A stretch of 64,000 nt of DNA from Opitutus terrae PB90-1 (GTDB lineage: Bacteria; Verrucomicrobiota; Verrucomicrobiia; Opitutales; Opitutaceae). Of this stretch, positions 1-64,000 are shown one piece after another. The notes below the pieces were generated by a model. It had not been told where the DNA came from. It saw nothing but the letters and a program-made list of their open reading frames with translations, and ran no database searches. The stretch covers positions 4,473,001 through 4,537,000 of the forward strand of contig NC_010571.1 of NCBI RefSeq assembly GCF_000019965.1, given 5' to 3'. Both the position numbers and the translations under genes were made by a program. Numbering within the stretch: position 1 is the first letter of the stretch; each line of letters starts with the position of its first letter.

Positions 1-298
1 TCGCATCGGAGCACACCGGCTAGACCGTCGCACGCGCGAGGCGTCATTCCAGTTCGACTTGTTCGCGAGCCAGGCGCACGCCGACGCCTGCCCCGCGGAT
101 CCAGTCCGGTCGCTGGTGGCGAAGCTGCGCCTTGATGGGGACAAGTTCGACACATGGGTGTCCCACACCGCCATGGCTCAATCGGGGCAGACGCTGTATG
201 CTCGTGCCTATGCCGCGGCTAAGGTTGAGTCGGTGATCTGCGATGTGCCTGCGGCTGCAGGCTGCGCGACGGTCTTCAGTGACGCCATCGACGTATGA
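1..298 (+). CDS. C-terminal part of an unrecognised protein (truncated by the window edge)
   Basis: The frame is open from base 2 to the TGA at 296-298, giving about 98 residues with no start before the edge, so this is probably the 3' end of a gene that begins outside. A TTG at 59 could also start a 79-residue product. The residues are mixed and soluble-looking, with a DACPADPVRS segment and a short hydrophobic tail. I recognise no family. Repeat-type DNA begins about 160 bases after the stop. A spurious frame cannot be excluded in such GC-rich DNA. Confidence 0.4.
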   Translation, partial: RIGAHRLDRRTREASFQFDLFASQAHADACPADPVRSLVAKLRLDGDKFDTWVSHTAMAQSGQTLYARAYAAAKVESVICDVPAAAGCATVFSDAIDV

Positions 299-923
299 GG
301 CTATGGTTTGACGCCCGGTTAACCGCCGCTTAAGCCCCCTTAATGCGCGCTCAAAATTCCTCCATGGGGCCTCGGACTGGCGCCTGCCGCATGCGCCGAA
401 TCGTCCCAAAGCTTTGAGAATCCGTCCCAACCCCAACGCGCGCTACTGGGGCTCGGCCCCAACTCGGTTTGTCCTCGGTTTGCCTCCTGTGAAAATCAGC
501 GCCAGAGGCGCTGTCAGCTTAAGGCGTAAAGCTTAAAGCATAAGGCCCAGACCGGTTGGAACAGGAGGAAACGGAGATCGATCCAAGATCCAATCTCCAG
601 ATCCTTGAACCACAGATGGACACGGATGAACACAGATCTAATCCGCGATGATCCGCGTAATCCGCGGTCGGTTTGAGGGCCGGAGCCCCACCTCGGTTCG
701 TCCTTGGTTGCCTTCTGTAAAACAAATCCGACTTGTTTGAACAGGAGTCGATCCGAGGGCGAACCGAGGACAATCCGCCAATCGTTGAAACACAGAGGAC
801 ACGGAGCGTGGTCGCGCGATCGTGCGGGACCGTCGACCGTCCACGGCCTGCCGTCCACCGTTCGCCTGCCGCCGGCTCGGCTCGGCGCTCAACTCTCAAC
901 CCTCAACTCTCAACTCTCCGCGT
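299..923. repeat. Intergenic repeat tract with a 298-bp segment duplicated at 6901
   Basis: No gene is seen. The tract holds a long-loop copy of the dispersed hairpin element (arms CTCCTGT and ACAGGAG, about 485-575), a TTAAGGCGTAAAGCTTAAAG motif near 518, an ACCACAGATGGACACGGATG type motif near 610, a second hairpin copy at about 690-770, then degenerate GTCCACCG and CTCAACTCTC arrays up to the end of topB. Bases 461-758 match 6901-7198 with one difference seen, at 479. Confidence 0.85.
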
Positions 924-3491
924 TCATCTCTCCGCTCTGGGCTCATCTTTTCCAAACTCCAACCGCACCTTCTTCGTCGCCGCGTCCAGGACGAGCTTCG
1001 CGCTGTACGGGTTGCCGGTCTTCGCCGACACCAGCCCGGTCACCACGATCGGCGTCCCCGCTTTCCAGCCTTCGAGGATCGGCAGATAGTCCTCCGCGGC
1101 GAACACTCGCCCAAATGCGTTCTTGTACAGCCGCACGCCGGGCCAGCCACTCGCCTCGAAGAACGTACCGTGATCCAGCAGCAGCTTCCCCGATTTCGGA
1201 CACTTCACGCCTTTCACCTTCTTCGGTTCCGGCCGGTGGATTTCGAGTTTCGTGCCGTCCGCGTTCAGCACGAGGTCGGCTGCGAACTCCCGCCCCTGCC
1301 CTGACTTCATGCCGGTCACGTGATGCGGCTTCCCCGCCGCCACGGCCGTCAGCAGCGCCACATACTCCGCCGCGGAGAACGTCCGCCCGAACGCCCGTTT
1401 CCAGAGCCGCAGCCCGGGAAATCCCGGCGCCTCGAAAAACGGCCCGCGATCCAGCAGCGGCTGCTGCGATTTCGGACACACCGCGTCAGCCACCGGCGTG
1501 CCCTCGGTCACCGGTACCGCCGCCGTCTCGATGTCGCGCGACGTCTTGGCCAAAAACGCCTGCTTCAACGTCACCACCTGCGCCAGCAGCGCATCGAGAA
1601 ACTGCCCGCGGTTCAGCTTCGCCTCGCCGCGCTCCATCTGTTTCAGCACGAGCTCCCACTCCGCGGTCAGCTGCGCCGACAGGAAATCCGGCGCGCGAGC
1701 CCGCAGTTCGCGAATCAGCTGCCGGCCATTCTCCGTCGTGACGATCGCCTTGCCCTGCCGCTCGAGAAACTGCCGTGCCACGAGCTTGTCGATGATTCCC
1801 GCCCGCGTCGCCGGCGTGCCGATCCCGCGATCCTTCATCACCTCGATCAGCGCGTCGGCCTGTTCCGGATCCAGCTCCGGGTCGACCGTTTCCCCGGCAT
1901 ACTTCATCGCGTCGAGCAGCGTCGCATCCGTGTAGGGATCCGGCGGATTCGTCCGCAGCTCCTTCAGCGTCACGGCGTCCAGCGTCGCCTGGCTGGACTG
2001 TGCGGCCGGCAGCGGCGCCGACTTTTTCTCCGTCTCCTTCCGCCAGCGCGTGAAGCCCGGCACCTCGATCTCCTCGCGCGTAGTGCGGAACACCGCCGGC
2101 GCATACGGGCCGGCGCCGCCCTCCTGCGTGTAACGCCGTGTGACCGTCTGGTAGCGCGCGGGCTCGTCGAGTGCCATCAGCGTCATCTGCAGCACGGCGA
2201 GGAAAACGAACAGCTCGTGTCCTTCCAGCTCGGCGATCCCGGCGGTCGCGCCGGTCGGCACGATGCCGTAGTGATCGCTCACTTTGGCGTCGTCGAACGC
2301 GCGCGCTTTCGCGGCGACCTCCGCCGGCATCAATTCCTGGCTGGCGAGGTGCAGCTGCGGATGCGTCGCCTTCACTGCGGCGAGCACGCGCGCGAGATCC
2401 GCGTGCAGCCGCGCCTTCAACTTCGTCGGCAGGTAACGGCTGTCCGTACGCGGGTAGCTGAGCAGCTTTCGCTTCTCGTAAAGATCCTGGAGCACCGCCA
2501 GCGACTCGGTGCCGGTGAGCCCCCGTCGCTTCGAGCAGAGCTTTTGGACTTCCTGCAGGTCGAACGGCAGCGGCGGCCGCTCCGTCCGCGTGCCCTTCTT
2601 GTCCGCCACCGTATACGTCGGCGGCGCCTTGGCGGCGGCGGCAAACGCGTTCGCCTTCTCCTGGCTCCAGAACACCTTCTTCGAGCGCTCGGTGTTCACC
2701 TCAGGCGACCCGAGCAGCTTGGGCCGGTCGGCCGACTCGGCATAGGCGTCGAGGTCGGCCTTGGCCTCGACGTCCCCGAACCCGCCGAACGCCTCCCAGA
2801 ACGGCTGCGGCTTGAAATCGGCGATCAACCGGTCGCGCGTGTCGACCAGCGCCAGCGTGGGCGTCTGCACGCGGCCGACCGACCACACCTTCCAATTGCC
2901 GCGGCCGCGCGGCAGCGTCTTCGTGGCCAGCACCGTCACGTTCATCCCGACGAGCCAGTCCGCCTCGTCGCGACTGAATCCCGCCTCGCCCAATCCGTTG
3001 TAGTTGGCCGACGGCGCGCGCTGCGCGAACGCCTCGCGCAGTCCTTCCTCGGTCATCACCTGCGCCCACATCCGGGTGTATCGGGCCGACCTTTTCGCGC
3101 CGCAGCCGCGCATCACCTTGCGGAAAATGACCTCGCCCTCGCGGCCGGCGTCGCAGGCGTTGACGATCTCGTCGTTGAGATGCGCGGCGATCTCGTCGCG
3201 CAGGATCCGGATGTAGTTGGCCGCGTCCTCCCGCGGCACCTGCTGAAAATCCCAGCGTGTGCTCGGCGTGATCGGCAGGTCGTGCACGATCCACGCGGCG
3301 TATTTCGGGTCGTAAGCCTCCGGCGGCGCGAGTTCGAAGAGGTGGCCGCGCGCGGTGACGACCGTCAACTCCTCGCCCGTCGGCAGCGTGCCGCGATGCG
3401 GTCCCATGCCCGAAAACGTCCGGCCGAGGAGTGCCGCCGCGAGGGTGCGTCCCACGTCAGGTTTTTCGGCCACGATCAGAATCTTCGGCAT
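924..3491 (-). CDS. topB: DNA topoisomerase III (type IA)
   Basis: 855 residues. It relaxes and decatenates DNA by cutting one strand through a 5'-phosphotyrosyl bond. The N-terminus MPKILIVAEKPDVGRTLAAA starts the Toprim domain, and the acidic motif CDAGREGE (residues 113-120) replaces the commoner DPDREGE. The catalytic tyrosine is Y346 in LLSYPRTDSRYLP. VGRVQTPTLALV (about 206-217) and a DRGIGTPATRAGII segment are typical of TopB. After about residue 660 come two related repeats that each begin with CPKS and contain LLDRG/LLDHG and RLW/RLY KxAFGR, as in the C-terminal repeats of many TopB proteins. They lack full four-Cys zinc fingers. The ATG has no strong Shine-Dalgarno. It is a single gene flanked by repeat tracts. 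Confidence 0.95.
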   Translation of the reverse strand: MPKILIVAEKPDVGRTLAAALLGRTFSGMGPHRGTLPTGEELTVVTARGHLFELAPPEAYDPKYAAWIVHDLPITPSTRWDFQQVPREDAANYIRILRDEIAAHLNDEIVNACDAGREGEVIFRKVMRGCGAKRSARYTRMWAQVMTEEGLREAFAQRAPSANYNGLGEAGFSRDEADWLVGMNVTVLATKTLPRGRGNWKVWSVGRVQTPTLALVDTRDRLIADFKPQPFWEAFGGFGDVEAKADLDAYAESADRPKLLGSPEVNTERSKKVFWSQEKANAFAAAAKAPPTYTVADKKGTRTERPPLPFDLQEVQKLCSKRRGLTGTESLAVLQDLYEKRKLLSYPRTDSRYLPTKLKARLHADLARVLAAVKATHPQLHLASQELMPAEVAAKARAFDDAKVSDHYGIVPTGATAGIAELEGHELFVFLAVLQMTLMALDEPARYQTVTRRYTQEGGAGPYAPAVFRTTREEIEVPGFTRWRKETEKKSAPLPAAQSSQATLDAVTLKELRTNPPDPYTDATLLDAMKYAGETVDPELDPEQADALIEVMKDRGIGTPATRAGIIDKLVARQFLERQGKAIVTTENGRQLIRELRARAPDFLSAQLTAEWELVLKQMERGEAKLNRGQFLDALLAQVVTLKQAFLAKTSRDIETAAVPVTEGTPVADAVCPKSQQPLLDRGPFFEAPGFPGLRLWKRAFGRTFSAAEYVALLTAVAAGKPHHVTGMKSGQGREFAADLVLNADGTKLEIHRPEPKKVKGVKCPKSGKLLLDHGTFFEASGWPGVRLYKNAFGRVFAAEDYLPILEGWKAGTPIVVTGLVSAKTGNPYSAKLVLDAATKKVRLEFGKDEPRAER

Positions 3492-4120
3492 GAGACGTCA
3501 GATGGTGGCGTCCGCTGCCTCGGGATCCAGCCTCATTCCAGTGGCTCGCTGTGGCGTAAGGCCTAAAGCTTAAGGCGTGAGGCTCGGCCTGATTTAAACA
3601 GGACGAATACCGAAGACGATCCGAGAACGATCGAAATGCACGACACAGAGGCCACGGAGAGCTCAAGCCGAGGGCACAGAGCTCAATCCAATTGGCCCAC
3701 GGAACACACGGAAAACGGTGGACAGTCGGCAGTGGACGGTGGGCCTCGAACTCCAAACTCCGAACCCGAGACTCTGGACTGCGAGCGAAGCGAGCTGCCC
3801 ACGAAACACACGAAAAACACGAAAGGGTAACTGGCAGCTTAAGGCATAAAGCCTAAGGCGTAAGGCTCAGGATGGCGGCCAACCCTCAACGCTCATCTCT
3901 CAACTGAACTGTTTGAACAGGAGTCGATCCGAGGGCGATCCAGCAATCCTTGAACCACAGATGAACACAGATGGACACGGATCCGACCCGTTGACCGCTC
4001 GCCGGGCAAGATCAGAGGTCAGAGTGCAGAGTTCAGATTCCGTTCACCGTCTACTGTCCACTGTTCACCGTCCACCGCCCACCGTCCACTGTTCACCGAC
4101 TACCGTCCCCCGCCCCCTGT
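3492..4120. repeat. Intergenic repeat tract
   Basis: No convincing gene. Contents in order: a GGCCTAAAGCTTAAGGCGTG motif (about 3560), a degenerate hairpin copy (about 3590-3625), a block that is nearly repeated at 12252-12320, CACGAAACACACGAAAAACA motifs (about 3800), another AAGGCATAAAGCCTAAGGCG motif (3843), a hairpin right arm (3905-3940), an ACCACAGATGAACACAGATG motif (3955), and a GTCCACCG array (4040-4130) that runs into the end of the next gene. Confidence 0.8.
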
Positions 4121-5647
4121 TCACCGGCTAGCGTTCACCGTCAGTCCTTTGCCGTGCTCCAGTTCCGTCCAGCGCAGCGTCACGACGATGAGGGCCGCAG
4201 TGGTCGCGAGAATCGCCGGATTCCCAAACGGGAAATCCATCGCCGCATGCAGTAACACCACCAGTGGCCCGCCCAACAGCGCGAGTTTCGCGGGCCGCGA
4301 AAACACCCCCTGCCGCACGCTCGCCATCAGCAGATAGATCAACGTCGCCGCCGCCAGGACCACGCCGAACCAGCCCGCCTCCGCGAAAAGCTGCGCGTAG
4401 TCGTTGTGCGCGAATTCCCAGTACAGCCGGCGTTTCCCCTCCGTGAAAATCATCGGATACTGGTATTGATACCGCGGGAAGACGTAGCGGAACTCGCCCA
4501 CGCCATGGCCCACCCACGGGCTGTCCTTGCCCATGTCGATCGCCGCCTGCGCCGCCTGTTTCCGGTATTCGATGGCGGCGGTCCGCTCTTCCTCGAACAG
4601 CAGGCCGAACCGATCGACCACCTTCTCGATATTGAGCGAATACGCCGCAAGTCCGAGGAATCCCACGAAGAAGACCGCCATCAACGACGTCACCAACGGC
4701 GGCGTGCCGCCGCGGGCGCGAAACGAGACGCGGACCGCGTACCCGATGGCCAGAATCAGGAGGAGTCCCAGGCCCAGCGCCGCCGCGGCCCGCGAAAAGG
4801 TAAACACCACCGCCGCGAAGGTCAGCAGCGCGAGGAAGAGCAGCAGCATGCCGGGGTGCGATTTCTGCAGTCGCCGGTGCGCGCGCTCCGCATGCCACCA
4901 GGCCAAGCCCGCGCACGTCGCCACGATGAGGTTCAGGTACGCGCCCGCGTGGTTTTTGTACAGAAAGGTGCCGAAGTAGTATTCGAAGGGCGGACGCCAG
5001 GCCCAGAACATCTTCGTCGACCCCGTCAGCCGTTGCAGCAGCCCCAGCAAGGCCAGCGTCACGCCGCTGATCCCGATGGTCCAGAGCAGCACGCGGGCGC
5101 TCTTGCGCCGGGTGAAGCCCACCCAGATCGCGCAGACCAGCAGCCAGGCCGTGCCGTGGATCGTCAACGCGCGCCACGCGTTCATCTTGAGCAACGGCGT
5201 GCCTTCCACGCCATGCGGCAGCCAGGTGGCGTATTCGAGCGGCTCGATCCACCAGCCCTGATCCGAGCGCATGAACCGCCAGGCGGGGTTCAGGGCCTGA
5301 ACGACCACGAACGCGACATAGATCAGTCCGATCCAGAACAGCGGGAACCGCAGCAGCCGCGGCCACAAGATCAGCCGGAAGTCCCGGCCGGGCTCGAAAT
5401 AAGTCCGCGGCCAGAGCGCCGCGACGAAACTGGCCGCGGCGAGCGCGAGACCGGTGCACTGCACCCAATAGGCCATTCCGCCGAGGCCCCAGGCGAGCGT
5501 GATCAGGCAACCCGCCACCAACCCGATCAGCAGTTTTTCCTGCCAATGAAGCGGCAGCGAGCGCAAGCCAGCCGAGGGCGATCCGGCGGCGGAACTTTCG
5601 ACGCGAAGCTGGGCGCGTGCGGAGGTTGTGTCCACTGCGCGGACCAT
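4121..5647 (-). CDS. O-antigen ligase / polymerase-like membrane protein
   Basis: 508 residues from the ATG at 5647. The frame stays open upstream to 5782, but that stretch reads like non-coding residues. The protein is polytopic, with about ten hydrophobic segments beginning near residue 35 (LLIGLVAGCLITLAWG). The large periplasmic loop typical of the Wzy_C/WaaL family follows, with GHGVGEFRYVFPRYQY and AHNDYAQLFAEAGWFG; the H-N-D-Y-x-Q motif is characteristic. The family joins or polymerises lipid-linked glycans at the outer face of the inner membrane. It may serve the exopolysaccharide made by the cluster at 17-27 kb, which has its own polymerase, but its substrate cannot be read from sequence. 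The last codons run into a repeat array. Confidence 0.85.
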   Translation of the reverse strand: MVRAVDTTSARAQLRVESSAAGSPSAGLRSLPLHWQEKLLIGLVAGCLITLAWGLGGMAYWVQCTGLALAAASFVAALWPRTYFEPGRDFRLILWPRLLRFPLFWIGLIYVAFVVVQALNPAWRFMRSDQGWWIEPLEYATWLPHGVEGTPLLKMNAWRALTIHGTAWLLVCAIWVGFTRRKSARVLLWTIGISGVTLALLGLLQRLTGSTKMFWAWRPPFEYYFGTFLYKNHAGAYLNLIVATCAGLAWWHAERAHRRLQKSHPGMLLLFLALLTFAAVVFTFSRAAAALGLGLLLILAIGYAVRVSFRARGGTPPLVTSLMAVFFVGFLGLAAYSLNIEKVVDRFGLLFEEERTAAIEYRKQAAQAAIDMGKDSPWVGHGVGEFRYVFPRYQYQYPMIFTEGKRRLYWEFAHNDYAQLFAEAGWFGVVLAAATLIYLLMASVRQGVFSRPAKLALLGGPLVVLLHAAMDFPFGNPAILATTAALIVVTLRWTELEHGKGLTVNASR

Positions 5648-5870
5648 GGGCAAAACCGTTCCGCTCGGGAAGCCTTTTTCCGTAACGGTATGCTCCTCAC
5701 ATGCCTTCGGCCCGTGAGTGATGCGAACCGTCAGGCGGCGTTGTCCATTGTGCACACCGGGAGCACACGCCCCCCTCTCCATGATCGTATTCCGCGGCGC
5801 GCTACCCGCGCATCGAGTGCCGTACGGCAGTATTAAAGACGATTACTTGCGTGTCGATAATCGGATCTCG

Positions 5871-6548
5871 ATGCCTGATCAACTACCTCCGAATACTCCA
5901 CCTAACGCAGCTGCAGCGAGCGTTACGAACGCTAGCGCCAGCGATGACTCAGCCGGCGGACTTCAGTTCTCGAAATTTCTCGAGGCTGCCACGGTGCTGT
6001 CTCTCGCCACCGCGTACATGTATTTCCACGGTTACCTCTACTATGCCGGTTTCTACGGGTACTTTGGAGTCGATCCAGCACTGTTCCAACGCACAACCGC
6101 CGACTATTTGGTCCAGGCATGGGATTATCCTTTTATGGCGGCTACCGCTCTCCTTGCGGTTGGATCGTTCATCGCGCTGTTCCGGGACGTCGGACACACC
6201 GATTGGCTGGTGAAACTGAGGGCCGCGCTGCCGAAAGTGGTTTGGTATATGATCGGACTAGTTATACTCGTCGTGCTCGTTGGCAGACTCGCGCGGGCAG
6301 GCCATGCGGGGCGTGTGGATGCAGCAGCAACTGTGGCGTCCAAATCGTCTCCGGTTCGGGTCGAGTCCACAGCGCTGCATCTCCCGTCCGAGTTATACCT
6401 CGCCTCCTATTCTCAAGGGAAGTACCTCCTCTATCATTTCCCGGGCGGACAGACTTTCAGCACCATCATTCTCGACGACGACGATATTTCGAGGCTGGAC
6501 TACAGGAAGGCCAACGATCTACCAGAGGCGCTTAGGAGTCGCGAATAA
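5871..6548 (+). CDS. Small membrane protein of unknown function
   Basis: 225 residues from the ATG at 5871 (MPDQLPPNTPP). An in-frame ATG at 5718 would add a stretch without protein-like character. A polar, Ala/Ser-rich N-terminus is followed by three likely membrane segments: about residues 37-60 (aromatic-rich, around YMYFHGYLYYAGFYGYF), about 83-103 (FMAATALLAVGSFIALF) and about 122-142 (YMIGLVILVVLVG). A soluble C-terminal part has four Asp in a row (DDDD). I recognise no family. It is divergent from the O-antigen-ligase-like gene, with a 223-bp gap that probably holds both promoters. Codon use is less GC-biased than in the neighbours. Confidence 0.7.
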   Translation: MPDQLPPNTPPNAAAASVTNASASDDSAGGLQFSKFLEAATVLSLATAYMYFHGYLYYAGFYGYFGVDPALFQRTTADYLVQAWDYPFMAATALLAVGSFIALFRDVGHTDWLVKLRAALPKVVWYMIGLVILVVLVGRLARAGHAGRVDAAATVASKSSPVRVESTALHLPSELYLASYSQGKYLLYHFPGGQTFSTIILDDDDISRLDYRKANDLPEALRSRE

Positions 6549-7370
6549 CCCGCCGGCGTCGAGGTTGGTTTTCGAGACCTGTTCAGTGCGGACGCCTCAT
6601 CCCCGTCCGCTCTCTTGTGCGTTTTGTGAATCCGGCAATTCCGTCTACCGGACCACTTCACTTTCACCCGTCTTCCGCCGTTGCGCCTTTCGCGCCCCTT
6701 TGCTGCTAATCGTTCCGTGTCCTCCGTGTGATCCGTGGGCAGCTCTCGGTTCGTCCTCGGCTTGCCCCCTGTAAAAACCAGATCGGACTTGTTTGAACAG
6801 GAGGCGATCCGAGGTAGATCCGAGCCCAAACCATCGATCCGTGAACCACAGATAAACACAGATGGACACAGATACGGTCCGGGTTGAGGGCTCGAGACCC
6901 AACTCGGTTTGTCCTCGGCTTGCCTCCTGTGAAAATCAGCGCCAGAGGCGCTGTCAGCTTAAGGCGTAAAGCTTAAAGCATAAGGCCCAGACCGGTTGGA
7001 ACAGGAGGAAACGGAGATCGATCCAAGATCCAATCTCCAGATCCTTGAACCACAGATGGACACGGATGAACACAGATCTAATCCGCGATGATCCGCGTAA
7101 TCCGCGGTCGGTTTGAGGGCCGGAGCCCCACCTCGGTTCGTCCTTGGTTGCCTTCTGTAAAACAAATCCGACTTGTTTGAACAGGAGTCGATCCGAGGTC
7201 GATCCGAGAACGATCCGCCAATCCCAGGAGTCGATCCGCGCCGATTCGCGTGATCCGCGGGCGACTCAGAGGACAGCGTTCAGAGTCCAGAGCCCGACCT
7301 CTCTCAACTCTCAACGCTCAACTCTCAACTCCTCCACCCCGCCCACCGTCCACCGCCCACTGTTCACCGG
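6549..7370. repeat. Intergenic repeat tract including the second copy of the 298-bp duplication
   Basis: No gene is seen. A hairpin copy spans about 6745-6825, followed by an ACCACAGATAAACACAGATG motif. Bases 6901-7198 duplicate 461-758 almost perfectly. A CTCAACTCTCAACGCTCAAC array (7300-7330) and a GTCCACCG array (7345-7382) run into the stop of the next gene on the minus strand. Confidence 0.85.
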
Positions 7371-9728
7371 CTACCGTTCACCGTTCGCCTTCCCGATCTT
7401 CATGAATCTCGGCGCACGCACTTCGTATACCAACTCCTCGTTGGTGCGTCCAAATCCAAACTCCAGCGCGACCGGCCGGTTCTCCCTGAACCGCCACGGC
7501 AGATTCGCCCGGTTGTAGAACACCAGCCCGAAGTTCTCCTTCATCTCGAGGTAGGTCGTCCACGCATCCACGGCATAGCTCCACGGCCACACCACGTACG
7601 TGTTGTCGTTGGCCGTGCGCAGCGCGATTTCGAAATACCGGCCGCTGCCCACGCTCGTTCCCGCCGGCTGCGCCAGCCGAAAGTCCAGCCGCAATCCCGC
7701 TTCGTCCGGAAACACGAAATCGTCCGGCAGCGGCAATTGCGCCAGCGCGCGCAAGTAAGGGCCGCTCTCCGGTGCAGGCTGCACCACGAACTGCCAGATT
7801 CCTTCGGACGTCTCGGTCACGGTGACGCCGGGAGTGAGCAGCCAGCGACCGGCCGGGCCCACGGCCGGCTCCTCGCTCGCCAGGGTGCGGCTCAACAGCC
7901 GTTCCCGGTTCCCACTGGCGGTCGCCGGATCGTGCCGCAGCGCCGAAACGACGTGCTCCCGCATGCCAGCCGTATCCGGATAAAACGCCGTGGCGAACAC
8001 CGACGCCGGCTCACCCTCAGTGTCCGGCTCGAAGCGGACCCGCCACTCGGCGCGAGCGAACCGGCTGGCCTGGCGCGCGAACGTCACCGGGACCGCACGA
8101 CGCTCCATCGGCTCGAGTACCAGCGTCTCCGGAATACCCGATATCCGCAGGCCGTTCGCACCGGACGTCTCGGAAACGATCCGGCCGCGCTGCGGCTCGT
8201 GCGAAAAGTTGTACAACACCAGCTCTCCTTCCCACGCGCCCCCCGCCGCCGGCAGCGCGAGATACCCCCGGTACCGCTTTACCTGCGCGATGCCCTTCCC
8301 CGCGATGAAATCGATCACGACCGGCGACGGTTTCGGCGTTGCCACCGTCCAATCCTTGGGCTGATACGGCTGCTTCTCGGCTTGATCGAGCAACCACGCC
8401 AACGCCGGCGTGGCCGCGTTGCCCCCAAACGTCTTCCCGATCCGTTCCGTCCAGTTGGATTGGTTATCGGTTAATTGAGCATGGTTATTGGACTGCGGCT
8501 CCGTCGACCGTTCACCGTCTCCCGTTCCCTGTCCACCGTTCACCGTCTCCTGTCCACTGTTTACCGTCGTCTGTCCACCGTCCCCCGCCTTCCGTCCACC
8601 GTCTACCGTCCCCTGTCCACCGTCCACCGGGACCTTCGTCGTCAGGCCAAATTCGAAAGCCTCACGCTCGTAGTACGGTCGCAGGTAGAACGCCATCGCT
8701 CCGGCAATCCTTTCTTCCCGAATCTGCGCGGCCACATCGCGGAACCACTGCCACTGACGGGTGCGTCCTTCCACGGTCTGCGCGCTCACTCCGGTCAGCC
8801 CGCCGTAGCCGTATTCGGTCAGGATCACCGGCAGTTCCCGCCGGACCTGCGTCGCGTCCGCCGACGCGGGCAGCGAAGCTTCTTCCGCGACCACGCGAAA
8901 CAGATGATACACGCGCGAGAAATCTTCCGCGTAACCGTAGTAATGATAGTTGAACGCGTCGGTGTAGCCCCAGAATCCGTTCGCGACCATCGCTTCGAAG
9001 AATGGTCCGGGCGGGAACCCGACCGGTGCCATGACCGCCCGCGTTTCCCGGCCGGGTTGCACCTGTGGGATGCTGCCGAATCCCGGCAGCGAGAGCAGGG
9101 ATTCCCAGCTTGGTGATGGTGTCCGGCCCGATTCGCGCACGCCGAGGTAACAAGCCTTCAGGAACGCCGTGTAGGTCTCCGGATTTTCCGCGACGAACAT
9201 CAGGTCCGGCTCGTTATCGAATTCGAGCGCGGCCACGACATCGCCGTACGCGCCGGCTTGCCGGCGGGCGCGCTCGAACGCCTCGCGCAAATCCAGCGGC
9301 GTTCTCCGCCCTGCTCGCGGCCGAACTCCGTTCGTCCAGTGGCTATTCGCCCAGCTCACCAGCGGCACGGAATGAAAGCCGAGCTCGCACAAGCGTCCGA
9401 GCGCCCGCCGTTCCTGGTGCACCGCCCATGCCCGTTTCGCCGCCGTCCACGGATTGCCGACCGCCCATCGTCCCCTGTCCTCCGTAGGCTTGGCGAAGGA
9501 GGAATCGTCCACCGTCCACTGTTCACTGTCTGCCGGCTGCGGCACGTTTCGAATCCGCAGCCACGCGCCGGTCGCGCCCCAGCGGGCCAGCTCGACCGGA
9601 TCGGTGGTCTCGATCAACTGCTTCGCGGTGAGGCCGGTGTCGATCCCGCCGACGGAGGCTCGACGTTCAGACGCCGACGCGCACGACAGCAGGAGGGCAA
9701 TAACCGGTATCCAGAGGCGGGAGATCAT
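7371..9728 (-). CDS. Secreted clan GH-A glycoside hydrolase-like protein with repeat-derived inserts
   Basis: 785 residues from the ATG at 9728. The N-terminus MISRLWIPVIALLLSCASA is a signal peptide with a possible lipobox (LLSC). Residues about 25-360 resemble a clan GH-A (beta/alpha)8 glycosidase: EFDNEPD holds the likely acid/base Glu (about residue 173) and LTEYGYGG the likely nucleophile Glu (about 305), with FNYHYYGY between. The C-terminal half looks like beta-sandwich accessory domains. The exact GH family and substrate are unclear. Two stretches are translated intergenic repeats: one at about 9440-9545 (WTVDDSSFAKPTEDRGRW) and a 41-codon run at about 8508-8630 with VDGG/TVNGGQ-type repeats. 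Both are in frame, so the gene is probably functional with tolerated linkers. Pseudogenisation is the alternative. Confidence 0.75.
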   Translation of the reverse strand: MISRLWIPVIALLLSCASASERRASVGGIDTGLTAKQLIETTDPVELARWGATGAWLRIRNVPQPADSEQWTVDDSSFAKPTEDRGRWAVGNPWTAAKRAWAVHQERRALGRLCELGFHSVPLVSWANSHWTNGVRPRAGRRTPLDLREAFERARRQAGAYGDVVAALEFDNEPDLMFVAENPETYTAFLKACYLGVRESGRTPSPSWESLLSLPGFGSIPQVQPGRETRAVMAPVGFPPGPFFEAMVANGFWGYTDAFNYHYYGYAEDFSRVYHLFRVVAEEASLPASADATQVRRELPVILTEYGYGGLTGVSAQTVEGRTRQWQWFRDVAAQIREERIAGAMAFYLRPYYEREAFEFGLTTKVPVDGGQGTVDGGRKAGDGGQTTVNSGQETVNGGQGTGDGERSTEPQSNNHAQLTDNQSNWTERIGKTFGGNAATPALAWLLDQAEKQPYQPKDWTVATPKPSPVVIDFIAGKGIAQVKRYRGYLALPAAGGAWEGELVLYNFSHEPQRGRIVSETSGANGLRISGIPETLVLEPMERRAVPVTFARQASRFARAEWRVRFEPDTEGEPASVFATAFYPDTAGMREHVVSALRHDPATASGNRERLLSRTLASEEPAVGPAGRWLLTPGVTVTETSEGIWQFVVQPAPESGPYLRALAQLPLPDDFVFPDEAGLRLDFRLAQPAGTSVGSGRYFEIALRTANDNTYVVWPWSYAVDAWTTYLEMKENFGLVFYNRANLPWRFRENRPVALEFGFGRTNEELVYEVRAPRFMKIGKANGER
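8508..8630. repeat. GTCCACCG-type array inside the glycosidase gene
   Basis: About 120 bases of the degenerate CCGTCCACCGTCTACCGTCC array, the same type as in intergenic DNA at 4040-4130 and 7345-7382. It lies within the minus-strand glycosidase frame and is translated as a Gly/Asp/Thr-rich low-complexity run. Confidence 0.85.
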
Positions 9729-10730
9729 CGGCGCGGTGAGGGACATCAGCCCAGAGCCCAGAGTCAAGTGTCCAGAGCCGCTCCGTGCCTAGGGCACGGA
9801 GGACGGTGGACGGTGGCCGGTGAACAGTGGGCGGTGGACGGTGGGCGGTAGACGGCCAATCACGCGAATGGCGCGAATCAGGGTAGCCCACGGAACACAC
9901 CGACGACACGGAAAACACGAAAACGGGTTTGTTTTGAACAGGAGTCGACCCGAGATCGAGCCGAGACCAATCCCGATCCTCGGATTGCTGCTCGTGCCTT
10001 CAGCCCTCGGCTCTACTCGGTTTGCCTCCTGTAAAACCAGATCGGACTTGTTTGAACAGGAGTCGATCCGAGGTAGATCCGAGCCCAAACCATCGATCCT
10101 TGAACCACAGATGAACACGGATGCACACGGATCAATCCGTGATATCCGTGTAATCCGTGGTCGGTTTGACGGCTTGGAGCCTTACTCGGTTTGTCGTCGG
10201 TTCGTCTCCTGTAAAACCACTCCGGTTTGTTTGAACAGGAGCCGATCCGAGGTCGATCCGAGTTTGGCCACAAAAGGCACAGAAGGCACACGGATCAATC
10301 CGTGATTTCCGTGTAATCCGTGGTCGGTTTGACGGCTTGGAGCCTTGCTCGGCTCGTCCTCGGCTTGCCTCCTGTGAAGTCCAATCCGGTTTGTTTGAAC
10401 AGGAGGAATACCGAGGTCGATCCGAGTTAGCCCACTAAACACACGAAAAACACGAAAGGGTAACTGGTATTGCTCTTGCGCCTTTTGCGCCTCTTTGCGG
10501 CCACTCCGTCTTTCGTGTCGTTCGTTTTTAGAGGTCTCTCCCGGTTCGAAGTCCGTGTTGTTCGGGTGCTCCATGGGCAGTTCGCGTTGCTCGCAGGTCC
10601 GAGTTCGCCTCTCAACCCTCATCCCTCAACTCTCAACTTCTAGTCGCCCCTTTCACCGTCTCTGTTTGCCAAAGACACGGAAAAACGTCGAAATCAGTTC
10701 CCGGACCTCTTGTGTGGACCGTTCCAGCTG
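9729..10730. repeat. Long intergenic repeat tract with a three-unit composite tandem array
   Basis: No gene is seen. After a GGACGGTGGACGGTGG array (9795-9855) and CACGGAACACACCGACGACA motifs, hairpin copies occur at about 9930-9965 and then three times at about 165-170-bp intervals (10014, 10183, 10348). They are separated by ATCCGTGTAATCCGTGGTCG blocks, which makes a composite tandem array at 10014-10430. CTCAACTCTCAAC repeats (10612-10640) close the tract before the sugar transferase gene. Confidence 0.85.
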
Positions 10731-12146
10731 ATGCACACGCGAGAACGCAACGCCCGCCTTGCCCGCAAACTCGTCAAGATCACCATCCTCGGCGACACCT
10801 TGGCGTGCTTCGGCGGCTTGAGCCTCGGCTACTGGCTTCGCTTCAAGAGCCCTCTGCGCGCGCTGGGGATCGAGCCCAATCTTGCGTCCTCCTATGGGGA
10901 CTATTTCAACCTCATCCAGCTCGGCACGCTGCTCTTCATCGCCTCGTATTCGTTCCAGCGGCTCTACGAACCTCGCTGCCTGCTGCGACCCGAGCAAAGC
11001 CTCTGGATCATCATTCGCGGAACGTTTTTCTGGGTACTGCTCTTCCTCGGGTTCTCGCTCGCGCTCAAGTTCGAACCCTCCGTCTCCCGGATCTTCGTGG
11101 TCATCAGCAGCGTCACCTCCGTGGCGCTGCTGAGCGCGTGGCGCTTCCTGTTCTACCTGTGGGTGGCACAGCCCAAGGTGCACGATCGCCTGGTCGACCG
11201 CGTGGTGCTGGTCGGCTGGAATCGCGAGGCGCGCGCGCTGGCCCTGGCCGTCCGGCGCCGGGAAAACCGGCCCTATGACATCATCGGGCTCGTCGCCACC
11301 GAGAAATCGGAGACCGATCCCGGCCCGCCCGTGCTCGGCTTCGTGCGCGACATCGATACGGTGCTGCGCCGGCACCAGCCGTCGATGGTTATTGTGACTG
11401 ACCCCGATCTATCGCGCGAGGAGTTACAGCGAATCTCGAGCGCGTGCGAACGGCTCTACGTCTATTTCAAGATCGTGCCGTCCGCCTTCCAGGTGTTCGT
11501 CTCGAATCTCCAGATGGAGACCGTATCCGGCGTCCCGGTGCTGGGCTGGGGCCGACTGCCGTTGCGCGACCTGCACAATGCGGCACTGAAGCGCGCGATG
11601 GACATCTTCGGCGCACTGGTCGGTTTGATTGGCGCAATGCCGATCATGATCGTGCTCGCGCTGCTGATCAAGCGGGAGAGTCCCGGCCCCGTGCTCTACT
11701 ACCAGACCCGTACGGGACTACACGGCCGGCCATTCCGGATCTACAAGCTCCGCTCGATGCGCAAGGATGCCGAAGCCAAGACCGGGGCCCGCTGGGCGGT
11801 GCCGAACGACAACCGCCGGCTCAAGATCGGCGCGTTCATGCGCGAGTGGAATCTCGATGAACTGCCGCAGTTCTGGAACATCCTGCGCGGGGACATGAGC
11901 CTGGTCGGCCCGCGACCCGAGCGGCCGGAACTGATTCGTGAATTCGAAAAACGGATCCCGCACTACAATCCGCGGCACGAAGTGCGCCCGGGGTTGACCG
12001 GCTGGGCGCAGGTCAACGGGCTCCGCGGCGACACCAGCCTGACCGAACGTATCCGGTACGACCTGTACTATATCGAAAAGTGGTCGCTCTGGTTCGACAT
12101 CCAGATCATGGCGCTGACGTTCCTGCGCAGGCAGAATGCGTACTGA
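10731..12146 (+). CDS. Polyprenyl-phosphate glycosyl-1-phosphate transferase (exopolysaccharide priming enzyme)
   Basis: 471 residues from the ATG at 10731; a TTG at 10710 in the same frame is less likely. The N-terminal half has four or five membrane segments (GDTLACFGGLSLGYW onward) and a Rossmann-like CoA-binding-type region (VVLVGWNREARALALAVR). The C-terminal bacterial sugar transferase domain shows KRAMDIFGALVGL, FRIYKLRSMRKDAE, LDELPQFWNILRGDMSLVGP, RPE and RPGLTGWAQVNG. It transfers a sugar 1-phosphate to undecaprenyl phosphate at the inner membrane and so starts a repeat unit. The glycosyltransferases that would extend it are probably those at 18-25 kb, about 6 kb away on the other strand. 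The sugar (glucose, galactose or N-acetyl form) cannot be told. Confidence 0.93.
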   Translation: MHTRERNARLARKLVKITILGDTLACFGGLSLGYWLRFKSPLRALGIEPNLASSYGDYFNLIQLGTLLFIASYSFQRLYEPRCLLRPEQSLWIIIRGTFFWVLLFLGFSLALKFEPSVSRIFVVISSVTSVALLSAWRFLFYLWVAQPKVHDRLVDRVVLVGWNREARALALAVRRRENRPYDIIGLVATEKSETDPGPPVLGFVRDIDTVLRRHQPSMVIVTDPDLSREELQRISSACERLYVYFKIVPSAFQVFVSNLQMETVSGVPVLGWGRLPLRDLHNAALKRAMDIFGALVGLIGAMPIMIVLALLIKRESPGPVLYYQTRTGLHGRPFRIYKLRSMRKDAEAKTGARWAVPNDNRRLKIGAFMREWNLDELPQFWNILRGDMSLVGPRPERPELIREFEKRIPHYNPRHEVRPGLTGWAQVNGLRGDTSLTERIRYDLYYIEKWSLWFDIQIMALTFLRRQNAY

Positions 12147-12632
12147 ACGGAGATGAGAGTTGAGGGTTGAGAGTTGAGAGTCGTGGGAGCGCGGACGGCT
12201 TCGTCCGCAGGTAGGGCGCGTTATCCCTAACGCGCCGCCTCCGGGGTCGATCGGTCCGAGAACGATCGAAATGCAGGACACAGAGGCCACGGAGAGCACA
12301 AACCGAGGGCACAGAGCTGATCACTGTAACCACAGATGGACACAGATCCGTGGAATCGGTGGTTGGTTAGGGAGCTCGGGCGTTGACTCCGCCTGTCCTC
12401 GGTTCGTCTCCTGTGAATCCAAACCGGTTTGTTTGAACAGGAGGCGATCCGAGGCCGATCCGAGGACGATCCGCCAATCCTAGGAGCTGTCGCTTCGCTC
12501 GGTAACGCGGGCAGCTCGCTGGGCGGAGATCAGAGGGCAGAGTTCAGAGCCCGACCTCTCTCAACCCTCAACTCTCAACTTTCCCATCACCGTCCACAGT
12601 CCACCGTTTTCCGTCCACCGGACTCGTCTCGC
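12147..12632. repeat. Intergenic repeat tract with GTAG-headed palindrome
   Basis: No gene is seen. A GAGTTGAGGGTTGAGAGTTG array (12155-12180), a palindrome around GCGGACGGCTTCGTCCGC (12185-12208), and a GTAG-headed palindrome GTAGGGCGCGTTATCCC with its arm (12211-12236) come first. Next are a block nearly identical to one at 3618-3690, a hairpin copy (about 12395-12470), a GCTGTCGCTTCGCTCGGTAA motif repeated at 38347, and CTCAACTCTCAACTTTC and GTCCACCG motifs. Confidence 0.8.
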
Positions 12633-12938
12633 CTACTCCGCGGAACGGGCGTGAAAGGGCTTGGGCGGGTCGCCCTCGAACTCGGACGCGGTCAGCTTAG
12701 CCAAAGGGACCGGCAGCCACCGCTCCTCGCGTCCGTAATAGCGGCACGTGCGAAGATTCACCACGATCAGGATGCCCACGCCGGCGAGCCGGAGATCCTC
12801 CGTCGTCGGCGGCGTGCGGCTGCCAAACACCGAGCCCTGATCGGACACGAAGACGAACCGGTATCCACGCAGCGAGCTCGGGTGCGGGACCAGCGCGGAC
12901 ATGACGGGACGATCAGCCACGCTAACAACAACTGTCAA
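12633..12938 (-). CDS. Small hypothetical protein
   Basis: Up to 101 residues from a TTG at 12938, or 89 from the ATG at 12902, which I find at least as likely. The residues look coding (RLAGVGILIVVNLRTCRYYG, then REERWLPVPLAKLT), but I recognise no family. It is divergent from the XRE regulator at 12996 and shares a short upstream region with it, so the two may form a regulator-target pair. That is inference from position only. Confidence 0.45.
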   Translation of the reverse strand: MTVVVSVADRPVMSALVPHPSSLRGYRFVFVSDQGSVFGSRTPPTTEDLRLAGVGILIVVNLRTCRYYGREERWLPVPLAKLTASEFEGDPPKPFHARSAE

Positions 12939-12995
12939 GTGAAATGCTATTTATAGGCTGTCGATCCATAGGCATCTCACCGTTAGGATTCTCGC

Positions 12996-13226
12996 GTGGC
13001 TGCCGAAAGTGCGAAAGAACTCCGGGCGTTGGGAGAAGCGATCCGCGCAGGACGGAAGACCCTGGGGTTGAGCCAGGAAGACTTTGCCGAACGGTGCGAC
13101 GTGCACCGCACCTACGTGGGCCAGGTCGAACGAGGAGAGAAAAACATCTCGTTCACCAACGTTCTGAGGATCGCGCGTGCGATCGGCCAAAAACCCTCCG
13201 TCCTTCTGGGCAAGGCGGGACTCTAG
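12996..13226 (+). CDS. XRE-family helix-turn-helix regulator
   Basis: 76 residues from a GTG at 12996. It is a single Cro/C1-type HTH covering almost the whole protein: LGEAIRAGRKTLGLSQEDFA, then DVHRTYVGQVERGEKNISF, then LRIARAIGQKPSVLL. The size and the LSQEDFAERCDVHRTYVGQ pattern resemble the controller (C) proteins of restriction-modification systems and other stand-alone repressors. No methylase or nuclease gene is adjacent. It may regulate itself and the divergent small gene at 12633-12938. Confidence 0.85.
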   Translation: MAAESAKELRALGEAIRAGRKTLGLSQEDFAERCDVHRTYVGQVERGEKNISFTNVLRIARAIGQKPSVLLGKAGL

Positions 13227-13425
13227 ACCGCGAACCCGCGGTGCTCTTGCCTCGGATCGCCCTTGGTATTCCTCCTGTTCAAACAGACTAGGCCTTACGC
13301 TTTAAGCTTTATGCCTTAAACTGACAGCGTGTCGCGCTGATTCTCACAGGAGCCGAGCCGAGGACAAACCGAGGAAATCGCGCCAAGAGGCGCAGAAGAA
13401 GCAGCGGCGGCGGTGAACGGCCAAC
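13227..13425. repeat. Short repeat tract with an inverted hairpin copy
   Basis: A hairpin element in the opposite orientation (ATTCCTCCTGTTCAAACAGA, about 13250-13280), an inverted TTTAAGCTTTATGCCTTAAA motif (13300), and the left part of another hairpin copy (CAGGAGCCGAGCCGAGGACA, 13348). No gene. Confidence 0.75.
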
Positions 13426-13456
13426 AAAAAGCCGCCGGGGGATCCGCACCGGCGGC
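13426..13456 (-). terminator. Rho-independent terminator of the two-gene unit
   Basis: Read on the minus strand, an 8-bp stem (GCCGCCGG/CCGGCGGC, 10-base loop) is followed by TTTTT. It lies about 30 bases after the stop of the gene at 13487-14038. Confidence 0.85.
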
Positions 13457-13486
13457 TCGTTATTCAGCGGGCTGGCTCACACCTGA

Positions 13487-14038
13487 TCAGGGCATGGTCC
13501 AGGTTTCGCTGAGGGTCCCGGTGTGTCCGGGGCGATCGACCGCGGTGGCGGCGATGCTGACGGTCTGGCCGCTGGTGCGCGCCGTGGTGGCGGTGTACAC
13601 CCACATGCCATTGACCAACGTGGCGGCGCCCTCCTCGAGCACCGACAGATCCGCGTTGCGGATGGCCACGTTGACCGCCGTGACGCTCACGTCGTCGCGG
13701 GCGCCGACCGTAATCGGATCGCCGATGGCGCCGTGATACCCGCTCAGGTTGATGAGGTCGACCTCCGGCGGCCGGAGGTAGTCCGCCATCATGACGATGA
13801 ACGGCGTCCAACCGTTCTCGCGGGCGGCCTGCTCGTAGACCGCGTCCGGGGTGGTGCTGCGGGCGTAGGCGGCCGCGAGCTTGAACCGATTGCGGGCCTG
13901 GACCTGGGCGGCCGACTGCGGATCCGCAGGCGCGACGCGCGGGCCGATGATGACCCGCCCGCCGCGGAGCCGGTAGATCCAGTTGTCGATGCCGCCCTGG
14001 ATGGCCTTGAGGGCGCTGTTGAGTTGAATCCTAGCCAT
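13487..14038 (-). CDS. Conserved-looking protein of unknown function, second gene of a two-gene unit
   Basis: 183 residues from the ATG at 14038, with a strong Shine-Dalgarno (AAGGAGGG about 8 bases upstream). The N-terminal half is basic with GGRVIIGPRVAPADPQSAAQ then VQARNRFKLAAAY. That pattern, loosely reminiscent of DUF6266-type proteins, is only a memory-level resemblance. The C-terminal half (from about residue 105) is Thr/Val/Ala-rich with alternating beta-strand character and could be an Ig-like beta-sandwich. There is no signal peptide. The start overlaps the end of the upstream gene, so the two are probably translationally coupled, and a clear terminator follows. Function unknown. 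Confidence 0.75.
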   Translation of the reverse strand: MARIQLNSALKAIQGGIDNWIYRLRGGRVIIGPRVAPADPQSAAQVQARNRFKLAAAYARSTTPDAVYEQAARENGWTPFIVMMADYLRPPEVDLINLSGYHGAIGDPITVGARDDVSVTAVNVAIRNADLSVLEEGAATLVNGMWVYTATTARTSGQTVSIAATAVDRPGHTGTLSETWTMP

Positions 14039-14393
14039 GACGACGCCCTCCTTTCTGCGCCGGTTGCGGCGTCGGACAGCGGGTCCGCGGGTCGCATTCT
14101 GACGAGGGGAATCCCTCTTGCGACCCTCTTGAACCCATGCTGTGACCGACCTGTCGGTTTCCGGGAGCGGTTCCGGCCCGGCCGGTCGAGTCGACCGGCT
14201 GGTAACGGTAGCTCTCGAGCTTCATCTTCTCGACCGAGGCAGCCGTGCGGCCGCGCCGGCGGAAGAGCGACAGCAGCGGAACGACCAAGGCGGTCGCGAT
14301 GGCGATCACCGGATTGCGCTGGAGCGCGGTATCGATCAACTGCCGGCCCGCCGTGGCGGCGGTGTCGGGGTCGATCAGTTTGTTCTCTGGCAT
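14031..14393 (-). CDS. Small membrane-associated protein of unknown function, first gene of a two-gene unit
   Basis: 120 residues from the ATG at 14393 (MPENKLIDPDTAATAGRQLI), with AAAGGACA as a plausible ribosome site. One hydrophobic segment (PVIAIATALVVPLLSLF, about residues 28-44) is followed by RRRGR and a basic, Gly/Ser/Pro-rich tail, so it may be a single-pass inner-membrane protein with the tail in the cytoplasm. It overlaps the next gene by 8 bases. No family recognised. Confidence 0.65.
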   Translation of the reverse strand: MPENKLIDPDTAATAGRQLIDTALQRNPVIAIATALVVPLLSLFRRRGRTAASVEKMKLESYRYQPVDSTGRAGTAPGNRQVGHSMGSRGSQEGFPSSECDPRTRCPTPQPAQKGGRRHG

Positions 14394-14593
14394 ACTTGTC
14401 CTTTGGTTGAGTTCATCCGGTCCCGGAGCGGCTGAGGCCGCCCCTTCGCGGATGCAGGACAAGGCTAGCGGAAATCGGGCTGGTGCGGGTAATCGGCAGA
14501 TGCGATGCGGAGCATCGGCGCGGGCGATACGCGGGGACGGCGGACGGTGGACGGTGGACGCCCGCTAATCACGCGAATGGCGCGAATAAGCGC

Positions 14594-14737
14594 TAGCCCG
14601 GAAATTTCATGAACAGGAGTGACGCTCCGTCCGAAATTTCCGTCCGCCTGCGGCGGAGCGACCTTGTCGCGGCTAGCCCCGACAGAGTCGGTCCGGAGGG
14701 CGGATATTTGATGAATTCCATGAAATATCCGGGCTAG
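14594..14737. mobile_element. MITE-like element with terminal inverted repeats
   Basis: A 144-bp segment bounded by CTAGCCCGGAAATTTCATG and, at the right end, CATGAAATATCCGGGCTAG. The ends pair over about 20 of 22 positions. No coding capacity and no clear target-site duplication. It may be a non-autonomous element or a long stem-loop. Confidence 0.6.
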
Positions 14738-14872
14738 GGCGATGGCGGGTAGAGCCCACGAAATACACGAAAGGCACGAAAAGGGTAACTGGCAGCTTTC
14801 GGCATAAAGCTTATAGCGTAAGGCACAGAACGGTGGACGGTAGACGGTGAGCGGTGGACGGGGACCGGTGAC

Positions 14873-14942
14873 GCGGTTCCTCCTACGCCAAGCCTTCCTC
14901 CTACGCCAAGGCTTCCTCCTACGCCAAGGCTACGGAGGACAA
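14873..14942. repeat. 18-bp iterons (CTTCCTCCTACGCCAAGG)
   Basis: Three consecutive TTCCTCCTACGCCAAG(G) units followed by CTACGGAGGACAAGACGGAG. The same arrangement with two units (CTTCCTCCTTCGCCAAGG) occurs at 16973-17025. A single related unit sits inside the glycosidase gene near 9481-9508. Confidence 0.85.
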
Positions 14943-15118
14943 GACGGAGGACAGGGGACGGTGGACGGTGGAACGGTAGGCGGTAGACCGGATACAAGTG
15001 TCGCACCGTCCGCATTACATTGGTATTGCAAAGCGCGGGCGTTTCTGTCTGGGTACCATACCCGCGTCTGTGCACCGGCAGCAGTCCAGGCTGCGGATGC
15101 GCCCCACCCCCACTGCGC

Positions 15119-16006
15119 GTGAACCCTCAACGACTGGACTGGTTCGTGAAGGTCGCCCGCTGTGGTGGGATCAGCCAGGCGGTACGCCGGCTGCCTCACA
15201 CGATCCAGCAGCCCGCCTTGAGCGAGCACATGACGGAGCTGGAGGAGGAGCTGGGGACCAAGCTGTTCATCCGGCAGCCGTTTAAGCTCCTCGGTCCCGG
15301 TCGGGAGCTGCTTCGCCTGGCCGGCCCGTTCTTCGACGAACTCACGGCGCTCGTCGAAAGGCTGCGAGATCGGCGGGAGCATCTTCGGCTAGCCGTGACG
15401 GAACTGGTGCGGCCGGAAGGGCTGTCGCGACTGATCACCACGCTGGAGGCAGCGCATCCCGGGCTGCGCTGCACGGTAAGCTCGGAGAGATGGCCCGAGG
15501 TCGGCGACAGCCTGAGAAACGGGACGGTCGATCTGGCGCTGACGTTGCGCGGTGAAGCGCGGCTGCCCGGCGTGTCGATGCGTGACCTCGCGGAGTTGCC
15601 GCTGGCGCTGTTGGTTCCGACCGGCAGTGCGCTGCGCGATCCGGAAGAGCTTTGGCGAAACCAGCCCATCACGCAGCGGCTGATTTGTCCGGGGCCGGCT
15701 CATGCCGTGACGGAGATGTTCGAGCGGGGGTTGGGCTTGGCCCGGATGCACTGGCCCGTGGCGATCGAAGTCGATTCGCTGCGCCGGCTGATCGATCTGG
15801 TCGGCGCGGGCGGAGGCGTCGGGGTGACCGTGATGGCGCCCTGGCTGGTCCGGCGTCGGGACGTCCGGGTGCTCCCGTTGAGCGGGTTTGCTCCGGTGCA
15901 TCTGGCCGTGTTCTGGAAAAGTCCGCCGCAGGCGATCGTGCGCGAAGCAGTGGAGGCGTCGGTCGCGGTGCTGGGAGAAGCATCGCCGGAGGCGATGGCG
16001 GTTTGA
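15119..16006 (+). CDS. LysR-family transcriptional regulator
   Basis: 295 residues from the GTG at 15119; an earlier in-frame start at 15020 would add residues unlike the family. The N-terminal winged HTH reads RLDWFVKVARCGGISQAVRR, then ALSEHMTELEEELGTKLFIR, and matches the LysR fold. The effector-binding domain follows from about residue 90 (LRLAVTELVRPEGLSRLITT). QQPALSEHMTELE is the recognition helix region. Target and effector are unknown. The gene is flanked on both sides by repeat tracts, so it has no obvious divergent target. Confidence 0.9.
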   Translation: MNPQRLDWFVKVARCGGISQAVRRLPHTIQQPALSEHMTELEEELGTKLFIRQPFKLLGPGRELLRLAGPFFDELTALVERLRDRREHLRLAVTELVRPEGLSRLITTLEAAHPGLRCTVSSERWPEVGDSLRNGTVDLALTLRGEARLPGVSMRDLAELPLALLVPTGSALRDPEELWRNQPITQRLICPGPAHAVTEMFERGLGLARMHWPVAIEVDSLRRLIDLVGAGGGVGVTVMAPWLVRRRDVRVLPLSGFAPVHLAVFWKSPPQAIVREAVEASVAVLGEASPEAMAV

Positions 16007-16513
16007 GGAGTAAGGCTTAAAGTCTAAGGCTCGGACTGGTTTAAACAGGAGACGATCCGAGGGAGAACCGAGATCCAATCGAGATTGGCCGCAAGAAGGC
16101 GCAGAACGGTGGACAGTCGACGGTGGACGGTAAACGGGGGACGGGGGACGGTGGACAGTTGACGATAGACGGAGGACAGGGAGCGGTGAAGCGGTAGACG
16201 GTGGGCGGTGCTCCGTTTAGCTGGGAGCCGAGTGTCAGAGCCCGATCTACAGTCGATCACGCCGGCCCGGCTCTCAGCTCTGGACTCTCAGCTCTCAACT
16301 CCGCCTGTCCTCGGTTTGCCTCCTGTAAAATCAGATCGGATTTGTTTGAACAGGAGTCGACCCGAGGTCGATCCGAGGACAATCCGCCAATCCTTAAACG
16401 ATGGACACAGATCCGTGACCATTCGTGCGAGTCGCGCTGCGGGCATAGCCCTGCCCCGTCGAGCGCTCCGCGCTTTGGCCTCTGACTATCGCCTGCCGTC
16501 TATGGTAGTCCGT
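16007..16513. repeat. Intergenic repeat tract
   Basis: No gene is seen. An AAGGCTTAAAGTCTAAGGCT motif, a hairpin right arm (16035-16070), a GGACGGTGGAC-type array (16105-16205), then a block at 16237-16387 nearly repeated at 38050-38190, which includes a full hairpin copy (16308-16380). GTCTACCGCCC-type repeats lead into the VanZ-like gene. Confidence 0.8.
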
Positions 16514-16906
16514 CTACCGCCCGACCATCGGCCGTCTGCCGCCCACGGTCCATCGCCGACTGTGGACCGTCCACCGAATCGCCTCAACCACGGCGGCGGC
16601 GAGCGCAACTCCGAGCCACGCTGCGGCCACGTCCCGCAGGTCACAGAACCGGGTGGGAATCCACAGCTGCGCGATCTCGCACACCAGTGCGAACGCGGCG
16701 ACGCCTGCGTAGCCTCGCACCCGTCGCTGGCGCGATTCGGCGAGCAGTCCCACTACGAGCGCCAGGAAACCGAACGCCGGTATATTCCGGAGCACGCCGG
16801 AGCGGTTCGTCCATTCCGCGACGGAATCCGGCAGCCATAAAAACTCGGCGACCCGTGGCGAGCTGCGCACGCTAAGAGCGGTCATCGCCAGGATCAATAG
16901 CAGCAC
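16514..16906 (-). CDS. VanZ-like membrane protein with repeat-derived ends
   Basis: About 130 residues if the GTG at 16906 is used. The frame stays open upstream to 17197, but that part is translated repeat DNA. Hydrophobic segments GLVLLLILAMTALSV, NIPAFGFLALVVGLLA and VAAFALVCEIAQLWIPTRF are followed by CDLRDVAAAWLGVALAAAVV. The F-A-L-x-C-E-x-x-Q-x-W-x-P-x-R pattern with a following D-x-x-D is typical of the VanZ family. The last 15 or so residues (HSRRWTVGGRRPMVGR) are again translated GGTGGACGG-type repeat, so the original stop was probably lost. VanZ-like proteins are often found near surface polysaccharide genes. The role is not defined. Confidence 0.65.
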   Translation of the reverse strand: MLLLILAMTALSVRSSPRVAEFLWLPDSVAEWTNRSGVLRNIPAFGFLALVVGLLAESRQRRVRGYAGVAAFALVCEIAQLWIPTRFCDLRDVAAAWLGVALAAAVVEAIRWTVHSRRWTVGGRRPMVGR

Positions 16907-17314
16907 CAGTCCGCGACCGAGAACGACGGTGGACAGTCGACGGGAGACGATCGACTGTAGACGGTGGGCGGTTCCTCCTTCGCCAAGCCTTCCTCCTTCG
17001 CCAAGGCTACGGAGGACAAGACGGAGGACGGGAGACGGTGGACAGTGGCGGTCGGCGGTGGACGGAAGACGGTGGGCCGTTGACGTTCGCTGCGACGGCC
17101 GCATCTCTGCTTCGCACGGAAACTCGGAAACAAAGGTGGCGGAATGGAGCGAGTTGCCGGGCTGCATGGCTGCGGGTGTGGCAAAAATTCGGCACATCCG
17201 CCCGATTCTGGAGCGCGTCTGACGTCACCTCTCGCTCATCTTGGGATGGCAAATGGCCTTGCCCGTCGCGCCGACAAAATCCTCAAGCGCAACGCTCCAT
17301 AGTACCGATTTACG
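16907..17314. repeat. Repeat tract ending at the border of the polysaccharide island
   Basis: GGTGGACGG-type arrays (16925-16970 and 17025-17090) enclose two 18-bp iterons and the CTACGGAGGACAAGACGGAG tail (16973-17025). From about 17100 the sequence loses repeat character. No gene is seen. This marks the left edge of the repeat-free island. Confidence 0.7.
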
Positions 17315-18130
17315 TTATTCCGGGGCAGGGTTGAACCCCGAAACAACCAGCCCACTCGGTTGGAGTCGCTCGAAGACTCCCTGCAACGCAGGCTCGCTCC
17401 AGATTTCCGAAAGCGGACGCGAGCTCGCAATCCGCACAAAAAACTGCTCGCCGCCCAGAGATCTGTGTTCCTTGCCAAACAACCGCCACATGAACGTCAG
17501 CTTGGGGAAACCGTACCTCCACATCTCCACAGCTCGTCCGTCCAGCAGGTGCCAGAACGCAACGTGTTGCATTGTCCCGCCATTAACGAAGGACCTCAAC
17601 TGGCCAGCCGCGGTGCGGGTCCCGGGCGTAAAGCCCCGGAAATTGTCGCGAGCTTCGGTTGCAGTCCATCCGTTGGTACCCCAGCAAGTATCGGGCGTGT
17701 GAGCATTGACCGTGCGGAGATCGACCTTCCCGGCACTCCAATACGCCACATAGATCGTAAATTCAGCCGGTCCGTTGCGAAAGTGAAGGTAGGTAAAATC
17801 ATCATACCGAAGCGTGCGACTGACCATTTCGCTCCCGAGCTCCGTTTCACTCAAGGGAAGCTCGGTGGTCGACCAACCTCTCGGCTGATAAGCGCGTAAC
17901 GCCGGCACCACCAACGCTGCCACCGGAGGTGTTTGGGTTTCGTACCGCAGTCGAAACCGAATGGTAACAACAAATCCGAGGACGAGCGTGCCAAGTGCCA
18001 CGGCCAGCCCCACATACCGCCACCACCGGTGACTCCGCCATCCGGCCTTCGGTCGGTTTGTTCCTGTGATATACATCCGACCGTCTGATGTTGAGACCTC
18101 TTCTAATGGGGGCCCCTTATTCCCGGCCAT
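17315..18130 (-). CDS. EpsI-like exosortase-associated protein (DUF3485 type)
   Basis: 271 residues from the ATG at 18130; an in-frame ATG at 18076 gives 253. A basic N-terminus precedes one membrane segment (YVGLAVALGTLVLGFVV, about residues 39-55), then an extracytoplasmic domain. The motif AHTPDTCWGTNGW (about residue 155) matches the H-x-P-x-x-C-x-x-x-x-G-W signature of EpsI/DUF3485 proteins, which accompany exosortases and act in exopolysaccharide production and PEP-CTERM surface sorting. It is the last gene of the minus-strand polysaccharide operon and overlaps the preceding glycosyltransferase end. No exosortase gene is visible in the window, which is unusual because the two are often adjacent or fused. 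Confidence 0.8.
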   Translation of the reverse strand: MAGNKGPPLEEVSTSDGRMYITGTNRPKAGWRSHRWWRYVGLAVALGTLVLGFVVTIRFRLRYETQTPPVAALVVPALRAYQPRGWSTTELPLSETELGSEMVSRTLRYDDFTYLHFRNGPAEFTIYVAYWSAGKVDLRTVNAHTPDTCWGTNGWTATEARDNFRGFTPGTRTAAGQLRSFVNGGTMQHVAFWHLLDGRAVEMWRYGFPKLTFMWRLFGKEHRSLGGEQFFVRIASSRPLSEIWSEPALQGVFERLQPSGLVVSGFNPAPE

Positions 18131-19341
18131 TCTCCGACTGACCTAGCATTCGCACCCAGAACAAGGGGGACTATCGCGTCCTGCCCTACGTCCGGCCAAC
18201 AGTAGTCTCGGAAAAGTTCCGGATACCAGCGCGTCAACAAAGTTTTGATTTCTGTCCTAAACCGCTCAGGTCGAAACCGCTCCGCGTTAGCGCGGCATCG
18301 CCGTGGATCGTACCGCCCTTCGAACTCAGACTCAAAACGGCATATAGCATCAGCCAATGCTTTGGGCGTCTGCTCCTCGAAAAATAAACCTGTAGACCCC
18401 TCGATCACCGTCTCCAATGCGCCACCTTTTCGATACGCGATCACAGGACGTCCAGCAGCCTGCGCTTCCACAGCTGTAATGCCGAAGTCTTCAACTTGAG
18501 GATAAAGAAACGCGCGACAGCACTCCATGAAGTTCTTCACCACTGCGAATGGCTGCCGTCCTAGAAATTCCACCGTCGGCCCAGCAATACGCTTGAGGCG
18601 GTCGAGTTCCGATCCTTCTCCGACTACGACAAGATTTCGGCCAAGCATCGTACACGCAGTGACCGCGAGATCGACTCGTTTATAGGGGACAATGTGGCCA
18701 ACGACTAGGTAAAACCCCGCCGATTGCTTGTCCGGCGTGAAGTCGTCCACCGCGACAGGTGGATAAACGACCATCGATTCGCGACCGTAGCACTTCTGAA
18801 TCCTTTCCGCCACAAATCGTGAATTTGCTATGAAATGATCGACGCCCTGCGCCGCCTGATAGTCGAATTTCCTAGAAGTAGCTGCCACGAACTTGAACAG
18901 GAATCTGCCGAACGGACCGAGATCGCGGGCGTATTCTGTGTACTCGCTAAGCATGTCCCATAAATATCTCGGAGGGCTATGGCAATAGCATACATGTCGC
19001 GCTCCTGCGGGGACCCGCACCGCCTTAGCCAGACTAGCGTCACTGGACAGCACCAATCTTGCGAAGCGGGGGACGCGTAAGCTTCGAAACGCCCGAGCGT
19101 GCAGTGGCAGCAACATCTTGTAGCACCAGCGAGCACCCGGTATCCACTGTATCCATGAGGTTATGATAACATTTCCACCAATCCAGCTGGGTATTTGCCC
19201 GCGAAAACTTATGAGCGTCATGATCGGCGCATCCGGGAAAAGGCGCCGAAACTCGCCGAGCACCTTCTCGCCGCCTCTATAAGTCACCAACCAATGGTGA
19301 ACCAGGACACTAAATCCTTTATCCTGTGCGTATGTCGTCAT
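18103..19341 (-). CDS. Glycosyltransferase family 4
   Basis: 412 residues. GT-B fold enzyme: an N-terminal acceptor domain (VLVHHWLVTYRGGEKVLGEF) and a C-terminal nucleotide-sugar domain with the E-x7-E motif in PQVEDFGITAVEAQAAGRPV, preceded by VVGHIVPYKRVDLAV and VVVGEGSELDRL. It resembles WbaZ-type mannosyltransferases, but donor and acceptor are not established. It adds a sugar to the lipid-linked repeat unit on the cytoplasmic face. 22 bases separate it from the upstream methyltransferase. Confidence 0.92.
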   Translation of the reverse strand: MTTYAQDKGFSVLVHHWLVTYRGGEKVLGEFRRLFPDAPIMTLISFRGQIPSWIGGNVIITSWIQWIPGARWCYKMLLPLHARAFRSLRVPRFARLVLSSDASLAKAVRVPAGARHVCYCHSPPRYLWDMLSEYTEYARDLGPFGRFLFKFVAATSRKFDYQAAQGVDHFIANSRFVAERIQKCYGRESMVVYPPVAVDDFTPDKQSAGFYLVVGHIVPYKRVDLAVTACTMLGRNLVVVGEGSELDRLKRIAGPTVEFLGRQPFAVVKNFMECCRAFLYPQVEDFGITAVEAQAAGRPVIAYRKGGALETVIEGSTGLFFEEQTPKALADAICRFESEFEGRYDPRRCRANAERFRPERFRTEIKTLLTRWYPELFRDYCWPDVGQDAIVPLVLGANARSVGEWPGIRGPH

Positions 19342-19363
19342 CTATTGGAACATATGCACCTGC

Positions 19364-20083
19364 TCACATAATAGTCTGAAGTCCCTCATTTAGGTACTTG
19401 CACTGATACGACATCAGCGGGTTGCCGGTTCGTTCCAGTACCCACACCGATGTATGACACGCATCAGTCCAAAACCGAGCCAATAAATTCCCACCAAACT
19501 CGGGCCGGAGCGGATAAAAGCCGACGCCAATCAGCGCCTTTAGCTTATATAGTCCGTGCCCAACACAGAACTCTGTAAACGCTCGCTGACTAAATCCGCG
19601 TACGTGCGGTCCCCATATCCGAATTGACGAGGGCTGATAGCCACACAGCAACATCGCCCTATTATGAAGGCTGGCCAAATTTGGAACCGAAAGGATCACT
19701 ATTCCCCCAGGCCTAACGACACGGGCAATCTCGTCAAATGGACGGAAAATGTTCTTTAAGTGCTCGAGCACTTGATTACAGACCACCACGTCGAAACGAC
19801 CAGTCTCCATCCCAAACTCCTGCTCTTCAATATCGATTATCTTCACCTTAACACCGAGAAGTTCAGCCTCCCGGGCAGGCTCAGCCATCGCCTCCACGCC
19901 CCAGATATCTATCGCCGCAATAGTACGAGCATAGCCTAAGGTCGTTGCGCCGTTCCAGCAGCCAACGTCAAGCAATGCCCCCTTCCGCATAGCGTACTTG
20001 GAGAGACATCTGTTGATCGTTTTGTTCAGGGCAATATGTATGCGGGTGCAACGTTTCATTTGAGTATTCGGTGATGCGATCAC
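19364..20083 (-). CDS. Class I SAM-dependent methyltransferase
   Basis: 239 residues. Motif I LLDVGCWNGATTL (about residues 37-49) binds SAM. FDVVVCNQVLEHLKN and RVVRPGGIVILSVPNLASLH are the usual motifs of the Methyltransf_11/23 type. The ATG overlaps the stop of the upstream glycosyltransferase by 4 bases (ATGA). In this operon it probably methylates a sugar of the polysaccharide or caps the chain. The exact substrate is unknown. Confidence 0.88.
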   Translation of the reverse strand: MIASPNTQMKRCTRIHIALNKTINRCLSKYAMRKGALLDVGCWNGATTLGYARTIAAIDIWGVEAMAEPAREAELLGVKVKIIDIEEQEFGMETGRFDVVVCNQVLEHLKNIFRPFDEIARVVRPGGIVILSVPNLASLHNRAMLLCGYQPSSIRIWGPHVRGFSQRAFTEFCVGHGLYKLKALIGVGFYPLRPEFGGNLLARFWTDACHTSVWVLERTGNPLMSYQCKYLNEGLQTIM

Positions 20084-21177
20084 ATGATGCGCCCAACCTG
20101 AAGACTAAGGAGACCCGTGTACACCTTTTCGACGTTGGCCGCGACACGCTCGATCGAATGATTCTGTAGAACCTGTGCAATCGCAGACCGACGCAACATT
20201 TCGTAGCATTGCTGGTCGCGAACGCACTCCCAAATCCAATCTACAGCGGAGTCTGGGGCATCTCGCGAAAACAGGAAGCCGTTTGCTCCACGCCTCACGA
20301 CGTCCCGGTTTCCCGACACGTCCGTTGCAACCGGTACGGCACCTCTGACCATACCTTCTAGAAGCGCCAACGACATCCCCTCCCAACGCGAGGTATTCAG
20401 GATAAAAGCCGGTGAACCCCACGACCAGACGTCCGCGACAATGCCGTGCATTACCACAGCACTGCCTAACGCCTTGATAGCAGTCCTCCCGAAATCGCTA
20501 GTCGCGTCTAGTCCCTCACCAAAAAAGTGAAATCGAAACCTACTCTCGTTGCCGCAACGTTGTATCAACTGGCGTGCAATGAACAGCGCGAGCACGGGAT
20601 CTTTCTGCCAATTGTCTCTACCCACAAAGTAGACGTCAACGCGCCTCGTCACGTCAGCCACAACGCTCGACAGCGGAGGCGCCACGCCGTTCGGAATCAC
20701 CATTGTCGCACCGTACTTCAATGTGCCCATGAACTCGATTTGCTCAGATTTCGATACAAACAATGTGCATCCGGAAAGGAGTATACCGACTCCCTCGACC
20801 AATCGCTGAAACCAACGATGGGCTCCGGCCGCAAAATGGCATCCGTGTGGGGTATGAATGACCACGCACCGGGCCGCCAAGCAAATGATTTTCGAATATG
20901 CACCGGCTCCTCGGCCATGGGAATGAACTACAATTGGCCCTCGTGTCTCATGGATCAGCTTAAGCATGGTCCAAATGTGGACAAAAGAGAGACTCCGGTG
21001 CGGCATGTCGACGAATGAGACGCCGGGGACGCTCGCAGAAACTCGGGCCCGGAATACAGGCACGTTTGGGCACGCGAACACATAAGAGCAGCCACTGTGA
21101 CTGAGCGCCGCAATTTGCCGCATGTACTCCGGGCCTCCGCCGGTGTCAGCCCTGGCCGATATGGATAGTACGATCAA
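20080..21177 (-). CDS. Glycosyltransferase family 4
   Basis: 365 residues. The N-terminus MIVLSISARADTGGGPEYMR has the Gly-rich acceptor loop of GT4 enzymes. IVVHSHGRGAGAYSKII and HTPHGCHF follow. The C-terminal domain has VYFVGRDNWQKDPVLALFIA and, in place of a perfect E-x7-E, LNTSRWEGMSLALLEGMVRG with both Glu present. It overlaps the upstream polymerase by 32 bases. Role: sugar transfer in assembly of the surface polysaccharide. Donor not identifiable. Confidence 0.9.
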   Translation of the reverse strand: MIVLSISARADTGGGPEYMRQIAALSHSGCSYVFACPNVPVFRARVSASVPGVSFVDMPHRSLSFVHIWTMLKLIHETRGPIVVHSHGRGAGAYSKIICLAARCVVIHTPHGCHFAAGAHRWFQRLVEGVGILLSGCTLFVSKSEQIEFMGTLKYGATMVIPNGVAPPLSSVVADVTRRVDVYFVGRDNWQKDPVLALFIARQLIQRCGNESRFRFHFFGEGLDATSDFGRTAIKALGSAVVMHGIVADVWSWGSPAFILNTSRWEGMSLALLEGMVRGAVPVATDVSGNRDVVRRGANGFLFSRDAPDSAVDWIWECVRDQQCYEMLRRSAIAQVLQNHSIERVAANVEKVYTGLLSLQVGRIM

Positions 21178-22534
21178 CTACGGTTCCTTTCGTCTCACGG
21201 GACGGGGTCCGTTTGGCGTCCGTCCACAACCTGGCCAGCCTTTTCGTCGACTCCTGCGGGCAAACGAGCTGTCTGTCGACTTCCCAAAGGAGTGGCAACA
21301 GTGAAAGAAAATAGTACGTCTCTACTAGAAGCAGAAAACTGAGCATCCCGGTGAAACAGGCGCACCTCAGGCACCCGACCCCAGCCGCTCGAGGAAGGAC
21401 ACGCAGCCTAATACCGCCAAATATTAAAGCGCCCATGGTGAGCACCCCAATCACACCGCTTTGAACGCACACGTTCGCAAATGCATTCATCATCCCATAT
21501 ACGCCATTAGGAATGCGCCTCAGCATCTCGGCATTAGGGGAGAAACCCGCAGGCGCGGAGAATACTTCACTCACGCCAGAAAACCCCGCGCCGAACGGGA
21601 ACCGTGTGACGTGTTCGAGGGTGAAACGCCAATGAAGAAGACGAGATCCGGTGCCGGTGCCGCTGGTGTTGGCGAACGTCAGCAGTTCACGCACACCTGC
21701 AAGTTCAGCTTCAAGGTAGCCGCGAGACCGACTAACCAACGTGAACCCAATCGCGGCGGCTACAAGGAGGACCGCTATGCCAATCACACGTAGTCTTCGC
21801 TCCCGGGACGGAAATCGGATAGCAGCGACGACCAGAAAAGGGGCAACCACTACGCAGATTGTTACTCCCGCTTTGCTCAATGGAACAAGCACGCCAAGTG
21901 CGGCGACGACCATGCACAGGAGTACCATCCCCGTGGCGGTAGGGGCCCGTAGTACCTTTTGCTGCTCCGCCGCCAAAGCGGCACAGCCGCTCAGCAGCGA
22001 AAGCAAAACTAACGTGGCCGACAGAGTGCTCGCCTCGCCGAAGAGAGCGCGCAGCCTCTCAGTGCTGCCGTATTGCATGAAAAATGAATCCATTCCGCCG
22101 TACCTGTCTTGGTAGTTCGGAAGCATATCACGAATGTATACCCCCATCGCTTCGGGAGCCATTGGAAGCGCTGCCACAATTGCAGCACACAAGGGGATTA
22201 GCGCGCAGCGGAACACACCAACCCGATGGAACACGACCAGGGAAATGCTGAACACACTGACCTGCGGCAGCCAAAAACCTAATATACCGATGAGGTTGTC
22301 CGAAGCTCCGGCATTGATGAACTCGGCGGCCACCGCAGCAAGCGGAAGTAGTCCCACCAGAAACAAGCCGCCTATTGCAATTCTCTGGAACACCGTCAAC
22401 GCCAAGGCCGTGGCAAGTAAAACAATATGAACCCACCAAGGCACATACAAGATCGGCGCACACCATAGAAGGATCAGAACTACGGCCGAGGCATTCGATA
22501 CAGCCTGCGTCGTTGTTCTTTTTGGTCTATTCAT
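21146..22534 (-). CDS. Wzy-like O-antigen/exopolysaccharide polymerase
   Basis: 462 residues, with about ten to twelve hydrophobic segments from residue 13 onward (AVVLILLWCAPILYVPWWVH, LALTVFQRIAIGGLFLVGLL). A long polar loop around residues 270-340 contains LLHWRFTLEHVTRFPFGAGF and GVSEVF, similar to Wzy/O-antigen ligase loops. It probably polymerises flipped repeat units in the periplasm. It sits between glycosyltransferases in the operon and overlaps the upstream gene by 8 bases. Wzy proteins diverge strongly, so the call rests on topology and context. Confidence 0.8.
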   Translation of the reverse strand: MNRPKRTTTQAVSNASAVVLILLWCAPILYVPWWVHIVLLATALALTVFQRIAIGGLFLVGLLPLAAVAAEFINAGASDNLIGILGFWLPQVSVFSISLVVFHRVGVFRCALIPLCAAIVAALPMAPEAMGVYIRDMLPNYQDRYGGMDSFFMQYGSTERLRALFGEASTLSATLVLLSLLSGCAALAAEQQKVLRAPTATGMVLLCMVVAALGVLVPLSKAGVTICVVVAPFLVVAAIRFPSRERRLRVIGIAVLLVAAAIGFTLVSRSRGYLEAELAGVRELLTFANTSGTGTGSRLLHWRFTLEHVTRFPFGAGFSGVSEVFSAPAGFSPNAEMLRRIPNGVYGMMNAFANVCVQSGVIGVLTMGALIFGGIRLRVLPRAAGVGCLRCACFTGMLSFLLLVETYYFLSLLPLLWEVDRQLVCPQESTKRLARLWTDAKRTPSRETKGTVVDRTIHIGQG

Positions 22535-23474
22535 GGCCCTTTTTTAAGGATTCACAAGGCGGGCGAACAGGGCTGAGCCGACGCGCCACCTGACAACAAT
22601 GCGAATAGATGCCGGGCAGGCAGGCACGCACGAACAACCTGCATAGGCTAGCGGCGCCTAACCTAGCCGCCGCCACATATTTGACAAATGTACCGCTCGC
22701 CCTGCAAAACCCGTGTCGACTCCGGATCTGCGGCACTACGACTCGCAACCAGAAACATGCCTCGGCCCTGCGCGACAGCCGGCCAACCGATTGCGCCCAC
22801 GCGATGCTGTAGTCGTAATCGCTGTCGTTTGAGATCCGCCCGAGTTTTGCTCGTCCATGGTACACGGCGAGTGTCTCGCCGCAGCAATCTAGTTGAATTT
22901 TCGCCGCCTGAGCCCTTATAGCGATATCCCAATCTTGATGCTTGGCCAGTCCGTCACGGAACGGCACCTGTAACCAGACCTCCCTCGGTGCGAGCAATGT
23001 CGATGTTTGAATATTGCATCCAGCCACGAAGAGATATTCCGCGACGTCCTCCCCTCTAGCGATTGCTCTGACGGGCCTGGGCCGCTCAGGTCCACCATCG
23101 TCCACCAAAATGCGATGATAGCTGATCACCCCGGTTGGCGCCATTGCGATATGTCGTAGCTGAGCTGCCAGCTTATTGGGGTACCATTCATCGTCTGAGT
23201 CGAGAAACGCGACGAATCTCCCCCGACTTTGATTCACGCCAACATTGCGTGCCCTAGCGGCGCCAAACGGGGAGTTGAGTCTCGACACGATCACCCGCTC
23301 GTCCAAGAACTCGGACCCAAGCGCTGAATCGATCGGCTGTAAGGACGCATCGTCGATGATACGCACCTCGATATCGTTACACGTCTGAGCGAGCACTGAT
23401 CTCAGCGCACGGCGCAGTTCAATAGGGCGATCTCGCACTGGGATAACAACGGAGACTAGTGGATGTCTCGACAT
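22527..23474 (-). CDS. Glycosyltransferase family 2
   Basis: 315 residues. GT-A fold: PLVSVVIPVRDRPIELRRAL and IEVRIIDDAS start the nucleotide-binding half, and VAFLDSDDEWYPNKL holds the DxD-type motif (about residues 96-99). RARNVGVNQSRG is the usual segment between. CETLAVYHGRAKLGRIS lies in the acceptor half. It transfers a sugar to the polysaccharide repeat unit in the cytoplasm. Tightly linked to the polymerase downstream (8-base overlap). Confidence 0.92.
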   Translation of the reverse strand: MSRHPLVSVVIPVRDRPIELRRALRSVLAQTCNDIEVRIIDDASLQPIDSALGSEFLDERVIVSRLNSPFGAARARNVGVNQSRGRFVAFLDSDDEWYPNKLAAQLRHIAMAPTGVISYHRILVDDGGPERPRPVRAIARGEDVAEYLFVAGCNIQTSTLLAPREVWLQVPFRDGLAKHQDWDIAIRAQAAKIQLDCCGETLAVYHGRAKLGRISNDSDYDYSIAWAQSVGRLSRRAEACFWLRVVVPQIRSRHGFCRASGTFVKYVAAARLGAASLCRLFVRACLPGIYSHCCQVARRLSPVRPPCESLKKGHE

Positions 23475-23489
23475 GGCGCCGTTTCTGGC

Positions 23490-24284
23490 TCAAAAGCCTT
23501 TCGGGCGCTTCGCGTGCTGCGTCCTGCCTTTTCTCGACTGCCAACCGGGTGCTACCGAGTTTATGCAGGTATGCCTGACCCACGCTCTCGCAAGTTGCAC
23601 GGAAAGATTCCAGATGTCGCGCGCGCGCATCTGCTCTCGGTTGTTCAGCTTTCGCAAAAAGTACCGTACCATTACTTGGTGAGACGCCCAGTCTCTCCTG
23701 CTACTGCGCCCGCCCCAATGAAATTCCGCCACCGGAAATCCCAAGTGATGGAACTCGGCCCAACGATCGAGTCGTAACCAGAGATCATAGTCCATCCCCA
23801 ACAGAAGCCGTTCGTCATACTGTTCTCGCATGGCCAGTTCCCGCCCGATGAACACTGATTGGTGATTAATGCTATTTGCGATCTGAATCGTATCGCGATT
23901 AGCATGCCGCAGATGCCTGAACCCATCACCGGCTTCGTAAAAATCACCATACACGACTATACGATTCGCATTTAGCCTTTCTAGAACGGGCGAAACCCGC
24001 ATCAGAACATCTTCCCTTGCGTATATATCGCCCGAGTTCAAGTAGCTAATCCAGCGACCAGTTGCGAGACGGGCGCCGAGATTCAGGGCCGCCGAGATTC
24101 CTCCGTCGCATAGCCCGGTGGCTGCTGGACCGGATCCCACTACTTCCAAATCCGAATCAGTCGCACCTACTACTACCCACTCAATATCGGGGCAGTTCTG
24201 TTGCTGTTCAATCGAGGCTTTCGTCCTGACGAGTCCAATCCGATCTGCCTTCGTAATGGTTACAATAGAGAGTAATCTGCTCAT
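23490..24284 (-). CDS. Glycosyltransferase family 2 (WcaE-like group)
   Basis: 264 residues. LLSIVTITKADRIGLVRTKA, then IEWVVVGATDSD, and GRWISYLNSGDIY. The NSGD motif replaces the usual DxD, as in the WcaE/colanic-acid-type branch of GT2. NHQSVFIGRELAM, then LLLGMDYDLWLRL and a following FHHLG, are also characteristic of that branch. The ATG overlaps the stop of the upstream GT2 by 4 bases. Substrate unknown. Confidence 0.9.
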   Translation of the reverse strand: MSRLLSIVTITKADRIGLVRTKASIEQQQNCPDIEWVVVGATDSDLEVVGSGPAATGLCDGGISAALNLGARLATGRWISYLNSGDIYAREDVLMRVSPVLERLNANRIVVYGDFYEAGDGFRHLRHANRDTIQIANSINHQSVFIGRELAMREQYDERLLLGMDYDLWLRLDRWAEFHHLGFPVAEFHWGGRSSRRDWASHQVMVRYFLRKLNNREQMRARDIWNLSVQLARAWVRHTCINSVAPGWQSRKGRTQHAKRPKGF

Positions 24285-25222
24285 ATTCCAACAACTATTT
24301 TATATGCCATCGCAATAGCCCTTACAGTCTTTCGCCAGACCACCATATCCAGTGCAATCAGCGCGCAGCCGATTCTCGACAAATCCTGCTTTCCCAATAC
24401 CCAAATACATGCCAGGCCTGCGCGCCTCCTCTCGGTAGGCCATCGCATCACTTCCGCAATCCTCACAGCCCAAAGGGCGCTGGCGCAACGAGCAAGACCG
24501 CGCCTCGTCCCTCGCTCGCTCGCGTGATCCACCAGTTCCTTCTCTAGCTCGGTGAGTGCCAAACGAGTGTCCGATAATATCCGCTCGCTGGCCGACGTGA
24601 CAATAGAACCAGGCCGGATTCTATATGCATAACATATATCTGGTACTACCTTGACGTTACTTGCGTGCAGGAAAAACGCCCCCAAGAATGATATCCCTTC
24701 CATTGAGCAACCGATCGGGAAACGGATGCGATGGTTGTTCACAATCTCTGCCCTCAAGATCTTATTCCACACCGCGAACCGGAGGTGGCCTGCGAGATAC
24801 GACTCAAGAGGCGTTCCGACAATCGGCCGTGGCCGATGAGGCACCCGATGCCCTTCCATGATTTCTTCGGTGCCGAAGACGATTGCATCAAAACGCTGCT
24901 GTTCGCACTGCGCAATCATACACGCAACAGCACCTGGGAGGATCATATCGTCCGCGTCTATGAACCAAAGATATCGCCCACCCGCTGCGCTTGCGCCAGC
25001 GTTCCGAGCTGAACTGAGGCCCCCGTTTTTCTTAGTTACGCACTGCAGCGCCCAGCGTTTCTTGTGCGCTCGAATCACGTCTGAGGTTCCATCAGTCGAT
25101 CCATCATCGACGATGACCACATCCAGCCTATCGTCCCGCTGGCTTTCGATCGATAACAGGCAATCATCGACCCACGGTTCGACGTTGTACGCAGCAATTA
25201 CAATGCTAAGAAGCTTGTCCAT
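24281..25222 (-). CDS. Glycosyltransferase family 2
   Basis: 313 residues. LLSIVIAAYNVEPWVDDCLL and LDVVIVDDGSTDGTSDVI are textbook GT2 motifs. LSSARNAGASAAGGRYLWFI then DADD gives the metal-binding motif at about residues 90-93. The C-terminal part has a hydrophobic, helical tail. It follows the flippase gene by two bases. Sugar donor not identifiable. Confidence 0.93.
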   Translation of the reverse strand: MDKLLSIVIAAYNVEPWVDDCLLSIESQRDDRLDVVIVDDGSTDGTSDVIRAHKKRWALQCVTKKNGGLSSARNAGASAAGGRYLWFIDADDMILPGAVACMIAQCEQQRFDAIVFGTEEIMEGHRVPHRPRPIVGTPLESYLAGHLRFAVWNKILRAEIVNNHRIRFPIGCSMEGISFLGAFFLHASNVKVVPDICYAYRIRPGSIVTSASERILSDTRLALTELEKELVDHASERGTRRGLARCASALWAVRIAEVMRWPTERRRAGLACIWVLGKQDLSRIGCALIALDMVVWRKTVRAIAMAYKIVVGI

Positions 25223-25224
25223 GT

Positions 25225-26508
25225 CTAGAGCGCTCTAGACCGTCGCGCGATCGCAAACCTAAGCACCGCCTCGCCGACGGACCCCAGCACCACCGTCCAC
25301 GCGATCTTGGTTGCATTTCCGGGAAACGCTAAGACTGCGCCGGCTAGTAGCGCCACTATTGCTAATGACGAGAGCAAAACGCTCGTAAAGTACCAACCAT
25401 CCTGGCGATGTGCCAAAAGGCCGAGATGGCCAATAAACGATGATGCTATGAGGCCAGGAAGCGCCCAACCCATGACCCCAAGCAGCGGCCCAGCGCCCGC
25501 GAGCGCAACCCCTCCGACAAGCGAGGCGATCGTTTCCGAACCGATTGCCAGGCACGCGGAGACTATACACCCAGTAGCGACACCGCTATAAACAAACACG
25601 GCTAGTCGACGAGTGTCGGGCCGGGCACAGAACGATGGATATACTGCTCTGGTTATGTTATAGCTGACGCTGGCTACCAGCTCCACGATTTTGCTTCCGA
25701 AATCGAGCTTTGCGATGTCGCCAAAGCTCAAAACGCTCGCTGTAAGCGCAACCGGGCCGCGGTCCTTTATCGCAGTTGCACTTGCGGCTAGCGCTACGCG
25801 CCAATTGAGTTTTAGGCTGCTACTGAGCCTTACAGATGTGACGCTCTGTAGTGTTAGCGACGAGTGCCGGATCAATATCACAAAAAAGACCACACCTACC
25901 AGTAGCTGAGGTGCTAAAGATATTGCATAGAATTCCCCATAATCCGATGCGTCCGACACGCAAAGGTATATAGCACCAATCGACGCAATCCGCGCTATCC
26001 CATAACTGAGCGCTATCGACATCAATTGCTCCCGCCCTTGGTAGTACCACAATGGAAACACCGCGCAAGACAAGACGAGCAGACTTGACCATTGGCCTAA
26101 CGTGCGGAGAACCAAATCCTCTGAGTATAAGTAGTAGATGTTTACTGCGATGGCAGCAAGTATCGCAAGGAACAGTCTGAGCTTCACAAGCGCAGACGTC
26201 GTCGCTCGCAGCTCGGATGGATCGTCCCTCGCAGTTGCTACCTCTCGTGGGCCAGTCGTAGTGGTCCCAAAATCGGCGACTAGCGATACGATCAGTGCTA
26301 GCGCGTTGACGTTCGCATACTTTCCATACACGTCCGCACCAAGTGCTCGCAGCGCGTACGGGTAGATGCATAGCGGTGCCACTAGATTCGCAGCTTGTAC
26401 GATCATCAATGCTGTGAAATTCCGGACCTGCGTAGACGCGTTAGTCCCGCGTTGTCTGGTCGGACACGCTGCAGTAGAGGTCTGCGGCGCCGTGACGCTT
26501 TTTATCAT
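25225..26508 (-). CDS. Wzx-like oligosaccharide flippase
   Basis: 427 residues with about twelve hydrophobic segments. The N-terminal part FTALMIVQAANLVAPLCIYP and YALRALGADVYGKYANVNAL matches the polysaccharide-synthesis (Wzx/MOP) family, as does PLWYYQGREQLMSIAL near residue 150. It moves undecaprenyl-linked repeat units across the inner membrane. A first stretch of about 30 polar residues is longer than usual. Its ATG overlaps the stop of the upstream four-helix-bundle gene (ATGA), and a GT2 follows after 2 bases. Confidence 0.9.
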   Translation of the reverse strand: MIKSVTAPQTSTAACPTRQRGTNASTQVRNFTALMIVQAANLVAPLCIYPYALRALGADVYGKYANVNALALIVSLVADFGTTTTGPREVATARDDPSELRATTSALVKLRLFLAILAAIAVNIYYLYSEDLVLRTLGQWSSLLVLSCAVFPLWYYQGREQLMSIALSYGIARIASIGAIYLCVSDASDYGEFYAISLAPQLLVGVVFFVILIRHSSLTLQSVTSVRLSSSLKLNWRVALAASATAIKDRGPVALTASVLSFGDIAKLDFGSKIVELVASVSYNITRAVYPSFCARPDTRRLAVFVYSGVATGCIVSACLAIGSETIASLVGGVALAGAGPLLGVMGWALPGLIASSFIGHLGLLAHRQDGWYFTSVLLSSLAIVALLAGAVLAFPGNATKIAWTVVLGSVGEAVLRFAIARRSRAL

Positions 26509-26888
26509 CTCGATCTTTGAGTTACTGTAGCGTACTCCGCGAGGAGCTCACTTGGGCCGGGCATTTGTTCCCGGCCGCCCTGTATATGGGTGGCGCGAAT
26601 CAAACAAGTCGGGGGACCGTCGGCCCCCGTGATCAGATGATCGAGCCCCTCACACGCTGAACCTCGCGCAATACTGCAGAACTTTGCGTTCTCGAGATGA
26701 TGAAACCGGCCGTAGCCTTCCGCGATGTTAGCGGTGATCGACCGCGCCGCTCGGATGATCTGGTCGCTCAAGCGGTGCTTCTCCGAAATTGGCAATAAGG
26801 GAACGACCTGCTTTGCCACAAACAGCCGAACCTCGCGACCAGCCTTCCAGCACTCCAGATCTTCAAAAGAGTGAATGGGCGCAGGCAT
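26505..26888 (-). CDS. Four-helix-bundle protein (23S rRNA intervening-sequence type)
   Basis: 127 residues from the ATG at 26888 (MPAPIHSFEDLECWKAGREV). HRLSDQIIRAARSITANIAE, then GYGRFHHLENAKFCSIARGS and CEGLDHL, are the hallmark of the S23/IVP four-helix-bundle family, whose function is unknown. The residues after LDHLI do not look like the usual fourth helix, so the C-terminus may be altered by a frameshift or recombination. It overlaps the flippase start by 4 bases and so begins the polysaccharide operon. Upstream lie inverted GGTTATTGG/CCAATAAC motifs. Confidence 0.8.
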   Translation of the reverse strand: MPAPIHSFEDLECWKAGREVRLFVAKQVVPLLPISEKHRLSDQIIRAARSITANIAEGYGRFHHLENAKFCSIARGSACEGLDHLITGADGPPTCLIRATHIQGGREQMPGPSELLAEYATVTQRSR

Positions 26889-26897
26889 GGTGGATGG

Positions 26898-26985
26898 GGA
26901 CTGATTATTGGTTATTGGTGGCTGATGCCGTTGCGGATGATCGCATCCTAATAACCAACAACCTTCATCCAATAACTCCGTGCCG
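26898..26985. repeat. Inverted ATTGGTTATTGG/CCAATAAC repeat
   Basis: GATTATTGGTTATTGGTGGC at the left and CTAATAACCAACAACCTTCA with CCAATAAC at the right form an imperfect long inverted repeat just upstream of the polysaccharide operon. Related ATTGGTTATCGGTTAATT DNA lies in the glycosidase gene near 8458. Confidence 0.6.
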
Positions 26986-27088
26986 CTTCGCGGCACGGCT
27001 TCGCCCCGTCACTTCTGGGAGAAGCAACCGAGGCGACAGGCTCGCCGTGTATCAGCATCGCTGGACGGGCTACGTCGGCGCACCTTGG

Positions 27089-27685
27089 CTAGGCGCGCCG
27101 GACCGGACCCAAAATCGTTTTCAGCAGGGGCAGCAGCAGCCGCATCTGGCGTCGCCAGGTGTCGAGCTTCGCCAACCGTTTCTCCGCAAATTTCTTTCCC
27201 GCCGGCGTCGGTGAACTCTCAGCCAGCTCCCGCAGCCGCTTCAACCGGCCCGGGCCTTCGTTCACCAGCGGAGTCACCTTCTCGCGTAGCAACCCACCGA
27301 CGAGCTGCCGCAACTCGAGCTGCGGTTGGAAAAGCTGCCGCTGCCCCCCGCCAGCGGCGGGGTTACCATTCCTGCTCCCTGCTCCCTGCTCTCTGCTCCC
27401 ATCCCCCACTGGAACCACCGCTCCCAGCTCCTTCAGCGCCTGCAAGCCCTGGCTGGTCGAGCCGCGGCTGATGTCCAGCTTTTCGGCAATATCGGTAAAG
27501 CTCAGCGGCTGCGGCGAGGCGTAGAGCAGCCCGTAAATCTGTCCCACCGACCGCGGCACGCCGAGTGCATGCACGACGTCACCGAAGAACTCCACGCAGG
27601 CCTGCTGGAATTCCGCCGTCACTTCCGCGCCGGGCGCAGCAAGGTACGGGTCGTCACTGGCCGGAGCTGGAGGCAGGCGCGACAT
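27089..27685 (-). CDS. GbsR/MarR-type transcriptional regulator with a repeat insert
   Basis: 198 residues. The winged-helix region FFGDVVHALGVPRSVGQIYG, then LLYASPQPLSFTDIAEKLDI and SRGSTSQGLQALKELGAV, fits the GbsR group of MarR-like regulators, which respond to osmolyte or envelope conditions in other bacteria. Directly after the wing (about residues 94-118) comes GDGSREQGAGSRNGNPAAGG, translated from a GCTCCCTGCTCCCTGCTC repeat at 27370-27406. A helical C-terminus completes the dimer region. It lies upstream of the polysaccharide operon in the same orientation, 200 bases before the four-helix-bundle gene, so it could control that operon. That is inference. Confidence 0.85.
   Translation of the reverse strand: MSRLPPAPASDDPYLAAPGAEVTAEFQQACVEFFGDVVHALGVPRSVGQIYGLLYASPQPLSFTDIAEKLDISRGSTSQGLQALKELGAVVPVGDGSREQGAGSRNGNPAAGGGQRQLFQPQLELRQLVGGLLREKVTPLVNEGPGRLKRLRELAESSPTPAGKKFAEKRLAKLDTWRRQMRLLLPLLKTILGPVRRA
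27370..27406. repeat. GCTCCCT tandem repeat inside the GbsR-type gene
   Basis: Tandem CTGCTCCCTGCTCCCTGC units (about 7 bases) within the coding frame, encoding a Gly/Ser/Arg/Glu-rich loop that normal family members lack. Confidence 0.75.
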
Positions 27686-28437
27686 CAGGGATCTCCCGAT
27701 GGCATGTAGGTAAAACTACCGATGTTCAATCCAAAATGAACACCCGCGCGTTTATGACGCGCGATCGGTGCTGTCAGCGTAAGGCGTAAAGCTTCAGGCG
27801 TAAGGCTCGGCGGGGGTGGCAGTCGAGATCCAGCTTTCCGATCCGCAACCGCGGATTACACCGATTCACGCGGATCAGTCCGTGGTTATCCGTGACCATC
27901 CGTGGTCGGTTCGATGGCTCGGGCCTCGGTTCGTCCTTGGTTGCCTTCTGTGAAATCCAAGCCGTTTTGTTTTGAACAGGAGCCGATCCGAGGGCGATCC
28001 GAGAACAATCCAAGGCTGCCCACGGAGCACACGGACCTCGAACCGATGGAAACCACCAAACACACGAACGACACAAAAGGGATCCAGAAGCAGCCCAATC
28101 CCTCAGGGACTGGTCTGTTCCTCGGTTCGTCCTCGGTTCGTCTCCTGTGAAAACAATTCAGTTTTGAACAGGAGGAATCCGAGGTCGATCCGAGTTTGGC
28201 CGCAAGAAAGCACAGAAGGCACAGAACGGTGGACGGTAGACGGTGGACGGCCAGAGGACAGCGTCCGGAGCTAAGAGCTCAGTGTCCGGTGCCCGACCTT
28301 TCTCAACGCTCAACCCTCAACTCTCAACTGAACTGTTTGAACAGGAGTCGATCCGAGGTCGATCCGAGTTCCAATCCGTGCAATCCGCGGGCACACTGTC
28401 CACCGTCGACCGCCAACCGTCCACTGGCACCCTCACC
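27686..28437. repeat. Intergenic repeat tract
   Basis: No gene is seen. A GCGTAAAGCTTCAGGCGTAA motif (27783), GATTCACGCGGATCAGTCCG and CCGTGGTCGG motifs (27855-27910), hairpin copies at about 27928-28000 and 28120-28200, a CACCAAACACACGAACGACA block (28055), CTCAACGCTCAACCCTCAAC (28305) with another hairpin right arm (28335-28368), and a GTCCACCGTCGACCG run (28398) leading to the oxidoreductase start. Confidence 0.8.
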
Positions 28438-29817
28438 ATGCCCGCTCCGACTCTCACGCGCCGCCAGTTCGCCAAAGCACTCGGCGCTGGCGCGCTCACC
28501 GCGCCGCTGATCGTCCGCCATCTCTTCTCGGCGCCGCCGAGCCGCGTGCTGCGGCACGCCAGCTTCGGCGCCTCCAACATGGCGTGGGCCGATCTCCAGG
28601 CGATCTGCAGCAATCCGTTCGTGCAGCTCGTCGCCGTCGCCGAGGTGGATCGCAACCGGCTCGGCGATGTCCTCGCCGCATTTCCGGACGTGAAGGTTTA
28701 CCAGGACTGGCGCGAACTGCTGGACCAGGAACGCGACCTCGACTCGGTCAACGTCTCCACGCCCGATCACCAGCACGCCGTGATGGCGCTCGCGGCGATG
28801 GAGCGCGGCAAGCACGTGTATGGCCAGAAACCGCTCGCGCACGACCTGCACGAGACGCGCGCGCTGACCGACTACGCGCGACGCCATCCGCGGCTCGTCA
28901 CGCAGATGGGCATCCAGATTCATTCCGAGAAATCCTACCGCACGGCCGTCGCGCTGATTCAGAGCGGCGCGATCGGGCTGATCCGCGAGGTCCACACGTG
29001 GAGCAACAAGAAATGGGGCGACCAGGGTCCGCCGCCACCCGTGGGCGATCCGGTGCCGGAGGGATTCGATTGGGATCTTTGGCTCGGCGGCTGCGCCGAG
29101 CGGCCGTTCGTGGGGCGCGACTACTATCATCCGGGCAACTGGCGGAAGCGGCTCGATTTCGGCACCGGCACATTCGGCGACATGGGCTGCCATATTTTCG
29201 ATCCGGTGTTTGAAGGACTCGCGCTCACCGCGCCGCTGAGCGTGCGTTCCGAAGGCCCCGCGCCCGACGCCTGGAACTGGTCGACCGACGCCGTCATCCG
29301 TTACGTTTTTCCCGGCACGCGCTACACGGAAGCCGCGACGATTCCGATCACGTGGTACGATGGCGACCAGCGTCCGCCCGCCGAGATCCGTGCGCTGGTG
29401 GCGCCAGCGAATCCACCGGCGCGCGCCTCCACGGCGACGCCCGCGCGACCGGCTGATCCGCGCGACGAAGGCTCGATCCTGATCGGCACGAAGGGCGTGC
29501 TGCACCTGCCGCATCCGGAGATGCCGCGGCTTTGTCCCGTCGAGCAATTCAAGGACTACCTGCTGCCGCAGGTCACCGGTTCGCACCACTGGTCCGATTG
29601 GGCCGAGGCATGCGTCGGCGGCGCCGCGCGGCCGCTCGCGCCGTTCGCCTACTCCGGTCCGCTCACCGAAACCGTGCTGCTGGGCAGCGTCGCGGTGCGT
29701 TTTCCGCAGACGACGCTCCGCTGGAATTCCGCGAGGCTCCGGTTCGAGAATGAACGCGCGGCCAACGCGTTCGTCCGCCGCCGTTATCGCCGCGGTTGGC
29801 GGCTCGGCAGCGTGTAG
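28438..29817 (+). CDS. Tat-exported Gfo/Idh/MocA-family oxidoreductase
   Basis: 459 residues from the ATG at 28438. TRRQFAKALGAGALTAPLIV is a twin-arginine-type signal (RRQF). The NAD(P)-binding Rossmann half starts with RVLRHASFGASNMAWADLQ, a degenerate Gly motif, and continues with VAVAEVDRNR. NVSTPDHQHAVMALAAMERG, then KHVYGQKPLAHDLHE, contains the family EKP-type motif as QKP, with the conserved Lys. The C-terminal half has GTGTFGDMGCHIFDPVF. Such periplasmic dehydrogenases are abundant in Planctomycetota and Verrucomicrobiota and act on sugars or inositols. The substrate is unknown. The upstream open frame into the repeats is not coding. Confidence 0.9.
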   Translation: MPAPTLTRRQFAKALGAGALTAPLIVRHLFSAPPSRVLRHASFGASNMAWADLQAICSNPFVQLVAVAEVDRNRLGDVLAAFPDVKVYQDWRELLDQERDLDSVNVSTPDHQHAVMALAAMERGKHVYGQKPLAHDLHETRALTDYARRHPRLVTQMGIQIHSEKSYRTAVALIQSGAIGLIREVHTWSNKKWGDQGPPPPVGDPVPEGFDWDLWLGGCAERPFVGRDYYHPGNWRKRLDFGTGTFGDMGCHIFDPVFEGLALTAPLSVRSEGPAPDAWNWSTDAVIRYVFPGTRYTEAATIPITWYDGDQRPPAEIRALVAPANPPARASTATPARPADPRDEGSILIGTKGVLHLPHPEMPRLCPVEQFKDYLLPQVTGSHHWSDWAEACVGGAARPLAPFAYSGPLTETVLLGSVAVRFPQTTLRWNSARLRFENERAANAFVRRRYRRGWRLGSV

Positions 29818-29882
29818 GGTGCGGCCGTAAATTCTCGCTTGCACTCTGCGGCGGAAACTTGCTTGTTCTCGCGCTCTTTTAC

Positions 29883-29959
29883 GCACCCGTAGCTCAATTG
29901 GATAGAGCATCTGACTACGGATCAGAAGGTTTGGGGTTCGACTCCCTACGGGTGCGCCA
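29883..29959 (+). tRNA. tRNA-Arg (anticodon ACG)
   Basis: 77 bases with acceptor GCACCCG/CGGGTGC, anticodon arm TCTGA-CTACGGA-TCAGA, T-loop GGTTCGACTCC and encoded CCA at 29957-29959. Reads CGN Arg codons after A34 deamination. Confidence 0.97.
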
Positions 29960-29965
29960 GTTTGG

Positions 29966-29995
29966 GCGGCCGGACGCAAGTCCGGCCGCTTTTTT
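29966..29995 (+). terminator. Rho-independent terminator of tRNA-Arg
   Basis: A 10-bp perfect stem GCGGCCGGAC/GTCCGGCCGC with GCAA tetraloop, followed by six T. It starts 6 bases after the tRNA. Confidence 0.93.
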
Positions 29996-29999
29996 GTGG

Positions 30000-30482
30000 C
30001 CCTGATCCGAGCATCCGCGCGGAGCCATTGGAACAGGAGGAAACGGCGGTCGGTCCGAGTTTGGCCACAAAAGGCACAGAATGCACAAAAGCAGAACGAT
30101 CGGGATCGAGAGCCGAGAGCTCAGTGTGCAGATCCGAGTTTGGCCGCAAAAGAGCGCAGAAGGCGCAAAAGCAGAACGATCGGGATCGAGGCGAGAGCTG
30201 AGAGCTGAGAGCAGGCAGAAGAGCCGAGCGTAGTCCGATCCGAGCTCCAAGCGCCCCAATCTTCGACCACAGATGGACACGGATGCACACAGATCCGATC
30301 CGCGTAATCCGTGGTCAACACTCGGGATCCCTGCGTGTTTGGTGGTTTCCCTCCGTTCGATTTCCGTGCCCTCCGCGTGCTCCGTGGGCAGCTTTGTTTC
30401 AACAGGAGCTGATCGGACACCCCTCCAACGATCGCCCACGGAACACACCGGCCACACGGATGCGCCGCCTGCCGTTCACTGA
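30000..30482. repeat. Intergenic repeat tract
   Basis: No gene is seen. It contains GGCCACAAAAGGCACAGAATG and a second GGCCGCAAAAGAGCGCAGAAG copy (30062 and 30133) each followed by AGCAGAACGATCGGGATCGA, a degenerate hairpin (30025-30060), an ACCACAGATGGACACGGATG motif (30269), and a CTCCGTGGGCAGC/ACAGGAGCTGATC half hairpin near 30380. Confidence 0.75.
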
Positions 30483-32204
30483 TCAGCCCGCCGAGGGTCG
30501 CCAGTCCACGAGGCAGAGCTGCAGAAATTTTCGGTCGTTGAAGTGATTCCATTTCAACTCCACCGCGAGGTCCACCGGCACGCCGACCGGCAGCAGCCGC
30601 GACGCCATCTTCCACGCCACGCCATGCAGCCGCCGGCCGCGCTGATCCTCGAAGTTGAACCGGAAATGAAAGGTTTTGAAGATCTCCGGCGCGGTCCGCA
30701 GCACCACGCCACGCACGCCAAACCGCGGCTCCGCGTTGCCCTGCCCAAACGGATGCAGCTGTTCCAGCTCGTCCATCAGCCGCGGCGTGATCTGCTCGGG
30801 CGTCAGCCACGCCGCGAGCTCGAGCCGCGCTTCGGCGATCGCGTCGCCCGCCTGCGTCCGCACCGCCGCGGCGAACTGCTCGCGAAACACCGGCAGGTGC
30901 TCCTTGCGCAGCGCGATTCCGACCGCCATCGGATGCCCGCCCCAGCTCACGAGGTGGTCGCAGCACGTGCCCAGCACCTCGACGAGATTCAACCCGTCGA
31001 TGCTCCGGCCCGAGCCTTTCGCGAACTCGCCCTCGTTGCCCAGCACCACGCAGGGCCGGTTGTATTTGCGCGTCACGCGGCCGGCCACGATTCCCACCAC
31101 GCCGGGATGCCAGTCCTCGCTGAACAGCACGATGCCGGGCGAATCCGCATAGTGCGTCTCGATCAGCTGCTCGGCCTCCTCGGTGATCTTTCGCTCGATC
31201 TCCTGCCGCTCGCGATTGAACGCGTCGAGCTGCTGCGCGGTCTGCTGGCAGAACGCCAGATCCTCGCTCAACAACAGCTCCACCGAGAGCGCGGCGTCGG
31301 CCAGCCGGCCGGACGCGTTGATCCGCGGGCCAAGCCGGAACGAAATATCTACGGGGTTGATGCCGTTCTCGGGTTTCACGCCGGCGACCTCCATCAGCGC
31401 GCGCAGCCCCGGCCGCCGCGACTCCTGCAGGATCGTCAGCCCGTGACGCGCGAGAATCCGGTTCTCCCCGAGCAGCGGCACCAGATCGGCGACGGTCCCG
31501 AGCGCGACGAGATCGAGGTGATCGCGCAGCTTGATCCGAAAAGCCACCGGATGATTCTCCGCGCGCAGCTGCTTCAACAAGCCGTGCGCGAGCTTGAACA
31601 CCAGGCCCACCGTGCAGAGATGCCGCCAGGGGCCGTCCGCGCCCGTGTCGTCGCGGTGCACGTGCGGATTGATCAACATCCCGTCGAGCGCGCGCTCCTT
31701 CGAACGGTGGTGATCGAGCACGATCACGTCGATGCCCTGTTCGCGCAGATACGCCACCTCGTCGTGCGAATTCGTCCCGCAGTCCAGCACGACGAACAGG
31801 TGCGGCCGGCCGCCCTCCAGCGCGCGATCGATCGCGCTGCGCGAAAGCCCGTAACCGTCTTCCGAGCGCCGCGGCACGACGAACCGCGGCAGCAGCCCGA
31901 ACCGCCGCAGCACGCTCACCAGCAGCGCGGTGCTGCTGACGCCGTCCACGTCGTAGTCGCCCAGCACGACCACGCTCTCCTGGTTCGCGATCGCCTGCCG
32001 CAGCCGCGTGGCCGCGGCATCGACGTTGCGCAACAGAAACGGATCCTGCAGCGCGGCCAGCGCCGGCGCCAGGAAGGTGGCGCAGCCGCCCGCGTCGCGC
32101 AGACCGGCGCGCAGGAGGAGCTCGGCCAGCACGCGGCTGACCCCTGCGCCCTTGCTGAGCGCCTCGATTTCCTCCGTCGGAACCGGTGTGTGAGTCCAGC
32201 GCAT
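30483..32204 (-). CDS. recJ: Single-stranded-DNA-specific exonuclease RecJ
   Basis: 573 residues, the normal bacterial length. It degrades single-stranded DNA 5' to 3' in recombination and mismatch repair. DHH-family motifs are present: VVLGDYDVDGVSSTALLVS (motif I, about residue 82), VVLDCGTNSHDEV, and VIVLDHHRSKE (motif III, DHH at about 164). The DHHA1 domain has SWGGHPMAVGIALRKEHL. RLGPRINASGRLADAALSVE is also typical. The C-terminal OB-like domain ends with RKFLQLCLVDWRPSAG. Single gene; the ATG at 32204 precedes a palindromic spacer shared with secDF. Confidence 0.95.
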   Translation of the reverse strand: MRWTHTPVPTEEIEALSKGAGVSRVLAELLLRAGLRDAGGCATFLAPALAALQDPFLLRNVDAAATRLRQAIANQESVVVLGDYDVDGVSSTALLVSVLRRFGLLPRFVVPRRSEDGYGLSRSAIDRALEGGRPHLFVVLDCGTNSHDEVAYLREQGIDVIVLDHHRSKERALDGMLINPHVHRDDTGADGPWRHLCTVGLVFKLAHGLLKQLRAENHPVAFRIKLRDHLDLVALGTVADLVPLLGENRILARHGLTILQESRRPGLRALMEVAGVKPENGINPVDISFRLGPRINASGRLADAALSVELLLSEDLAFCQQTAQQLDAFNRERQEIERKITEEAEQLIETHYADSPGIVLFSEDWHPGVVGIVAGRVTRKYNRPCVVLGNEGEFAKGSGRSIDGLNLVEVLGTCCDHLVSWGGHPMAVGIALRKEHLPVFREQFAAAVRTQAGDAIAEARLELAAWLTPEQITPRLMDELEQLHPFGQGNAEPRFGVRGVVLRTAPEIFKTFHFRFNFEDQRGRRLHGVAWKMASRLLPVGVPVDLAVELKWNHFNDRKFLQLCLVDWRPSAG

Positions 32205-32304
32205 GGCGTCGAGCCAAGGTAGGGCGGATTATCCCTAATCCGCCGTCCAGCTGCCTCGACAGCCGGACGGTCGCGGCGCGTTAAGGATAACGCGCCCTAC
32301 CACC
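32205..32304. repeat. Pair of GTAG-headed palindromes in opposite orientation
   Basis: GTAGGGCGGATTATCCCTAA with its arm (32219-32244), then the reverse-oriented GCGCGTTAAGGATAACGCGC with CCTAC end (32276-32301). They are the same family as 12211-12236. This kind of head-to-head REP-like pair fills the whole recJ-secDF gap. Confidence 0.85.
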
Positions 32305-34854
32305 TCAGTGCGAAGCCTTGCTCGAGCCGGTCCACTCGTATTTCGGCGCGATGTCGTGGTGCGCTTCGACGTGCTTCCGATCGCCCTTGTGCCACCAGTA
32401 GAAGATGGGCGTGGCGATGAACAGCGACGAGAACGTGCCCGTGACAATGCCGACGAGGAAGGTGAAGGAGAGGTCGTTGACCACGCCACCGCCGAACAAA
32501 TACAGCGCCAGGGCGGCGAGGAAGGTCGTCAAGCTGGTCAGGATCGACCGCGCGAAGACGCGGGAGGTCGCGAGATTGATGACGTCGCGCAGATTCGTGT
32601 TCGGGTTGTTCTTCAACTCCTCGCGAATGCGGTCGAACACGACGATGGTGTCGTTGATCGAGTAGCCGACGATCAGCAGGATGGCGCCGACCATGGGCGC
32701 CGAGAACTGCCGGCCGCTCAGCACGAAGATGCCGATTGTCAGCAGCACGTCGTGAATCGTCGAGACGACGGCGCCGATGCCGTAGCCGATCTCGAACCGG
32801 AACGCGACGTAGAGCATGATGCCCAGGATCGAAAGTCCGATCGAGAGCAGCGCGTTCAACTGAATCTCGCGGCCCATCGACGGACCGACGATCGTGCTGC
32901 CGGCCACCTCGAATCCAGCGTTCGGATAAGCGGATTTCAACGTCGCGACGGCTGCCTGGCCCTTGCCCGCCTCGGTCTGCAGGTTGAGCAACCGCTGGCC
33001 GCCGCCGATCTCGCTTTGGTAGAACGGCAGCGTCTCGCCGAGCTTCGCGTTGTCGAGCGTGCGTTGCACCTGCTCGATGTTCACCTCCTGCTTGAACGCC
33101 AGGTTGATCACGTCGCCACCGGCGAAATCGATGCCGTAGATGCTGCTGCCGCGGAAGGCGATGGCCGACAGGCCGATGGCGACCACGATCCAGGAGGCGA
33201 TGAAGGCGCGTTTGCCGTATTTGACGAAGTCGATGGCCGGCGGCTGGAGGAAGCTCATCATGAGCATCTTCTTCATCCGGCCGGACGAGATCAGGAAATC
33301 GAGCAGCATCTGGCTGACGAGCAGCGCGGTGAACAGCGTCGAGAAGATGCCGATCGTGATCGTGACGCCGAAGCCCTTCACAGGGCCGTTGCCAAAGACG
33401 ATCATGAGCACCGAGGTGATCAGCGTCGTCAGGTTGGCGTCGACGATGGTGGTGAACGCCCGGTCGTGGCCGGAATGGAAGGCTGCCACGAGCGATTTGC
33501 CGGCGGACAATTCCTCGCGCATGCGCTCGAAGATCAGGATGTGTGCGTCGACCGCCATGCCGACGGTCAGCACGATGCCGGCGATGCCGGGCATCGTGAG
33601 CGTCGCCCCCAGGCTGGCCAGCACGCCGAGCACCACGAGGATGTTCAGCGTCACGCTCAACACGGCGACGAAGCCCGCGATCGTGTAGTAGCCGATCATG
33701 AAGACCGCCACGAGACCGACGCCGATATAGGTGGCGCGCTTGCCGCTTTCCACGGCGCTCTCGGCCATCGTCGGGCCGACCTCGTACTGCTCCTTGACCT
33801 GCAGTTCGACGTCGAGCGGGTTGTTGAGCACGTTCGCCAGGTTCAGCGCCTCGCGATCGGTGAACGAGCCGGTGATCTGGGCGGATTCGCTGTTGATTTC
33901 CTCGCGCACCGTCGGTGCGGAGTAGAGCTTGTTGTCGAGCACGATCGCCAGCCGGCCCAGCCGGCCCGCCTGCCGGCCGCCCTCGGCGATCTGCCGGGTG
34001 ACCTCGGCGAAGCGCTGCTTGCCCTCGTTGGTGAACTGCAGGATCACCTCCGGCTTGCCGTACATGTCGGGCCGCGCGAAGGAATTTGAGATCGCTTCGC
34101 CGGTCATCTCCGGCACGCGCTTGATGAAGAGCTCCTCGCTGCCGGTCTCGCCACGGCGGCCCTCGTAGTCGAGCGACATGATCTCGTAGCCCGGCGGCGT
34201 CTCGACGCCCGGCGCGGGGGTCAGCGTCGGATGCACGATGCGGAAATCGAGCCGCGCCGGCGCCTTCACCTGGTCGACGATCTCGGGGTTGTCGCGGGTG
34301 TTGACGCCCGGCAGCTGCACCTCGATCCGGTTGTTGCCGACCTTGCGGATCAGCGGCTCGGCGACGCCAAAGGCGTTGATGCGCGTGCTGATGATCTCGA
34401 TCGCCTTGTCGAGCTTCTCAGCGCGCTCGCGCTCGTCGGCGGTGTCGCCCGGCCGTTGCACGGCCTCGAGGGTGAACGCCACGCCGCCGGCAAGATCGAG
34501 GCCGAGCGGCAGCCGGCTCTTCGAGCGGCGCAGCAGCTCAGCCAGCAGGATCTCGTTGCGTTTTTCGACGTTCGTGAGGTTCGACTCGATCCGGATGTCG
34601 GGGAAATACTGCGTGAGATCGAGCCGGCGGTCCTTGCCGATCTGCTTGAGGGCGACGAACTCGCTGAGCACGCGGCCCTCGCGCTTCATGGCCGACGCCT
34701 CGGCCAGGAGCGCGTTGAACTCCGCCGGCTTGGCGGTCACGTGAGCCTTGACGTAGTCGACGAAGGGCTGGTCTTGCAGCGGGATGAGCGTGGCGATGGC
34801 CCAGCCCAACATGGCAAGGGTCAGCAGCAGCTTCCAGAGATTGCGTCTGAACAT
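32305..34854 (-). CDS. secDF: Fused protein translocase subunit SecDF
   Basis: 849 residues joining SecD (about 1-530) and SecF (about 540-849). It uses the proton gradient to help pull secreted proteins through SecYEG and acts from the inner membrane. RLPLGLDLAGGVAFTLEAV is the SecD D1 motif, followed by the P1 periplasmic domain and AGIVLTVGMAVDAHILIFE then RMREEL (D4). The SecF half has IYGIDFAGGDVINLAF and VGYSINDTIVVFDRIREEL. Twelve membrane segments are expected and seen. The fusion occurs in Bacteroidota, Verrucomicrobiota and some Bacillota. yajC lies 84 bases upstream, so the two probably form one operon. Confidence 0.96.
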   Translation of the reverse strand: MFRRNLWKLLLTLAMLGWAIATLIPLQDQPFVDYVKAHVTAKPAEFNALLAEASAMKREGRVLSEFVALKQIGKDRRLDLTQYFPDIRIESNLTNVEKRNEILLAELLRRSKSRLPLGLDLAGGVAFTLEAVQRPGDTADERERAEKLDKAIEIISTRINAFGVAEPLIRKVGNNRIEVQLPGVNTRDNPEIVDQVKAPARLDFRIVHPTLTPAPGVETPPGYEIMSLDYEGRRGETGSEELFIKRVPEMTGEAISNSFARPDMYGKPEVILQFTNEGKQRFAEVTRQIAEGGRQAGRLGRLAIVLDNKLYSAPTVREEINSESAQITGSFTDREALNLANVLNNPLDVELQVKEQYEVGPTMAESAVESGKRATYIGVGLVAVFMIGYYTIAGFVAVLSVTLNILVVLGVLASLGATLTMPGIAGIVLTVGMAVDAHILIFERMREELSAGKSLVAAFHSGHDRAFTTIVDANLTTLITSVLMIVFGNGPVKGFGVTITIGIFSTLFTALLVSQMLLDFLISSGRMKKMLMMSFLQPPAIDFVKYGKRAFIASWIVVAIGLSAIAFRGSSIYGIDFAGGDVINLAFKQEVNIEQVQRTLDNAKLGETLPFYQSEIGGGQRLLNLQTEAGKGQAAVATLKSAYPNAGFEVAGSTIVGPSMGREIQLNALLSIGLSILGIMLYVAFRFEIGYGIGAVVSTIHDVLLTIGIFVLSGRQFSAPMVGAILLIVGYSINDTIVVFDRIREELKNNPNTNLRDVINLATSRVFARSILTSLTTFLAALALYLFGGGVVNDLSFTFLVGIVTGTFSSLFIATPIFYWWHKGDRKHVEAHHDIAPKYEWTGSSKASH

Positions 34855-34938
34855 GGGTGGTTTTGGTTTAAAAAATGAGTGCGCCGCAGGCCTGGCGCCG
34901 GCGAGCGCACGGCGGACGCGCGGCCCGCACGCGCGCGA

Positions 34939-35283
34939 TTATTTCTTCGCTTCGCCGTCGACCTTCTTCACCACCGCGGTCACGAACGCCTTGCCCACCT
35001 CGATCTTGGTGTTGTCCGCGATCCGCACGACGAACCGATCGTCCTTCACGTTCGTGATCGTGCCGTAGATCCCGCCGCTGGTGACGATCTCGTCGCCGCT
35101 GGTCAGGGCCTTCAGCATCTTCTCGTGCTCCTTCTGCTTCTTGCGCTGCGGCGCGATCATCAGGAAATACATCGCCGCGAACAGCAGGCCGAAGAAGATG
35201 AACTGAGTCCAGGGACTGCCGCCCGGTGCGGCTTGCTGCGCGAGAAAACCAGGCACTTCGAGGGGCGAGAACATTTTCGTCAT
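34939..35283 (-). CDS. yajC: Preprotein translocase subunit YajC
   Basis: 114 residues from the ATG at 35283; an upstream ATG at 35319 in frame is less likely. One membrane segment FIFFGLLFAAMYFLMIAPQR leads into the family signature QRKKQKEHEKMLKALTSGDE, then IVTSGGIYGTITNVKDDRFV. YajC associates with SecDF. It is followed by secDF on the same strand. Confidence 0.94.
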   Translation of the reverse strand: MTKMFSPLEVPGFLAQQAAPGGSPWTQFIFFGLLFAAMYFLMIAPQRKKQKEHEKMLKALTSGDEIVTSGGIYGTITNVKDDRFVVRIADNTKIEVGKAFVTAVVKKVDGEAKK

Positions 35284-35622
35284 TGCGTGTTGGGAGATTT
35301 GAAAAAAGAAAACACGCATCTAACTGATTCCACTCCCGCAAAAGCAAGCCAGTAAGTTGAGAGAACCGAGATGAGAGTTGAGAGATGAGGGTTGAGAGCC
35401 GAGGGGCGATCTTCCGCCGCCCGGCAGGTCATTCCCAACGCCAAGCGTTTGACTCCATGCGTTCCGATCCACACGCCGCCCCGGGCCACGGCACCGAAAG
35501 CCACCTTCCTCTCATCTCTCAACCCTCCCTCCCCGCATCGCCCTTCCCTCAACTCTCAACCCTCAACTCTCAACTTCCCGCCCCCGTAGCTCTAGACTCT
35601 CCGCTCTAGACACTCCTCTCCT
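35284..35622. repeat. Intergenic repeat tract before speA
   Basis: GAGATGAGAGTTGAGAGATG and GAGGGTTGAGAGCCGAG (35370-35402) on the left and CTCAACTCTCAACCCTCAAC (35549) on the right are inverted copies of the same CAACTC-type array. The middle has no gene. The speA promoter presumably lies between them. Confidence 0.7.
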
Positions 35623-37560
35623 TTGAAATCCAAATCCTCCTCCGCCTGGTCGGCGGCCAAATCCGAAGAACTCTATGGGTTCAAGCGCTGGGGCGCCGGC
35701 CACATTTCCGTCGATGACGAGGGCTTCGTGAATTTCCAGCCACGCGCCGACGAGCGCGGCATCCGCGTGTTCGACGTCGTCAACGAGGCGCTCGGCATGG
35801 GCTTGAAGGCGCCGATGGTGATTCGGTTCCAGGACCTGCTCCGCCACCGGGTGATCCAGCTGAACGAGATGTTCCAGAAGGCCATCAAGGAGGAGGGCTA
35901 CAAGGGCAGCTACCGCGGTGTTTTTCCGATCAAGGTCAACCAGCTGCGCGAGGTGGTCGACGAGATCGTCGCCGCCGGCAAGGACTACGCCTTCGGGCTC
36001 GAAGCCGGTTCGAAGCCGGAGCTGATGATCGCGCTCGCGATGCACGAAGGCTCGCAACGGCTGATCATCTGCAACGGCTACAAGGACCACGATTACATCC
36101 GGCTCGCGCTGCTCGGCCGCAAGCTCGGCAAGAAGATCATCATCGTCGTGGAGCAGCTCGCCGAGCTCGACGACATCATCCGGCTCGCCGCCGAGACGGG
36201 GGTGAAGCCGATGATCGGGTTCCGCGCGAAACTGCAGACGCGCGGCGAAGGCAAGTGGGCGCTCTCCACCGGCGACAACGCGAAGTTCGGGCTGAACACC
36301 GCGGAAATCCTGTTCGCGATCGAAAAACTGCGCGCGGCGAAGCTCACGCAGTCGCTGCGGCTGATCCATTTCCACATCGGGTCGCAGGTGCCGAACATCA
36401 TCACGATCAAGAACGCGGTGATCGAGGCCACGCGGTTCTACTGCCAGCTCGCGAAGATGGGTTTCCCGATGGGCTACCTCGACGTGGGCGGCGGGCTCGG
36501 CATCGATTACGACGGCTCGCGCACCAACTTCGAGAGCTCGATGAACTACTCGATGGAGGAATACGCGCGCGACGTCGTGTTCAACGTCCGCGAGATCTGC
36601 ACCGCCTCCGACGTCGAGGTGCCCGACATCGTCAGCGAGTCCGGCCGCGCGATCGTGGCGCCCCACTCGCTGCTGGTCGTCGAGGTGTTCGAACGGATCA
36701 ACAAGCGCGAATCGCTGGGGCAGCAGCACCAGCCGAAGGTGAAGCACAAGGTGGTGAGCGATCTCGAGGTGATGCTGAAGAACAAGGTCCGGCTCGGCCG
36801 GCTCGAGCGGTTCCACGACGCGATCCAGAAGAAGGAGGAGGCGTTTTCACTGTTCAACCTCGGTTATCTCGATCTGGAAAACCGCGCCGCGGCCGAGTCG
36901 ATCTTCTGGCAGATCTGCGAGCAGATCGCGAAGGAAGGCCGCGACTCCGGCTACCAGCCGGAGGAACTGCACGAGTTGGACAAGCTTCTCGCCGACCAAT
37001 ACGTTTGCAATTTCTCCGTGTTCCAGTCGCTGCTCGATCACTGGGCGTTGAAGCAGCTGTTCCCGATCGCGCCGATCCACCGGCTGAACGAGAAGCCCAC
37101 GGTCAACGCGATCCTCGTGGACATCACCTGCGACTCGGACGGCAAGATCTCGTCGTTCATCGATCTGCAGGACGTGAAGGACTACATCACGCTGCATCCG
37201 CTGAACAGCAAACCGTACTACCTCGGCATTTTCCTGACCGGCGCGTATCAGGATATCATGGGCGACCTGCACAACCTGTTCGGACGCGTGAACGAGGTGC
37301 ACGTTTTCCTCGAGGACGACGAACCGAACGGCTTCTACATCGAGGAGGCGCTCAGCGGCAGCCGGATCGCGGACGTGATCGAGGGCGTGCAGTACCAGCA
37401 GGAAGACCTGTGCCGGAAGATGAAGGCCCAGATCGATGCCGCCACGCGCAAGGACATGGTGAAGCCGCGCGAAGGCGTGCGGCTGCTCGAGCTCTACGAG
37501 AGCCAGATGCTCAACAAAACCTACCTCAGCATCGACCCGAAGCGCGGGAAGAAGCGGTGA
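35623..37560 (+). CDS. speA: Biosynthetic arginine decarboxylase
   Basis: 645 residues. It makes agmatine from arginine, the first step of the plant-type polyamine route, using PLP in the cytoplasm. FKRWGAGHISVDDEGFVNFQ is the family N-terminus, and the PLP lysine is in VFPIKVNQLREVV (about residue 105). FGLEAGSKPELMIALAMHEG and SLRLIHFHIGSQ follow, then YLDVGGGLGIDYDGS. DIVSESGRAIVAPHSLLVVE carries the conserved Glu/Gly-rich phosphate-binding part. LFLEDD/VFLEDDEPNGFYIEEALSG-type residues near the end fit the family. The start is a TTG at 35623, chosen because homology-like residues begin about ten codons later and no ATG is suitable. Confidence 0.93.
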   Translation: MKSKSSSAWSAAKSEELYGFKRWGAGHISVDDEGFVNFQPRADERGIRVFDVVNEALGMGLKAPMVIRFQDLLRHRVIQLNEMFQKAIKEEGYKGSYRGVFPIKVNQLREVVDEIVAAGKDYAFGLEAGSKPELMIALAMHEGSQRLIICNGYKDHDYIRLALLGRKLGKKIIIVVEQLAELDDIIRLAAETGVKPMIGFRAKLQTRGEGKWALSTGDNAKFGLNTAEILFAIEKLRAAKLTQSLRLIHFHIGSQVPNIITIKNAVIEATRFYCQLAKMGFPMGYLDVGGGLGIDYDGSRTNFESSMNYSMEEYARDVVFNVREICTASDVEVPDIVSESGRAIVAPHSLLVVEVFERINKRESLGQQHQPKVKHKVVSDLEVMLKNKVRLGRLERFHDAIQKKEEAFSLFNLGYLDLENRAAAESIFWQICEQIAKEGRDSGYQPEELHELDKLLADQYVCNFSVFQSLLDHWALKQLFPIAPIHRLNEKPTVNAILVDITCDSDGKISSFIDLQDVKDYITLHPLNSKPYYLGIFLTGAYQDIMGDLHNLFGRVNEVHVFLEDDEPNGFYIEEALSGSRIADVIEGVQYQQEDLCRKMKAQIDAATRKDMVKPREGVRLLELYESQMLNKTYLSIDPKRGKKR

Positions 37561-38606
37561 CGCGGCGCGGCGGGTCCAGAGTCCAGAGCCCAGAGCTCAG
37601 AGCTGCGAGTTCGATCCGGTTGAGAGGTGAGAGTTGAGGGTTGAGAGATGAGGGTTGAGAGCTGCCGGCGATCGGCTTCCATCGCCGCAGCGGGCGGTTG
37701 CGGTTCCTTGGGAGCGCGGCCGCCCTCGGCCGCTGTCCGAGTCCGCCTCAATCCGACCACCGAGTACACGCATCCTCAGGGATCGATCTGTGCTATGCGT
37801 TGGTCGGTTTGAAATATCTCGAGCCTATCTCGGCTCGTCCTCGGTTTGCCTCCTGTGAATCCGATCCGGTTTGTTTGAACAGGAGTCGATCCGAGTTCGA
37901 TCCGAGTATAGCCGCAAAGAGGCACAGAAGGCACAAGAACGGTGAACGGTGGACGGTGCGTGCACGGTGAACGGTGGACGGTGCGTGCCCGGTGGTCGGT
38001 GGACAGTTGACGGTGGACGGCGGTAGACCCCGGATAGAGTCCAGGGTCCAGAGCACGATCTACGGTCGATCACGCCGGCTCGGCTCTCAGCTCTAGACCC
38101 TCAGCTCTCAACTCCGCCTGTCCTCGGCTTGCCTCCTGTGAAACCGGATCGGACTTGTTTGAACAGGAGTCGATCCGAGTTCGATCCGAGTCCAAGCCAA
38201 TCCGGTTTATTTTTGAACAGGAGGAAACCGAGGTCGATCCGAGGTCAGCCCGCTCTTTCGTGTCGTTGGTGTGTTTCGTGGGCTCTCCCGGTCGAGCCGA
38301 GAGTCCAGGGTCCAGAGCAGATCCGCGGCGATTCGCGTGATGGCAAGCTGTCGCTTCGCTCGGTAACGCGGGCGGCTCGCGGTTTTAGGTCCGTGTCTTC
38401 CGTGTGATCGGTGGGCAGATCTCGGTCCGTCCTCGGTTTGCCTCCTGTGAAACCGGATCGGACTTGTTTGAACAGGAGTCGATCCGAGGACGATCCGAGT
38501 TCGATCCGAGACCACTCAGTCGATCTGAACCACAAATAAACACATATAGACACAGACCCGCGCCCATCCGTGCTATCCGCGGTGAGCCTGGTCCGAGTTT
38601 GGACTC
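37561..38606. repeat. Kilobase intergenic repeat tract
   Basis: No gene is seen in over 1 kb. Order: CCAGAGCCCAGAGCTCAGAG array (37577), GAGAGTTGAGGGTTGAGAGA (37629), a GGGAGCGCGGCCGCCCTCGG palindrome (37710-37733), hairpin (37825-37910), GGTGAACGGTGGACGGTGCG repeated twice (37940-37985), a block nearly identical to 16237-16387 (38050-38190) with hairpin, further hairpins at 38200-38245 and 38425-38500, a GCTGTCGCTTCGCTCGGTAA motif (38347, also at 12484), and an ACCACAAATAAACACATATA variant (38529). Confidence 0.85.
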
Positions 38607-39056
38607 TCAGCTCAGCTTTCCCTGCACCAGCTTGCTGGCGGCGGCGAAGTCGATCAGCCCCGCGTCGGGCCGTTGCTTAAGCGCGCCAATCACCTTCCCC
38701 ATTTCTTTTTTCGACTGCGCACCGGTCTCGGTGATCGCCTCGACGACGATCGCCTCGAGCTTCGTCGCGTCGAGGCCCGCGGGGAGATATTTGGACAGCA
38801 GCTGAATCTCGGCGTCGTTCGCCGCCACGAGGTCGGTGCGTCCGCCCTTGGCGAACTCTTCCTTGGCGTCCGCCAGATTCTTGACGGCCTTGCGCAGCGT
38901 CGCGACCACCAAGGCGTCGTCGATCGGTTTTCCCTGATCGAGCGAGGTGCGCTGAATCAGCGCGTCCGCCGTGCGCAGTGCCACGGTGGCCTGCTGGTTG
39001 CGTGCCTTCATCGCACTCACGACGTCGGCGCGCAGCGTTTCGTAAATCGTAGCCAT
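38607..39056 (-). CDS. GatB/YqeY-like protein
   Basis: 149 residues from the ATG at 39056, the usual length. YETLRADVVSAMKARNQQAT and ALRTADALIQ are the family N-terminus; LRKAVKNLADAKEEFAKGGR, AANDAEIQLLSKYLPAGL and KKEMGKVIGALKQRPDAGLI complete it. The fold matches the tRNA-binding tail of the GatB subunit of Asp/Glu-tRNA amidotransferase, but the role of stand-alone YqeY proteins is not settled. Single gene between repeat tracts. Confidence 0.92.
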   Translation of the reverse strand: MATIYETLRADVVSAMKARNQQATVALRTADALIQRTSLDQGKPIDDALVVATLRKAVKNLADAKEEFAKGGRTDLVAANDAEIQLLSKYLPAGLDATKLEAIVVEAITETGAQSKKEMGKVIGALKQRPDAGLIDFAAASKLVQGKLS

Positions 39057-39411
39057 GCGTGAAGCTGTAAGCAGAAAGCGCGAGGCAGAAAGCAAAAACG
39101 CCCGACAGCCGAGCCCGTGAATCCCACTGAACGCGCAATCCGAGAGCGCAGACTCCGAGTGGACAATCCTTCGATCCACCACGGATCACACGGATGAACA
39201 CGGATACCGGCACCACTAACCGAGAGCCCACGGTCCAGAGCCCGGATCCGTCCGTGCCCATCCGCGCAATCCGTGGTCACGGTCGGAATCCTTTCGTGTG
39301 CTTCGTGTGTTTAGTGGTTTCCCTCCGATCAATTTCCGTGTGCCCCGTGGGCAATTCTGCCGACTCAGCTCTCAACTCTCATCCCTCATCCCTCAACTTT
39401 CCTTCCTGCTC
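39057..39411. repeat. Intergenic repeat tract
   Basis: CACGGATCACACGGATGAAC (39180), an ATCCGCGCAATCCGTGGTCA motif (39259), TTCGTGTGTTTAGTGGTTTC (39303) and CTCAACTCTCATCCCTCATC (39370). No gene and no complete hairpin element. Confidence 0.7.
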
Positions 39412-40722
39412 TCAGCTCTCGATTTCCTTCCGCACCTCTCTCGCCGCGCGCTCGCCGCTCATCAGCGCGCCATGCACCGTTCCAAGCTCCAGCGGATCTG
39501 CGGTCGCCTCACCCGCGAAGAACACCGTGCGTTGCACCGGTCGCGCCAGCAGCGCCGGGACGTGTTCGGCCCCTGCCGCGGAAAAACTGTAGGCGCAGCG
39601 ACTGAACGGATCCGCCGTCCAGTCATGCGTGCGCCAGTCCAGGATCACGCGTTCGAGCCGGGTGACGGGACACGCGAGCAGCCGGGCGAGCACGCGGCGC
39701 GCAGCACGCTGCTGCCGCTGGGGCGAGGCGCCGGACCATCGCGCAGCCGCGGGTCCGCCGGTCCAGCCCACCAACACCGGCTGCGGCGCTTCCGACCACC
39801 ACACCGGAAACTCGGGTTCATCCGAATGGAGAAACCCGAACGCCCGGCCCTGTCGCGCGCGCAACTCGGCCGGCAGCCCGCCCCGTCGCCAGACATCCGC
39901 GCGCAACCGCAGCACCACGCGGATCGCGTGTCCGCAGCCGAGCCGACGCCACTCACGCTCCTTCTGAGGCAACGCCGGCACGAAACGAATTGCCCCTCGC
40001 GTCCCCGGCGCGGCCTGCAGCACGCCCACGGGCAGCGTCACGACGACGGCCCTCGCCTGCCAGGCGGCTTCCTTCGCCACCACGGTGACGGCACCGCGCT
40101 TCCACCGGACCTCCGTCACGACGGTGTTCAGTCGCACGTCGACCCGTTGGTCCTTCATGGCACGCTCCAGCACATCCACCAGCCGGCCGTAGCCGCCGCG
40201 GATGCGCGCCTGTTCCTCGGCGGGACCGCGGGCAGCGCGATACAGCGTGTGCGCACTCATCTCATCCAGCGGCGCGCCGTGAAATCCCTCGACGAACGTG
40301 CGCGCGAGCACCTGGTCGGCATCGTCGATGCGGTCGTCGTGCCGCTCCAGCCACGCGCCGAACGCCCCGCGATAGCGCGGGCCGATCCGCGCCATCACCG
40401 CGTTGATTCGGTCCCACACGTCGGGTATCGGCGTGTGTTGGCTCCCGCTGGCGAGCCAGTGCTGTTCCGACACGGGTATCTGCTGCAACCGTCCACGGCG
40501 AAGCCACGCCGCCAGCGCCTGGTTTTCCCCGTGCAAAAATTCCGCGCCGAGTTCGATCGGCATCGACCAGCCTTTCGGCTGGTGCGTCCAGATCCGCCCA
40601 CCCAGGCGGTCGCGAGCCTCCAGCACAACAACCTGGGCACCGCCGCGCGCGAGCGTCGCCGCCGCCGCCATCCCGGCCGCCCCGGCGCCAATGACCACGA
40701 CGTCTGCCGGCTCTTGGTGCAT
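39412..40722 (-). CDS. FAD-dependent amine oxidase
   Basis: 436 residues. The N-terminal dinucleotide-binding motif VVVIGAGAAGMAAAATLARG and LEARDRLGGRIWTH bind FAD. The C-terminal part VFFAGEATADPLELGTVHGA followed by LMSGERAAREV is the closing FAD-contact motif of the monoamine/polyamine oxidase family. No signal peptide is seen, so it is probably cytoplasmic. The substrate could be a polyamine or an aromatic amine; with speA 2 kb upstream a polyamine link is conceivable but not shown. The gene lies between a repeat tract and a 217-bp gap without recognisable features. Confidence 0.9.
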   Translation of the reverse strand: MHQEPADVVVIGAGAAGMAAAATLARGGAQVVVLEARDRLGGRIWTHQPKGWSMPIELGAEFLHGENQALAAWLRRGRLQQIPVSEQHWLASGSQHTPIPDVWDRINAVMARIGPRYRGAFGAWLERHDDRIDDADQVLARTFVEGFHGAPLDEMSAHTLYRAARGPAEEQARIRGGYGRLVDVLERAMKDQRVDVRLNTVVTEVRWKRGAVTVVAKEAAWQARAVVVTLPVGVLQAAPGTRGAIRFVPALPQKEREWRRLGCGHAIRVVLRLRADVWRRGGLPAELRARQGRAFGFLHSDEPEFPVWWSEAPQPVLVGWTGGPAAARWSGASPQRQQRAARRVLARLLACPVTRLERVILDWRTHDWTADPFSRCAYSFSAAGAEHVPALLARPVQRTVFFAGEATADPLELGTVHGALMSGERAAREVRKEIES

Positions 40723-40939
40723 AGCTTACGAGCGTGAACGCGTATCGAGAGATTCGTCCCGCTCCTCACGGAGCGGGCCACGCCGATTTACGTGGTCCTG
40801 CGCGTGAGTGCAGAGACTCCTCGCCGGGCGCGGCTGCCGGTGAACGGCGGCCCTACGACCCCGGGTTGCCCGCGAGGTCATTACCAAGCCGGCGGACGCC
40901 AACTTCTCGCTCGGGAAAGGGCAGACCCACGAACTGCGT

Positions 40940-41410
40940 TTACCGCGAGAGCGGCGGGCTGTCGGTCGGTCGCAGATCGGCTCGCTCCTCTTCCACGCCG
41001 GACGCGGAGATTTCCCCGAGCAGAAAGTTGCAGCGTTCCTGGCAATGCCGGCACGTTTCCGCGCAGACGCGACAGTGATCGTGCATGGACGCATGCGTCT
41101 CGCACTCGTCGGCGCAGAGCTGGCAGGCCAGCACGCACGCGTGAAGTTGGGAGTGAATCAGCTCGTTGGGTGTTTCGGTCTGCCGCACGATCAGTCGCGC
41201 GGTGGTCTGACACACGTCGGCGCAATCCAAGTTGAGCCGGATGCAGCGGCGCAGGTTTGCGAGGTGCTCGGTTTCGCCGAGACAGGCGTCCGCGCAGGAC
41301 GTGCAGATCTGTCCACAGAGCGCGAGCGCGTTGAGCACGTCGGCATAAGCTTCAGAGCGCTGTAGATCGGCATGGGGATGGCTGCGCAGCATCGTTTCAA
41401 TCATTTTCAT
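40940..41410 (-). CDS. Cys-rich four-helix copper-binding protein (DUF326/Csp-like)
   Basis: 156 residues with thirteen or more Cys arranged on helices: CGQICTSCADACLGE, then RRCIRLNLDCADVCQTTARL, HACVLACQLCADECETHASM and CRVCAETCRHCQERCNFLLG. This spacing is that of the copper storage protein-like four-helix-bundle family, where Cys thiols line the core and hold Cu(I). It has no signal peptide, so it would be a cytosolic type. The C-terminal tail SGVEEERADLRPTDSPPLSR is polar. The ATG at 41410 has a plausible start context; the gene is divergent from the alkylation-repair pair. Confidence 0.9.
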   Translation of the reverse strand: MKMIETMLRSHPHADLQRSEAYADVLNALALCGQICTSCADACLGETEHLANLRRCIRLNLDCADVCQTTARLIVRQTETPNELIHSQLHACVLACQLCADECETHASMHDHCRVCAETCRHCQERCNFLLGEISASGVEEERADLRPTDSPPLSR

Positions 41411-41604
41411 GGCGAGTTGGGTTTCGTCGCAGGTTCATCCAGGCGACGGCGCAACCTACTCGCGGTCGGCGACCTTGCCATCGGGGCGGCACCCGGGGTG
41501 GCGATAGGCGAACCGGAGGGAGCGCGGGGTTCCCTGCGCGCAGCAAAAAATTGCGCCGAACGCAGCCGGACGACGAGCCGGCCCGCCCGGGCTACACTCG
41601 CGGC

Positions 41605-43176
41605 ATGGTTGCGTCGCGTGCCACAACTCCCATATCTCCCGCCGTGGTTTCGCCCACCCATCGGCTCCGCCTTTCGCCCGCCCAGATGTATGCCCGCGTG
41701 CTCGCCGGCGACCCGGCGTGGAACGGCCATTTTTTCACGGGCGTGCTCACCACGGGCATCTACTGCCTCCCATCCTGCAAGGCGCGCAAACCCAAACGGG
41801 AGAACGTGCGCTTTTTTCCGACGTGTGAAGCCGCGCGCGCCGCCGGATTGCGTCCGTGCAAGAAATGCCACCCCGACGATTTTGCCCGCGGCGCGGATCC
41901 CGTGCTCGAAAGCGTCGAGCAGCTCGTGGCCGAAATGCGGGCCAACCCGGCGGCGTTTTCGGAGGCGCGTGCGCTCGTGCGCCGGCTGGGGTTCGGCGTC
42001 ACCCGCACGTTCGAACTGCTCCGGCTGCACTATCACACCACGCCCGCCGAGTTGCTCACACGCGCGCGCATCGCCGCCGCCCAGCAGCAGCTGCTCGCCG
42101 GGGCAACGCCGCTGGCCGACATCGCGTACAGCGTCGGTTTCGATGCCCTCTCCGTTTTCCACGAAAACTTCCGCCGGCTGACCGGGCTCACGCCGGCGCG
42201 CTATCGTGAGCTACCCCATGCCCGGAGCTTCGAGCTGACACTGCCCGACGGCTACCTGCTCGGCTACCTGCGCCGCGCGCTCAGCCGGGATGCGCAAAGC
42301 GTGAGCGAGCGGCTCGAAGGCGACGTCTACACCGCCGCCGTGAATCTGTCGGGCGGGCCGGCATTGCTCACCCTGCGCCTCAACCCTTCGCCCGTTCGCG
42401 TCGAGGTCATTCCGGCTGCGGGTGGCACGGGCGTCCCGCCCGTGGGTTCGCGCCCGCCTACAAAAGGCGAGCGTGTGCCGGACGTCGCAAGCGGCGTCCC
42501 TACCAACACGCTCGAGGCCCATGCGATCGCGATCGGACTGCTCGGGCTCGAGGATGACGCGAGCTCGTTCGCGCGGCTCGCGCGCAAGCTCGGTTTGGCG
42601 CGGCTCGTCGCCGGTCGGAGTGAACTTCGCATCAGCCGCATTCCCTCCGTGTTCGACGGACTCGTCTGGGCGATCATCGGCCAGCAGATCAACTTCAGCT
42701 TCGCCTGCGTGTTGAAACGCCGGCTGACCGAGCTCGCGGGCACGCGGCTGTCCAACGGACTGATGGCGCCGCCGACGCCGACAGCGATCGCGCGGCTCGA
42801 GCCGGACGAGCTCGTGCCCCTGCAGTTCTCGCGCCAGAAAGCAGGCTACCTGATCACCACCGCGCGGGCAATCACCGCGGGCGAATTGGATCTTGCGCAG
42901 CTCCCCTCGATGTCCGCCAGCCGCGCGGAGCGCACGCTGCTCGCGCTGCACGGGTTCGGCCCGTGGTCGGTAAACTACGTGATGATGCGCGCGCTTGGGT
43001 TTGCCGACTGCGTGCCGCTCGGCGACACCGGCGTGACCAGCGGGCTGCAATCCCTCCTCCACCTCGAGCAACGGCCTGACGTCGACGCCACGCGGCGGCT
43101 GATGGCCGTGTTCTCTCCTCACCGCAGCCTCGCCACGGCGCACCTGTGGCAACTCAACCTCCCCCGGCCCACATGA
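41605..43176 (+). CDS. Ada-like metal domain, AraC HTH and AlkA glycosylase in one chain
   Basis: 523 residues from the ATG at 41605. Residues about 25-95 are the Ada N-terminal methyl-phosphotriester domain with zinc Cys at 54, 58, 85 and 88 (GIYCLPSCKARKPKRENVRF, RPCKKCHPDD). An AraC-type HTH follows (about 105-200; DIAYSVGFDALSVFHENFRR). From about 210 the AlkA-type HhH-GPD DNA glycosylase runs to the end (LVWAIIGQQINFSF, LHGFGPWSVNYVMMRALG, VPLGDTGVTSGL with the catalytic Asp). It senses alkylated DNA and excises 3-methyladenine-type bases. Between HTH and glycosylase domains lies a stretch (AAGGTGVPPVGSRPPTKGER) encoded by a palindromic repeat at 42422-42444. The gene overlaps the downstream methyltransferase by ATGA. 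Confidence 0.93.
   Translation: MVASRATTPISPAVVSPTHRLRLSPAQMYARVLAGDPAWNGHFFTGVLTTGIYCLPSCKARKPKRENVRFFPTCEAARAAGLRPCKKCHPDDFARGADPVLESVEQLVAEMRANPAAFSEARALVRRLGFGVTRTFELLRLHYHTTPAELLTRARIAAAQQQLLAGATPLADIAYSVGFDALSVFHENFRRLTGLTPARYRELPHARSFELTLPDGYLLGYLRRALSRDAQSVSERLEGDVYTAAVNLSGGPALLTLRLNPSPVRVEVIPAAGGTGVPPVGSRPPTKGERVPDVASGVPTNTLEAHAIAIGLLGLEDDASSFARLARKLGLARLVAGRSELRISRIPSVFDGLVWAIIGQQINFSFACVLKRRLTELAGTRLSNGLMAPPTPTAIARLEPDELVPLQFSRQKAGYLITTARAITAGELDLAQLPSMSASRAERTLLALHGFGPWSVNYVMMRALGFADCVPLGDTGVTSGLQSLLHLEQRPDVDATRRLMAVFSPHRSLATAHLWQLNLPRPT
42422..42444. repeat. GGCACGGGCGT palindrome inside the AlkA fusion gene
   Basis: GGCACGGGCGTCCCGCCCGT with flanking bases, the same palindrome that is intergenic at 48296, 48358, 49439, 57160, 57233, 60553 and 60597. 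It is read in frame as GTGVPPV. Confidence 0.85.
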
Positions 43177-43850
43177 GCTCGATTTTCTACGATACCTTCA
43201 CGACTCCCTTCGGCGATTTTTCCGCTGCGGTCGATGACGCGGGCAATGTCGTCGCGACCGCGTTCGGCGATCTCGCCGCGCTACGACAGCGGCTGCGCTC
43301 TTCCCGCCGCTGCAGCCTGGCGGGGCGAGGCGTCCCCGCCGAGCCGGCGGTGTCCGCGGCTCACCGGGACGGGTCGCCCTACCGCAGCCTCGCGAGAAAT
43401 CCCGCGGTTCACGCCGCGGGCCACGAGATGTCTCGCGATGCTGAATGGGTGAGCGACCAACATCGCACCGGCGCCGTTCGCGAGCAGGTCGGCGAGTATT
43501 GCGGCGGCGCGCGGCAGGAGTTCGATCTGCCGCTGGCACCGACCGGCAGCGCGTTTCAGCAACGCGTGTGGACGGCGCTGCGCGCGATTCCGTTCGGCAC
43601 GACGTGCAGCTATGCACAGCTCGCCGCCCGCCTCGGCCTGAGCGGCGGCGCGCGTGCCATCGGCGGGGCGAACGCCGCCAATCCCATCTGCCTGATCGTG
43701 CCGTGCCATCGCATCATCGGCAGCAACGGGGCGTTGACCGGCTTCGCGTTCGGCGAGGAGCGCAAGCGGGCGCTGCTCGAGCACGAGCGCGCGGCGACGC
43801 TCGCTGCATCGCGGGCTCCGGCCGTGCCCCAGGCAGCGTGCCGGGCGTGA
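43173..43850 (+). CDS. ogt: Methylated-DNA-protein-cysteine methyltransferase
   Basis: 225 residues from the ATG at 43173, overlapping the stop of the upstream fusion. It repairs O6-methylguanine by transferring the methyl group to its own Cys. FQQRVWTALRAIPFGTTCSY, then ARAIGGANAANPICLIVPCH, places the acceptor Cys in PCHRIIG (about residue 178). The protein is about 50 residues longer than usual: residues about 45-93 (RCSLAGRGVPAEPAVSAAHR onward, to HEMSRDAEWV) break the N-terminal domain and come from palindromic DNA at 43316-43350. Together with the preceding Ada-AlkA fusion it forms a compact adaptive-response operon. Confidence 0.92.
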   Translation: MSSIFYDTFTTPFGDFSAAVDDAGNVVATAFGDLAALRQRLRSSRRCSLAGRGVPAEPAVSAAHRDGSPYRSLARNPAVHAAGHEMSRDAEWVSDQHRTGAVREQVGEYCGGARQEFDLPLAPTGSAFQQRVWTALRAIPFGTTCSYAQLAARLGLSGGARAIGGANAANPICLIVPCHRIIGSNGALTGFAFGEERKRALLEHERAATLAASRAPAVPQAACRA

Positions 43851-43886
43851 CCGCGCTGCCTTGTCGCCATCGCCAGCTGGCCCGAT

Positions 43887-44510
43887 TTGGACCCGGGGTA
43901 TCACCTCAATTTTCGCGCAGCCGGTCAAAAAACGCACACTCGCGCCGAAGAATCGGTCATTAACCGGAACCACTCTGCTCCCTCCAATCCTCCGTTCTCC
44001 GCCGAGCGGGAAGCGGCACCCAATAGCGCCGGCCGCGGGTTGCTGGTGGGCGTCGCGGATTTGAAAGCGACCGACCTCCCGCATGCCGCGATCACGACCT
44101 ACGCCCTCGGGTCGTGCCTCGGCGTCTGCTGCTACGATCGCGCGAACAGGATCGGCGGCATGCTGCACGCGATGCTGCCCGACTCGTCGCAAAGCGCGCG
44201 CCGCGAGCTGAAATCGGCGATGTATCTCGATACGGGCGTGCCTGCGCTGCTCCAGAGCGTGATCGAACTTGGTGGCGACCCGAAGCACTCCGAGTTCAAG
44301 GTCTTCGGTGGCGCGCGCGTCGGCGACGGCACGGATTTCTTCAACATCGGCAGTCGCAACGTCGAGGCCATGACGGCGCTCATTCATCGTTACGACCTGG
44401 AGGTCAACTACTGGCACGTGGGCGGACAAACCAACCGCACCATCACGCTCTACCTCGACAACGGCGACGTGCGTCTTCGGATGCCCGGCCGCCAGGAGTT
44501 CATCGTATGA
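43887..44510 (+). CDS. cheD: CheD-like chemoreceptor glutamine deamidase
   Basis: Up to 207 residues from a TTG at 43887; the conserved domain begins about 53 residues later (LVGVADLKATDLPHAAITTY), so a GTG at 44046 is an alternative start. ALGSCLGVCCYD contains the catalytic Cys, GGMLHAMLPDSSQS the His, and FKVFGGARVGDG with NIGSRNVEAMTALIHRYDLE the rest of the family pattern. CheD deamidates Gln or Glu-methyl sites on chemoreceptors. No chemoreceptor, cheA or cheC gene lies nearby. Its stop overlaps the start of the HDOD gene (ATGA), so the two are coupled. Confidence 0.9.
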   Translation: MDPGYHLNFRAAGQKTHTRAEESVINRNHSAPSNPPFSAEREAAPNSAGRGLLVGVADLKATDLPHAAITTYALGSCLGVCCYDRANRIGGMLHAMLPDSSQSARRELKSAMYLDTGVPALLQSVIELGGDPKHSEFKVFGGARVGDGTDFFNIGSRNVEAMTALIHRYDLEVNYWHVGGQTNRTITLYLDNGDVRLRMPGRQEFIV

Positions 44511-45376
44511 CCCAGCGCCCTCTGCCACTCTCCGATCTCGTCGAACAGGCGCGCCATCTTCCCTGCGCTCCGTGGCTGCTGCCGAAGCTGCTCGAGCTGC
44601 TCAACGATCCCGCCGCCGCCGCCGAGCAGATCGAAGCTTTGATCAAGCTCGATGCGGGTCTCGCGACCGCGACGCTCCGGCTGGCCAATTCCGCGTATTT
44701 CGGCAACGCGACGCCGTGCGACACATTCAGCGATGCGATCGTGCGGCTGGGCTTTCGTGAGCTCTATCGGCTCGTCAGCACGACGATGGCCGGCCGGTGG
44801 CTCAACCATGCCGTGAGCGGTTACGGCTGGGAGCCGGGTGATCTCTATCGGCATTCGCTCACCGTGGCGGTGGCGGCGGACCTGATCGCGCAACAAACCG
44901 GGCGCGTGCAGCCGGAGCTGGCTTACACCGGCGGACTGATTCACGACGTTGGCAAGCTGGCGCTCGCGTTCGTGCGCGGCGATGACTTCGAGGCGGTTCG
45001 TGCCCACCAGGCCGCGCAGCGCTGTGCGTGGCGCGCGGCCGAGCACCACATATTCGGTTACGACCACACCGACGTCGCCGGCGAGTTGCTGCAGAGCTGG
45101 ACGTTCCCGACGAGCTTGATCGAAATCGTGCGCTTTTACCCGCGCCCCGCGCTGGCTGACCAGGAGCACCGCTCGCTGGTCACGCACATCCACGCCGCCA
45201 AGCACCTCGCGCTCTGCATCGGCACCGGCGTCGGCGAAGACGGCTTCCACACCGAGATCGACGAGTCGGCGCTGCGGGAAGAAGGCATCACGCCCGCGAT
45301 CCTCGACGGCCTGCTGCCGGAGGTGCTGATCACGGCCACCAAGCTGCTCGAGGAAGAAGCGACGCGCGCCCCCTGA
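44507..45376 (+). CDS. HDOD-domain signalling protein
   Basis: 289 residues from the ATG at 44507. An HDOD domain spans about residues 15-215: LPCAPWLLPKLLELLNDPAA, LIKLDAGLATATLRLANSAY, VRLGFRELYRLVSTTMAGRW and YTGGLIHDVGKLALAF, with the HD pair retained; later FGYDHTDVAGELLQSW. HDOD proteins are regulators in signalling, motility and the cell cycle and are usually enzymatically silent. Translational coupling to cheD suggests a shared role in signalling. No receiver or GGDEF domain is attached. Confidence 0.92.
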   Translation: MTQRPLPLSDLVEQARHLPCAPWLLPKLLELLNDPAAAAEQIEALIKLDAGLATATLRLANSAYFGNATPCDTFSDAIVRLGFRELYRLVSTTMAGRWLNHAVSGYGWEPGDLYRHSLTVAVAADLIAQQTGRVQPELAYTGGLIHDVGKLALAFVRGDDFEAVRAHQAAQRCAWRAAEHHIFGYDHTDVAGELLQSWTFPTSLIEIVRFYPRPALADQEHRSLVTHIHAAKHLALCIGTGVGEDGFHTEIDESALREEGITPAILDGLLPEVLITATKLLEEEATRAP

Positions 45377-45425
45377 CGCGCCGCAGGCGGACTGCAGGGG
45401 CGGAGTCTTGCTGCGCCGCGACGAT

Positions 45426-46088
45426 TCACTTGCGTGACGCGGTGCGCGCTTCGTGCAGCCGCACCACGAACCGTTTCAGCTTCGCGTGGTCCTTGATTCC
45501 CGGGACCGCCTCGACGCCGCTGTTCACATCAACGAAACCGGCGCCGGTGGTGCGCAATGCCTCGGCGATGTTCTCGGGCGCCAGTCCGCCGGCGAGAACC
45601 CACGTCTTGCCCGGGTGTGCTTCGCGGTGGCGCGCGAAGCTCGACCAGTCGCCGGTCTGCCCCGTGCCCCCGAACGCATTCGGGTGAAAAGCGTCGAGCA
45701 GGAACGTCTCGGCCAGCGGCAGCCAGTCCGCGTTCACGTGGCCGCCCGGCGGCAACTTCGGCGCGAGCCAGAGTCGGTCCGCGCCCACGCGCTCCGACCA
45801 ACCGCGAATCACCGCAAGCTGAGTCTCCGGTCGAAAATGAATCTGGAAGCAGTCGAATCCCCCCTGTTCCATGCGCGCGAGTTCGTCGGTCGTCGGCTCG
45901 ACGCACACGGCGACTTTCCGGCGGTCCGGCAACTTGGACATGATCGCCTGGGCCTGCACGAGCGCGACGCATCGCGGCGACTTCGGGTAGAGAATGAAGC
46001 CCAGGAAATCCGCGCCGCAGTTGTCGGCGGCCATCGCGTCCGCCAGCGACGTGAGCCCGCAGACTTTGAATCGAATACCGTCGATCAT
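45426..46088 (-). CDS. trpF: Phosphoribosylanthranilate isomerase
   Basis: 220 residues. It converts N-(5-phosphoribosyl)anthranilate to the ribulose form in tryptophan synthesis. FKVCGLTSLADAMAADNCGA carries the catalytic Cys in KVCG, and DFLGFILYPKSPRCV follows. WVLAGGLAPENIAEALRTTG, then GFVDVNSGVEAVPGIKDHAK, contains the phosphate-binding and Asp motif (DVNSGVE). Length and order are normal. No other trp gene is present; the neighbours are unrelated. Confidence 0.95.
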   Translation of the reverse strand: MIDGIRFKVCGLTSLADAMAADNCGADFLGFILYPKSPRCVALVQAQAIMSKLPDRRKVAVCVEPTTDELARMEQGGFDCFQIHFRPETQLAVIRGWSERVGADRLWLAPKLPPGGHVNADWLPLAETFLLDAFHPNAFGGTGQTGDWSSFARHREAHPGKTWVLAGGLAPENIAEALRTTGAGFVDVNSGVEAVPGIKDHAKLKRFVVRLHEARTASRK

Positions 46089-46274
46089 GGCTGGCTCCCG
46101 CGAATCACGCGAATCAGCGCGAATGGATTCGAGTCAATTTGTGCACCCTCCTTGGCCATGCTGTTTTCCCATTTTGTCCGGCGAGTTGGAAACCGCTAAT
46201 CAGCACTGATGCTCGCTAAATCGAATCAACGTCCATCAGCGGTTTCAAGAAGCCGTCTCCGGTTTCGCGGTTCC

Positions 46275-47369
46275 TCAAAAGGCATTGACGCTCGCGATGA
46301 CGTGATCGACCTGGGCATCGGTGAGTTCCGGGAAAATCGGCAGACTCACGCAGGTCTTCGCCGCCGCTTCGGCCACCGGGAACGAGCCGGGCCCGAAGCC
46401 AAGATTCGCATAGCACTTCTGCAGGTGCAGCGGAACGGGATAAATCAAATCCGTGCCGACCTCGTGCCTGGTCAGATGCTCGCGCAGCGCGTCGCGGCGC
46501 GGATGCCGAATCGTGAACTGGTGAAAAACCGACTGGCCGTAGTCGGGCTGGTCCGGCAGACGCACGTCGGCGAGCTTGATCCCGGCGAGATAGCGCCCGG
46601 CGATTTCGCGCCGTCGCGCCGTCCACCGCGCGAGGTGCGGCAGTTTGACGTTGAGCAGCGCGCCTTGAAAGCCGTCCATGCGGAAATTTCCGCCCACGAT
46701 ATCGTGGTAGTAGCGCCGGTCCGATCCGTGCACGCGGATGTGTCGCGCGCGCACGAAGAGTTCCTCGTTCTGCGCCACCAGCGCGCCGCCTTCGCCGCAG
46801 CCGCCGAGATTTTTGGTCGGATAAAAACTGAACGTGCCCAGGTCGCCAAATAATCCGACGGGCCGGCCGCGATAGTTCGCGCCCACTGCTTGCGCGCAGT
46901 CTTCGATGACGAACAGCCGGTGCTGGCGCGCGATCGCCATGATCTCGTCCATCCGCGCCGGCTGGCCGAACAGATGCACGACGATGATGCCCTTGGTGCG
47001 CGGCGTGATCGCCGCTTCGATTTTGGCCGGATCGAGATTGAACGTGCCCTCCTCGACGTCCACGAACCGCGGCTTCGCGCCGACGTAGGTCACGCCCCAC
47101 ACGGTCGAGATGAACGTGAACGGCGGTGCGATGACCTCGTCGCCGGGACCGAAGCCGGCGAGCATGCAGCCGATGTGCAGCGGCGACGTGCCGCTGTTCA
47201 TGCCGAGCACGCGCGGATAGCCCAGCGTGGCGCCGAACGCCTTTTCGAACTCCTCCACGTCCTTGCCGAGGCAAAAACGCGTGGCGTCGTAGGTCGCCGC
47301 GAGCGCGGCGAGCGCCGGCTCGCGCAAGGCCCGATGCTGCAGGCTGAGATCGAGAAACGGAACTTTCAT
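46275..47369 (-). CDS. DegT/DnrJ/EryC1-family PLP aminotransferase
   Basis: 364 residues. VPFLDLSLQHRALREPALAA is the family N-terminus; VLGMNSGTSPLHIGCMLAGF, PPFTFISTVWGVTYVGAKPR, then VIEDCAQAVGANYRGRP and FSFYPTKNLGGCGEGGALV carry the PLP-binding motifs with the Schiff-base Lys in PTKN (about residue 183). Such enzymes transaminate keto-sugars for surface glycans. It is far from the polysaccharide island but could feed it or another glycan. The PLP lysine is present, so it should be active. Downstream, a 186-bp gap separates it from trpF. Confidence 0.93.
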   Translation of the reverse strand: MKVPFLDLSLQHRALREPALAALAATYDATRFCLGKDVEEFEKAFGATLGYPRVLGMNSGTSPLHIGCMLAGFGPGDEVIAPPFTFISTVWGVTYVGAKPRFVDVEEGTFNLDPAKIEAAITPRTKGIIVVHLFGQPARMDEIMAIARQHRLFVIEDCAQAVGANYRGRPVGLFGDLGTFSFYPTKNLGGCGEGGALVAQNEELFVRARHIRVHGSDRRYYHDIVGGNFRMDGFQGALLNVKLPHLARWTARRREIAGRYLAGIKLADVRLPDQPDYGQSVFHQFTIRHPRRDALREHLTRHEVGTDLIYPVPLHLQKCYANLGFGPGSFPVAEAAAKTCVSLPIFPELTDAQVDHVIASVNAF

Positions 47370-47425
47370 GGCTTCCCGCTAATCACGCGAATTGGCGCGA
47401 AAAAAACCAGAGAAACTTTTAGCGT

Positions 47426-48238
47426 TCATTGGCGTGATTCGCGGGCGCCCAGCTTCTTCACCAGTGCCTGCACCAGGCTGTCGAGGTTCGGCTCCTTCGC
47501 CACAAAACCAATCTCCAGCCCGGCTTTCGTCAGGCTCTCGCTGGTCAGCGGGCCGATGCTGCCGAACAGCGGCGGCTTCGCACCTTTCTGTAGCGTCAGC
47601 GCAGCCTGCTGCGCCGCAAACGAATCCACCGCCGACGAACTCGCGAACAGGACCGCGTCCGCGCCCTGAGTGCGAAACTCGGCCGCGGCCGGGTTATCCG
47701 TCAGATCCACCCGCTCGGTCTGATACACCTGCAGCTGGTCCACGATCGCGTGCGCGCCCTCGAGCTTGGTGACCAGGACATCGCGGTTCAGATTGCCCGT
47801 GATCACGACCACCTTCGCGTTGTCGAGGCTGCCGGTCTCGATCAACGCGTCGGCCAGCGCTTCGCCGGTGGCGACCTTCGGCTGACACTCCACCTTGAGA
47901 TGCAGCTCGCGAATGCCTTTGGCCGTGGCGTCGCCGACGCACGCGAACCGCAGCAGCCCAAGCGAGCGGATGTCGTCGAAAATCCGCAGGAACTCCTCGA
48001 AGAAATACCGAACGCCGTTGGCGCTGGTGAAGACGATCCAGTCGTAGCTGCCGAGTTCGAGCAGCACGTCGGCCAGCGCCTCTTTCGAGATGTGCTTGGA
48101 CACGCGGATCAGCGGCAGCTCGAGCACCTCCGCGCCGAGCGCGGTGAGCTTGGCGGAAAGTTCGGAAGCCTGCTCGCGCGCGCGGGTGACGATGATGCGA
48201 CGGCCGTGCAACGAGTTGGAGGAAGACGATCTTGCCAT
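47426..48238 (-). CDS. hemD: Uroporphyrinogen-III synthase
   Basis: 270 residues from the ATG at 48238. It closes hydroxymethylbilane to uroporphyrinogen III in heme synthesis. GRRIIVTRAREQASELSAKL, YDWIVFTSANGVRYFFEEFL and FACVGDATAKGIRELHLKVE mark the first domain; VLFASSSAVDSFAAQQ and FGSIGPLTSESLTKAGLEIG mark the second. It follows hemC on the same strand, 143 bases apart, with two palindromes between. Confidence 0.93.
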   Translation of the reverse strand: MARSSSSNSLHGRRIIVTRAREQASELSAKLTALGAEVLELPLIRVSKHISKEALADVLLELGSYDWIVFTSANGVRYFFEEFLRIFDDIRSLGLLRFACVGDATAKGIRELHLKVECQPKVATGEALADALIETGSLDNAKVVVITGNLNRDVLVTKLEGAHAIVDQLQVYQTERVDLTDNPAAAEFRTQGADAVLFASSSAVDSFAAQQAALTLQKGAKPPLFGSIGPLTSESLTKAGLEIGFVAKEPNLDSLVQALVKKLGARESRQ

Positions 48239-48381
48239 GATCAAAAACGTGGAAGTCAATGGCGCCCTGCGCCAGCCGCAAGTGCGGGCAAGGGGGTGGC
48301 ACGGGCATCCTGCCCGTGCTGGCTTGTTGAGCGCCCCGCGAATGCCAGCATCCAGCCGCCACGGGCGAGACGCCCGTGCCA
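48239..48381. repeat. Two GGCACGGGCGT-type palindromes between hemC and hemD
   Basis: GTGGCACGGGCATCCTGCCC with its arm at 48296-48322 and CCACGGGCGAGACGCCCGTG (48359) in the same family, the second ending against the hemC stop codon. In transcripts they could form adjacent hairpins between the two genes. Confidence 0.85.
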
Positions 48382-49236
48382 CTACACCAGCCGCAACTCC
48401 TGCAAGATCCGCTGCGCGGTCGCGGCGGGATGGGCGAAGGCCGCGGCGTCGAGCGCGAAGCTCCGCGTGCCGATGGCCTCGTGGAAAAAGTGCAGCGTGT
48501 CCCCGGCCACGTGGGCGCCAAACGCCGTCTGGCACCCCACCCCGAGCGCGGCCTGGAATGCCCGCTCGACGTCCACCGCGCGTTTCGTCGCCGCGTCGAA
48601 CACCGGCGCAAAACGCGCCGCGTCGGCCGCGCGGCATTGCACCGCGATCGCGCCCTGCCCCACCGCCGGCACCATGTCGTTGAACCCGAGGGCGTGAAAT
48701 TCCACGCCCGGCCAGTTGCCGATGCCGAGGCGGTTCAAGCCGGCGGAAGCCAGCACGGTCCCGTCCGCCACGCCGAGCTCGCCGATCTTCTTGAGCCGCG
48801 TGTCCACGTTGCCGCGGATCTCGGTGAACGTCACTCCGGGATAAAGTTTCGCGATTTGCAGCCGCCGGCGCGGACTGCCGGTGGCGAGTGACTTCGGCGC
48901 CGCCACGCCCGCGCGCAACACCAGCACATCGCGCGCATCGGCGCGCGGGAGATAGCCCGCCACCGCAAGTTCCGCGGCCATGTCGCCCGGCAGATCCTTC
49001 GTGCTGTGCACCGCCAGATCGGCTTCGCCACGGCGCAACGCGTTCTCAAGCTCACTCGTGAACAATCCCTTGCCGCCCTTCTGTTCGAGCGACCATTCCG
49101 TCTGCCGGTCGCCGGTCGTCACCAGTTTCAGCAATTCGGTTTGCACGCCCAGCCGGGCTTCCAAGTGCGCCGCCACCATCTCGGTCTGGCGCAGGGCGAG
49201 CGGACTCTTGCGGGTTGCGAGGATCAGTTTTTTCAA
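48382..49236 (-). CDS. hemC: Hydroxymethylbilane synthase (porphobilinogen deaminase)
   Basis: 284 residues; it polymerises four porphobilinogens into hydroxymethylbilane. LILATRKSPLALRQTEMVAA is the N-terminus; FTSELENALRRGEADLAVHS then TKDLPGD, LATGSPRRRLQI and EIRGNVDTRLKKI are hallmarks. The dipyrromethane cofactor Cys is in ALGVGCQTAFGAHV (about residue 230). It is slightly shorter than the usual 300-310. Adjacent hemD takes its product. Confidence 0.96.
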   Translation of the reverse strand: MKKLILATRKSPLALRQTEMVAAHLEARLGVQTELLKLVTTGDRQTEWSLEQKGGKGLFTSELENALRRGEADLAVHSTKDLPGDMAAELAVAGYLPRADARDVLVLRAGVAAPKSLATGSPRRRLQIAKLYPGVTFTEIRGNVDTRLKKIGELGVADGTVLASAGLNRLGIGNWPGVEFHALGFNDMVPAVGQGAIAVQCRAADAARFAPVFDAATKRAVDVERAFQAALGVGCQTAFGAHVAGDTLHFFHEAIGTRSFALDAAAFAHPAATAQRILQELRLV

Positions 49237-49686
49237 AGGTCAACCAGTGAGCATCGTGAGCCGCGCCGGTGCAAGCGCGGCGCGTGCGTCGACCTCCCGA
49301 ACCGCCCCAGTCGGGCGTGGCACGGCGTCTCGCCCGTGAGTGGAGCCCGGTGCTCCAGAATCGAGGCGAAAGCCCGCGGCACGGCTTGGGCCCGGCGCTC
49401 CGTCCGACCACGGGCACAGTCAGCGGCGCACTTCGTTCACGGGCGAGACGCCCGTGCCACAACGGCATCACGACCTCCTCACGGGCATCCGTGCAGGCGA
49501 TGCTCTGTTCGGCTGTCAAGCGGATGACATATTTTTTCTCGCTTTTGGATCGATGGTTCCGAAGCTTCAAGCGCCCGCGCCACCCCGCGCCGCCCTCCCG
49601 CGAGAGGTTTAGTGCCTCCCCTCCGGTCTGCGACCGCGCCGCCGCGCGTCCCGGTTTTCCCAGCAACAACAACCCAATCAAGCAAC
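49237..49686. repeat. 450-bp gap with GGCACGGGCGT palindromes upstream of the Ilv5-like gene
   Basis: GTGGCACGGCGTCTCGCCCG (49316) and CACGGGCGAGACGCCCGTGC (49439) lie in inverted orientation. The rest is GC-rich without a gene; the promoter of the following gene should lie at 49550-49680, but no convincing boxes are visible. Confidence 0.7.
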
Positions 49687-50787
49687 ATGGCCAAGATTGA
49701 TTTCGGCGGTGTGGAGGAAGAAGTCATCACGCGCAGTGAGTTCCCGATGGCGAAGGCTCGCCAGACGTTGAAGAAGGAAGTCATTGCAGTGATCGGTTAC
49801 GGCGTCCAAGGGCCAGCTCAGGCGCTGAACATGAAGGACAACGGCTTCAACGTCATCGTTGGCCAGTCCAAGCAGTTCCAGCGCGACTGGGACCGCGCCG
49901 TGGCCGACGGCTGGGTGCCCGGCAAGACGCTCTTCGAGATGGAGGAAGCCGCGCAACGCGGGACGATCATCCAGATGCTGGTGTCCGACGCCGCGCAGCG
50001 CGCGATCTGGCCCATGATCAAGAAGTGCCTCGCCCCCGGCAAAGCGCTCTATTTCTCCCACGGGTTCTCGATCGTCTACAAGGACCAGACCAAGGTGATC
50101 CCGCCGAAGGATGTCGACGTGATCATGGTGGCCCCGAAGGGCTCGGGCCTGAACGTGCGGCGCAATTTCCTTTCCGGCGCCGGCATCAACTCCAGTTTCG
50201 CGGTCGAGCAGGACGCGACGGGCCGGGCCTACAACCGCTGTCTTGCCGTCGGCATCGCGATCGGCTCGGGCTATCTTTTCCCGACCACGTTCAAGCAGGA
50301 GGTCTTCAGCGATCTCACCGGTGAACGCGGCGTGCTGATGGGTGCGCTCGCTGGCATCATGGACGCCCAATACCAGGTGCTCCGCGCGCACGGCCACTCG
50401 CCCAGCGAAGCATTCAACGAGACCGTCGAGGAGTTGACCGAGAGCCTCATCAAGCTCGTCGGCGAGAATGGCATGGACTGGATGTATTCGAACTGCTCGG
50501 CCACCGCGCAGCGCGGCGCGCTCGACTGGCGGCCGAAGTTCAAGAAGGCCGTCCTGCCGGTGTTCAAGGAACTCTACCAGCGCGTGGCGACCGGCAAGGA
50601 AACCGCGCGCGTGCTCTCGGCCTGCGGCGCGCCGAACTACCAGGAGTCGCTGCGCAAGGAGCTCGCCGAACTCGGCAACTCCGAGATCTGGCTCGCCGGC
50701 AAGGCCACGCGGTCGCTACGTCCGCACCAGGCGGCGAAGGTGATCTCGAAATCGACGAAGGGTGTCACCGGCCGCAGCCGCAACTGA
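49687..50787 (+). CDS. Ketol-acid reductoisomerase, yeast Ilv5-like type
   Basis: 366 residues from the ATG at 49687. It makes dihydroxy-isovalerate in valine/isoleucine/leucine synthesis. AVIGYGVQGPAQALNMKDNG, ADGWVPGKTLFEMEEAAQRG, LVSDAAQRAIWPMIKKCLAP, LYFSHGFSIVYKDQTKVIPP, DVDVIMVAPKGSGLNVRRNF and HSPSEAFNETVEELTESLIK resemble yeast Ilv5 residue by residue from memory, more than the bacterial IlvC encoded at 53306. It lies directly upstream of ilvD and in the same orientation; a terminator between them makes co-transcription partial at most. Two KARI genes in one cluster are unusual. Confidence 0.92.
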   Translation: MAKIDFGGVEEEVITRSEFPMAKARQTLKKEVIAVIGYGVQGPAQALNMKDNGFNVIVGQSKQFQRDWDRAVADGWVPGKTLFEMEEAAQRGTIIQMLVSDAAQRAIWPMIKKCLAPGKALYFSHGFSIVYKDQTKVIPPKDVDVIMVAPKGSGLNVRRNFLSGAGINSSFAVEQDATGRAYNRCLAVGIAIGSGYLFPTTFKQEVFSDLTGERGVLMGALAGIMDAQYQVLRAHGHSPSEAFNETVEELTESLIKLVGENGMDWMYSNCSATAQRGALDWRPKFKKAVLPVFKELYQRVATGKETARVLSACGAPNYQESLRKELAELGNSEIWLAGKATRSLRPHQAAKVISKSTKGVTGRSRN

Positions 50788-50811
50788 TCTCCCTCGCACC
50801 GTTTAGCGCAC

Positions 50812-50847
50812 AACGAAGCAGTCTCCGCGGAGATTGCTTCGTTTTTC
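50812..50847 (+). terminator. Rho-independent terminator after the Ilv5-like gene
   Basis: AACGAAGCA pairs with TGCTTCGTT around GTCTCCGCGGAGAT, which itself pairs partly, followed by TTTTCTTTT. It lies 25 bases after the stop and 40 before ilvD. Confidence 0.9.
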
Positions 50848-50872
50848 TTTTCCCCTCCCCGATCTTTTTCCT

Positions 50873-50878
50873 TAGGAG
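50873..50878 (+). promoter_or_regulatory. Ribosome binding site of ilvD
   Basis: TAGGAG lies 9 bases before the ATG at 50888 and supports that start. Confidence 0.75.
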
Positions 50879-50887
50879 ATTCCCCGT

Positions 50888-53152
50888 ATGCGCAGCGACA
50901 CCATCAAGAAGGGTTTTGAGCGTGCTCCTCATCGCAGCCTCCTCCGCGCCGCCGGCGTGATCGAGTCCGAGGCCGATTTCGACAAGCCGTTCATCGCCAT
51001 CGCCAACAGCTACACCGACTGCATCCCGGGCCACGCCCACCTGAACGAGATCGGGCAGCTGGTGAAACGTCTCGTCCGCGAGGCGGGCGGCGTGCCGCTC
51101 ATCTTCAACACCATTGGCGTCGATGATGGCATCGCGATGGGCCACTCGGGCATGAACTACTCGCTGCCGTCGCGCGAGCTGATCGCCGACTGCGTCGAGA
51201 CAATGCTGCGCGCGCATTGCTTCGACGGCATGGTCTGCATTCCGAACTGCGACAAGATCGTCCCCGGCATGCTCATGGCTGCGATGCGGGTGAACATCCC
51301 CACCGTCTTCGTCTCGGGCGGTCCGATGGCCGCGGGCATCGCGCAAACGGATCCGTCGAGCGATCTGCCCGAACACCTCCGGCCCGCCGCCGTGAAGTCC
51401 GATTTGATTTCCGTCTTCAAAGGCGTCGGTGCACTCCAGACCGGCAATCTCACACCTGAGCAGTTGCTGAAGCTCGAGCAGAGCGCCTGTCCGACCTGCG
51501 GCTCGTGCTCCGGCATGTTCACCGCGAACTCGATGAACTGCCTCTGCGAAGCGCTCGGGATGGCGCTGCCGGGCAACGGGACAATCCTCGCCGTCTCCAA
51601 GGAGCGCGAGCAGCTCTATCGCCGCGCGGCCGAACAGATTGTTGAGCTGGTGAAACGCGATCTGAAGCCGCGCGACATCGCCACGCTCGAGGCGTTCGAC
51701 AACGCGATCACGCTCGACGTCGCCATGGGCGGCTCGACCAACACCGTCCTCCATACCCTGGCGGTCGCGCGCGAAGCGGGCATCGACTACGACATCGCCC
51801 GCATCGACGGCATCTCCCGCCGCGTGCCGTGCCTCTGCAAGGTGTCGCCGTCCTCCGACTACCACATCCAGGACGTGCACCGCGCTGGCGGCATTCACAC
51901 GATCCTCGGCGAACTGAAACGGCTTGGCGTGCTCAAGACCAGCTGTGTCACGGTCACCGGCAAGACCCTGGGCGAAAACATCGACGCGTGGGATCTGCGC
52001 TCACCGACCTGCACTGACGAGGCGAAGATCGTCCGCACCTCGGGGGCGTCGGCGCTCGTGCTCGATCCGAACGACAAACTTGGCCCGACGGCGCGCACGG
52101 CCACGGGCAATCTCGTGCCGAAGCCGCTGCTCTTCCATCCCGCCGACGCGCGCGCGATCGCGCTCTGGCGGTTCGCCGCGGGCGTGAATGCGAATGACGC
52201 CGCGGCCTGCGGCGCGCTGTTCGGCGCGAAGGGCGAACTCATTTTCGGCGACAAGGCCTGGCACGGCGCCGCCGAGATCGCCGCCGGCCTCCAACCCAAG
52301 TTCAAGCAGGCGCGCGGACTCGTCCGCGCCGAGCTCGGCGAGCTGCGCGGCACGCCGGTGGTGATCCACTGGCAGTATGAAAAGAGCGGCTCGAAAAAGG
52401 TGATCTCGCTCGTGCGGATCAACCGGCTGCACGCCGTCGGCACGATTGCCCGCGCGGCCTACGAAACCGATCCGAAGTCGCTCGCGCTGGTGAAACCGGC
52501 GGGCCTCATGCCGCACGATCCCGCGTTTCGGTTCGACCCGCAGCACTGCATCCGCACGCCGGACAAGGCCTACACCGCGGATGGCGGGCTCTCGATTCTC
52601 TACGGCAATCTTGCGCCCGAAGGTTCCGTGGTGAAAACCGCCGGGATCAGCGACGCGTTCAAGGCCAACTGCGGCCCCGGCTTCGTCTTCGAGGGACCGG
52701 TGGTGATCTTCGAAAGCCAGGACGACGCGTGCGCCGGCATTCTCGCGGGCAAGGCGAAGGCCGGCGACGTCGTCATCATCCGCAACGAAGGACCGCGCGG
52801 TGGTCCGGGCATGCAGGAGATGCTCTCTCCGACGAGCTACATCGTCGGGATGGGGCTCGGCGACAAGGTCGCGCTCGTGACCGACGGCCGGTTCAGCGGC
52901 GGCACCGCCGGTGCGTGCATCGGTCACGTCTCGCCCGAGGCGGCCGAGGGCGGCCCGATCGGATTGCTCCGCGACGGCGACCGGCTGCGAATCGATTTTC
53001 CGAATCGGAAAATGGATATCCTCGTCGACCCGGCCGAGCTCGCGAAACGGCGACAGGCGTGGAAGCAGACCGAGCGTCCGCTCAATGGCTGGCTCGCGCG
53101 TTACCGGAAGCTGGTGAACAACGCCAGCAAGGGCGGCACGCTGGCGGGATAG
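50888..53152 (+). CDS. ilvD: Dihydroxy-acid dehydratase with an inserted NTF2/SnoaL-like domain
   Basis: 754 residues, about 180 more than the usual 560-615. It dehydrates dihydroxy-isovalerate in branched-chain amino acid synthesis. Likely Fe-S ligands are C45 (SYTDCIPGH), C121 (PNCDKIVPG) and C207 ([14 protein letters not shown]). The normal core runs to about residue 370 ([20 protein letters not shown]) and resumes at about 554 ([20 protein letters not shown]), ending with [17 protein letters not shown]. Between them about 175 residues are extra. Their centre (about 420-528, from [20 protein letters not shown] to [10 protein letters not shown]) resembles NTF2/SnoaL-like domains: helix, ND-A-x-x-x-L-F, then WHGAAEI and strands. 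Codon use is like the rest, with no frame disruption. It may be a small-molecule-sensing or stability insert; that is inference. Confidence 0.9.
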
Positions 53153-53305
53153 GCAAAGCCCAGAGCCAAGAGCTGAGAGTCCAGAGGTGTAGGGGAGTCG
53201 CTTGCGACGCCCTGCCCGATGCGGTCGAGTATCGACAGGTCGAGGGCGCAGCAAGCTGCGCCCCTACTTACACCTTAAACTTTTCGCCTAAACTGCGCGC
53301 CGCGC
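53153..53305. repeat. GTAG-headed palindromes between ilvD and ilvC
   Basis: GTAGGGGAGTCGCTTGCGAC with its arm (53189-53214) and GGGCGCAGCAAGCTGCGCCC ending in CTAC (53243-53266) form a head-to-head pair between the convergent genes, which could act as a two-sided terminator. Confidence 0.8.
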
Positions 53306-54331
53306 TCAGTACGCCGCCTGCGCGCCCTTGATGTTCTTCTTGGTCATCCAAGGCATCATCGCGCGCAGCCGCTGACCGGTTTTCTCGATCGGGTGTTTTT
53401 CACCTTCGGCGAGCAGCTTCTTGTAGTTCTTCAGCCCGCCCTTGTATTCCTTCACCCATTCCTTGGTGAACTGGCCGGTTTGAATCTCCTTCAGGATCTT
53501 CTTCATCTCGGCCTTGCTCTGCTTGTTCACCACGCGCGGGCCGCGGGTGATGTCGCCATACTTGGCGGTCTCCGAAATCGAGAAACGCATGCCCGCGATG
53601 CCCGACTCATACATCAGGTCGCAGATCAGCTTCAGCTCGTGCAGGCACTCAAAATAGGCCATCTCCGGCTGGTAGCCGGCTTCGACGAGCGTCTCAAAAC
53701 CCGCACGGACCAGCGCACTCGCGCCGCCGCACAGCACCGCCTGCTCGCCGAACAGATCGGTTTCGGTCTCTTCCTTGAACGTCGTCTGCAGCACGCCCGC
53801 GCGCGTCGAGCCGATGCCCTTCGCCCACGCCAGCGCCTGCTTCTTCGCCGTGCGCGACTTGTCCTGCGCGACCGCGATCAGTGCCGGCATGCCCTTCCCC
53901 TCGACGTAAAGCCGGCGCACCATATGGCCCGGGCCCTTCGGCGCGACCATGATGCAGTCAACGTCCGCCGGCAGCTTGATCAGCCCGAAATGGACCGCGA
54001 GCCCGTGCGAGAACAGCAGCGTTTTGCCCTTCGTGAGATTCGGCGCGATGTCCTGCTCGTAGATGTCGGCCTGCCGCATGTCCGGCACGCCGACCATGAT
54101 GACGTCCGCACGGCGCACCGCTTCGGCCGTGTCCACGACTTCGAAGCCATGCTGCTCCGCGACCGACCGCGACTTCGAGCCGGGATACAGGCCGATGATG
54201 ACCTTGCAGCCGCTGTCCTTCAGGTTCAGCGCGTGGGCGTGGCCTTGCGAACCGTAGCCGAGCACGGCCAGGGTCTTGTTCTTGAACACGCCGAGATCGG
54301 CGTCGTTGTCGGTGTAGACTTTTGCGGGCAT
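53306..54331 (-). CDS. ilvC: Ketol-acid reductoisomerase, bacterial class I
   Basis: 341 residues from the ATG at 54331. [20 protein letters not shown] is the NADPH-binding motif; [20 protein letters not shown] follows, with [40 protein letters not shown] and [17 protein letters not shown], which holds the Mg-binding Asp/Glu. [20 protein letters not shown] fits too. It is the usual short form of bacteria. Shares the strand with ilvN, 266 bases upstream, as in the common ilvBNC order, but here ilvB is missing. Confidence 0.95.
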
Positions 54332-54597
54332 GGGAAACAGGGGGCGTGTGGGATAACTAAGGTTGAAAGTTGGACGTGGTGCGCGAAATGAAGCGCCGAC
54401 AGCTAAGGACTCGGACGCCAGAGTCCAGAGCGAATCGCAGCCGTCGGTCGGGCCCCCGCATTTTCCGCAGACCCACGGGCGGGACGACCGGGCCACGTGG
54501 CATGGGCGTCCCGCCCAGGTCAGAAAAGTGAGTCGCGGCTGGACAGAACTCCTCCGTTGCCGGCCCCGTCGAAGCAGACCCGACCGCCCCCTTCGCT
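54332..54597. repeat. Gap with palindromes between ilvN and ilvC
   Basis: CCCACGGGCGGGACGACCGG and GTGGCATGGGCGTCCCGCCC (54475-54520) are two members of the GGCACGGGCGT family. No gene. A CAGAGTCCAGAGC motif lies at 54419. Confidence 0.7.
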
Positions 54598-55068
54598 TCA
54601 GCGCTTGAGCGCCAGCCGGCCGGTGCGGGCGAGCTCGAGGATGCCAAACGGCTCCAGCAGCTCGAGCAGCGCCGAGATCTTGTCGTCCATGCCGGTGAGC
54701 TCGATGATCACGTTGTCGGCCGTGAGGTTCACGATCTTGGCGCGGAAGATGTCGGCAATCTGCACAATCTCGGACCGCGTCTTCGACGTCGCCTTCACCT
54801 TGACGAGGACCAACTCGCGGCCCACCGCCTGGCCTTCCTTGAAATCGGTCACCTCGACGACGTTGATCAGCTTGCGCAGCTGCTTGATGCACAGGTCGAG
54901 CTGCCCCTCGTCGCCCTTCAAGGCGGCCGTGATCCGCGAGAGCGACGGATCGTTCGTCGGCGCGACGTTGAGCGAATCGATGTTGAAGCCGCGGCCGGAG
55001 AACATGCCCGACACGCGGGCCAGCACGCCAAACTTGTTCTCAACGAGGACGGAGATCGTGTGTCGCAT
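54598..55068 (-). CDS. ilvN: Acetolactate synthase small (regulatory) subunit
   Basis: 156 residues from the ATG at 55068. An ACT domain begins the protein: [40 protein letters not shown] and [20 protein letters not shown], then [14 protein letters not shown], as in IlvN/IlvH. The second half [20 protein letters not shown] and [20 protein letters not shown] is the C-terminal domain. It binds valine and activates and feedback-inhibits the catalytic IlvB/IlvI subunit, whose gene is not in this window. It precedes ilvC on the same strand. Confidence 0.95.
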
Positions 55069-55241
55069 GGAGGAATAGATTTGAGGGAGAAGAAAACGGC
55101 TGGCGAGCCGAACGTGTGGATTCTGCGTCAGGACGGCGGCCAACCGAGGCCCTCCTTCGCGCCTGAGATTTGCCAACAAGTCTCTCTGCTCCGGGCTGGC
55201 CTGCCATCCGTCGTCTCGACCGCTGGCGGTCGAGCGAAGGC

Positions 55242-55318
55242 TGGTGGACGCTGAGGGACTCGAACCCCCGACCCCCTCGGTGTAAACGAGGTGCTCTAAC
55301 CAACTGAGCTAAGCGTCC
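55242..55318 (-). tRNA. tRNA-Val (anticodon TAC)
   Basis: 77 bases on the minus strand: acceptor GGACGCT/AGCGTCC, anticodon arm CTCG-TTTACAC-CGAG, T-arm GGGGGTTCGAGTCCCTC and encoded CCA at the 3' end (55242-55244). Reads GTN Val codons. Confidence 0.97.
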
Positions 55319-55575
55319 GAGCCGGTCGGCGATCAAAGCGAGCGGCTCGGGGCCGTGACAAGGAATTATTCGGCGATGAAAGGCGAAAAAACTCCCTTCG
55401 GTCGCAGCAGACATCCCGCCCGCCGGCCCGTTGCTCGTGCTGTAGGCTGGCCCTCGTGTAGGGCTGCCGCTCGCCGGCAGCCGGGAATAACTGCCGGAGC
55501 GATGAAGGCCTCGCGGCCGGCGGCGGATTCGGCTGGCTCACCGCAGGCGAGCGCCGGCCCTACGGTGCATGTTTG
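55319..55575. repeat. Gap with GTAG-headed palindromes
   Basis: GTAGGGCTGCCGCTCGCCGG with arm (55458-55482) and a reverse-oriented CGCAGGCGAGCGCCGGCCCT ending in AC (about 55542-55563), the latter just after the asd stop. No gene. Confidence 0.75.
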
Positions 55576-56622
55576 TTACGCGGCGGCCTTCTTCTTCGGC
55601 TTGAGCAGGCCTTCGCGCGCCATGAGCTCGGCGTTCTGCAGCGCGTTCAGCGCGGCACCTTTCCAGAGATTGTCGCCGCTGACCCAGAAGGCCAACCCGT
55701 TGTCGAACGCCGTGTCGATGCGGATGCGGCCCACGCCGCACTTCACCTGCCGGGAGAAATCCAGCGGCGTCGGATACTTCCGGCCGGCCTGGTCGTCGAC
55801 GAGCTCCGCGCCCGGGAATTCCGCGATCGCCTTGCGCGCCGCCTCGACGCTGACGGGGCGCTCGAATTCGGCGTTCACCGCGATCGAATGCGCCCGCACG
55901 ACCGGCACGCGCACGCAGGTCGTGGATACCTTGAGATTCGGGAGCCCCATAATCTTCCGGCTCTCGAGCATCATCTTGTTCTCCTCGCCGGTGTAGCCGT
56001 CGCTGCCAAACGTGTCGACCTGCGGGATGCAGTTGAACGCGATCTGATAGGGATAAACCTTCTTCACCACGGGCTGGGCGTTGACGAGCGCATGCACCTG
56101 CGCGTCGAGTTCGCGCACCGCCTCGGCGCCCGTGCCGGACACCGATTGGTAGGTGGCTGCGAAATAACGCTTCAGCCCGAAAGCCTGGTGCAGGGGCCAC
56201 AGGCCCATGAGCGTCACCGCGGTCGAGCAGTTCGGATTCGCGATGATGCCCCGGTGCGTACGCAACTGCTCCGGATTGATCTCCGGAATCACGAGCGGCA
56301 CGTCCGGCTGCATGCGCAACGCGGAGCTCTTGTCGATCACCAGACAGCCCGCCTTCACCGCGTCGGGCGCCAGCGCGCGCGTCACCGAGCCGCCGGCCGC
56401 AAAGAACGCCACGTCGACGTCGCCAAACACGCCGGGTTTCGCCTCCTCCACCGTGTAGCGCGTCCCCGCACACTCGACGACCTTGCCCGCCGACCGCGCG
56501 GAGGCAAAGAGCCGCAGCGTGGCCATCGGGAACTTGCGCTGGTGCAGGAGCTGAAGCAGCTCTTGACCGACGGCACCCGTGGCACCGACGATGGCGACCG
56601 TGAAGGATGGTGTGTTTTGCAT
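55576..56622 (-). CDS. asd: Aspartate-semialdehyde dehydrogenase
   Basis: 348 residues from the ATG at 56622. It makes aspartate semialdehyde for lysine, threonine, methionine and peptidoglycan DAP. FTVAIVGATGAVGQELLQLL binds NADP; GIIANPNCSTAVTLMGLWPL contains the catalytic Cys (about residue 130) and TCVRVPVVRAHSIAVNAEFE the His/Arg-containing substrate motif. YQSVSGTGAEAVRELDAQVH is also typical. The start overlaps the divergent L,D-transpeptidase frame by 11 bases. Confidence 0.95.
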   Translation of the reverse strand: MQNTPSFTVAIVGATGAVGQELLQLLHQRKFPMATLRLFASARSAGKVVECAGTRYTVEEAKPGVFGDVDVAFFAAGGSVTRALAPDAVKAGCLVIDKSSALRMQPDVPLVIPEINPEQLRTHRGIIANPNCSTAVTLMGLWPLHQAFGLKRYFAATYQSVSGTGAEAVRELDAQVHALVNAQPVVKKVYPYQIAFNCIPQVDTFGSDGYTGEENKMMLESRKIMGLPNLKVSTTCVRVPVVRAHSIAVNAEFERPVSVEAARKAIAEFPGAELVDDQAGRKYPTPLDFSRQVKCGVGRIRIDTAFDNGLAFWVSGDNLWKGAALNALQNAELMAREGLLKPKKKAAA

Positions 56623-57157
56623 AAAATCCGGTTTCGAGCTGGCCAACAAAGCCTGTCATTCCCTCGGCATCAAGCCTGCAGACCGGTTGCTGGTGGTGCG
56701 GATCGGCACAGGTACCCTTCAATTCTACCGAGCCGGTGTGATGGTAAGAAGTTACGCCGTCTCGACCTCCCGCCGTCCCTCCTCGAACATCAAAGGTTCG
56801 CTCGGTACGCCGACCGGGCTGCACGAGATCGCCGAACGCATCGGCGCCGGCCAGCCGCCCGGCATGGTGTTCAAGTCCCGGATCCCGACCGGCCGCCACT
56901 TTTCCGAATTCGCCGAGTCCGAAGCGGCCGGTCAGCTCATCACGAGTCGCATCCTGTGGCTGCGCGGACTCGAGCCCGGCGTGAATCGCGGCGGCGAGGT
57001 CGACAGCTACGACCGCTACATCTACGTGCATGGCACGAACCATGAGGACCGCATCGGGGAACCGATGAGCGCCGGCTGTATCGAGATGCGCAATATGGAC
57101 GTGATCGAGCTGTTCGAGGAGGTCCGCGCCGGCGATCAGGTGCTCATTCTCGCCTGA
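56612..57157 (+). CDS. L,D-transpeptidase (YkuD family)
   Basis: About 181 residues if the GTG at 56612 is used; the start is uncertain because it overlaps the divergent asd start. The YkuD catalytic region is IYVHGTNHEDRIGEPMSAGC, then IEMRNMDVIELF: the catalytic Cys in SAGCIEM and His in HGT. VVRIGTGTLQFYRAGVMVRS, then GSLGTPTGLHEIAERIG, are upstream strands. No convincing signal peptide is visible. Such enzymes cross-link DAP-DAP in peptidoglycan or anchor outer-membrane proteins. asd upstream supplies DAP precursor, so a cell-wall grouping is possible. Confidence 0.85.
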   Translation: MFCIKSGFELANKACHSLGIKPADRLLVVRIGTGTLQFYRAGVMVRSYAVSTSRRPSSNIKGSLGTPTGLHEIAERIGAGQPPGMVFKSRIPTGRHFSEFAESEAAGQLITSRILWLRGLEPGVNRGGEVDSYDRYIYVHGTNHEDRIGEPMSAGCIEMRNMDVIELFEEVRAGDQVLILA

Positions 57158-57313
57158 AAGTGGCACGGGCGGGACGCCCGTGGAGCGGCCGTGCAAGCGT
57201 TTCGCTCCTCCGCGCCCGCCACCACCTTTCATCACGGGCGGGACGCCCATGCCACTTGCGAACCGCCGTTTCGGGCATTGCCACCGCGGCTTTCGTCCAT
57301 ACACTCCGGAGTC
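57158..57313. repeat. Two GGCACGGGCGG palindromes
   Basis: TGGCACGGGCGGGACGCCCG (57161-57180) directly after the transpeptidase stop, and CACGGGCGGGACGCCCATGC (57233-57252) in the same family. They lie 50 bases apart before the next gene. Confidence 0.85.
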
Positions 57314-58051
57314 ATGCGACGCGTATGTCATAAACGACTCGCGATGGTTCATGCGACCCTCGCCTACCTCGCAGAACACGAGGCGATCTGGGAATCCAAT
57401 CCGGCATTCGTGAAAGCAGTGTCGGACCTTAAGAAGGCGGTCGCCGCGATCGATGCGGCGAACGACAACTCCTCCCGCAGCGGTTCGAGTCGCCCCTCGC
57501 GCGTGCACACGCGCGAGATGCTCGAAGATCTGACGTCGGCGATTGCCGACCAGCTCTTCGCGTTGTCGGAGGAAACCGGTGATCTGGGGCTCGCGGCCGC
57601 GAGCGATTTCTCGCGCGCCTCGCTCTACCGGCTCACCGACGAGGAGCTGGAACACACGGCCAAACACGTGTGCGAGCTCGCCTCGGCGCACCTCGACGCG
57701 CTGGCCAACTACCTGGTCGTCGCCGCCGACGTGGCGCAGCTGGCAACGCTCACCAGCAACTTCTCGATGACCAAGGTGCGCACGCCGCTGCCGGCGTTCC
57801 GGCGCACGCTCACGGCCTCGACCGCGGAGGAACGCCTGCGGGCGGCCAACCGGATCCTGCGCGCCCGGCTCGACAAACTCGTGAGTCGGTACAAGCCGCA
57901 GCATCCGGATTTCGTGAGCAACTACATCCACGCCCGGATCGTGGACTTCTCGCCGGATACGCCCGCGGCGCCGCGAACCAAGCGACGAATCGCCGTGCGG
58001 CGATTTTCGGCCGTGAAGTCCGCGAAAGGACCGCGTCGGGTGCGAAGGTAA
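57314..58051 (+). CDS. Conserved-looking helical protein of unknown function
   Basis: 245 residues from the ATG at 57314 (MRRVCHKRLAMVHATLAYLA); an ATG at 57344 is equally possible. Almost all helical by eye, with a long central amphipathic stretch (MLEDLTSAIADQLFALSEET, LAAASDFSRASLYRLTDEEL) and a basic C-terminus rich in Arg/Lys (TKRRIAVRRF). No signal peptide or membrane segment. I believe similar unannotated proteins occur in Verrucomicrobiota and Bacteroidota, but I name no family. It is convergent with the metal ATPase gene; two palindromes lie between them. Confidence 0.7.
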   Translation: MRRVCHKRLAMVHATLAYLAEHEAIWESNPAFVKAVSDLKKAVAAIDAANDNSSRSGSSRPSRVHTREMLEDLTSAIADQLFALSEETGDLGLAAASDFSRASLYRLTDEELEHTAKHVCELASAHLDALANYLVVAADVAQLATLTSNFSMTKVRTPLPAFRRTLTASTAEERLRAANRILRARLDKLVSRYKPQHPDFVSNYIHARIVDFSPDTPAAPRTKRRIAVRRFSAVKSAKGPRRVRR

Positions 58052-58180
58052 CGGGTCCCCCGGCGCAGCCTCCTGATTTCAGCAAGGCGGTAGCCGGGCT
58101 CGCTGAGCCCGGCCGCGTGTGGAGGTATGCGATCGCGCCAGCCGGGGTCACCGACCCCGGCTACAACCTTTCTATTCCGC
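58052..58180. repeat. Two AGCCGGG palindromes between convergent genes
   Basis: GTAGCCGGGCTCGCTGAGCC with arm (58090-58114) and AGCCGGGGTCACCGACCCCG with CTAC end (58140-58164) are oriented head to head, as with the other GTAG-headed pairs, and could end transcription from both sides. Confidence 0.85.
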
Positions 58181-60436
58181 TCACCGATTCCGCCCGAACA
58201 GCAGCCGGAGCGAATTCAGGCAGACCACCAGCGTACTACCCTCGTGCGCCGCGACGCCGATCGCCAGCGGCACCGCGCCCGCCGCCGTGGTGATCACCAT
58301 CACGATCACCACGCCGAGCGAGATCGTGAGATTCTGACGAATGACCGCGCGCGCCCGCCGGCTCAGCCGCTGCGCCGCGAGAAAGTTCTCGATGCGGTCA
58401 TGCATCAGGATCACCTCGGCCTGCTCCAGCGCAGCGTCACTGCCGCGAGCGCCCATCGCCACGCTTACATCGGCCGCCGCGAGACTGGGCGCATCGTTCA
58501 CGCCGTCGCCCACCATCGCGACGCGGCGACCGCTCGCGCGAATATCCATGATCGCCTTCACCTTGTCTTCGGGCGACAAGCCGGCGCGGACCTCATCGAG
58601 GCCGATCTCCTTCGCCACCGCCTCGGCGGCATGGGTGCGATCGCCGGTCAGCATGATCGTGCGAATGCCGGACCGCTTCAGCTCGGCGAGGACGCCGGCG
58701 GATTCCGCGCGAATCTGATCCTTCAACAGCACGCGGCCGACGAGATCGCTGCCCACGACCCACACCTCGCTCAACTCGGCCGCGGCCGGCGGCAGCCGCC
58801 GCGCCCAGCCGGCGAGCGGGCCAGTTTCGAGCAGTTCGCGGCGGCCGAGCAACAGTTGCACGTCGCCCAGCTTGCCGCGCAAGCCCTGGCCCGTGAGCGA
58901 CTGAAACTCGTCGAGTTCCAGGCTGCGCGCGCCAACGGCCTTCGCGTGCCGCACGATCGCGCGGGCAATCGGGTGCTGCGATTTGGACTCCAGCGCATAC
59001 GCCAGCTCCAGCACTTCGCGTTCGCGCCCCGGCGGGAAACTCTCCGTGCCGACCACCGCAAGCTCGCCGGTCGTCAGCGTGCCCGTCTTGTCGAGCGCCA
59101 CCGCGGTGATGTCGGCGAGTTTTTCGATCGCCGCGCCGCCGCGGAACAACACGCCGTGACGCGCCCCCCACGCGATCGCGGCGAGGATCGCCGACGGAAT
59201 CGACAGCACCAGCGCGCACGGACTCGCCACGACCATCAGCGTCATCGCGCGGTAAAACGCCGAGCGCACCTCCGGCGTGTTCGTGAACGCCGGCAGTCCG
59301 AAGCCCAGCCACCACAGCAGGAACATCGCGAACGAGCCGCCGATCACCGCGTAGGTGTAGCCGGTGCCGAACTTGTCCGTGAACCGCTCGCTCGGCGCCT
59401 TGAGCTTCTGCGCGGTCTGAATCAGCCGGATGATTTTCTGCAGGGTGCTTTCCGCAGGCAGCCGCACGACATCGAACTCGATCGCGCCCCACAGATTGAT
59501 CGTCCCGCTGAAAACCTGATCGCCCGTCCGCTTCTCCACGGGGGTGGCCTCGCCGGTGAGCGCCGATTCATCGCTGGCGCTCTGCCCCTTGACGACCACC
59601 CCGTCGGCCGCAAACGCCTCACCCGGTTTCACCAGCAATCGGCTGCCGAGCTTAAGCTGCTCGACCGGGACGTCCTGTTCCGTGCCGTCGGGCCGGATCA
59701 ACGTCGCGTGCTTCGGCGCGGTTTTCAGCAGCGCGCTGACCTCGCGTTGCGTGCGGTCGAGCGCGTATTCCTCCATGGCGCCCGACGCGGAAAAGAGGAA
59801 CAGCAGCAGCACGGCCTCGCCCCACGCGCCGATGAAAATCGCACCGATCGCGACCGCCAGCATCAGGAAGTGGATGTCGATCTCGCGCCGCTTGAGGTTT
59901 TCCCACGAATCGACGGCGGCATCCCACGCGCCGGTGATCAAGCCGATCACGAAGAAACTCCGTGCGAGCCACGGCAGTTGCGGCGCCAAATACCCGCTGA
60001 TCGCACCCGCGATCCCCGCCGCCCCGCAAACCGTCGCCAGCACCGCGAGCGTCTTCCACTCCTGCTCGGCGTGCCCGTGAGCATGCTCGTGCGCCTCCTC
60101 GCGTTCGAGGTCCGGCCACTCCATCTCGCGCCAGAGCCACAGCTTCTCGGCCGTTACACATGTCTCACGCCCGACCACCGTCGCGCCGCCTTCCTGGCGC
60201 AGCGCATACCCCGCCGGGGCCCTGGCGCTGGGCTTGGCCGCCAGCTGCGCTTCGACGCCGGCGATCGTCGCGGCGAGCCGCGCCTTGAAATCCGCGACAT
60301 TGACGTTGCCCAAGGTCGCGACCGCCACGCTGTGCGAAGTCGGATCGATCCGCACGGCGGTGACCGCCGGCTGCTCGCGCAAGAACGCGACCAGTTCATC
60401 CACCCAATTCACCTGTTTCGACTTATCGGGAGCCAC
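58181..60436 (-). CDS. P1B-4-type metal-transporting ATPase
   Basis: About 751 residues from the GTG at 60436; upstream in-frame residues are translated palindromes, so the exact start is uncertain. A degenerate HMA-like N-terminal part, then a His-rich linker (EEAHEHAHGHAEQEW) before the first membrane helices. ATPase motifs are present: TGEATPVEKRTGDQVFSGTI, phosphorylated Asp in DKTGTLTTGE (about residue 447) and MVGDGVNDAPSLAAADVSVA. The ion motif is SPC (VASPCALVLSIPSAIL) rather than CPC, and the last helix has HEGST (about residue 730). SPC plus HEGST marks P1B-4 ATPases, which export cobalt, zinc or ferrous iron. Metal specificity is inferred only from these motifs. Confidence 0.92.
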   Translation of the reverse strand: MAPDKSKQVNWVDELVAFLREQPAVTAVRIDPTSHSVAVATLGNVNVADFKARLAATIAGVEAQLAAKPSARAPAGYALRQEGGATVVGRETCVTAEKLWLWREMEWPDLEREEAHEHAHGHAEQEWKTLAVLATVCGAAGIAGAISGYLAPQLPWLARSFFVIGLITGAWDAAVDSWENLKRREIDIHFLMLAVAIGAIFIGAWGEAVLLLFLFSASGAMEEYALDRTQREVSALLKTAPKHATLIRPDGTEQDVPVEQLKLGSRLLVKPGEAFAADGVVVKGQSASDESALTGEATPVEKRTGDQVFSGTINLWGAIEFDVVRLPAESTLQKIIRLIQTAQKLKAPSERFTDKFGTGYTYAVIGGSFAMFLLWWLGFGLPAFTNTPEVRSAFYRAMTLMVVASPCALVLSIPSAILAAIAWGARHGVLFRGGAAIEKLADITAVALDKTGTLTTGELAVVGTESFPPGREREVLELAYALESKSQHPIARAIVRHAKAVGARSLELDEFQSLTGQGLRGKLGDVQLLLGRRELLETGPLAGWARRLPPAAAELSEVWVVGSDLVGRVLLKDQIRAESAGVLAELKRSGIRTIMLTGDRTHAAEAVAKEIGLDEVRAGLSPEDKVKAIMDIRASGRRVAMVGDGVNDAPSLAAADVSVAMGARGSDAALEQAEVILMHDRIENFLAAQRLSRRARAVIRQNLTISLGVVIVMVITTAAGAVPLAIGVAAHEGSTLVVCLNSLRLLFGRNR

Positions 60437-60687
60437 TGGTGCAGTCAGCGCACGATGCGGACGTTCGGCAAATGGAATTGCAGCGCCGCGGTGCGCGGCG
60501 AGCGGTGATCGGCTTTGAGCTGCACGAGGTGGTGCGGGTGGCTCGGGGCAAAGTGGCATGGGCGTCTCGCCCATGTTTGCAGCGCGGAGCGCCGTCCACG
60601 GGCGGGACGCCCGTGCCACTCGATCACCTGCGCACATGCCAGTTGAAAATCCTCGCTCCTGCCGCCAAGGCTGTGCGTTCTGCTCCC
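60437..60687. repeat. Gap with two GGCATGGGCGT palindromes between divergent genes
   Basis: GTGGCATGGGCGTCTCGCCC (60553) and CACGGGCGGGACGCCCGTGC (60597) lie in opposite orientation between the metal ATPase and dinG. Promoters for both genes must be here. No gene is seen. Confidence 0.8.
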
Positions 60688-62784
60688 ATGATTGGCCTGC
60701 GCGACGATACCGACTCGGCCCTGCCGCCGCCCGCCGCGAGCCGGGCGCCCGAGCTGGTGGCGCGCGTCTTCGCGGAAGGAGGCTGGCTGCAAGACGCGCT
60801 GCAGCTCGAGCATCGGCCGGAGCAGGAGCAAATGGGGCGCGCCGTGGCGGCGGCATTTCGCGACGACGCGCCGCTGTTGTTCGAAGCCGGCACCGGGGTG
60901 GGCAAATCGCTGGCCTATCTCGTGCCGGGCATCCTCCACGCGATCGACCAATCCCGCCAGCTGATCGTCTCCACGCATACGATCTCGCTGCAGGAGCAAC
61001 TGGAGACGAAGGACCTCCCGATCTGTCGGCGGCTGTTCCGCTCGAATCCCGCGCTCGCCCGCTACGCCGATTTCAAGGCCACGGTGCTGGTCGGAAAATC
61101 CAATTATCTTTGCACCACGCGGCTCGCGCACGCGCTCGCCGATCGCGCGACGCTGTTCGCCGATGCCGAGTACGACGAGCTCCAGCGGATCGCGGCCTGG
61201 GCCGGCAAGACCGAGACCGGACTCCGTCACGAGTTGCGGCCGCCGCCGCGACCCGAGGTGTGGGACGTGGTGAACGCCGACTCGTCCTCGTGTTCGCGCA
61301 AGCACTGCGACTGCGAGAAATGCTTTTATCAGCGCGCGCGGGCCCGGCTGCGCGCGGCGAACGTCATCGTGGTCAATCACGCGCTGCTCTTCGCGCTGAT
61401 CAACGCCGGCGGCGCACAGGCCCACGGCGCAACCACCGATGCGCGCGGCGTACTGTTCCCCGACGATTTCGTCGTGCTCGACGAAGCGCACACCGTGCCC
61501 GACGTCGCCACGGAAAACTTCGGCCTCTCGCTTTCGAGCTACGGCGTGGAGCGAGCACTCAAGTACCTCTACAATCCCCGCACGCAGCGCGGGCTGTTGC
61601 GCAAACGCGGCGGCGCGGAGGCGCAACAGCTGGTGCTCGACGCACTCGACGCCTCCCGGCAGTTCTTCGATTTCATCGCGAACTCGCTGCTCACGCCCCG
61701 TCCGGTGGTCCGCGTGCGCGAACCCGAGGCCGCGGAGCCGCTGCTCGACGGCCCGCTGACCGCGCTGCACCGGCTGCTCGGCAAGCTCGCCGACAAGCTC
61801 GACGAGGGCCGCGAGCGCGACGAGCTCCTCGAGCAAAAGCTGCGCATCAAATCGCTTCAGGCCGGCGTCACCGAGTGGCTGACGCTCGGCGATCCCGGCC
61901 ACGTGTACTGGGCGGAGCGCTCGGGTCGGAAGCAGACGATCGTGACGCTGCGCAGCGCGCCGATCGACGTCGCGCCCGAGCTGCGGCAGCACTTGTTCGG
62001 CTGCAACACCAGCGTGGTCTGCACCAGCGCCACGCTCGCGATGGGCGGCGAGATCGCCCCGTTCGCCGCGCGGATCGGCGCCGACGACGCGCGCGCCGTC
62101 GCGGTGAAATCGCCGTTCGACTTCGAACACCACATGCGCGTGTACGTGGCCACCGACGTCCCGCTGCCGTCGCCGCAGGAGGCACGGCTCGCGCTGGATG
62201 CGCTGACCGACTACATCCGCTTCTGCACGGAGCGCGTCCGCGGCGGATCGCTCGTGCTGTTCACCAGCTATGCGGACATGCGGGCGATCGCCACGACCCT
62301 CGAGCCGGTCTATCGCGCGGCCGGGCGGCCGTTCATGATGCAAGGGGCGGAGCTCTCGCGCACCGAACTCGCCCAACAGATGCGGCACCTCGGCAACGCG
62401 GTGCTGTTTGGCACCGACAGCTTTTGGACCGGCGTCGACGTGCCGGGCGACGCGCTCGCGCAAGTGATCATCACCCGGCTGCCCTTCGATCCGCCGACGC
62501 ACCCGATCACCGAGGCGCGGTGCGACCACATCCGCGACCGCGGCGGGAATCCGTTCAACGAACTCACGCTGCCCGACGCGTTGATCAAATTCCGCCAAGG
62601 CGTGGGCCGGCTGATCCGCACGGCCACCGATCGCGGACTGATCACGATCCTCGACTCGCGCGTGCTGGCGAAGAGTTACGGCCGGCTCTTCGTCGAGTGC
62701 CTGCCCAATCCAAATTTTATGCGTTTGAGCCGTCGCGATCGCGAGGAACGATTTCTGCCTTTCGCGAGTCCGCCGGCGCGCTAA
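60688..62784 (+). CDS. dinG: ATP-dependent DNA helicase DinG-like
   Basis: 698 residues from the ATG at 60688. Superfamily 2 XPD-like helicase: Walker A FEAGTGVGKSLAYLVPGILH, Cys cluster SSCSRKHCDCEKCFYQRARA (about residues 205-220) for a 4Fe-4S center, Walker B VVLDEAHTVPD (DEAH), and C-terminal motifs VLFGTDSFWTGVDVPGDALA and IKFRQGVGRLIRTATDRGLI. It unwinds DNA 5' to 3', probably at forks or R-loops. Two short genes follow after 11 bases and could be read from the same transcript. Confidence 0.93.
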   Translation: MIGLRDDTDSALPPPAASRAPELVARVFAEGGWLQDALQLEHRPEQEQMGRAVAAAFRDDAPLLFEAGTGVGKSLAYLVPGILHAIDQSRQLIVSTHTISLQEQLETKDLPICRRLFRSNPALARYADFKATVLVGKSNYLCTTRLAHALADRATLFADAEYDELQRIAAWAGKTETGLRHELRPPPRPEVWDVVNADSSSCSRKHCDCEKCFYQRARARLRAANVIVVNHALLFALINAGGAQAHGATTDARGVLFPDDFVVLDEAHTVPDVATENFGLSLSSYGVERALKYLYNPRTQRGLLRKRGGAEAQQLVLDALDASRQFFDFIANSLLTPRPVVRVREPEAAEPLLDGPLTALHRLLGKLADKLDEGRERDELLEQKLRIKSLQAGVTEWLTLGDPGHVYWAERSGRKQTIVTLRSAPIDVAPELRQHLFGCNTSVVCTSATLAMGGEIAPFAARIGADDARAVAVKSPFDFEHHMRVYVATDVPLPSPQEARLALDALTDYIRFCTERVRGGSLVLFTSYADMRAIATTLEPVYRAAGRPFMMQGAELSRTELAQQMRHLGNAVLFGTDSFWTGVDVPGDALAQVIITRLPFDPPTHPITEARCDHIRDRGGNPFNELTLPDALIKFRQGVGRLIRTATDRGLITILDSRVLAKSYGRLFVECLPNPNFMRLSRRDREERFLPFASPPAR

Positions 62785-62795
62785 GCTGTCCGGCC

Positions 62796-63518
62796 ATGAC
62801 GCTTCTCCGCTCCGCCGCGCTTTCCGATATCGGCCGCGTGCGCCGTCAGAACGAAGACCGGCTCGTCAACGATCCGGAAGCGCTGCTGTTCGGCGTGGCC
62901 GATGGCGTCGGCGGATTGCCGGGCGGCGCGGAAGCGGCGCAGCGCACAATCGAGCAGATCGTCAGCAGCATTCGCGGGATCTCCGGCGCCGGCGTGCCCG
63001 ATCTCGCGGCGATCGTGCAGCACGCGAATTTTCAGGTGCGCGCCTTTGGGCTCGCGCTCAGCCCGAGCACCGGCATCGGCTCCACGCTCACGTTTGGCCT
63101 GATCCGCCACCAGGTGCTGCACATCGCACACGTCGGCGATTCGCGTTGCTACGGCTGGCGACCAAACGAGTTCGTCCAGCTCACGGAGGATCACTCGGTC
63201 GAGAATGAGGCGCGGCTGCGGCGTGCGCGTGGCGAGGTCGTCTATTACCAGGACGTCAATCGCAACGCGCTCACCCGCTGCATGGGGCAGCCCGGCATGC
63301 CCGAGGTCGATCTCATCGAACGCCCGCTGCGCGCCGGCGACCGCTATCTTTTTTGCACCGACGGCGTCACCCGACTCGTCCGCCAGCCGGAACTTGGCGA
63401 ACTCATCGGCGCCGCCGAGGAACCCGAGGCCGCGCTGCGCGAGATCATCGCGCTGGCGATCCGGCGGGGGGGACCCGACAACGCCACGGGCGTGATGCTG
63501 TTCATCGACGAGCCCTGA
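62796..63518 (+). CDS. PP2C-family serine/threonine phosphatase
   Basis: 240 residues from the ATG at 62796. Metal-binding motifs are in order: VRRQNEDRLVND (Asp/Glu), LLFGVADGVGGLPGG (DGxGG), HIAHVGDSRCYGWRPNEFVQ, LFCTDGVTRLV and RRGGPDNATGVMLFID. No kinase domain is attached; a partner Ser/Thr kinase is not in the window. It is placed 11 bases after dinG and one base before the TPR gene. Confidence 0.95.
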   Translation: MTLLRSAALSDIGRVRRQNEDRLVNDPEALLFGVADGVGGLPGGAEAAQRTIEQIVSSIRGISGAGVPDLAAIVQHANFQVRAFGLALSPSTGIGSTLTFGLIRHQVLHIAHVGDSRCYGWRPNEFVQLTEDHSVENEARLRRARGEVVYYQDVNRNALTRCMGQPGMPEVDLIERPLRAGDRYLFCTDGVTRLVRQPELGELIGAAEEPEAALREIIALAIRRGGPDNATGVMLFIDEP

Positions 63519-63519
63519 G

Positions 63520-63834
63520 ATGTCGCCGCGCGTCGCCCAATTTCAGGCGCTGGTGGATCGCCAGCCCGACAACGAGCTGTTTCGGTTCAGTCTCGCCCAG
63601 GCGTTCGTCGCTGAGCGCCAGGAAGTCGCCGCGCTGCCGCATCTCGATCGGTGCCTTGCCCGCAAGCCGGATTGGATGGTGGTGCGGATCCTGCGCGGCA
63701 AATGCCTGCTGAGCCTCGGTCGGCGCGCCGAAGCGCGTGCCGAGCTCGAAGCGGCGCTGCGGCTCGCGGTCGAACAGCAGCACGAGGAGCCGGAACGCGA
63801 GCTGCGCGCGCTGCTGGCAGATCTCGCGGACTAA
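63520..63834 (+). CDS. Small tetratricopeptide-repeat protein
   Basis: 104 residues from the ATG at 63520. Two to three TPR-like helical pairs: FQALVDRQPDNELFRFSLAQ, then AALPHLDRCLARKPDWMVVR, and ILRGKCLLSLGRRAEARAEL ending at LEAALRLA. No signal peptide. The start is one base after the phosphatase stop, so the two are probably coupled and the TPR protein may interact with it; that is inference. Confidence 0.85.
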   Translation: MSPRVAQFQALVDRQPDNELFRFSLAQAFVAERQEVAALPHLDRCLARKPDWMVVRILRGKCLLSLGRRAEARAELEAALRLAVEQQHEEPERELRALLADLAD

Positions 63835-63860
63835 AAAAAGCCAGCTCCGAGGAGCTGGCT
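63833..63860 (-). terminator. Terminator of the downstream minus-strand gene
   Basis: A 9-bp stem AGCCAGCTC/GAGCTGGCT with CGAG loop. Read on the minus strand it ends in TTTTTTT just before the stop codon of the TPR gene; on the plus strand the stem lacks a T run. Confidence 0.85.
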
Positions 63861-63887
63861 GGTGAGAGGTTGCTGGGGCCGACGCAA

Positions 63888-64000
63888 TTATTCGCGCCGT
63901 GACAGCAGATACAGCAGGTTCAACAGCGCGCCCACGAAGGCGGCGACGTAGGTGAGCGCCGCTGCATTCAGCGTCTCGTTGACCCCCGGCATCTCGTCGC
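63888..64000 (-). CDS. C-terminal end of a zinc metallopeptidase (YugP-like)
   Basis: The last 37 residues only, ending at the TAA 63888-63890. AAALTYVAAFVGALLNLLYL is a membrane helix like that ending the Zn_peptidase_2/YugP family. The catalytic part lies outside the window. The terminator at 63833-63860 follows. Confidence 0.7.
   Translation of the reverse strand, partial: DEMPGVNETLNAAALTYVAAFVGALLNLLYLLSRRE

Follow-up and report, generated by a model that had tools for sequence, protein, structure and literature searches.

The window, that is, the whole stretch of DNA analysed here, comprises 64,000 nucleotides (positions 4,473,001 to 4,537,000) of the single 5,957,605-bp contig that makes up the genome of Opitutus terrae PB90-1, and the gene gaps of one ~40-kb stretch of it hold accumulated hairpins. 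Each short-loop hairpin joins a first arm of the right-end type, CTCGG-N5-CCTCGG-N5-CTCCTGTRAAA, through a loop of ~20 nt to a second arm of the left-end type, TTTGAACAGGAG-N5-CCGAGG-N5-CCGAG; individual copies deviate somewhat from this block consensus, and the second word of the first arm can also be CTCGG, as in the trio copies described below. The preliminary description of this DNA had placed three tandem units at 10014-10430, and they are present as plus-strand short-loop hairpins at 10000-10084 (89.1 bits), 10179-10263 (91.9 bits) and 10342-10427 (82.7 bits), spaced 163-180 bp apart, each matched by a covariance model and supported by its fold. The arms pair as had been claimed: five copies folded singly each formed a long stem interrupted mainly by 1x1 mismatches, with fold z-scores of -5.1 to -6.0 for three copies from this genome but of only -1.7 and -2.6 for copies from two other genera.

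The exact pattern CCTCGG-N4-6-CTCCTGT-N10-28-TTTGAACAGGAG-N5-CCGAGG has 4 matches in the window, and a relaxed version (one mismatch per block, last gap N4-6) has 13, all on the plus strand, while none of 20 first-order Markov shuffles matched it. The covariance model, trained on 18 copies, recovered the same 13 and added three long-loop copies, for a total of 16. Besides the trio, the short-loop copies lie at 686-769, 6739-6825, 7126-7209, 12381-12465, 16293-16378, 27919-28004, 28115-28195 (shortened loop), 37823-37907, 38106-38191 and 38415-38500. The long-loop copies, whose loops of ~70 nt would, like the short ones, leave no room for a GxxExxY ORF, lie at 457-588 (+), where a TTAAGGC-type heptamer array separates the arms, at 6897-7028 (+), mostly within an exact duplication, and at 13250-13379, the only copy detected on the minus strand of the window. 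A pair of inverted hairpins (12.4 and 13.3 kb) surrounds an HTH_3 ORF and a second ORF that lacks a Pfam match; a cassette reading of this pair was considered and rejected. Right arms also occur without a left arm, at 3915-3950 (+) and starting at 9936, 16043, 28339 and 38215, with weaker ones near 3593, 30031 and 30397. The window holds 20 right arms by the counting rule used, plus a few weaker ones, so that the "more than twenty places" first reported apply at best to the right arm, the whole hairpin being found at 16.

A fixed downstream set of blocks, also part of the first account, did not hold up: ACAGATG and/or ATCCGTG, counted within 140 bp of a right arm with mismatches allowed, follow only 9 of the 20 right arms and are therefore no fixed part of the element. 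One such block, ATCCGTGTAATC, has a single exact occurrence. The tandem unit can also be read with its heads outward, since a TTTGAACAGGAG arm, an inner ACACGGAT/ATCCGTG pair and a CTCCTGTAAAA arm form a single nested stem at 10040-10225 (+; MFE -85.2 kcal/mol, z -5.9). Its inner inverted 9-mer array at 10104-10162 (+), ACCACAGATGAACACGGATG...ATCCGTGTAATCCGTGGT, resembles the arms that bound GxxExxY genes elsewhere. A left-type end lies within 330 bp of 11 of the 20 right arms, and the heads-out lengths range from 89 to 280 bp, whereas the stretch running from CTCCTGT to GAACAGGAG measures 36-38 bp in 13 of 14 short-loop copies, which identifies the hairpin as the coherent unit. Elsewhere in this genome, at 2910637-2910900, two heads-out units with a TTTGAACAGGAG head and GCAGAG-type words lie about 150 bp apart.

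Genome-wide, the strict pattern gave 10 matches, all on the plus strand and all between 4,433,180 and 4,511,478, and the covariance model placed at least 16 copies, of which 14 fall within 4.433-4.512 Mb, all best on the plus strand in the short-loop form. Among the matches listed, the two beyond the cluster, at 528 kb and 3,324 kb, are on the minus strand, and at 1,353 kb a DNA search revealed a further right arm. The lone 528-kb copy sits inside a ~115-bp gap between two minus-strand frames. The term "dispersed" used at the outset therefore suits this lone copy and the relative G017 (24 places or more, spread over 17 contigs), but it needs qualifying for the present genome, where 14 of the 16 listed places are clustered. 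The claim that copies cluster in gene spacers was borne out: none of the 20 right arms lies within any of 28 listed genes, whose combined extent amounts to 75% of the first 39 kb. This gene list is our own compilation, in which short frames overlapping the repeats were omitted and the GFO_IDH start was set at 28430; the mechanical start at 28243 would place the right arm at 28339 inside the gene. Within the cluster, copies occupy convergent, divergent and co-directional gene gaps alike.

A 279-bp segment at 480-758 (+) is repeated identically at 6920-7198 (+), and the identity ends inside hairpin arms, the pattern expected from recombination or gene conversion between hairpins of the same orientation. 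Recombination or gene conversion between copies best explains the local, same-strand spread, and such strong local clustering is not predicted by transposition alone. The spacers themselves are longer here than in two relatives, whose genes were compared through the best 15 candidates at most per genome. The spacer between tRNA-Arg(acg) and recJ, at 29960-30482, is filled with repeats and spans 523 bp, compared with 52 bp in G003 and 74 bp in G006, and the yajC-argDC alignment gap is 259 bp here and 11 bp in G003. Because the relatives have the shorter spacers, the repeats here look like additions. The order in both G003 and G006 is recJ and then tRNA-Arg(acg), the two pointing the same way, while here the tRNA is inverted relative to recJ (29883-30483); at least one rearrangement breakpoint thus lies in or beside the repeat spacer.

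Several other features of the window were observed along the way. A glycosyltransferase/O-antigen cluster at 16514-27000 has a GC content of ~0.56-0.58, against 0.62-0.68 around it, and looks like an acquired island; it has an S23/TIGR02436 gene at one end, and groups of same-orientation hairpins lie at 16.0-16.4 and 27.9-28.4 kb. This free-standing S23/four-helix-bundle gene (TIGR02436/PF05635) occupies 26505-26996 on the minus strand. An 18-bp tandem repeat, TTCCTCCTACGCCAAGGC, occurs at 14877-14971 and 16972-17048, and a GC-rich palindrome, CACGGGCGAGACGCCCGTGCCAC, is found four times beyond the hairpin region (48360, 49438, 57233 and 60597) as a separate repeat.

The same local features also raise the question of whether any mobile element is needed, as host replication and recombination might make and spread quasi-palindromes by template switching, slippage and gene conversion. 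Local copies on one strand, an exact duplication that ends inside the arms, composite spacers made of several array types and the absence of a detected target-site duplication would all fit such an origin. However, copies with similar loops on 17 contigs of G017, together with the unlinked single copies of the present genome, call for the copying of a defined unit, and we regard a purely host-made origin as unlikely.

Across the family Opitutaceae, the covariance model found places in 13 of 150 genomes including this one, or in 12 of the 149 others; the best 30 candidates at most were scored per genome, so that the counts are lower bounds. The matches of some relatives are weak (E up to 6e-4) and carry different arm words. 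The copies of G017, at no fewer than 24 places, are scattered, unlike the clustered copies here. The 23 of these places that were fetched contain one hairpin each within ~550-700 bp, with a similar loop, and in 14 of the 23 hairpins the heads read CTCCTGTAA (or CTCCGGTAA) and CACAGGAG, as in the cassette L180 of the present genome (see below). One G017 place (C33:11689) was left out of the analysis, as were some weak places in G006, G473, G372 and G003. In G035, the arm sequences of the copies differ yet still pair, and the mismatch spacing is similar. One further hairpin of that genome (L056, contig C95) has a right arm that ends early after AACAGGAGAAAA, with an IS3-type transposase-like frame, recognized by eye, shortly after; this is probably an insertion into a hairpin.

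G074 contains 202 occurrences of a sister form whose heads read TTTGAACAGRAG or TTGGAACAGRAG (0 in the backward control) and G232 contains 30 (4 in the control), on both strands, while in G035, G017 and G210 the head word was not clearly above the backward control. Several loci of the G074/G232 type are gene-less heads-out units of the form TTTGAACAGAAG-array-array'-CTTCTGTAAAA, and among the loci read in these two genomes no gene was found between AACAGRAG heads. At L077, a heads-out pair of 380 bp overlaps a 145-codon frame without Pfam match. Searches of plasmid and phage collections with 10014-10430 gave no match. The one match of a genome-contig pattern scan, in Ohtaekwangia, had no left arm in view and was taken as chance, and several further pattern matches look like chance or coding matches.

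The statement that the arms vary together was examined at two levels. Among 18 sequences, 86.4% of cells pair, compared with 80.2% after shuffling, and changes on both sides were seen in 16 cells, compared with 4.4. In the larger set of 65 places, retained from 144 model matches after dropping the duplicate loci L181, L194 and L208 and keeping a single strand per place, 106 double-change cells were counted against 44.8 in shuffles, and none of 200 shuffles reached as high; since the alignment was fitted to the model structure and the shuffles ignore relatedness, this cross-genus figure is not a probability. Within single genomes the excess disappears, with 2 double-change cells against a shuffled mean of 1.4 for the 19 copies here, 1 against 0.5 for the five copies of G446, and 6 against 12.2, below the shuffle level, for the 23 copies of G017. 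Between lineages, then, the two arms change as a pair, whereas copies inside one genome show independent drift of the arms; the original statement is confirmed at the first level and not at the second. Its corollary, a structured element, stands as far as a dispersed hairpin with arms complementary across genera is meant, but not in the sense of a structural constraint on each copy. More generally, strong cross-species covariation can arise by joint replacement of both arms rather than by selection on each copy, which calls for caution in reading such signals.

These data bear directly on whether the hairpin could be a cis-acting structured RNA (a regulator, attenuator or processing signal) under selection at each site. 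Stable folds and covariation between lineages would suit such a role. The lack of covariation within genomes weakens a per-copy RNA function and fits two arms that are inverted copies of one short word, and the constant plus orientation, whatever the direction of the neighbouring genes, likewise argues against a cis-acting RNA. In addition, Rfam at its gathering threshold matches only two tRNAs in the window, and no promoter- or terminator-like site was found at 9700-10800. We therefore consider a cis-acting RNA decidedly improbable.

In most cases, inverted arrays of short words also surround the genes of two abundant families, GxxExxY (PF13366, in 102 of 120 family genomes) and S23/four-helix-bundle (PF05635, in 99 of 120), as compact cassettes. 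GxxExxY genes are associated with repeats of this kind, and the association is borne out here for the inverted arrays and in part for the ACAGRAG head. The present genome encodes four GxxExxY (PDDEXK_3) proteins, all of which match TIGR04256, and inverted word arrays are visible by eye at all four. All four genes are compact cassettes, two of which have heads similar to those of the hairpin. The first, L178 (3,046,813-3,047,157), has the ends TTGAACAGAAGGCCACGAAGGGAACGAAG ... CTTCGTTTCCTTCGTTCCCTTTTGTTCAA and the heads TTGAACAGAAG... and ...CTTTTGTTCAA, the right head containing CTTTTGT and not CTYCTGT; the second, L180 (1,990,800-1,991,132), has the ends TTTTCACAGGAGAGCGCAGAGGAAGCAGAG ... CTCTGCTTCCTCTGCGGCCTCCTGTAAGG and the heads TTTTCACAGGAG... 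and ...CCTCCTGTAAGG. Among 79 S23/GxxExxY loci scanned (six of them truncated and taken at approximate positions), these two alone have an ACAGRAG-type head at either side, and the CCGAGG arm words are absent from all 79, even with up to three mismatches allowed. G017 has two GxxExxY matches, and the one read has different ends.

The inverted flanks themselves were compared with shifted and mispaired controls at 27 of 30 loci per set, three being left out for a length below 2,900 bp. With S23, 22 of 27 loci outscored all 81 shifted controls, and with GxxExxY, 21 of 27 exceeded their 95th percentile, although one shifted GxxExxY control scored 76, above every real locus. When flanks were mispaired between loci, those above the 95th percentile numbered only 7 of 27 for S23 and 13 of 27 for GxxExxY, a smaller margin that follows from different loci sharing words. 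S23 flanks are often heptamer arrays, such as GGAGTCA repeats on one side and TGACTCC on the other, and 7-mer arrays were found at 10 of 30 S23 loci compared with 4 of 39 control loci. GxxExxY flanks, judged by eye, are mostly 9-mer arrays (e.g., ACCACGGAGAACACGGAG ... CTCCGTGTTCTCCGTGGT), often apparently inside operons. At loci L087-L116, free-standing S23/IVP genes lie between inverted heptamer arrays, L116 apparently, by eye, between gyrB and gyrA.

The remaining spacer repeats of the window (ACAGATG/ATCCGTG, CACGAAAG, GCGAATGGC, GTTGAGA and TTAAGGC) resemble cassette arms as well, which suggests that the spacers are stacks of gene-less cassette ends. No mobilising enzyme, one of the things that the preliminary description had proposed to look for, was found, and the GxxExxY cassettes are the best candidate. 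A solved-structure search with one GxxExxY protein found nothing, and PADLOC returned one weak match. More broadly, free-standing GxxExxY and S23 genes may be the cargo or motors of widespread mobile cassettes of ~0.45 kb, with inverted arrays of 7- to 11-base words, that insert harmlessly into operon spacers. The intervening sequences (IVS) of 23S rRNA would then be the S23 version in rRNA, and the hairpins and repeat-word spacers of the window gene-less descendants. We put this wider scheme forward tentatively, as a possibility that falls well short of even odds.

Alternatively, a MITE-like hairpin could have been moved by an unrelated transposase, its ACAGRAG likeness being a convergence of G/A-rich words. 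The lone, scattered copies of G017 with their similar loop would suit this, and the cassettes differ from the hairpin in several respects: the head is common to 2 of 79 only, the arm words to none, and the heads of L178 and L180 face outward while those of the hairpin face the loop. However, Y1_Tnp, the sole transposase family searched, is separated from every full hairpin found by 48 kb or more, and both head-sharing cassettes belong to this same genome. An unrelated transposase accordingly appears improbable to us.

Our preferred reading, to which we assign a probability of roughly 0.45, is that the element is a non-autonomous, MITE-like imperfect hairpin of ~85 bp that resides in gene spacers and is a gene-less relative of GxxExxY cassette ends. 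It draws on the hairpin structure, the distribution, the orientation bias, the covariation across lineages, the similar heads, the copy ends inside arms and spacers longer than those of two sister genomes. The cassette machinery of GxxExxY, or an activity linked to it, may have inserted the original hairpin, and the element may then have spread regionally through host recombination or gene conversion among copies of the same orientation. Such local copying would yield composite spacers in which hairpins are joined to other cassette-end arrays. Among 23 G017 copies, whose exact element ends are defined only to within several bases, no target-site duplication was detected (4.35 compared with 4.12 nt; 69 of 500 shuffles equal or higher). 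Spacers in several phyla commonly contain degenerate short-word arrays and hairpins, which usually go unexplained. If the link to the cassettes is true, such arrays gain an origin, two abundant gene families acquire a role that can be tested, and the long-standing puzzle of rRNA intervening sequences becomes connected with the arrays. In the open-licence literature on O. terrae, Verrucomicrobia repeats, S23 and GxxExxY, as far as its accessible text extends, no description of the hairpin or the cassettes was found.

Among known systems, REP/REPIN sequences with their RAYT are comparable in that they too are multi-copy hairpins in spacers; the present genome has four Y1_Tnp matches, and O. terrae is reported to be rich in GTAG repeats in a paper (PMC3733652) that defines the family by a tetranucleotide, GTAG (or CGTC), tagging one end that stays unpaired. 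The present hairpin has no such end tag: GTAG occurs in 2 and CGTC in 10 of 14 copies, and in none of the 14 near the hairpin end. It also has longer arms with periodic mismatches and does not lie beside Y1_Tnp genes, whose loci lack such a hairpin in the 3.2-3.3 kb read. Exact AACAGGAG occurs once, within the Y1_Tnp match of L043, and other palindromes, judged by eye, adjoin three of the four Y1_Tnp loci. The hairpin is not a GTAG-type REP, and the GTAG repeats of O. terrae are a different family; membership in the wider REP/RAYT (GTAG or CGTC) palindrome family is very improbable.

The hairpin has several traits of a MITE, being ~85 bp long, bounded by inverted ends, without ORF and multicopy (at least 16 copies here and 24 in G017). 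Correia/CREE (NEMIS), ERIC and RPE elements are likewise short, gene-less, inverted-repeat sequences, multicopy in spacers and foldable if transcribed. They differ from the hairpin in that its target duplication was not detected, its arms are short-word arrays whose two sides change jointly from one lineage to another, and no transposase is linked to it. Neisseria CREE repeats are reported to be RNase III substrates (PMC2649163). For the 23S rRNA IVS of Coxiella, tandem heptamers ahead of the S23p start, a terminal stem of 28 bp and cleavage by RNase III have been described (PMC4990558). By analogy with both, the present hairpin, if transcribed, would form a long imperfect stem and be a plausible substrate of RNase III. 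The 23S rRNA IVS with its S23p ORF has inverted ends around a small ORF, like the S23 cassettes here with their frequent heptamer arrays, whereas the hairpin has no ORF, lies outside rRNA and is built from words of ~11 nt. Cyanobacterial STRR sequences are degenerate tandem 7-mers in spacers; the hairpin arms, in contrast, are inverted 11-nt words, and 7-mer arrays occur as their neighbours. Comparable, too, are the GxxExxY (TIGR04256/PF13366) cassettes, two of whose four representatives in this genome combine ACAGRAG-type heads with word-array arms, although these cassettes carry a gene, outward heads and other arm words, while the hairpin carries no gene and turns its heads toward the loop.
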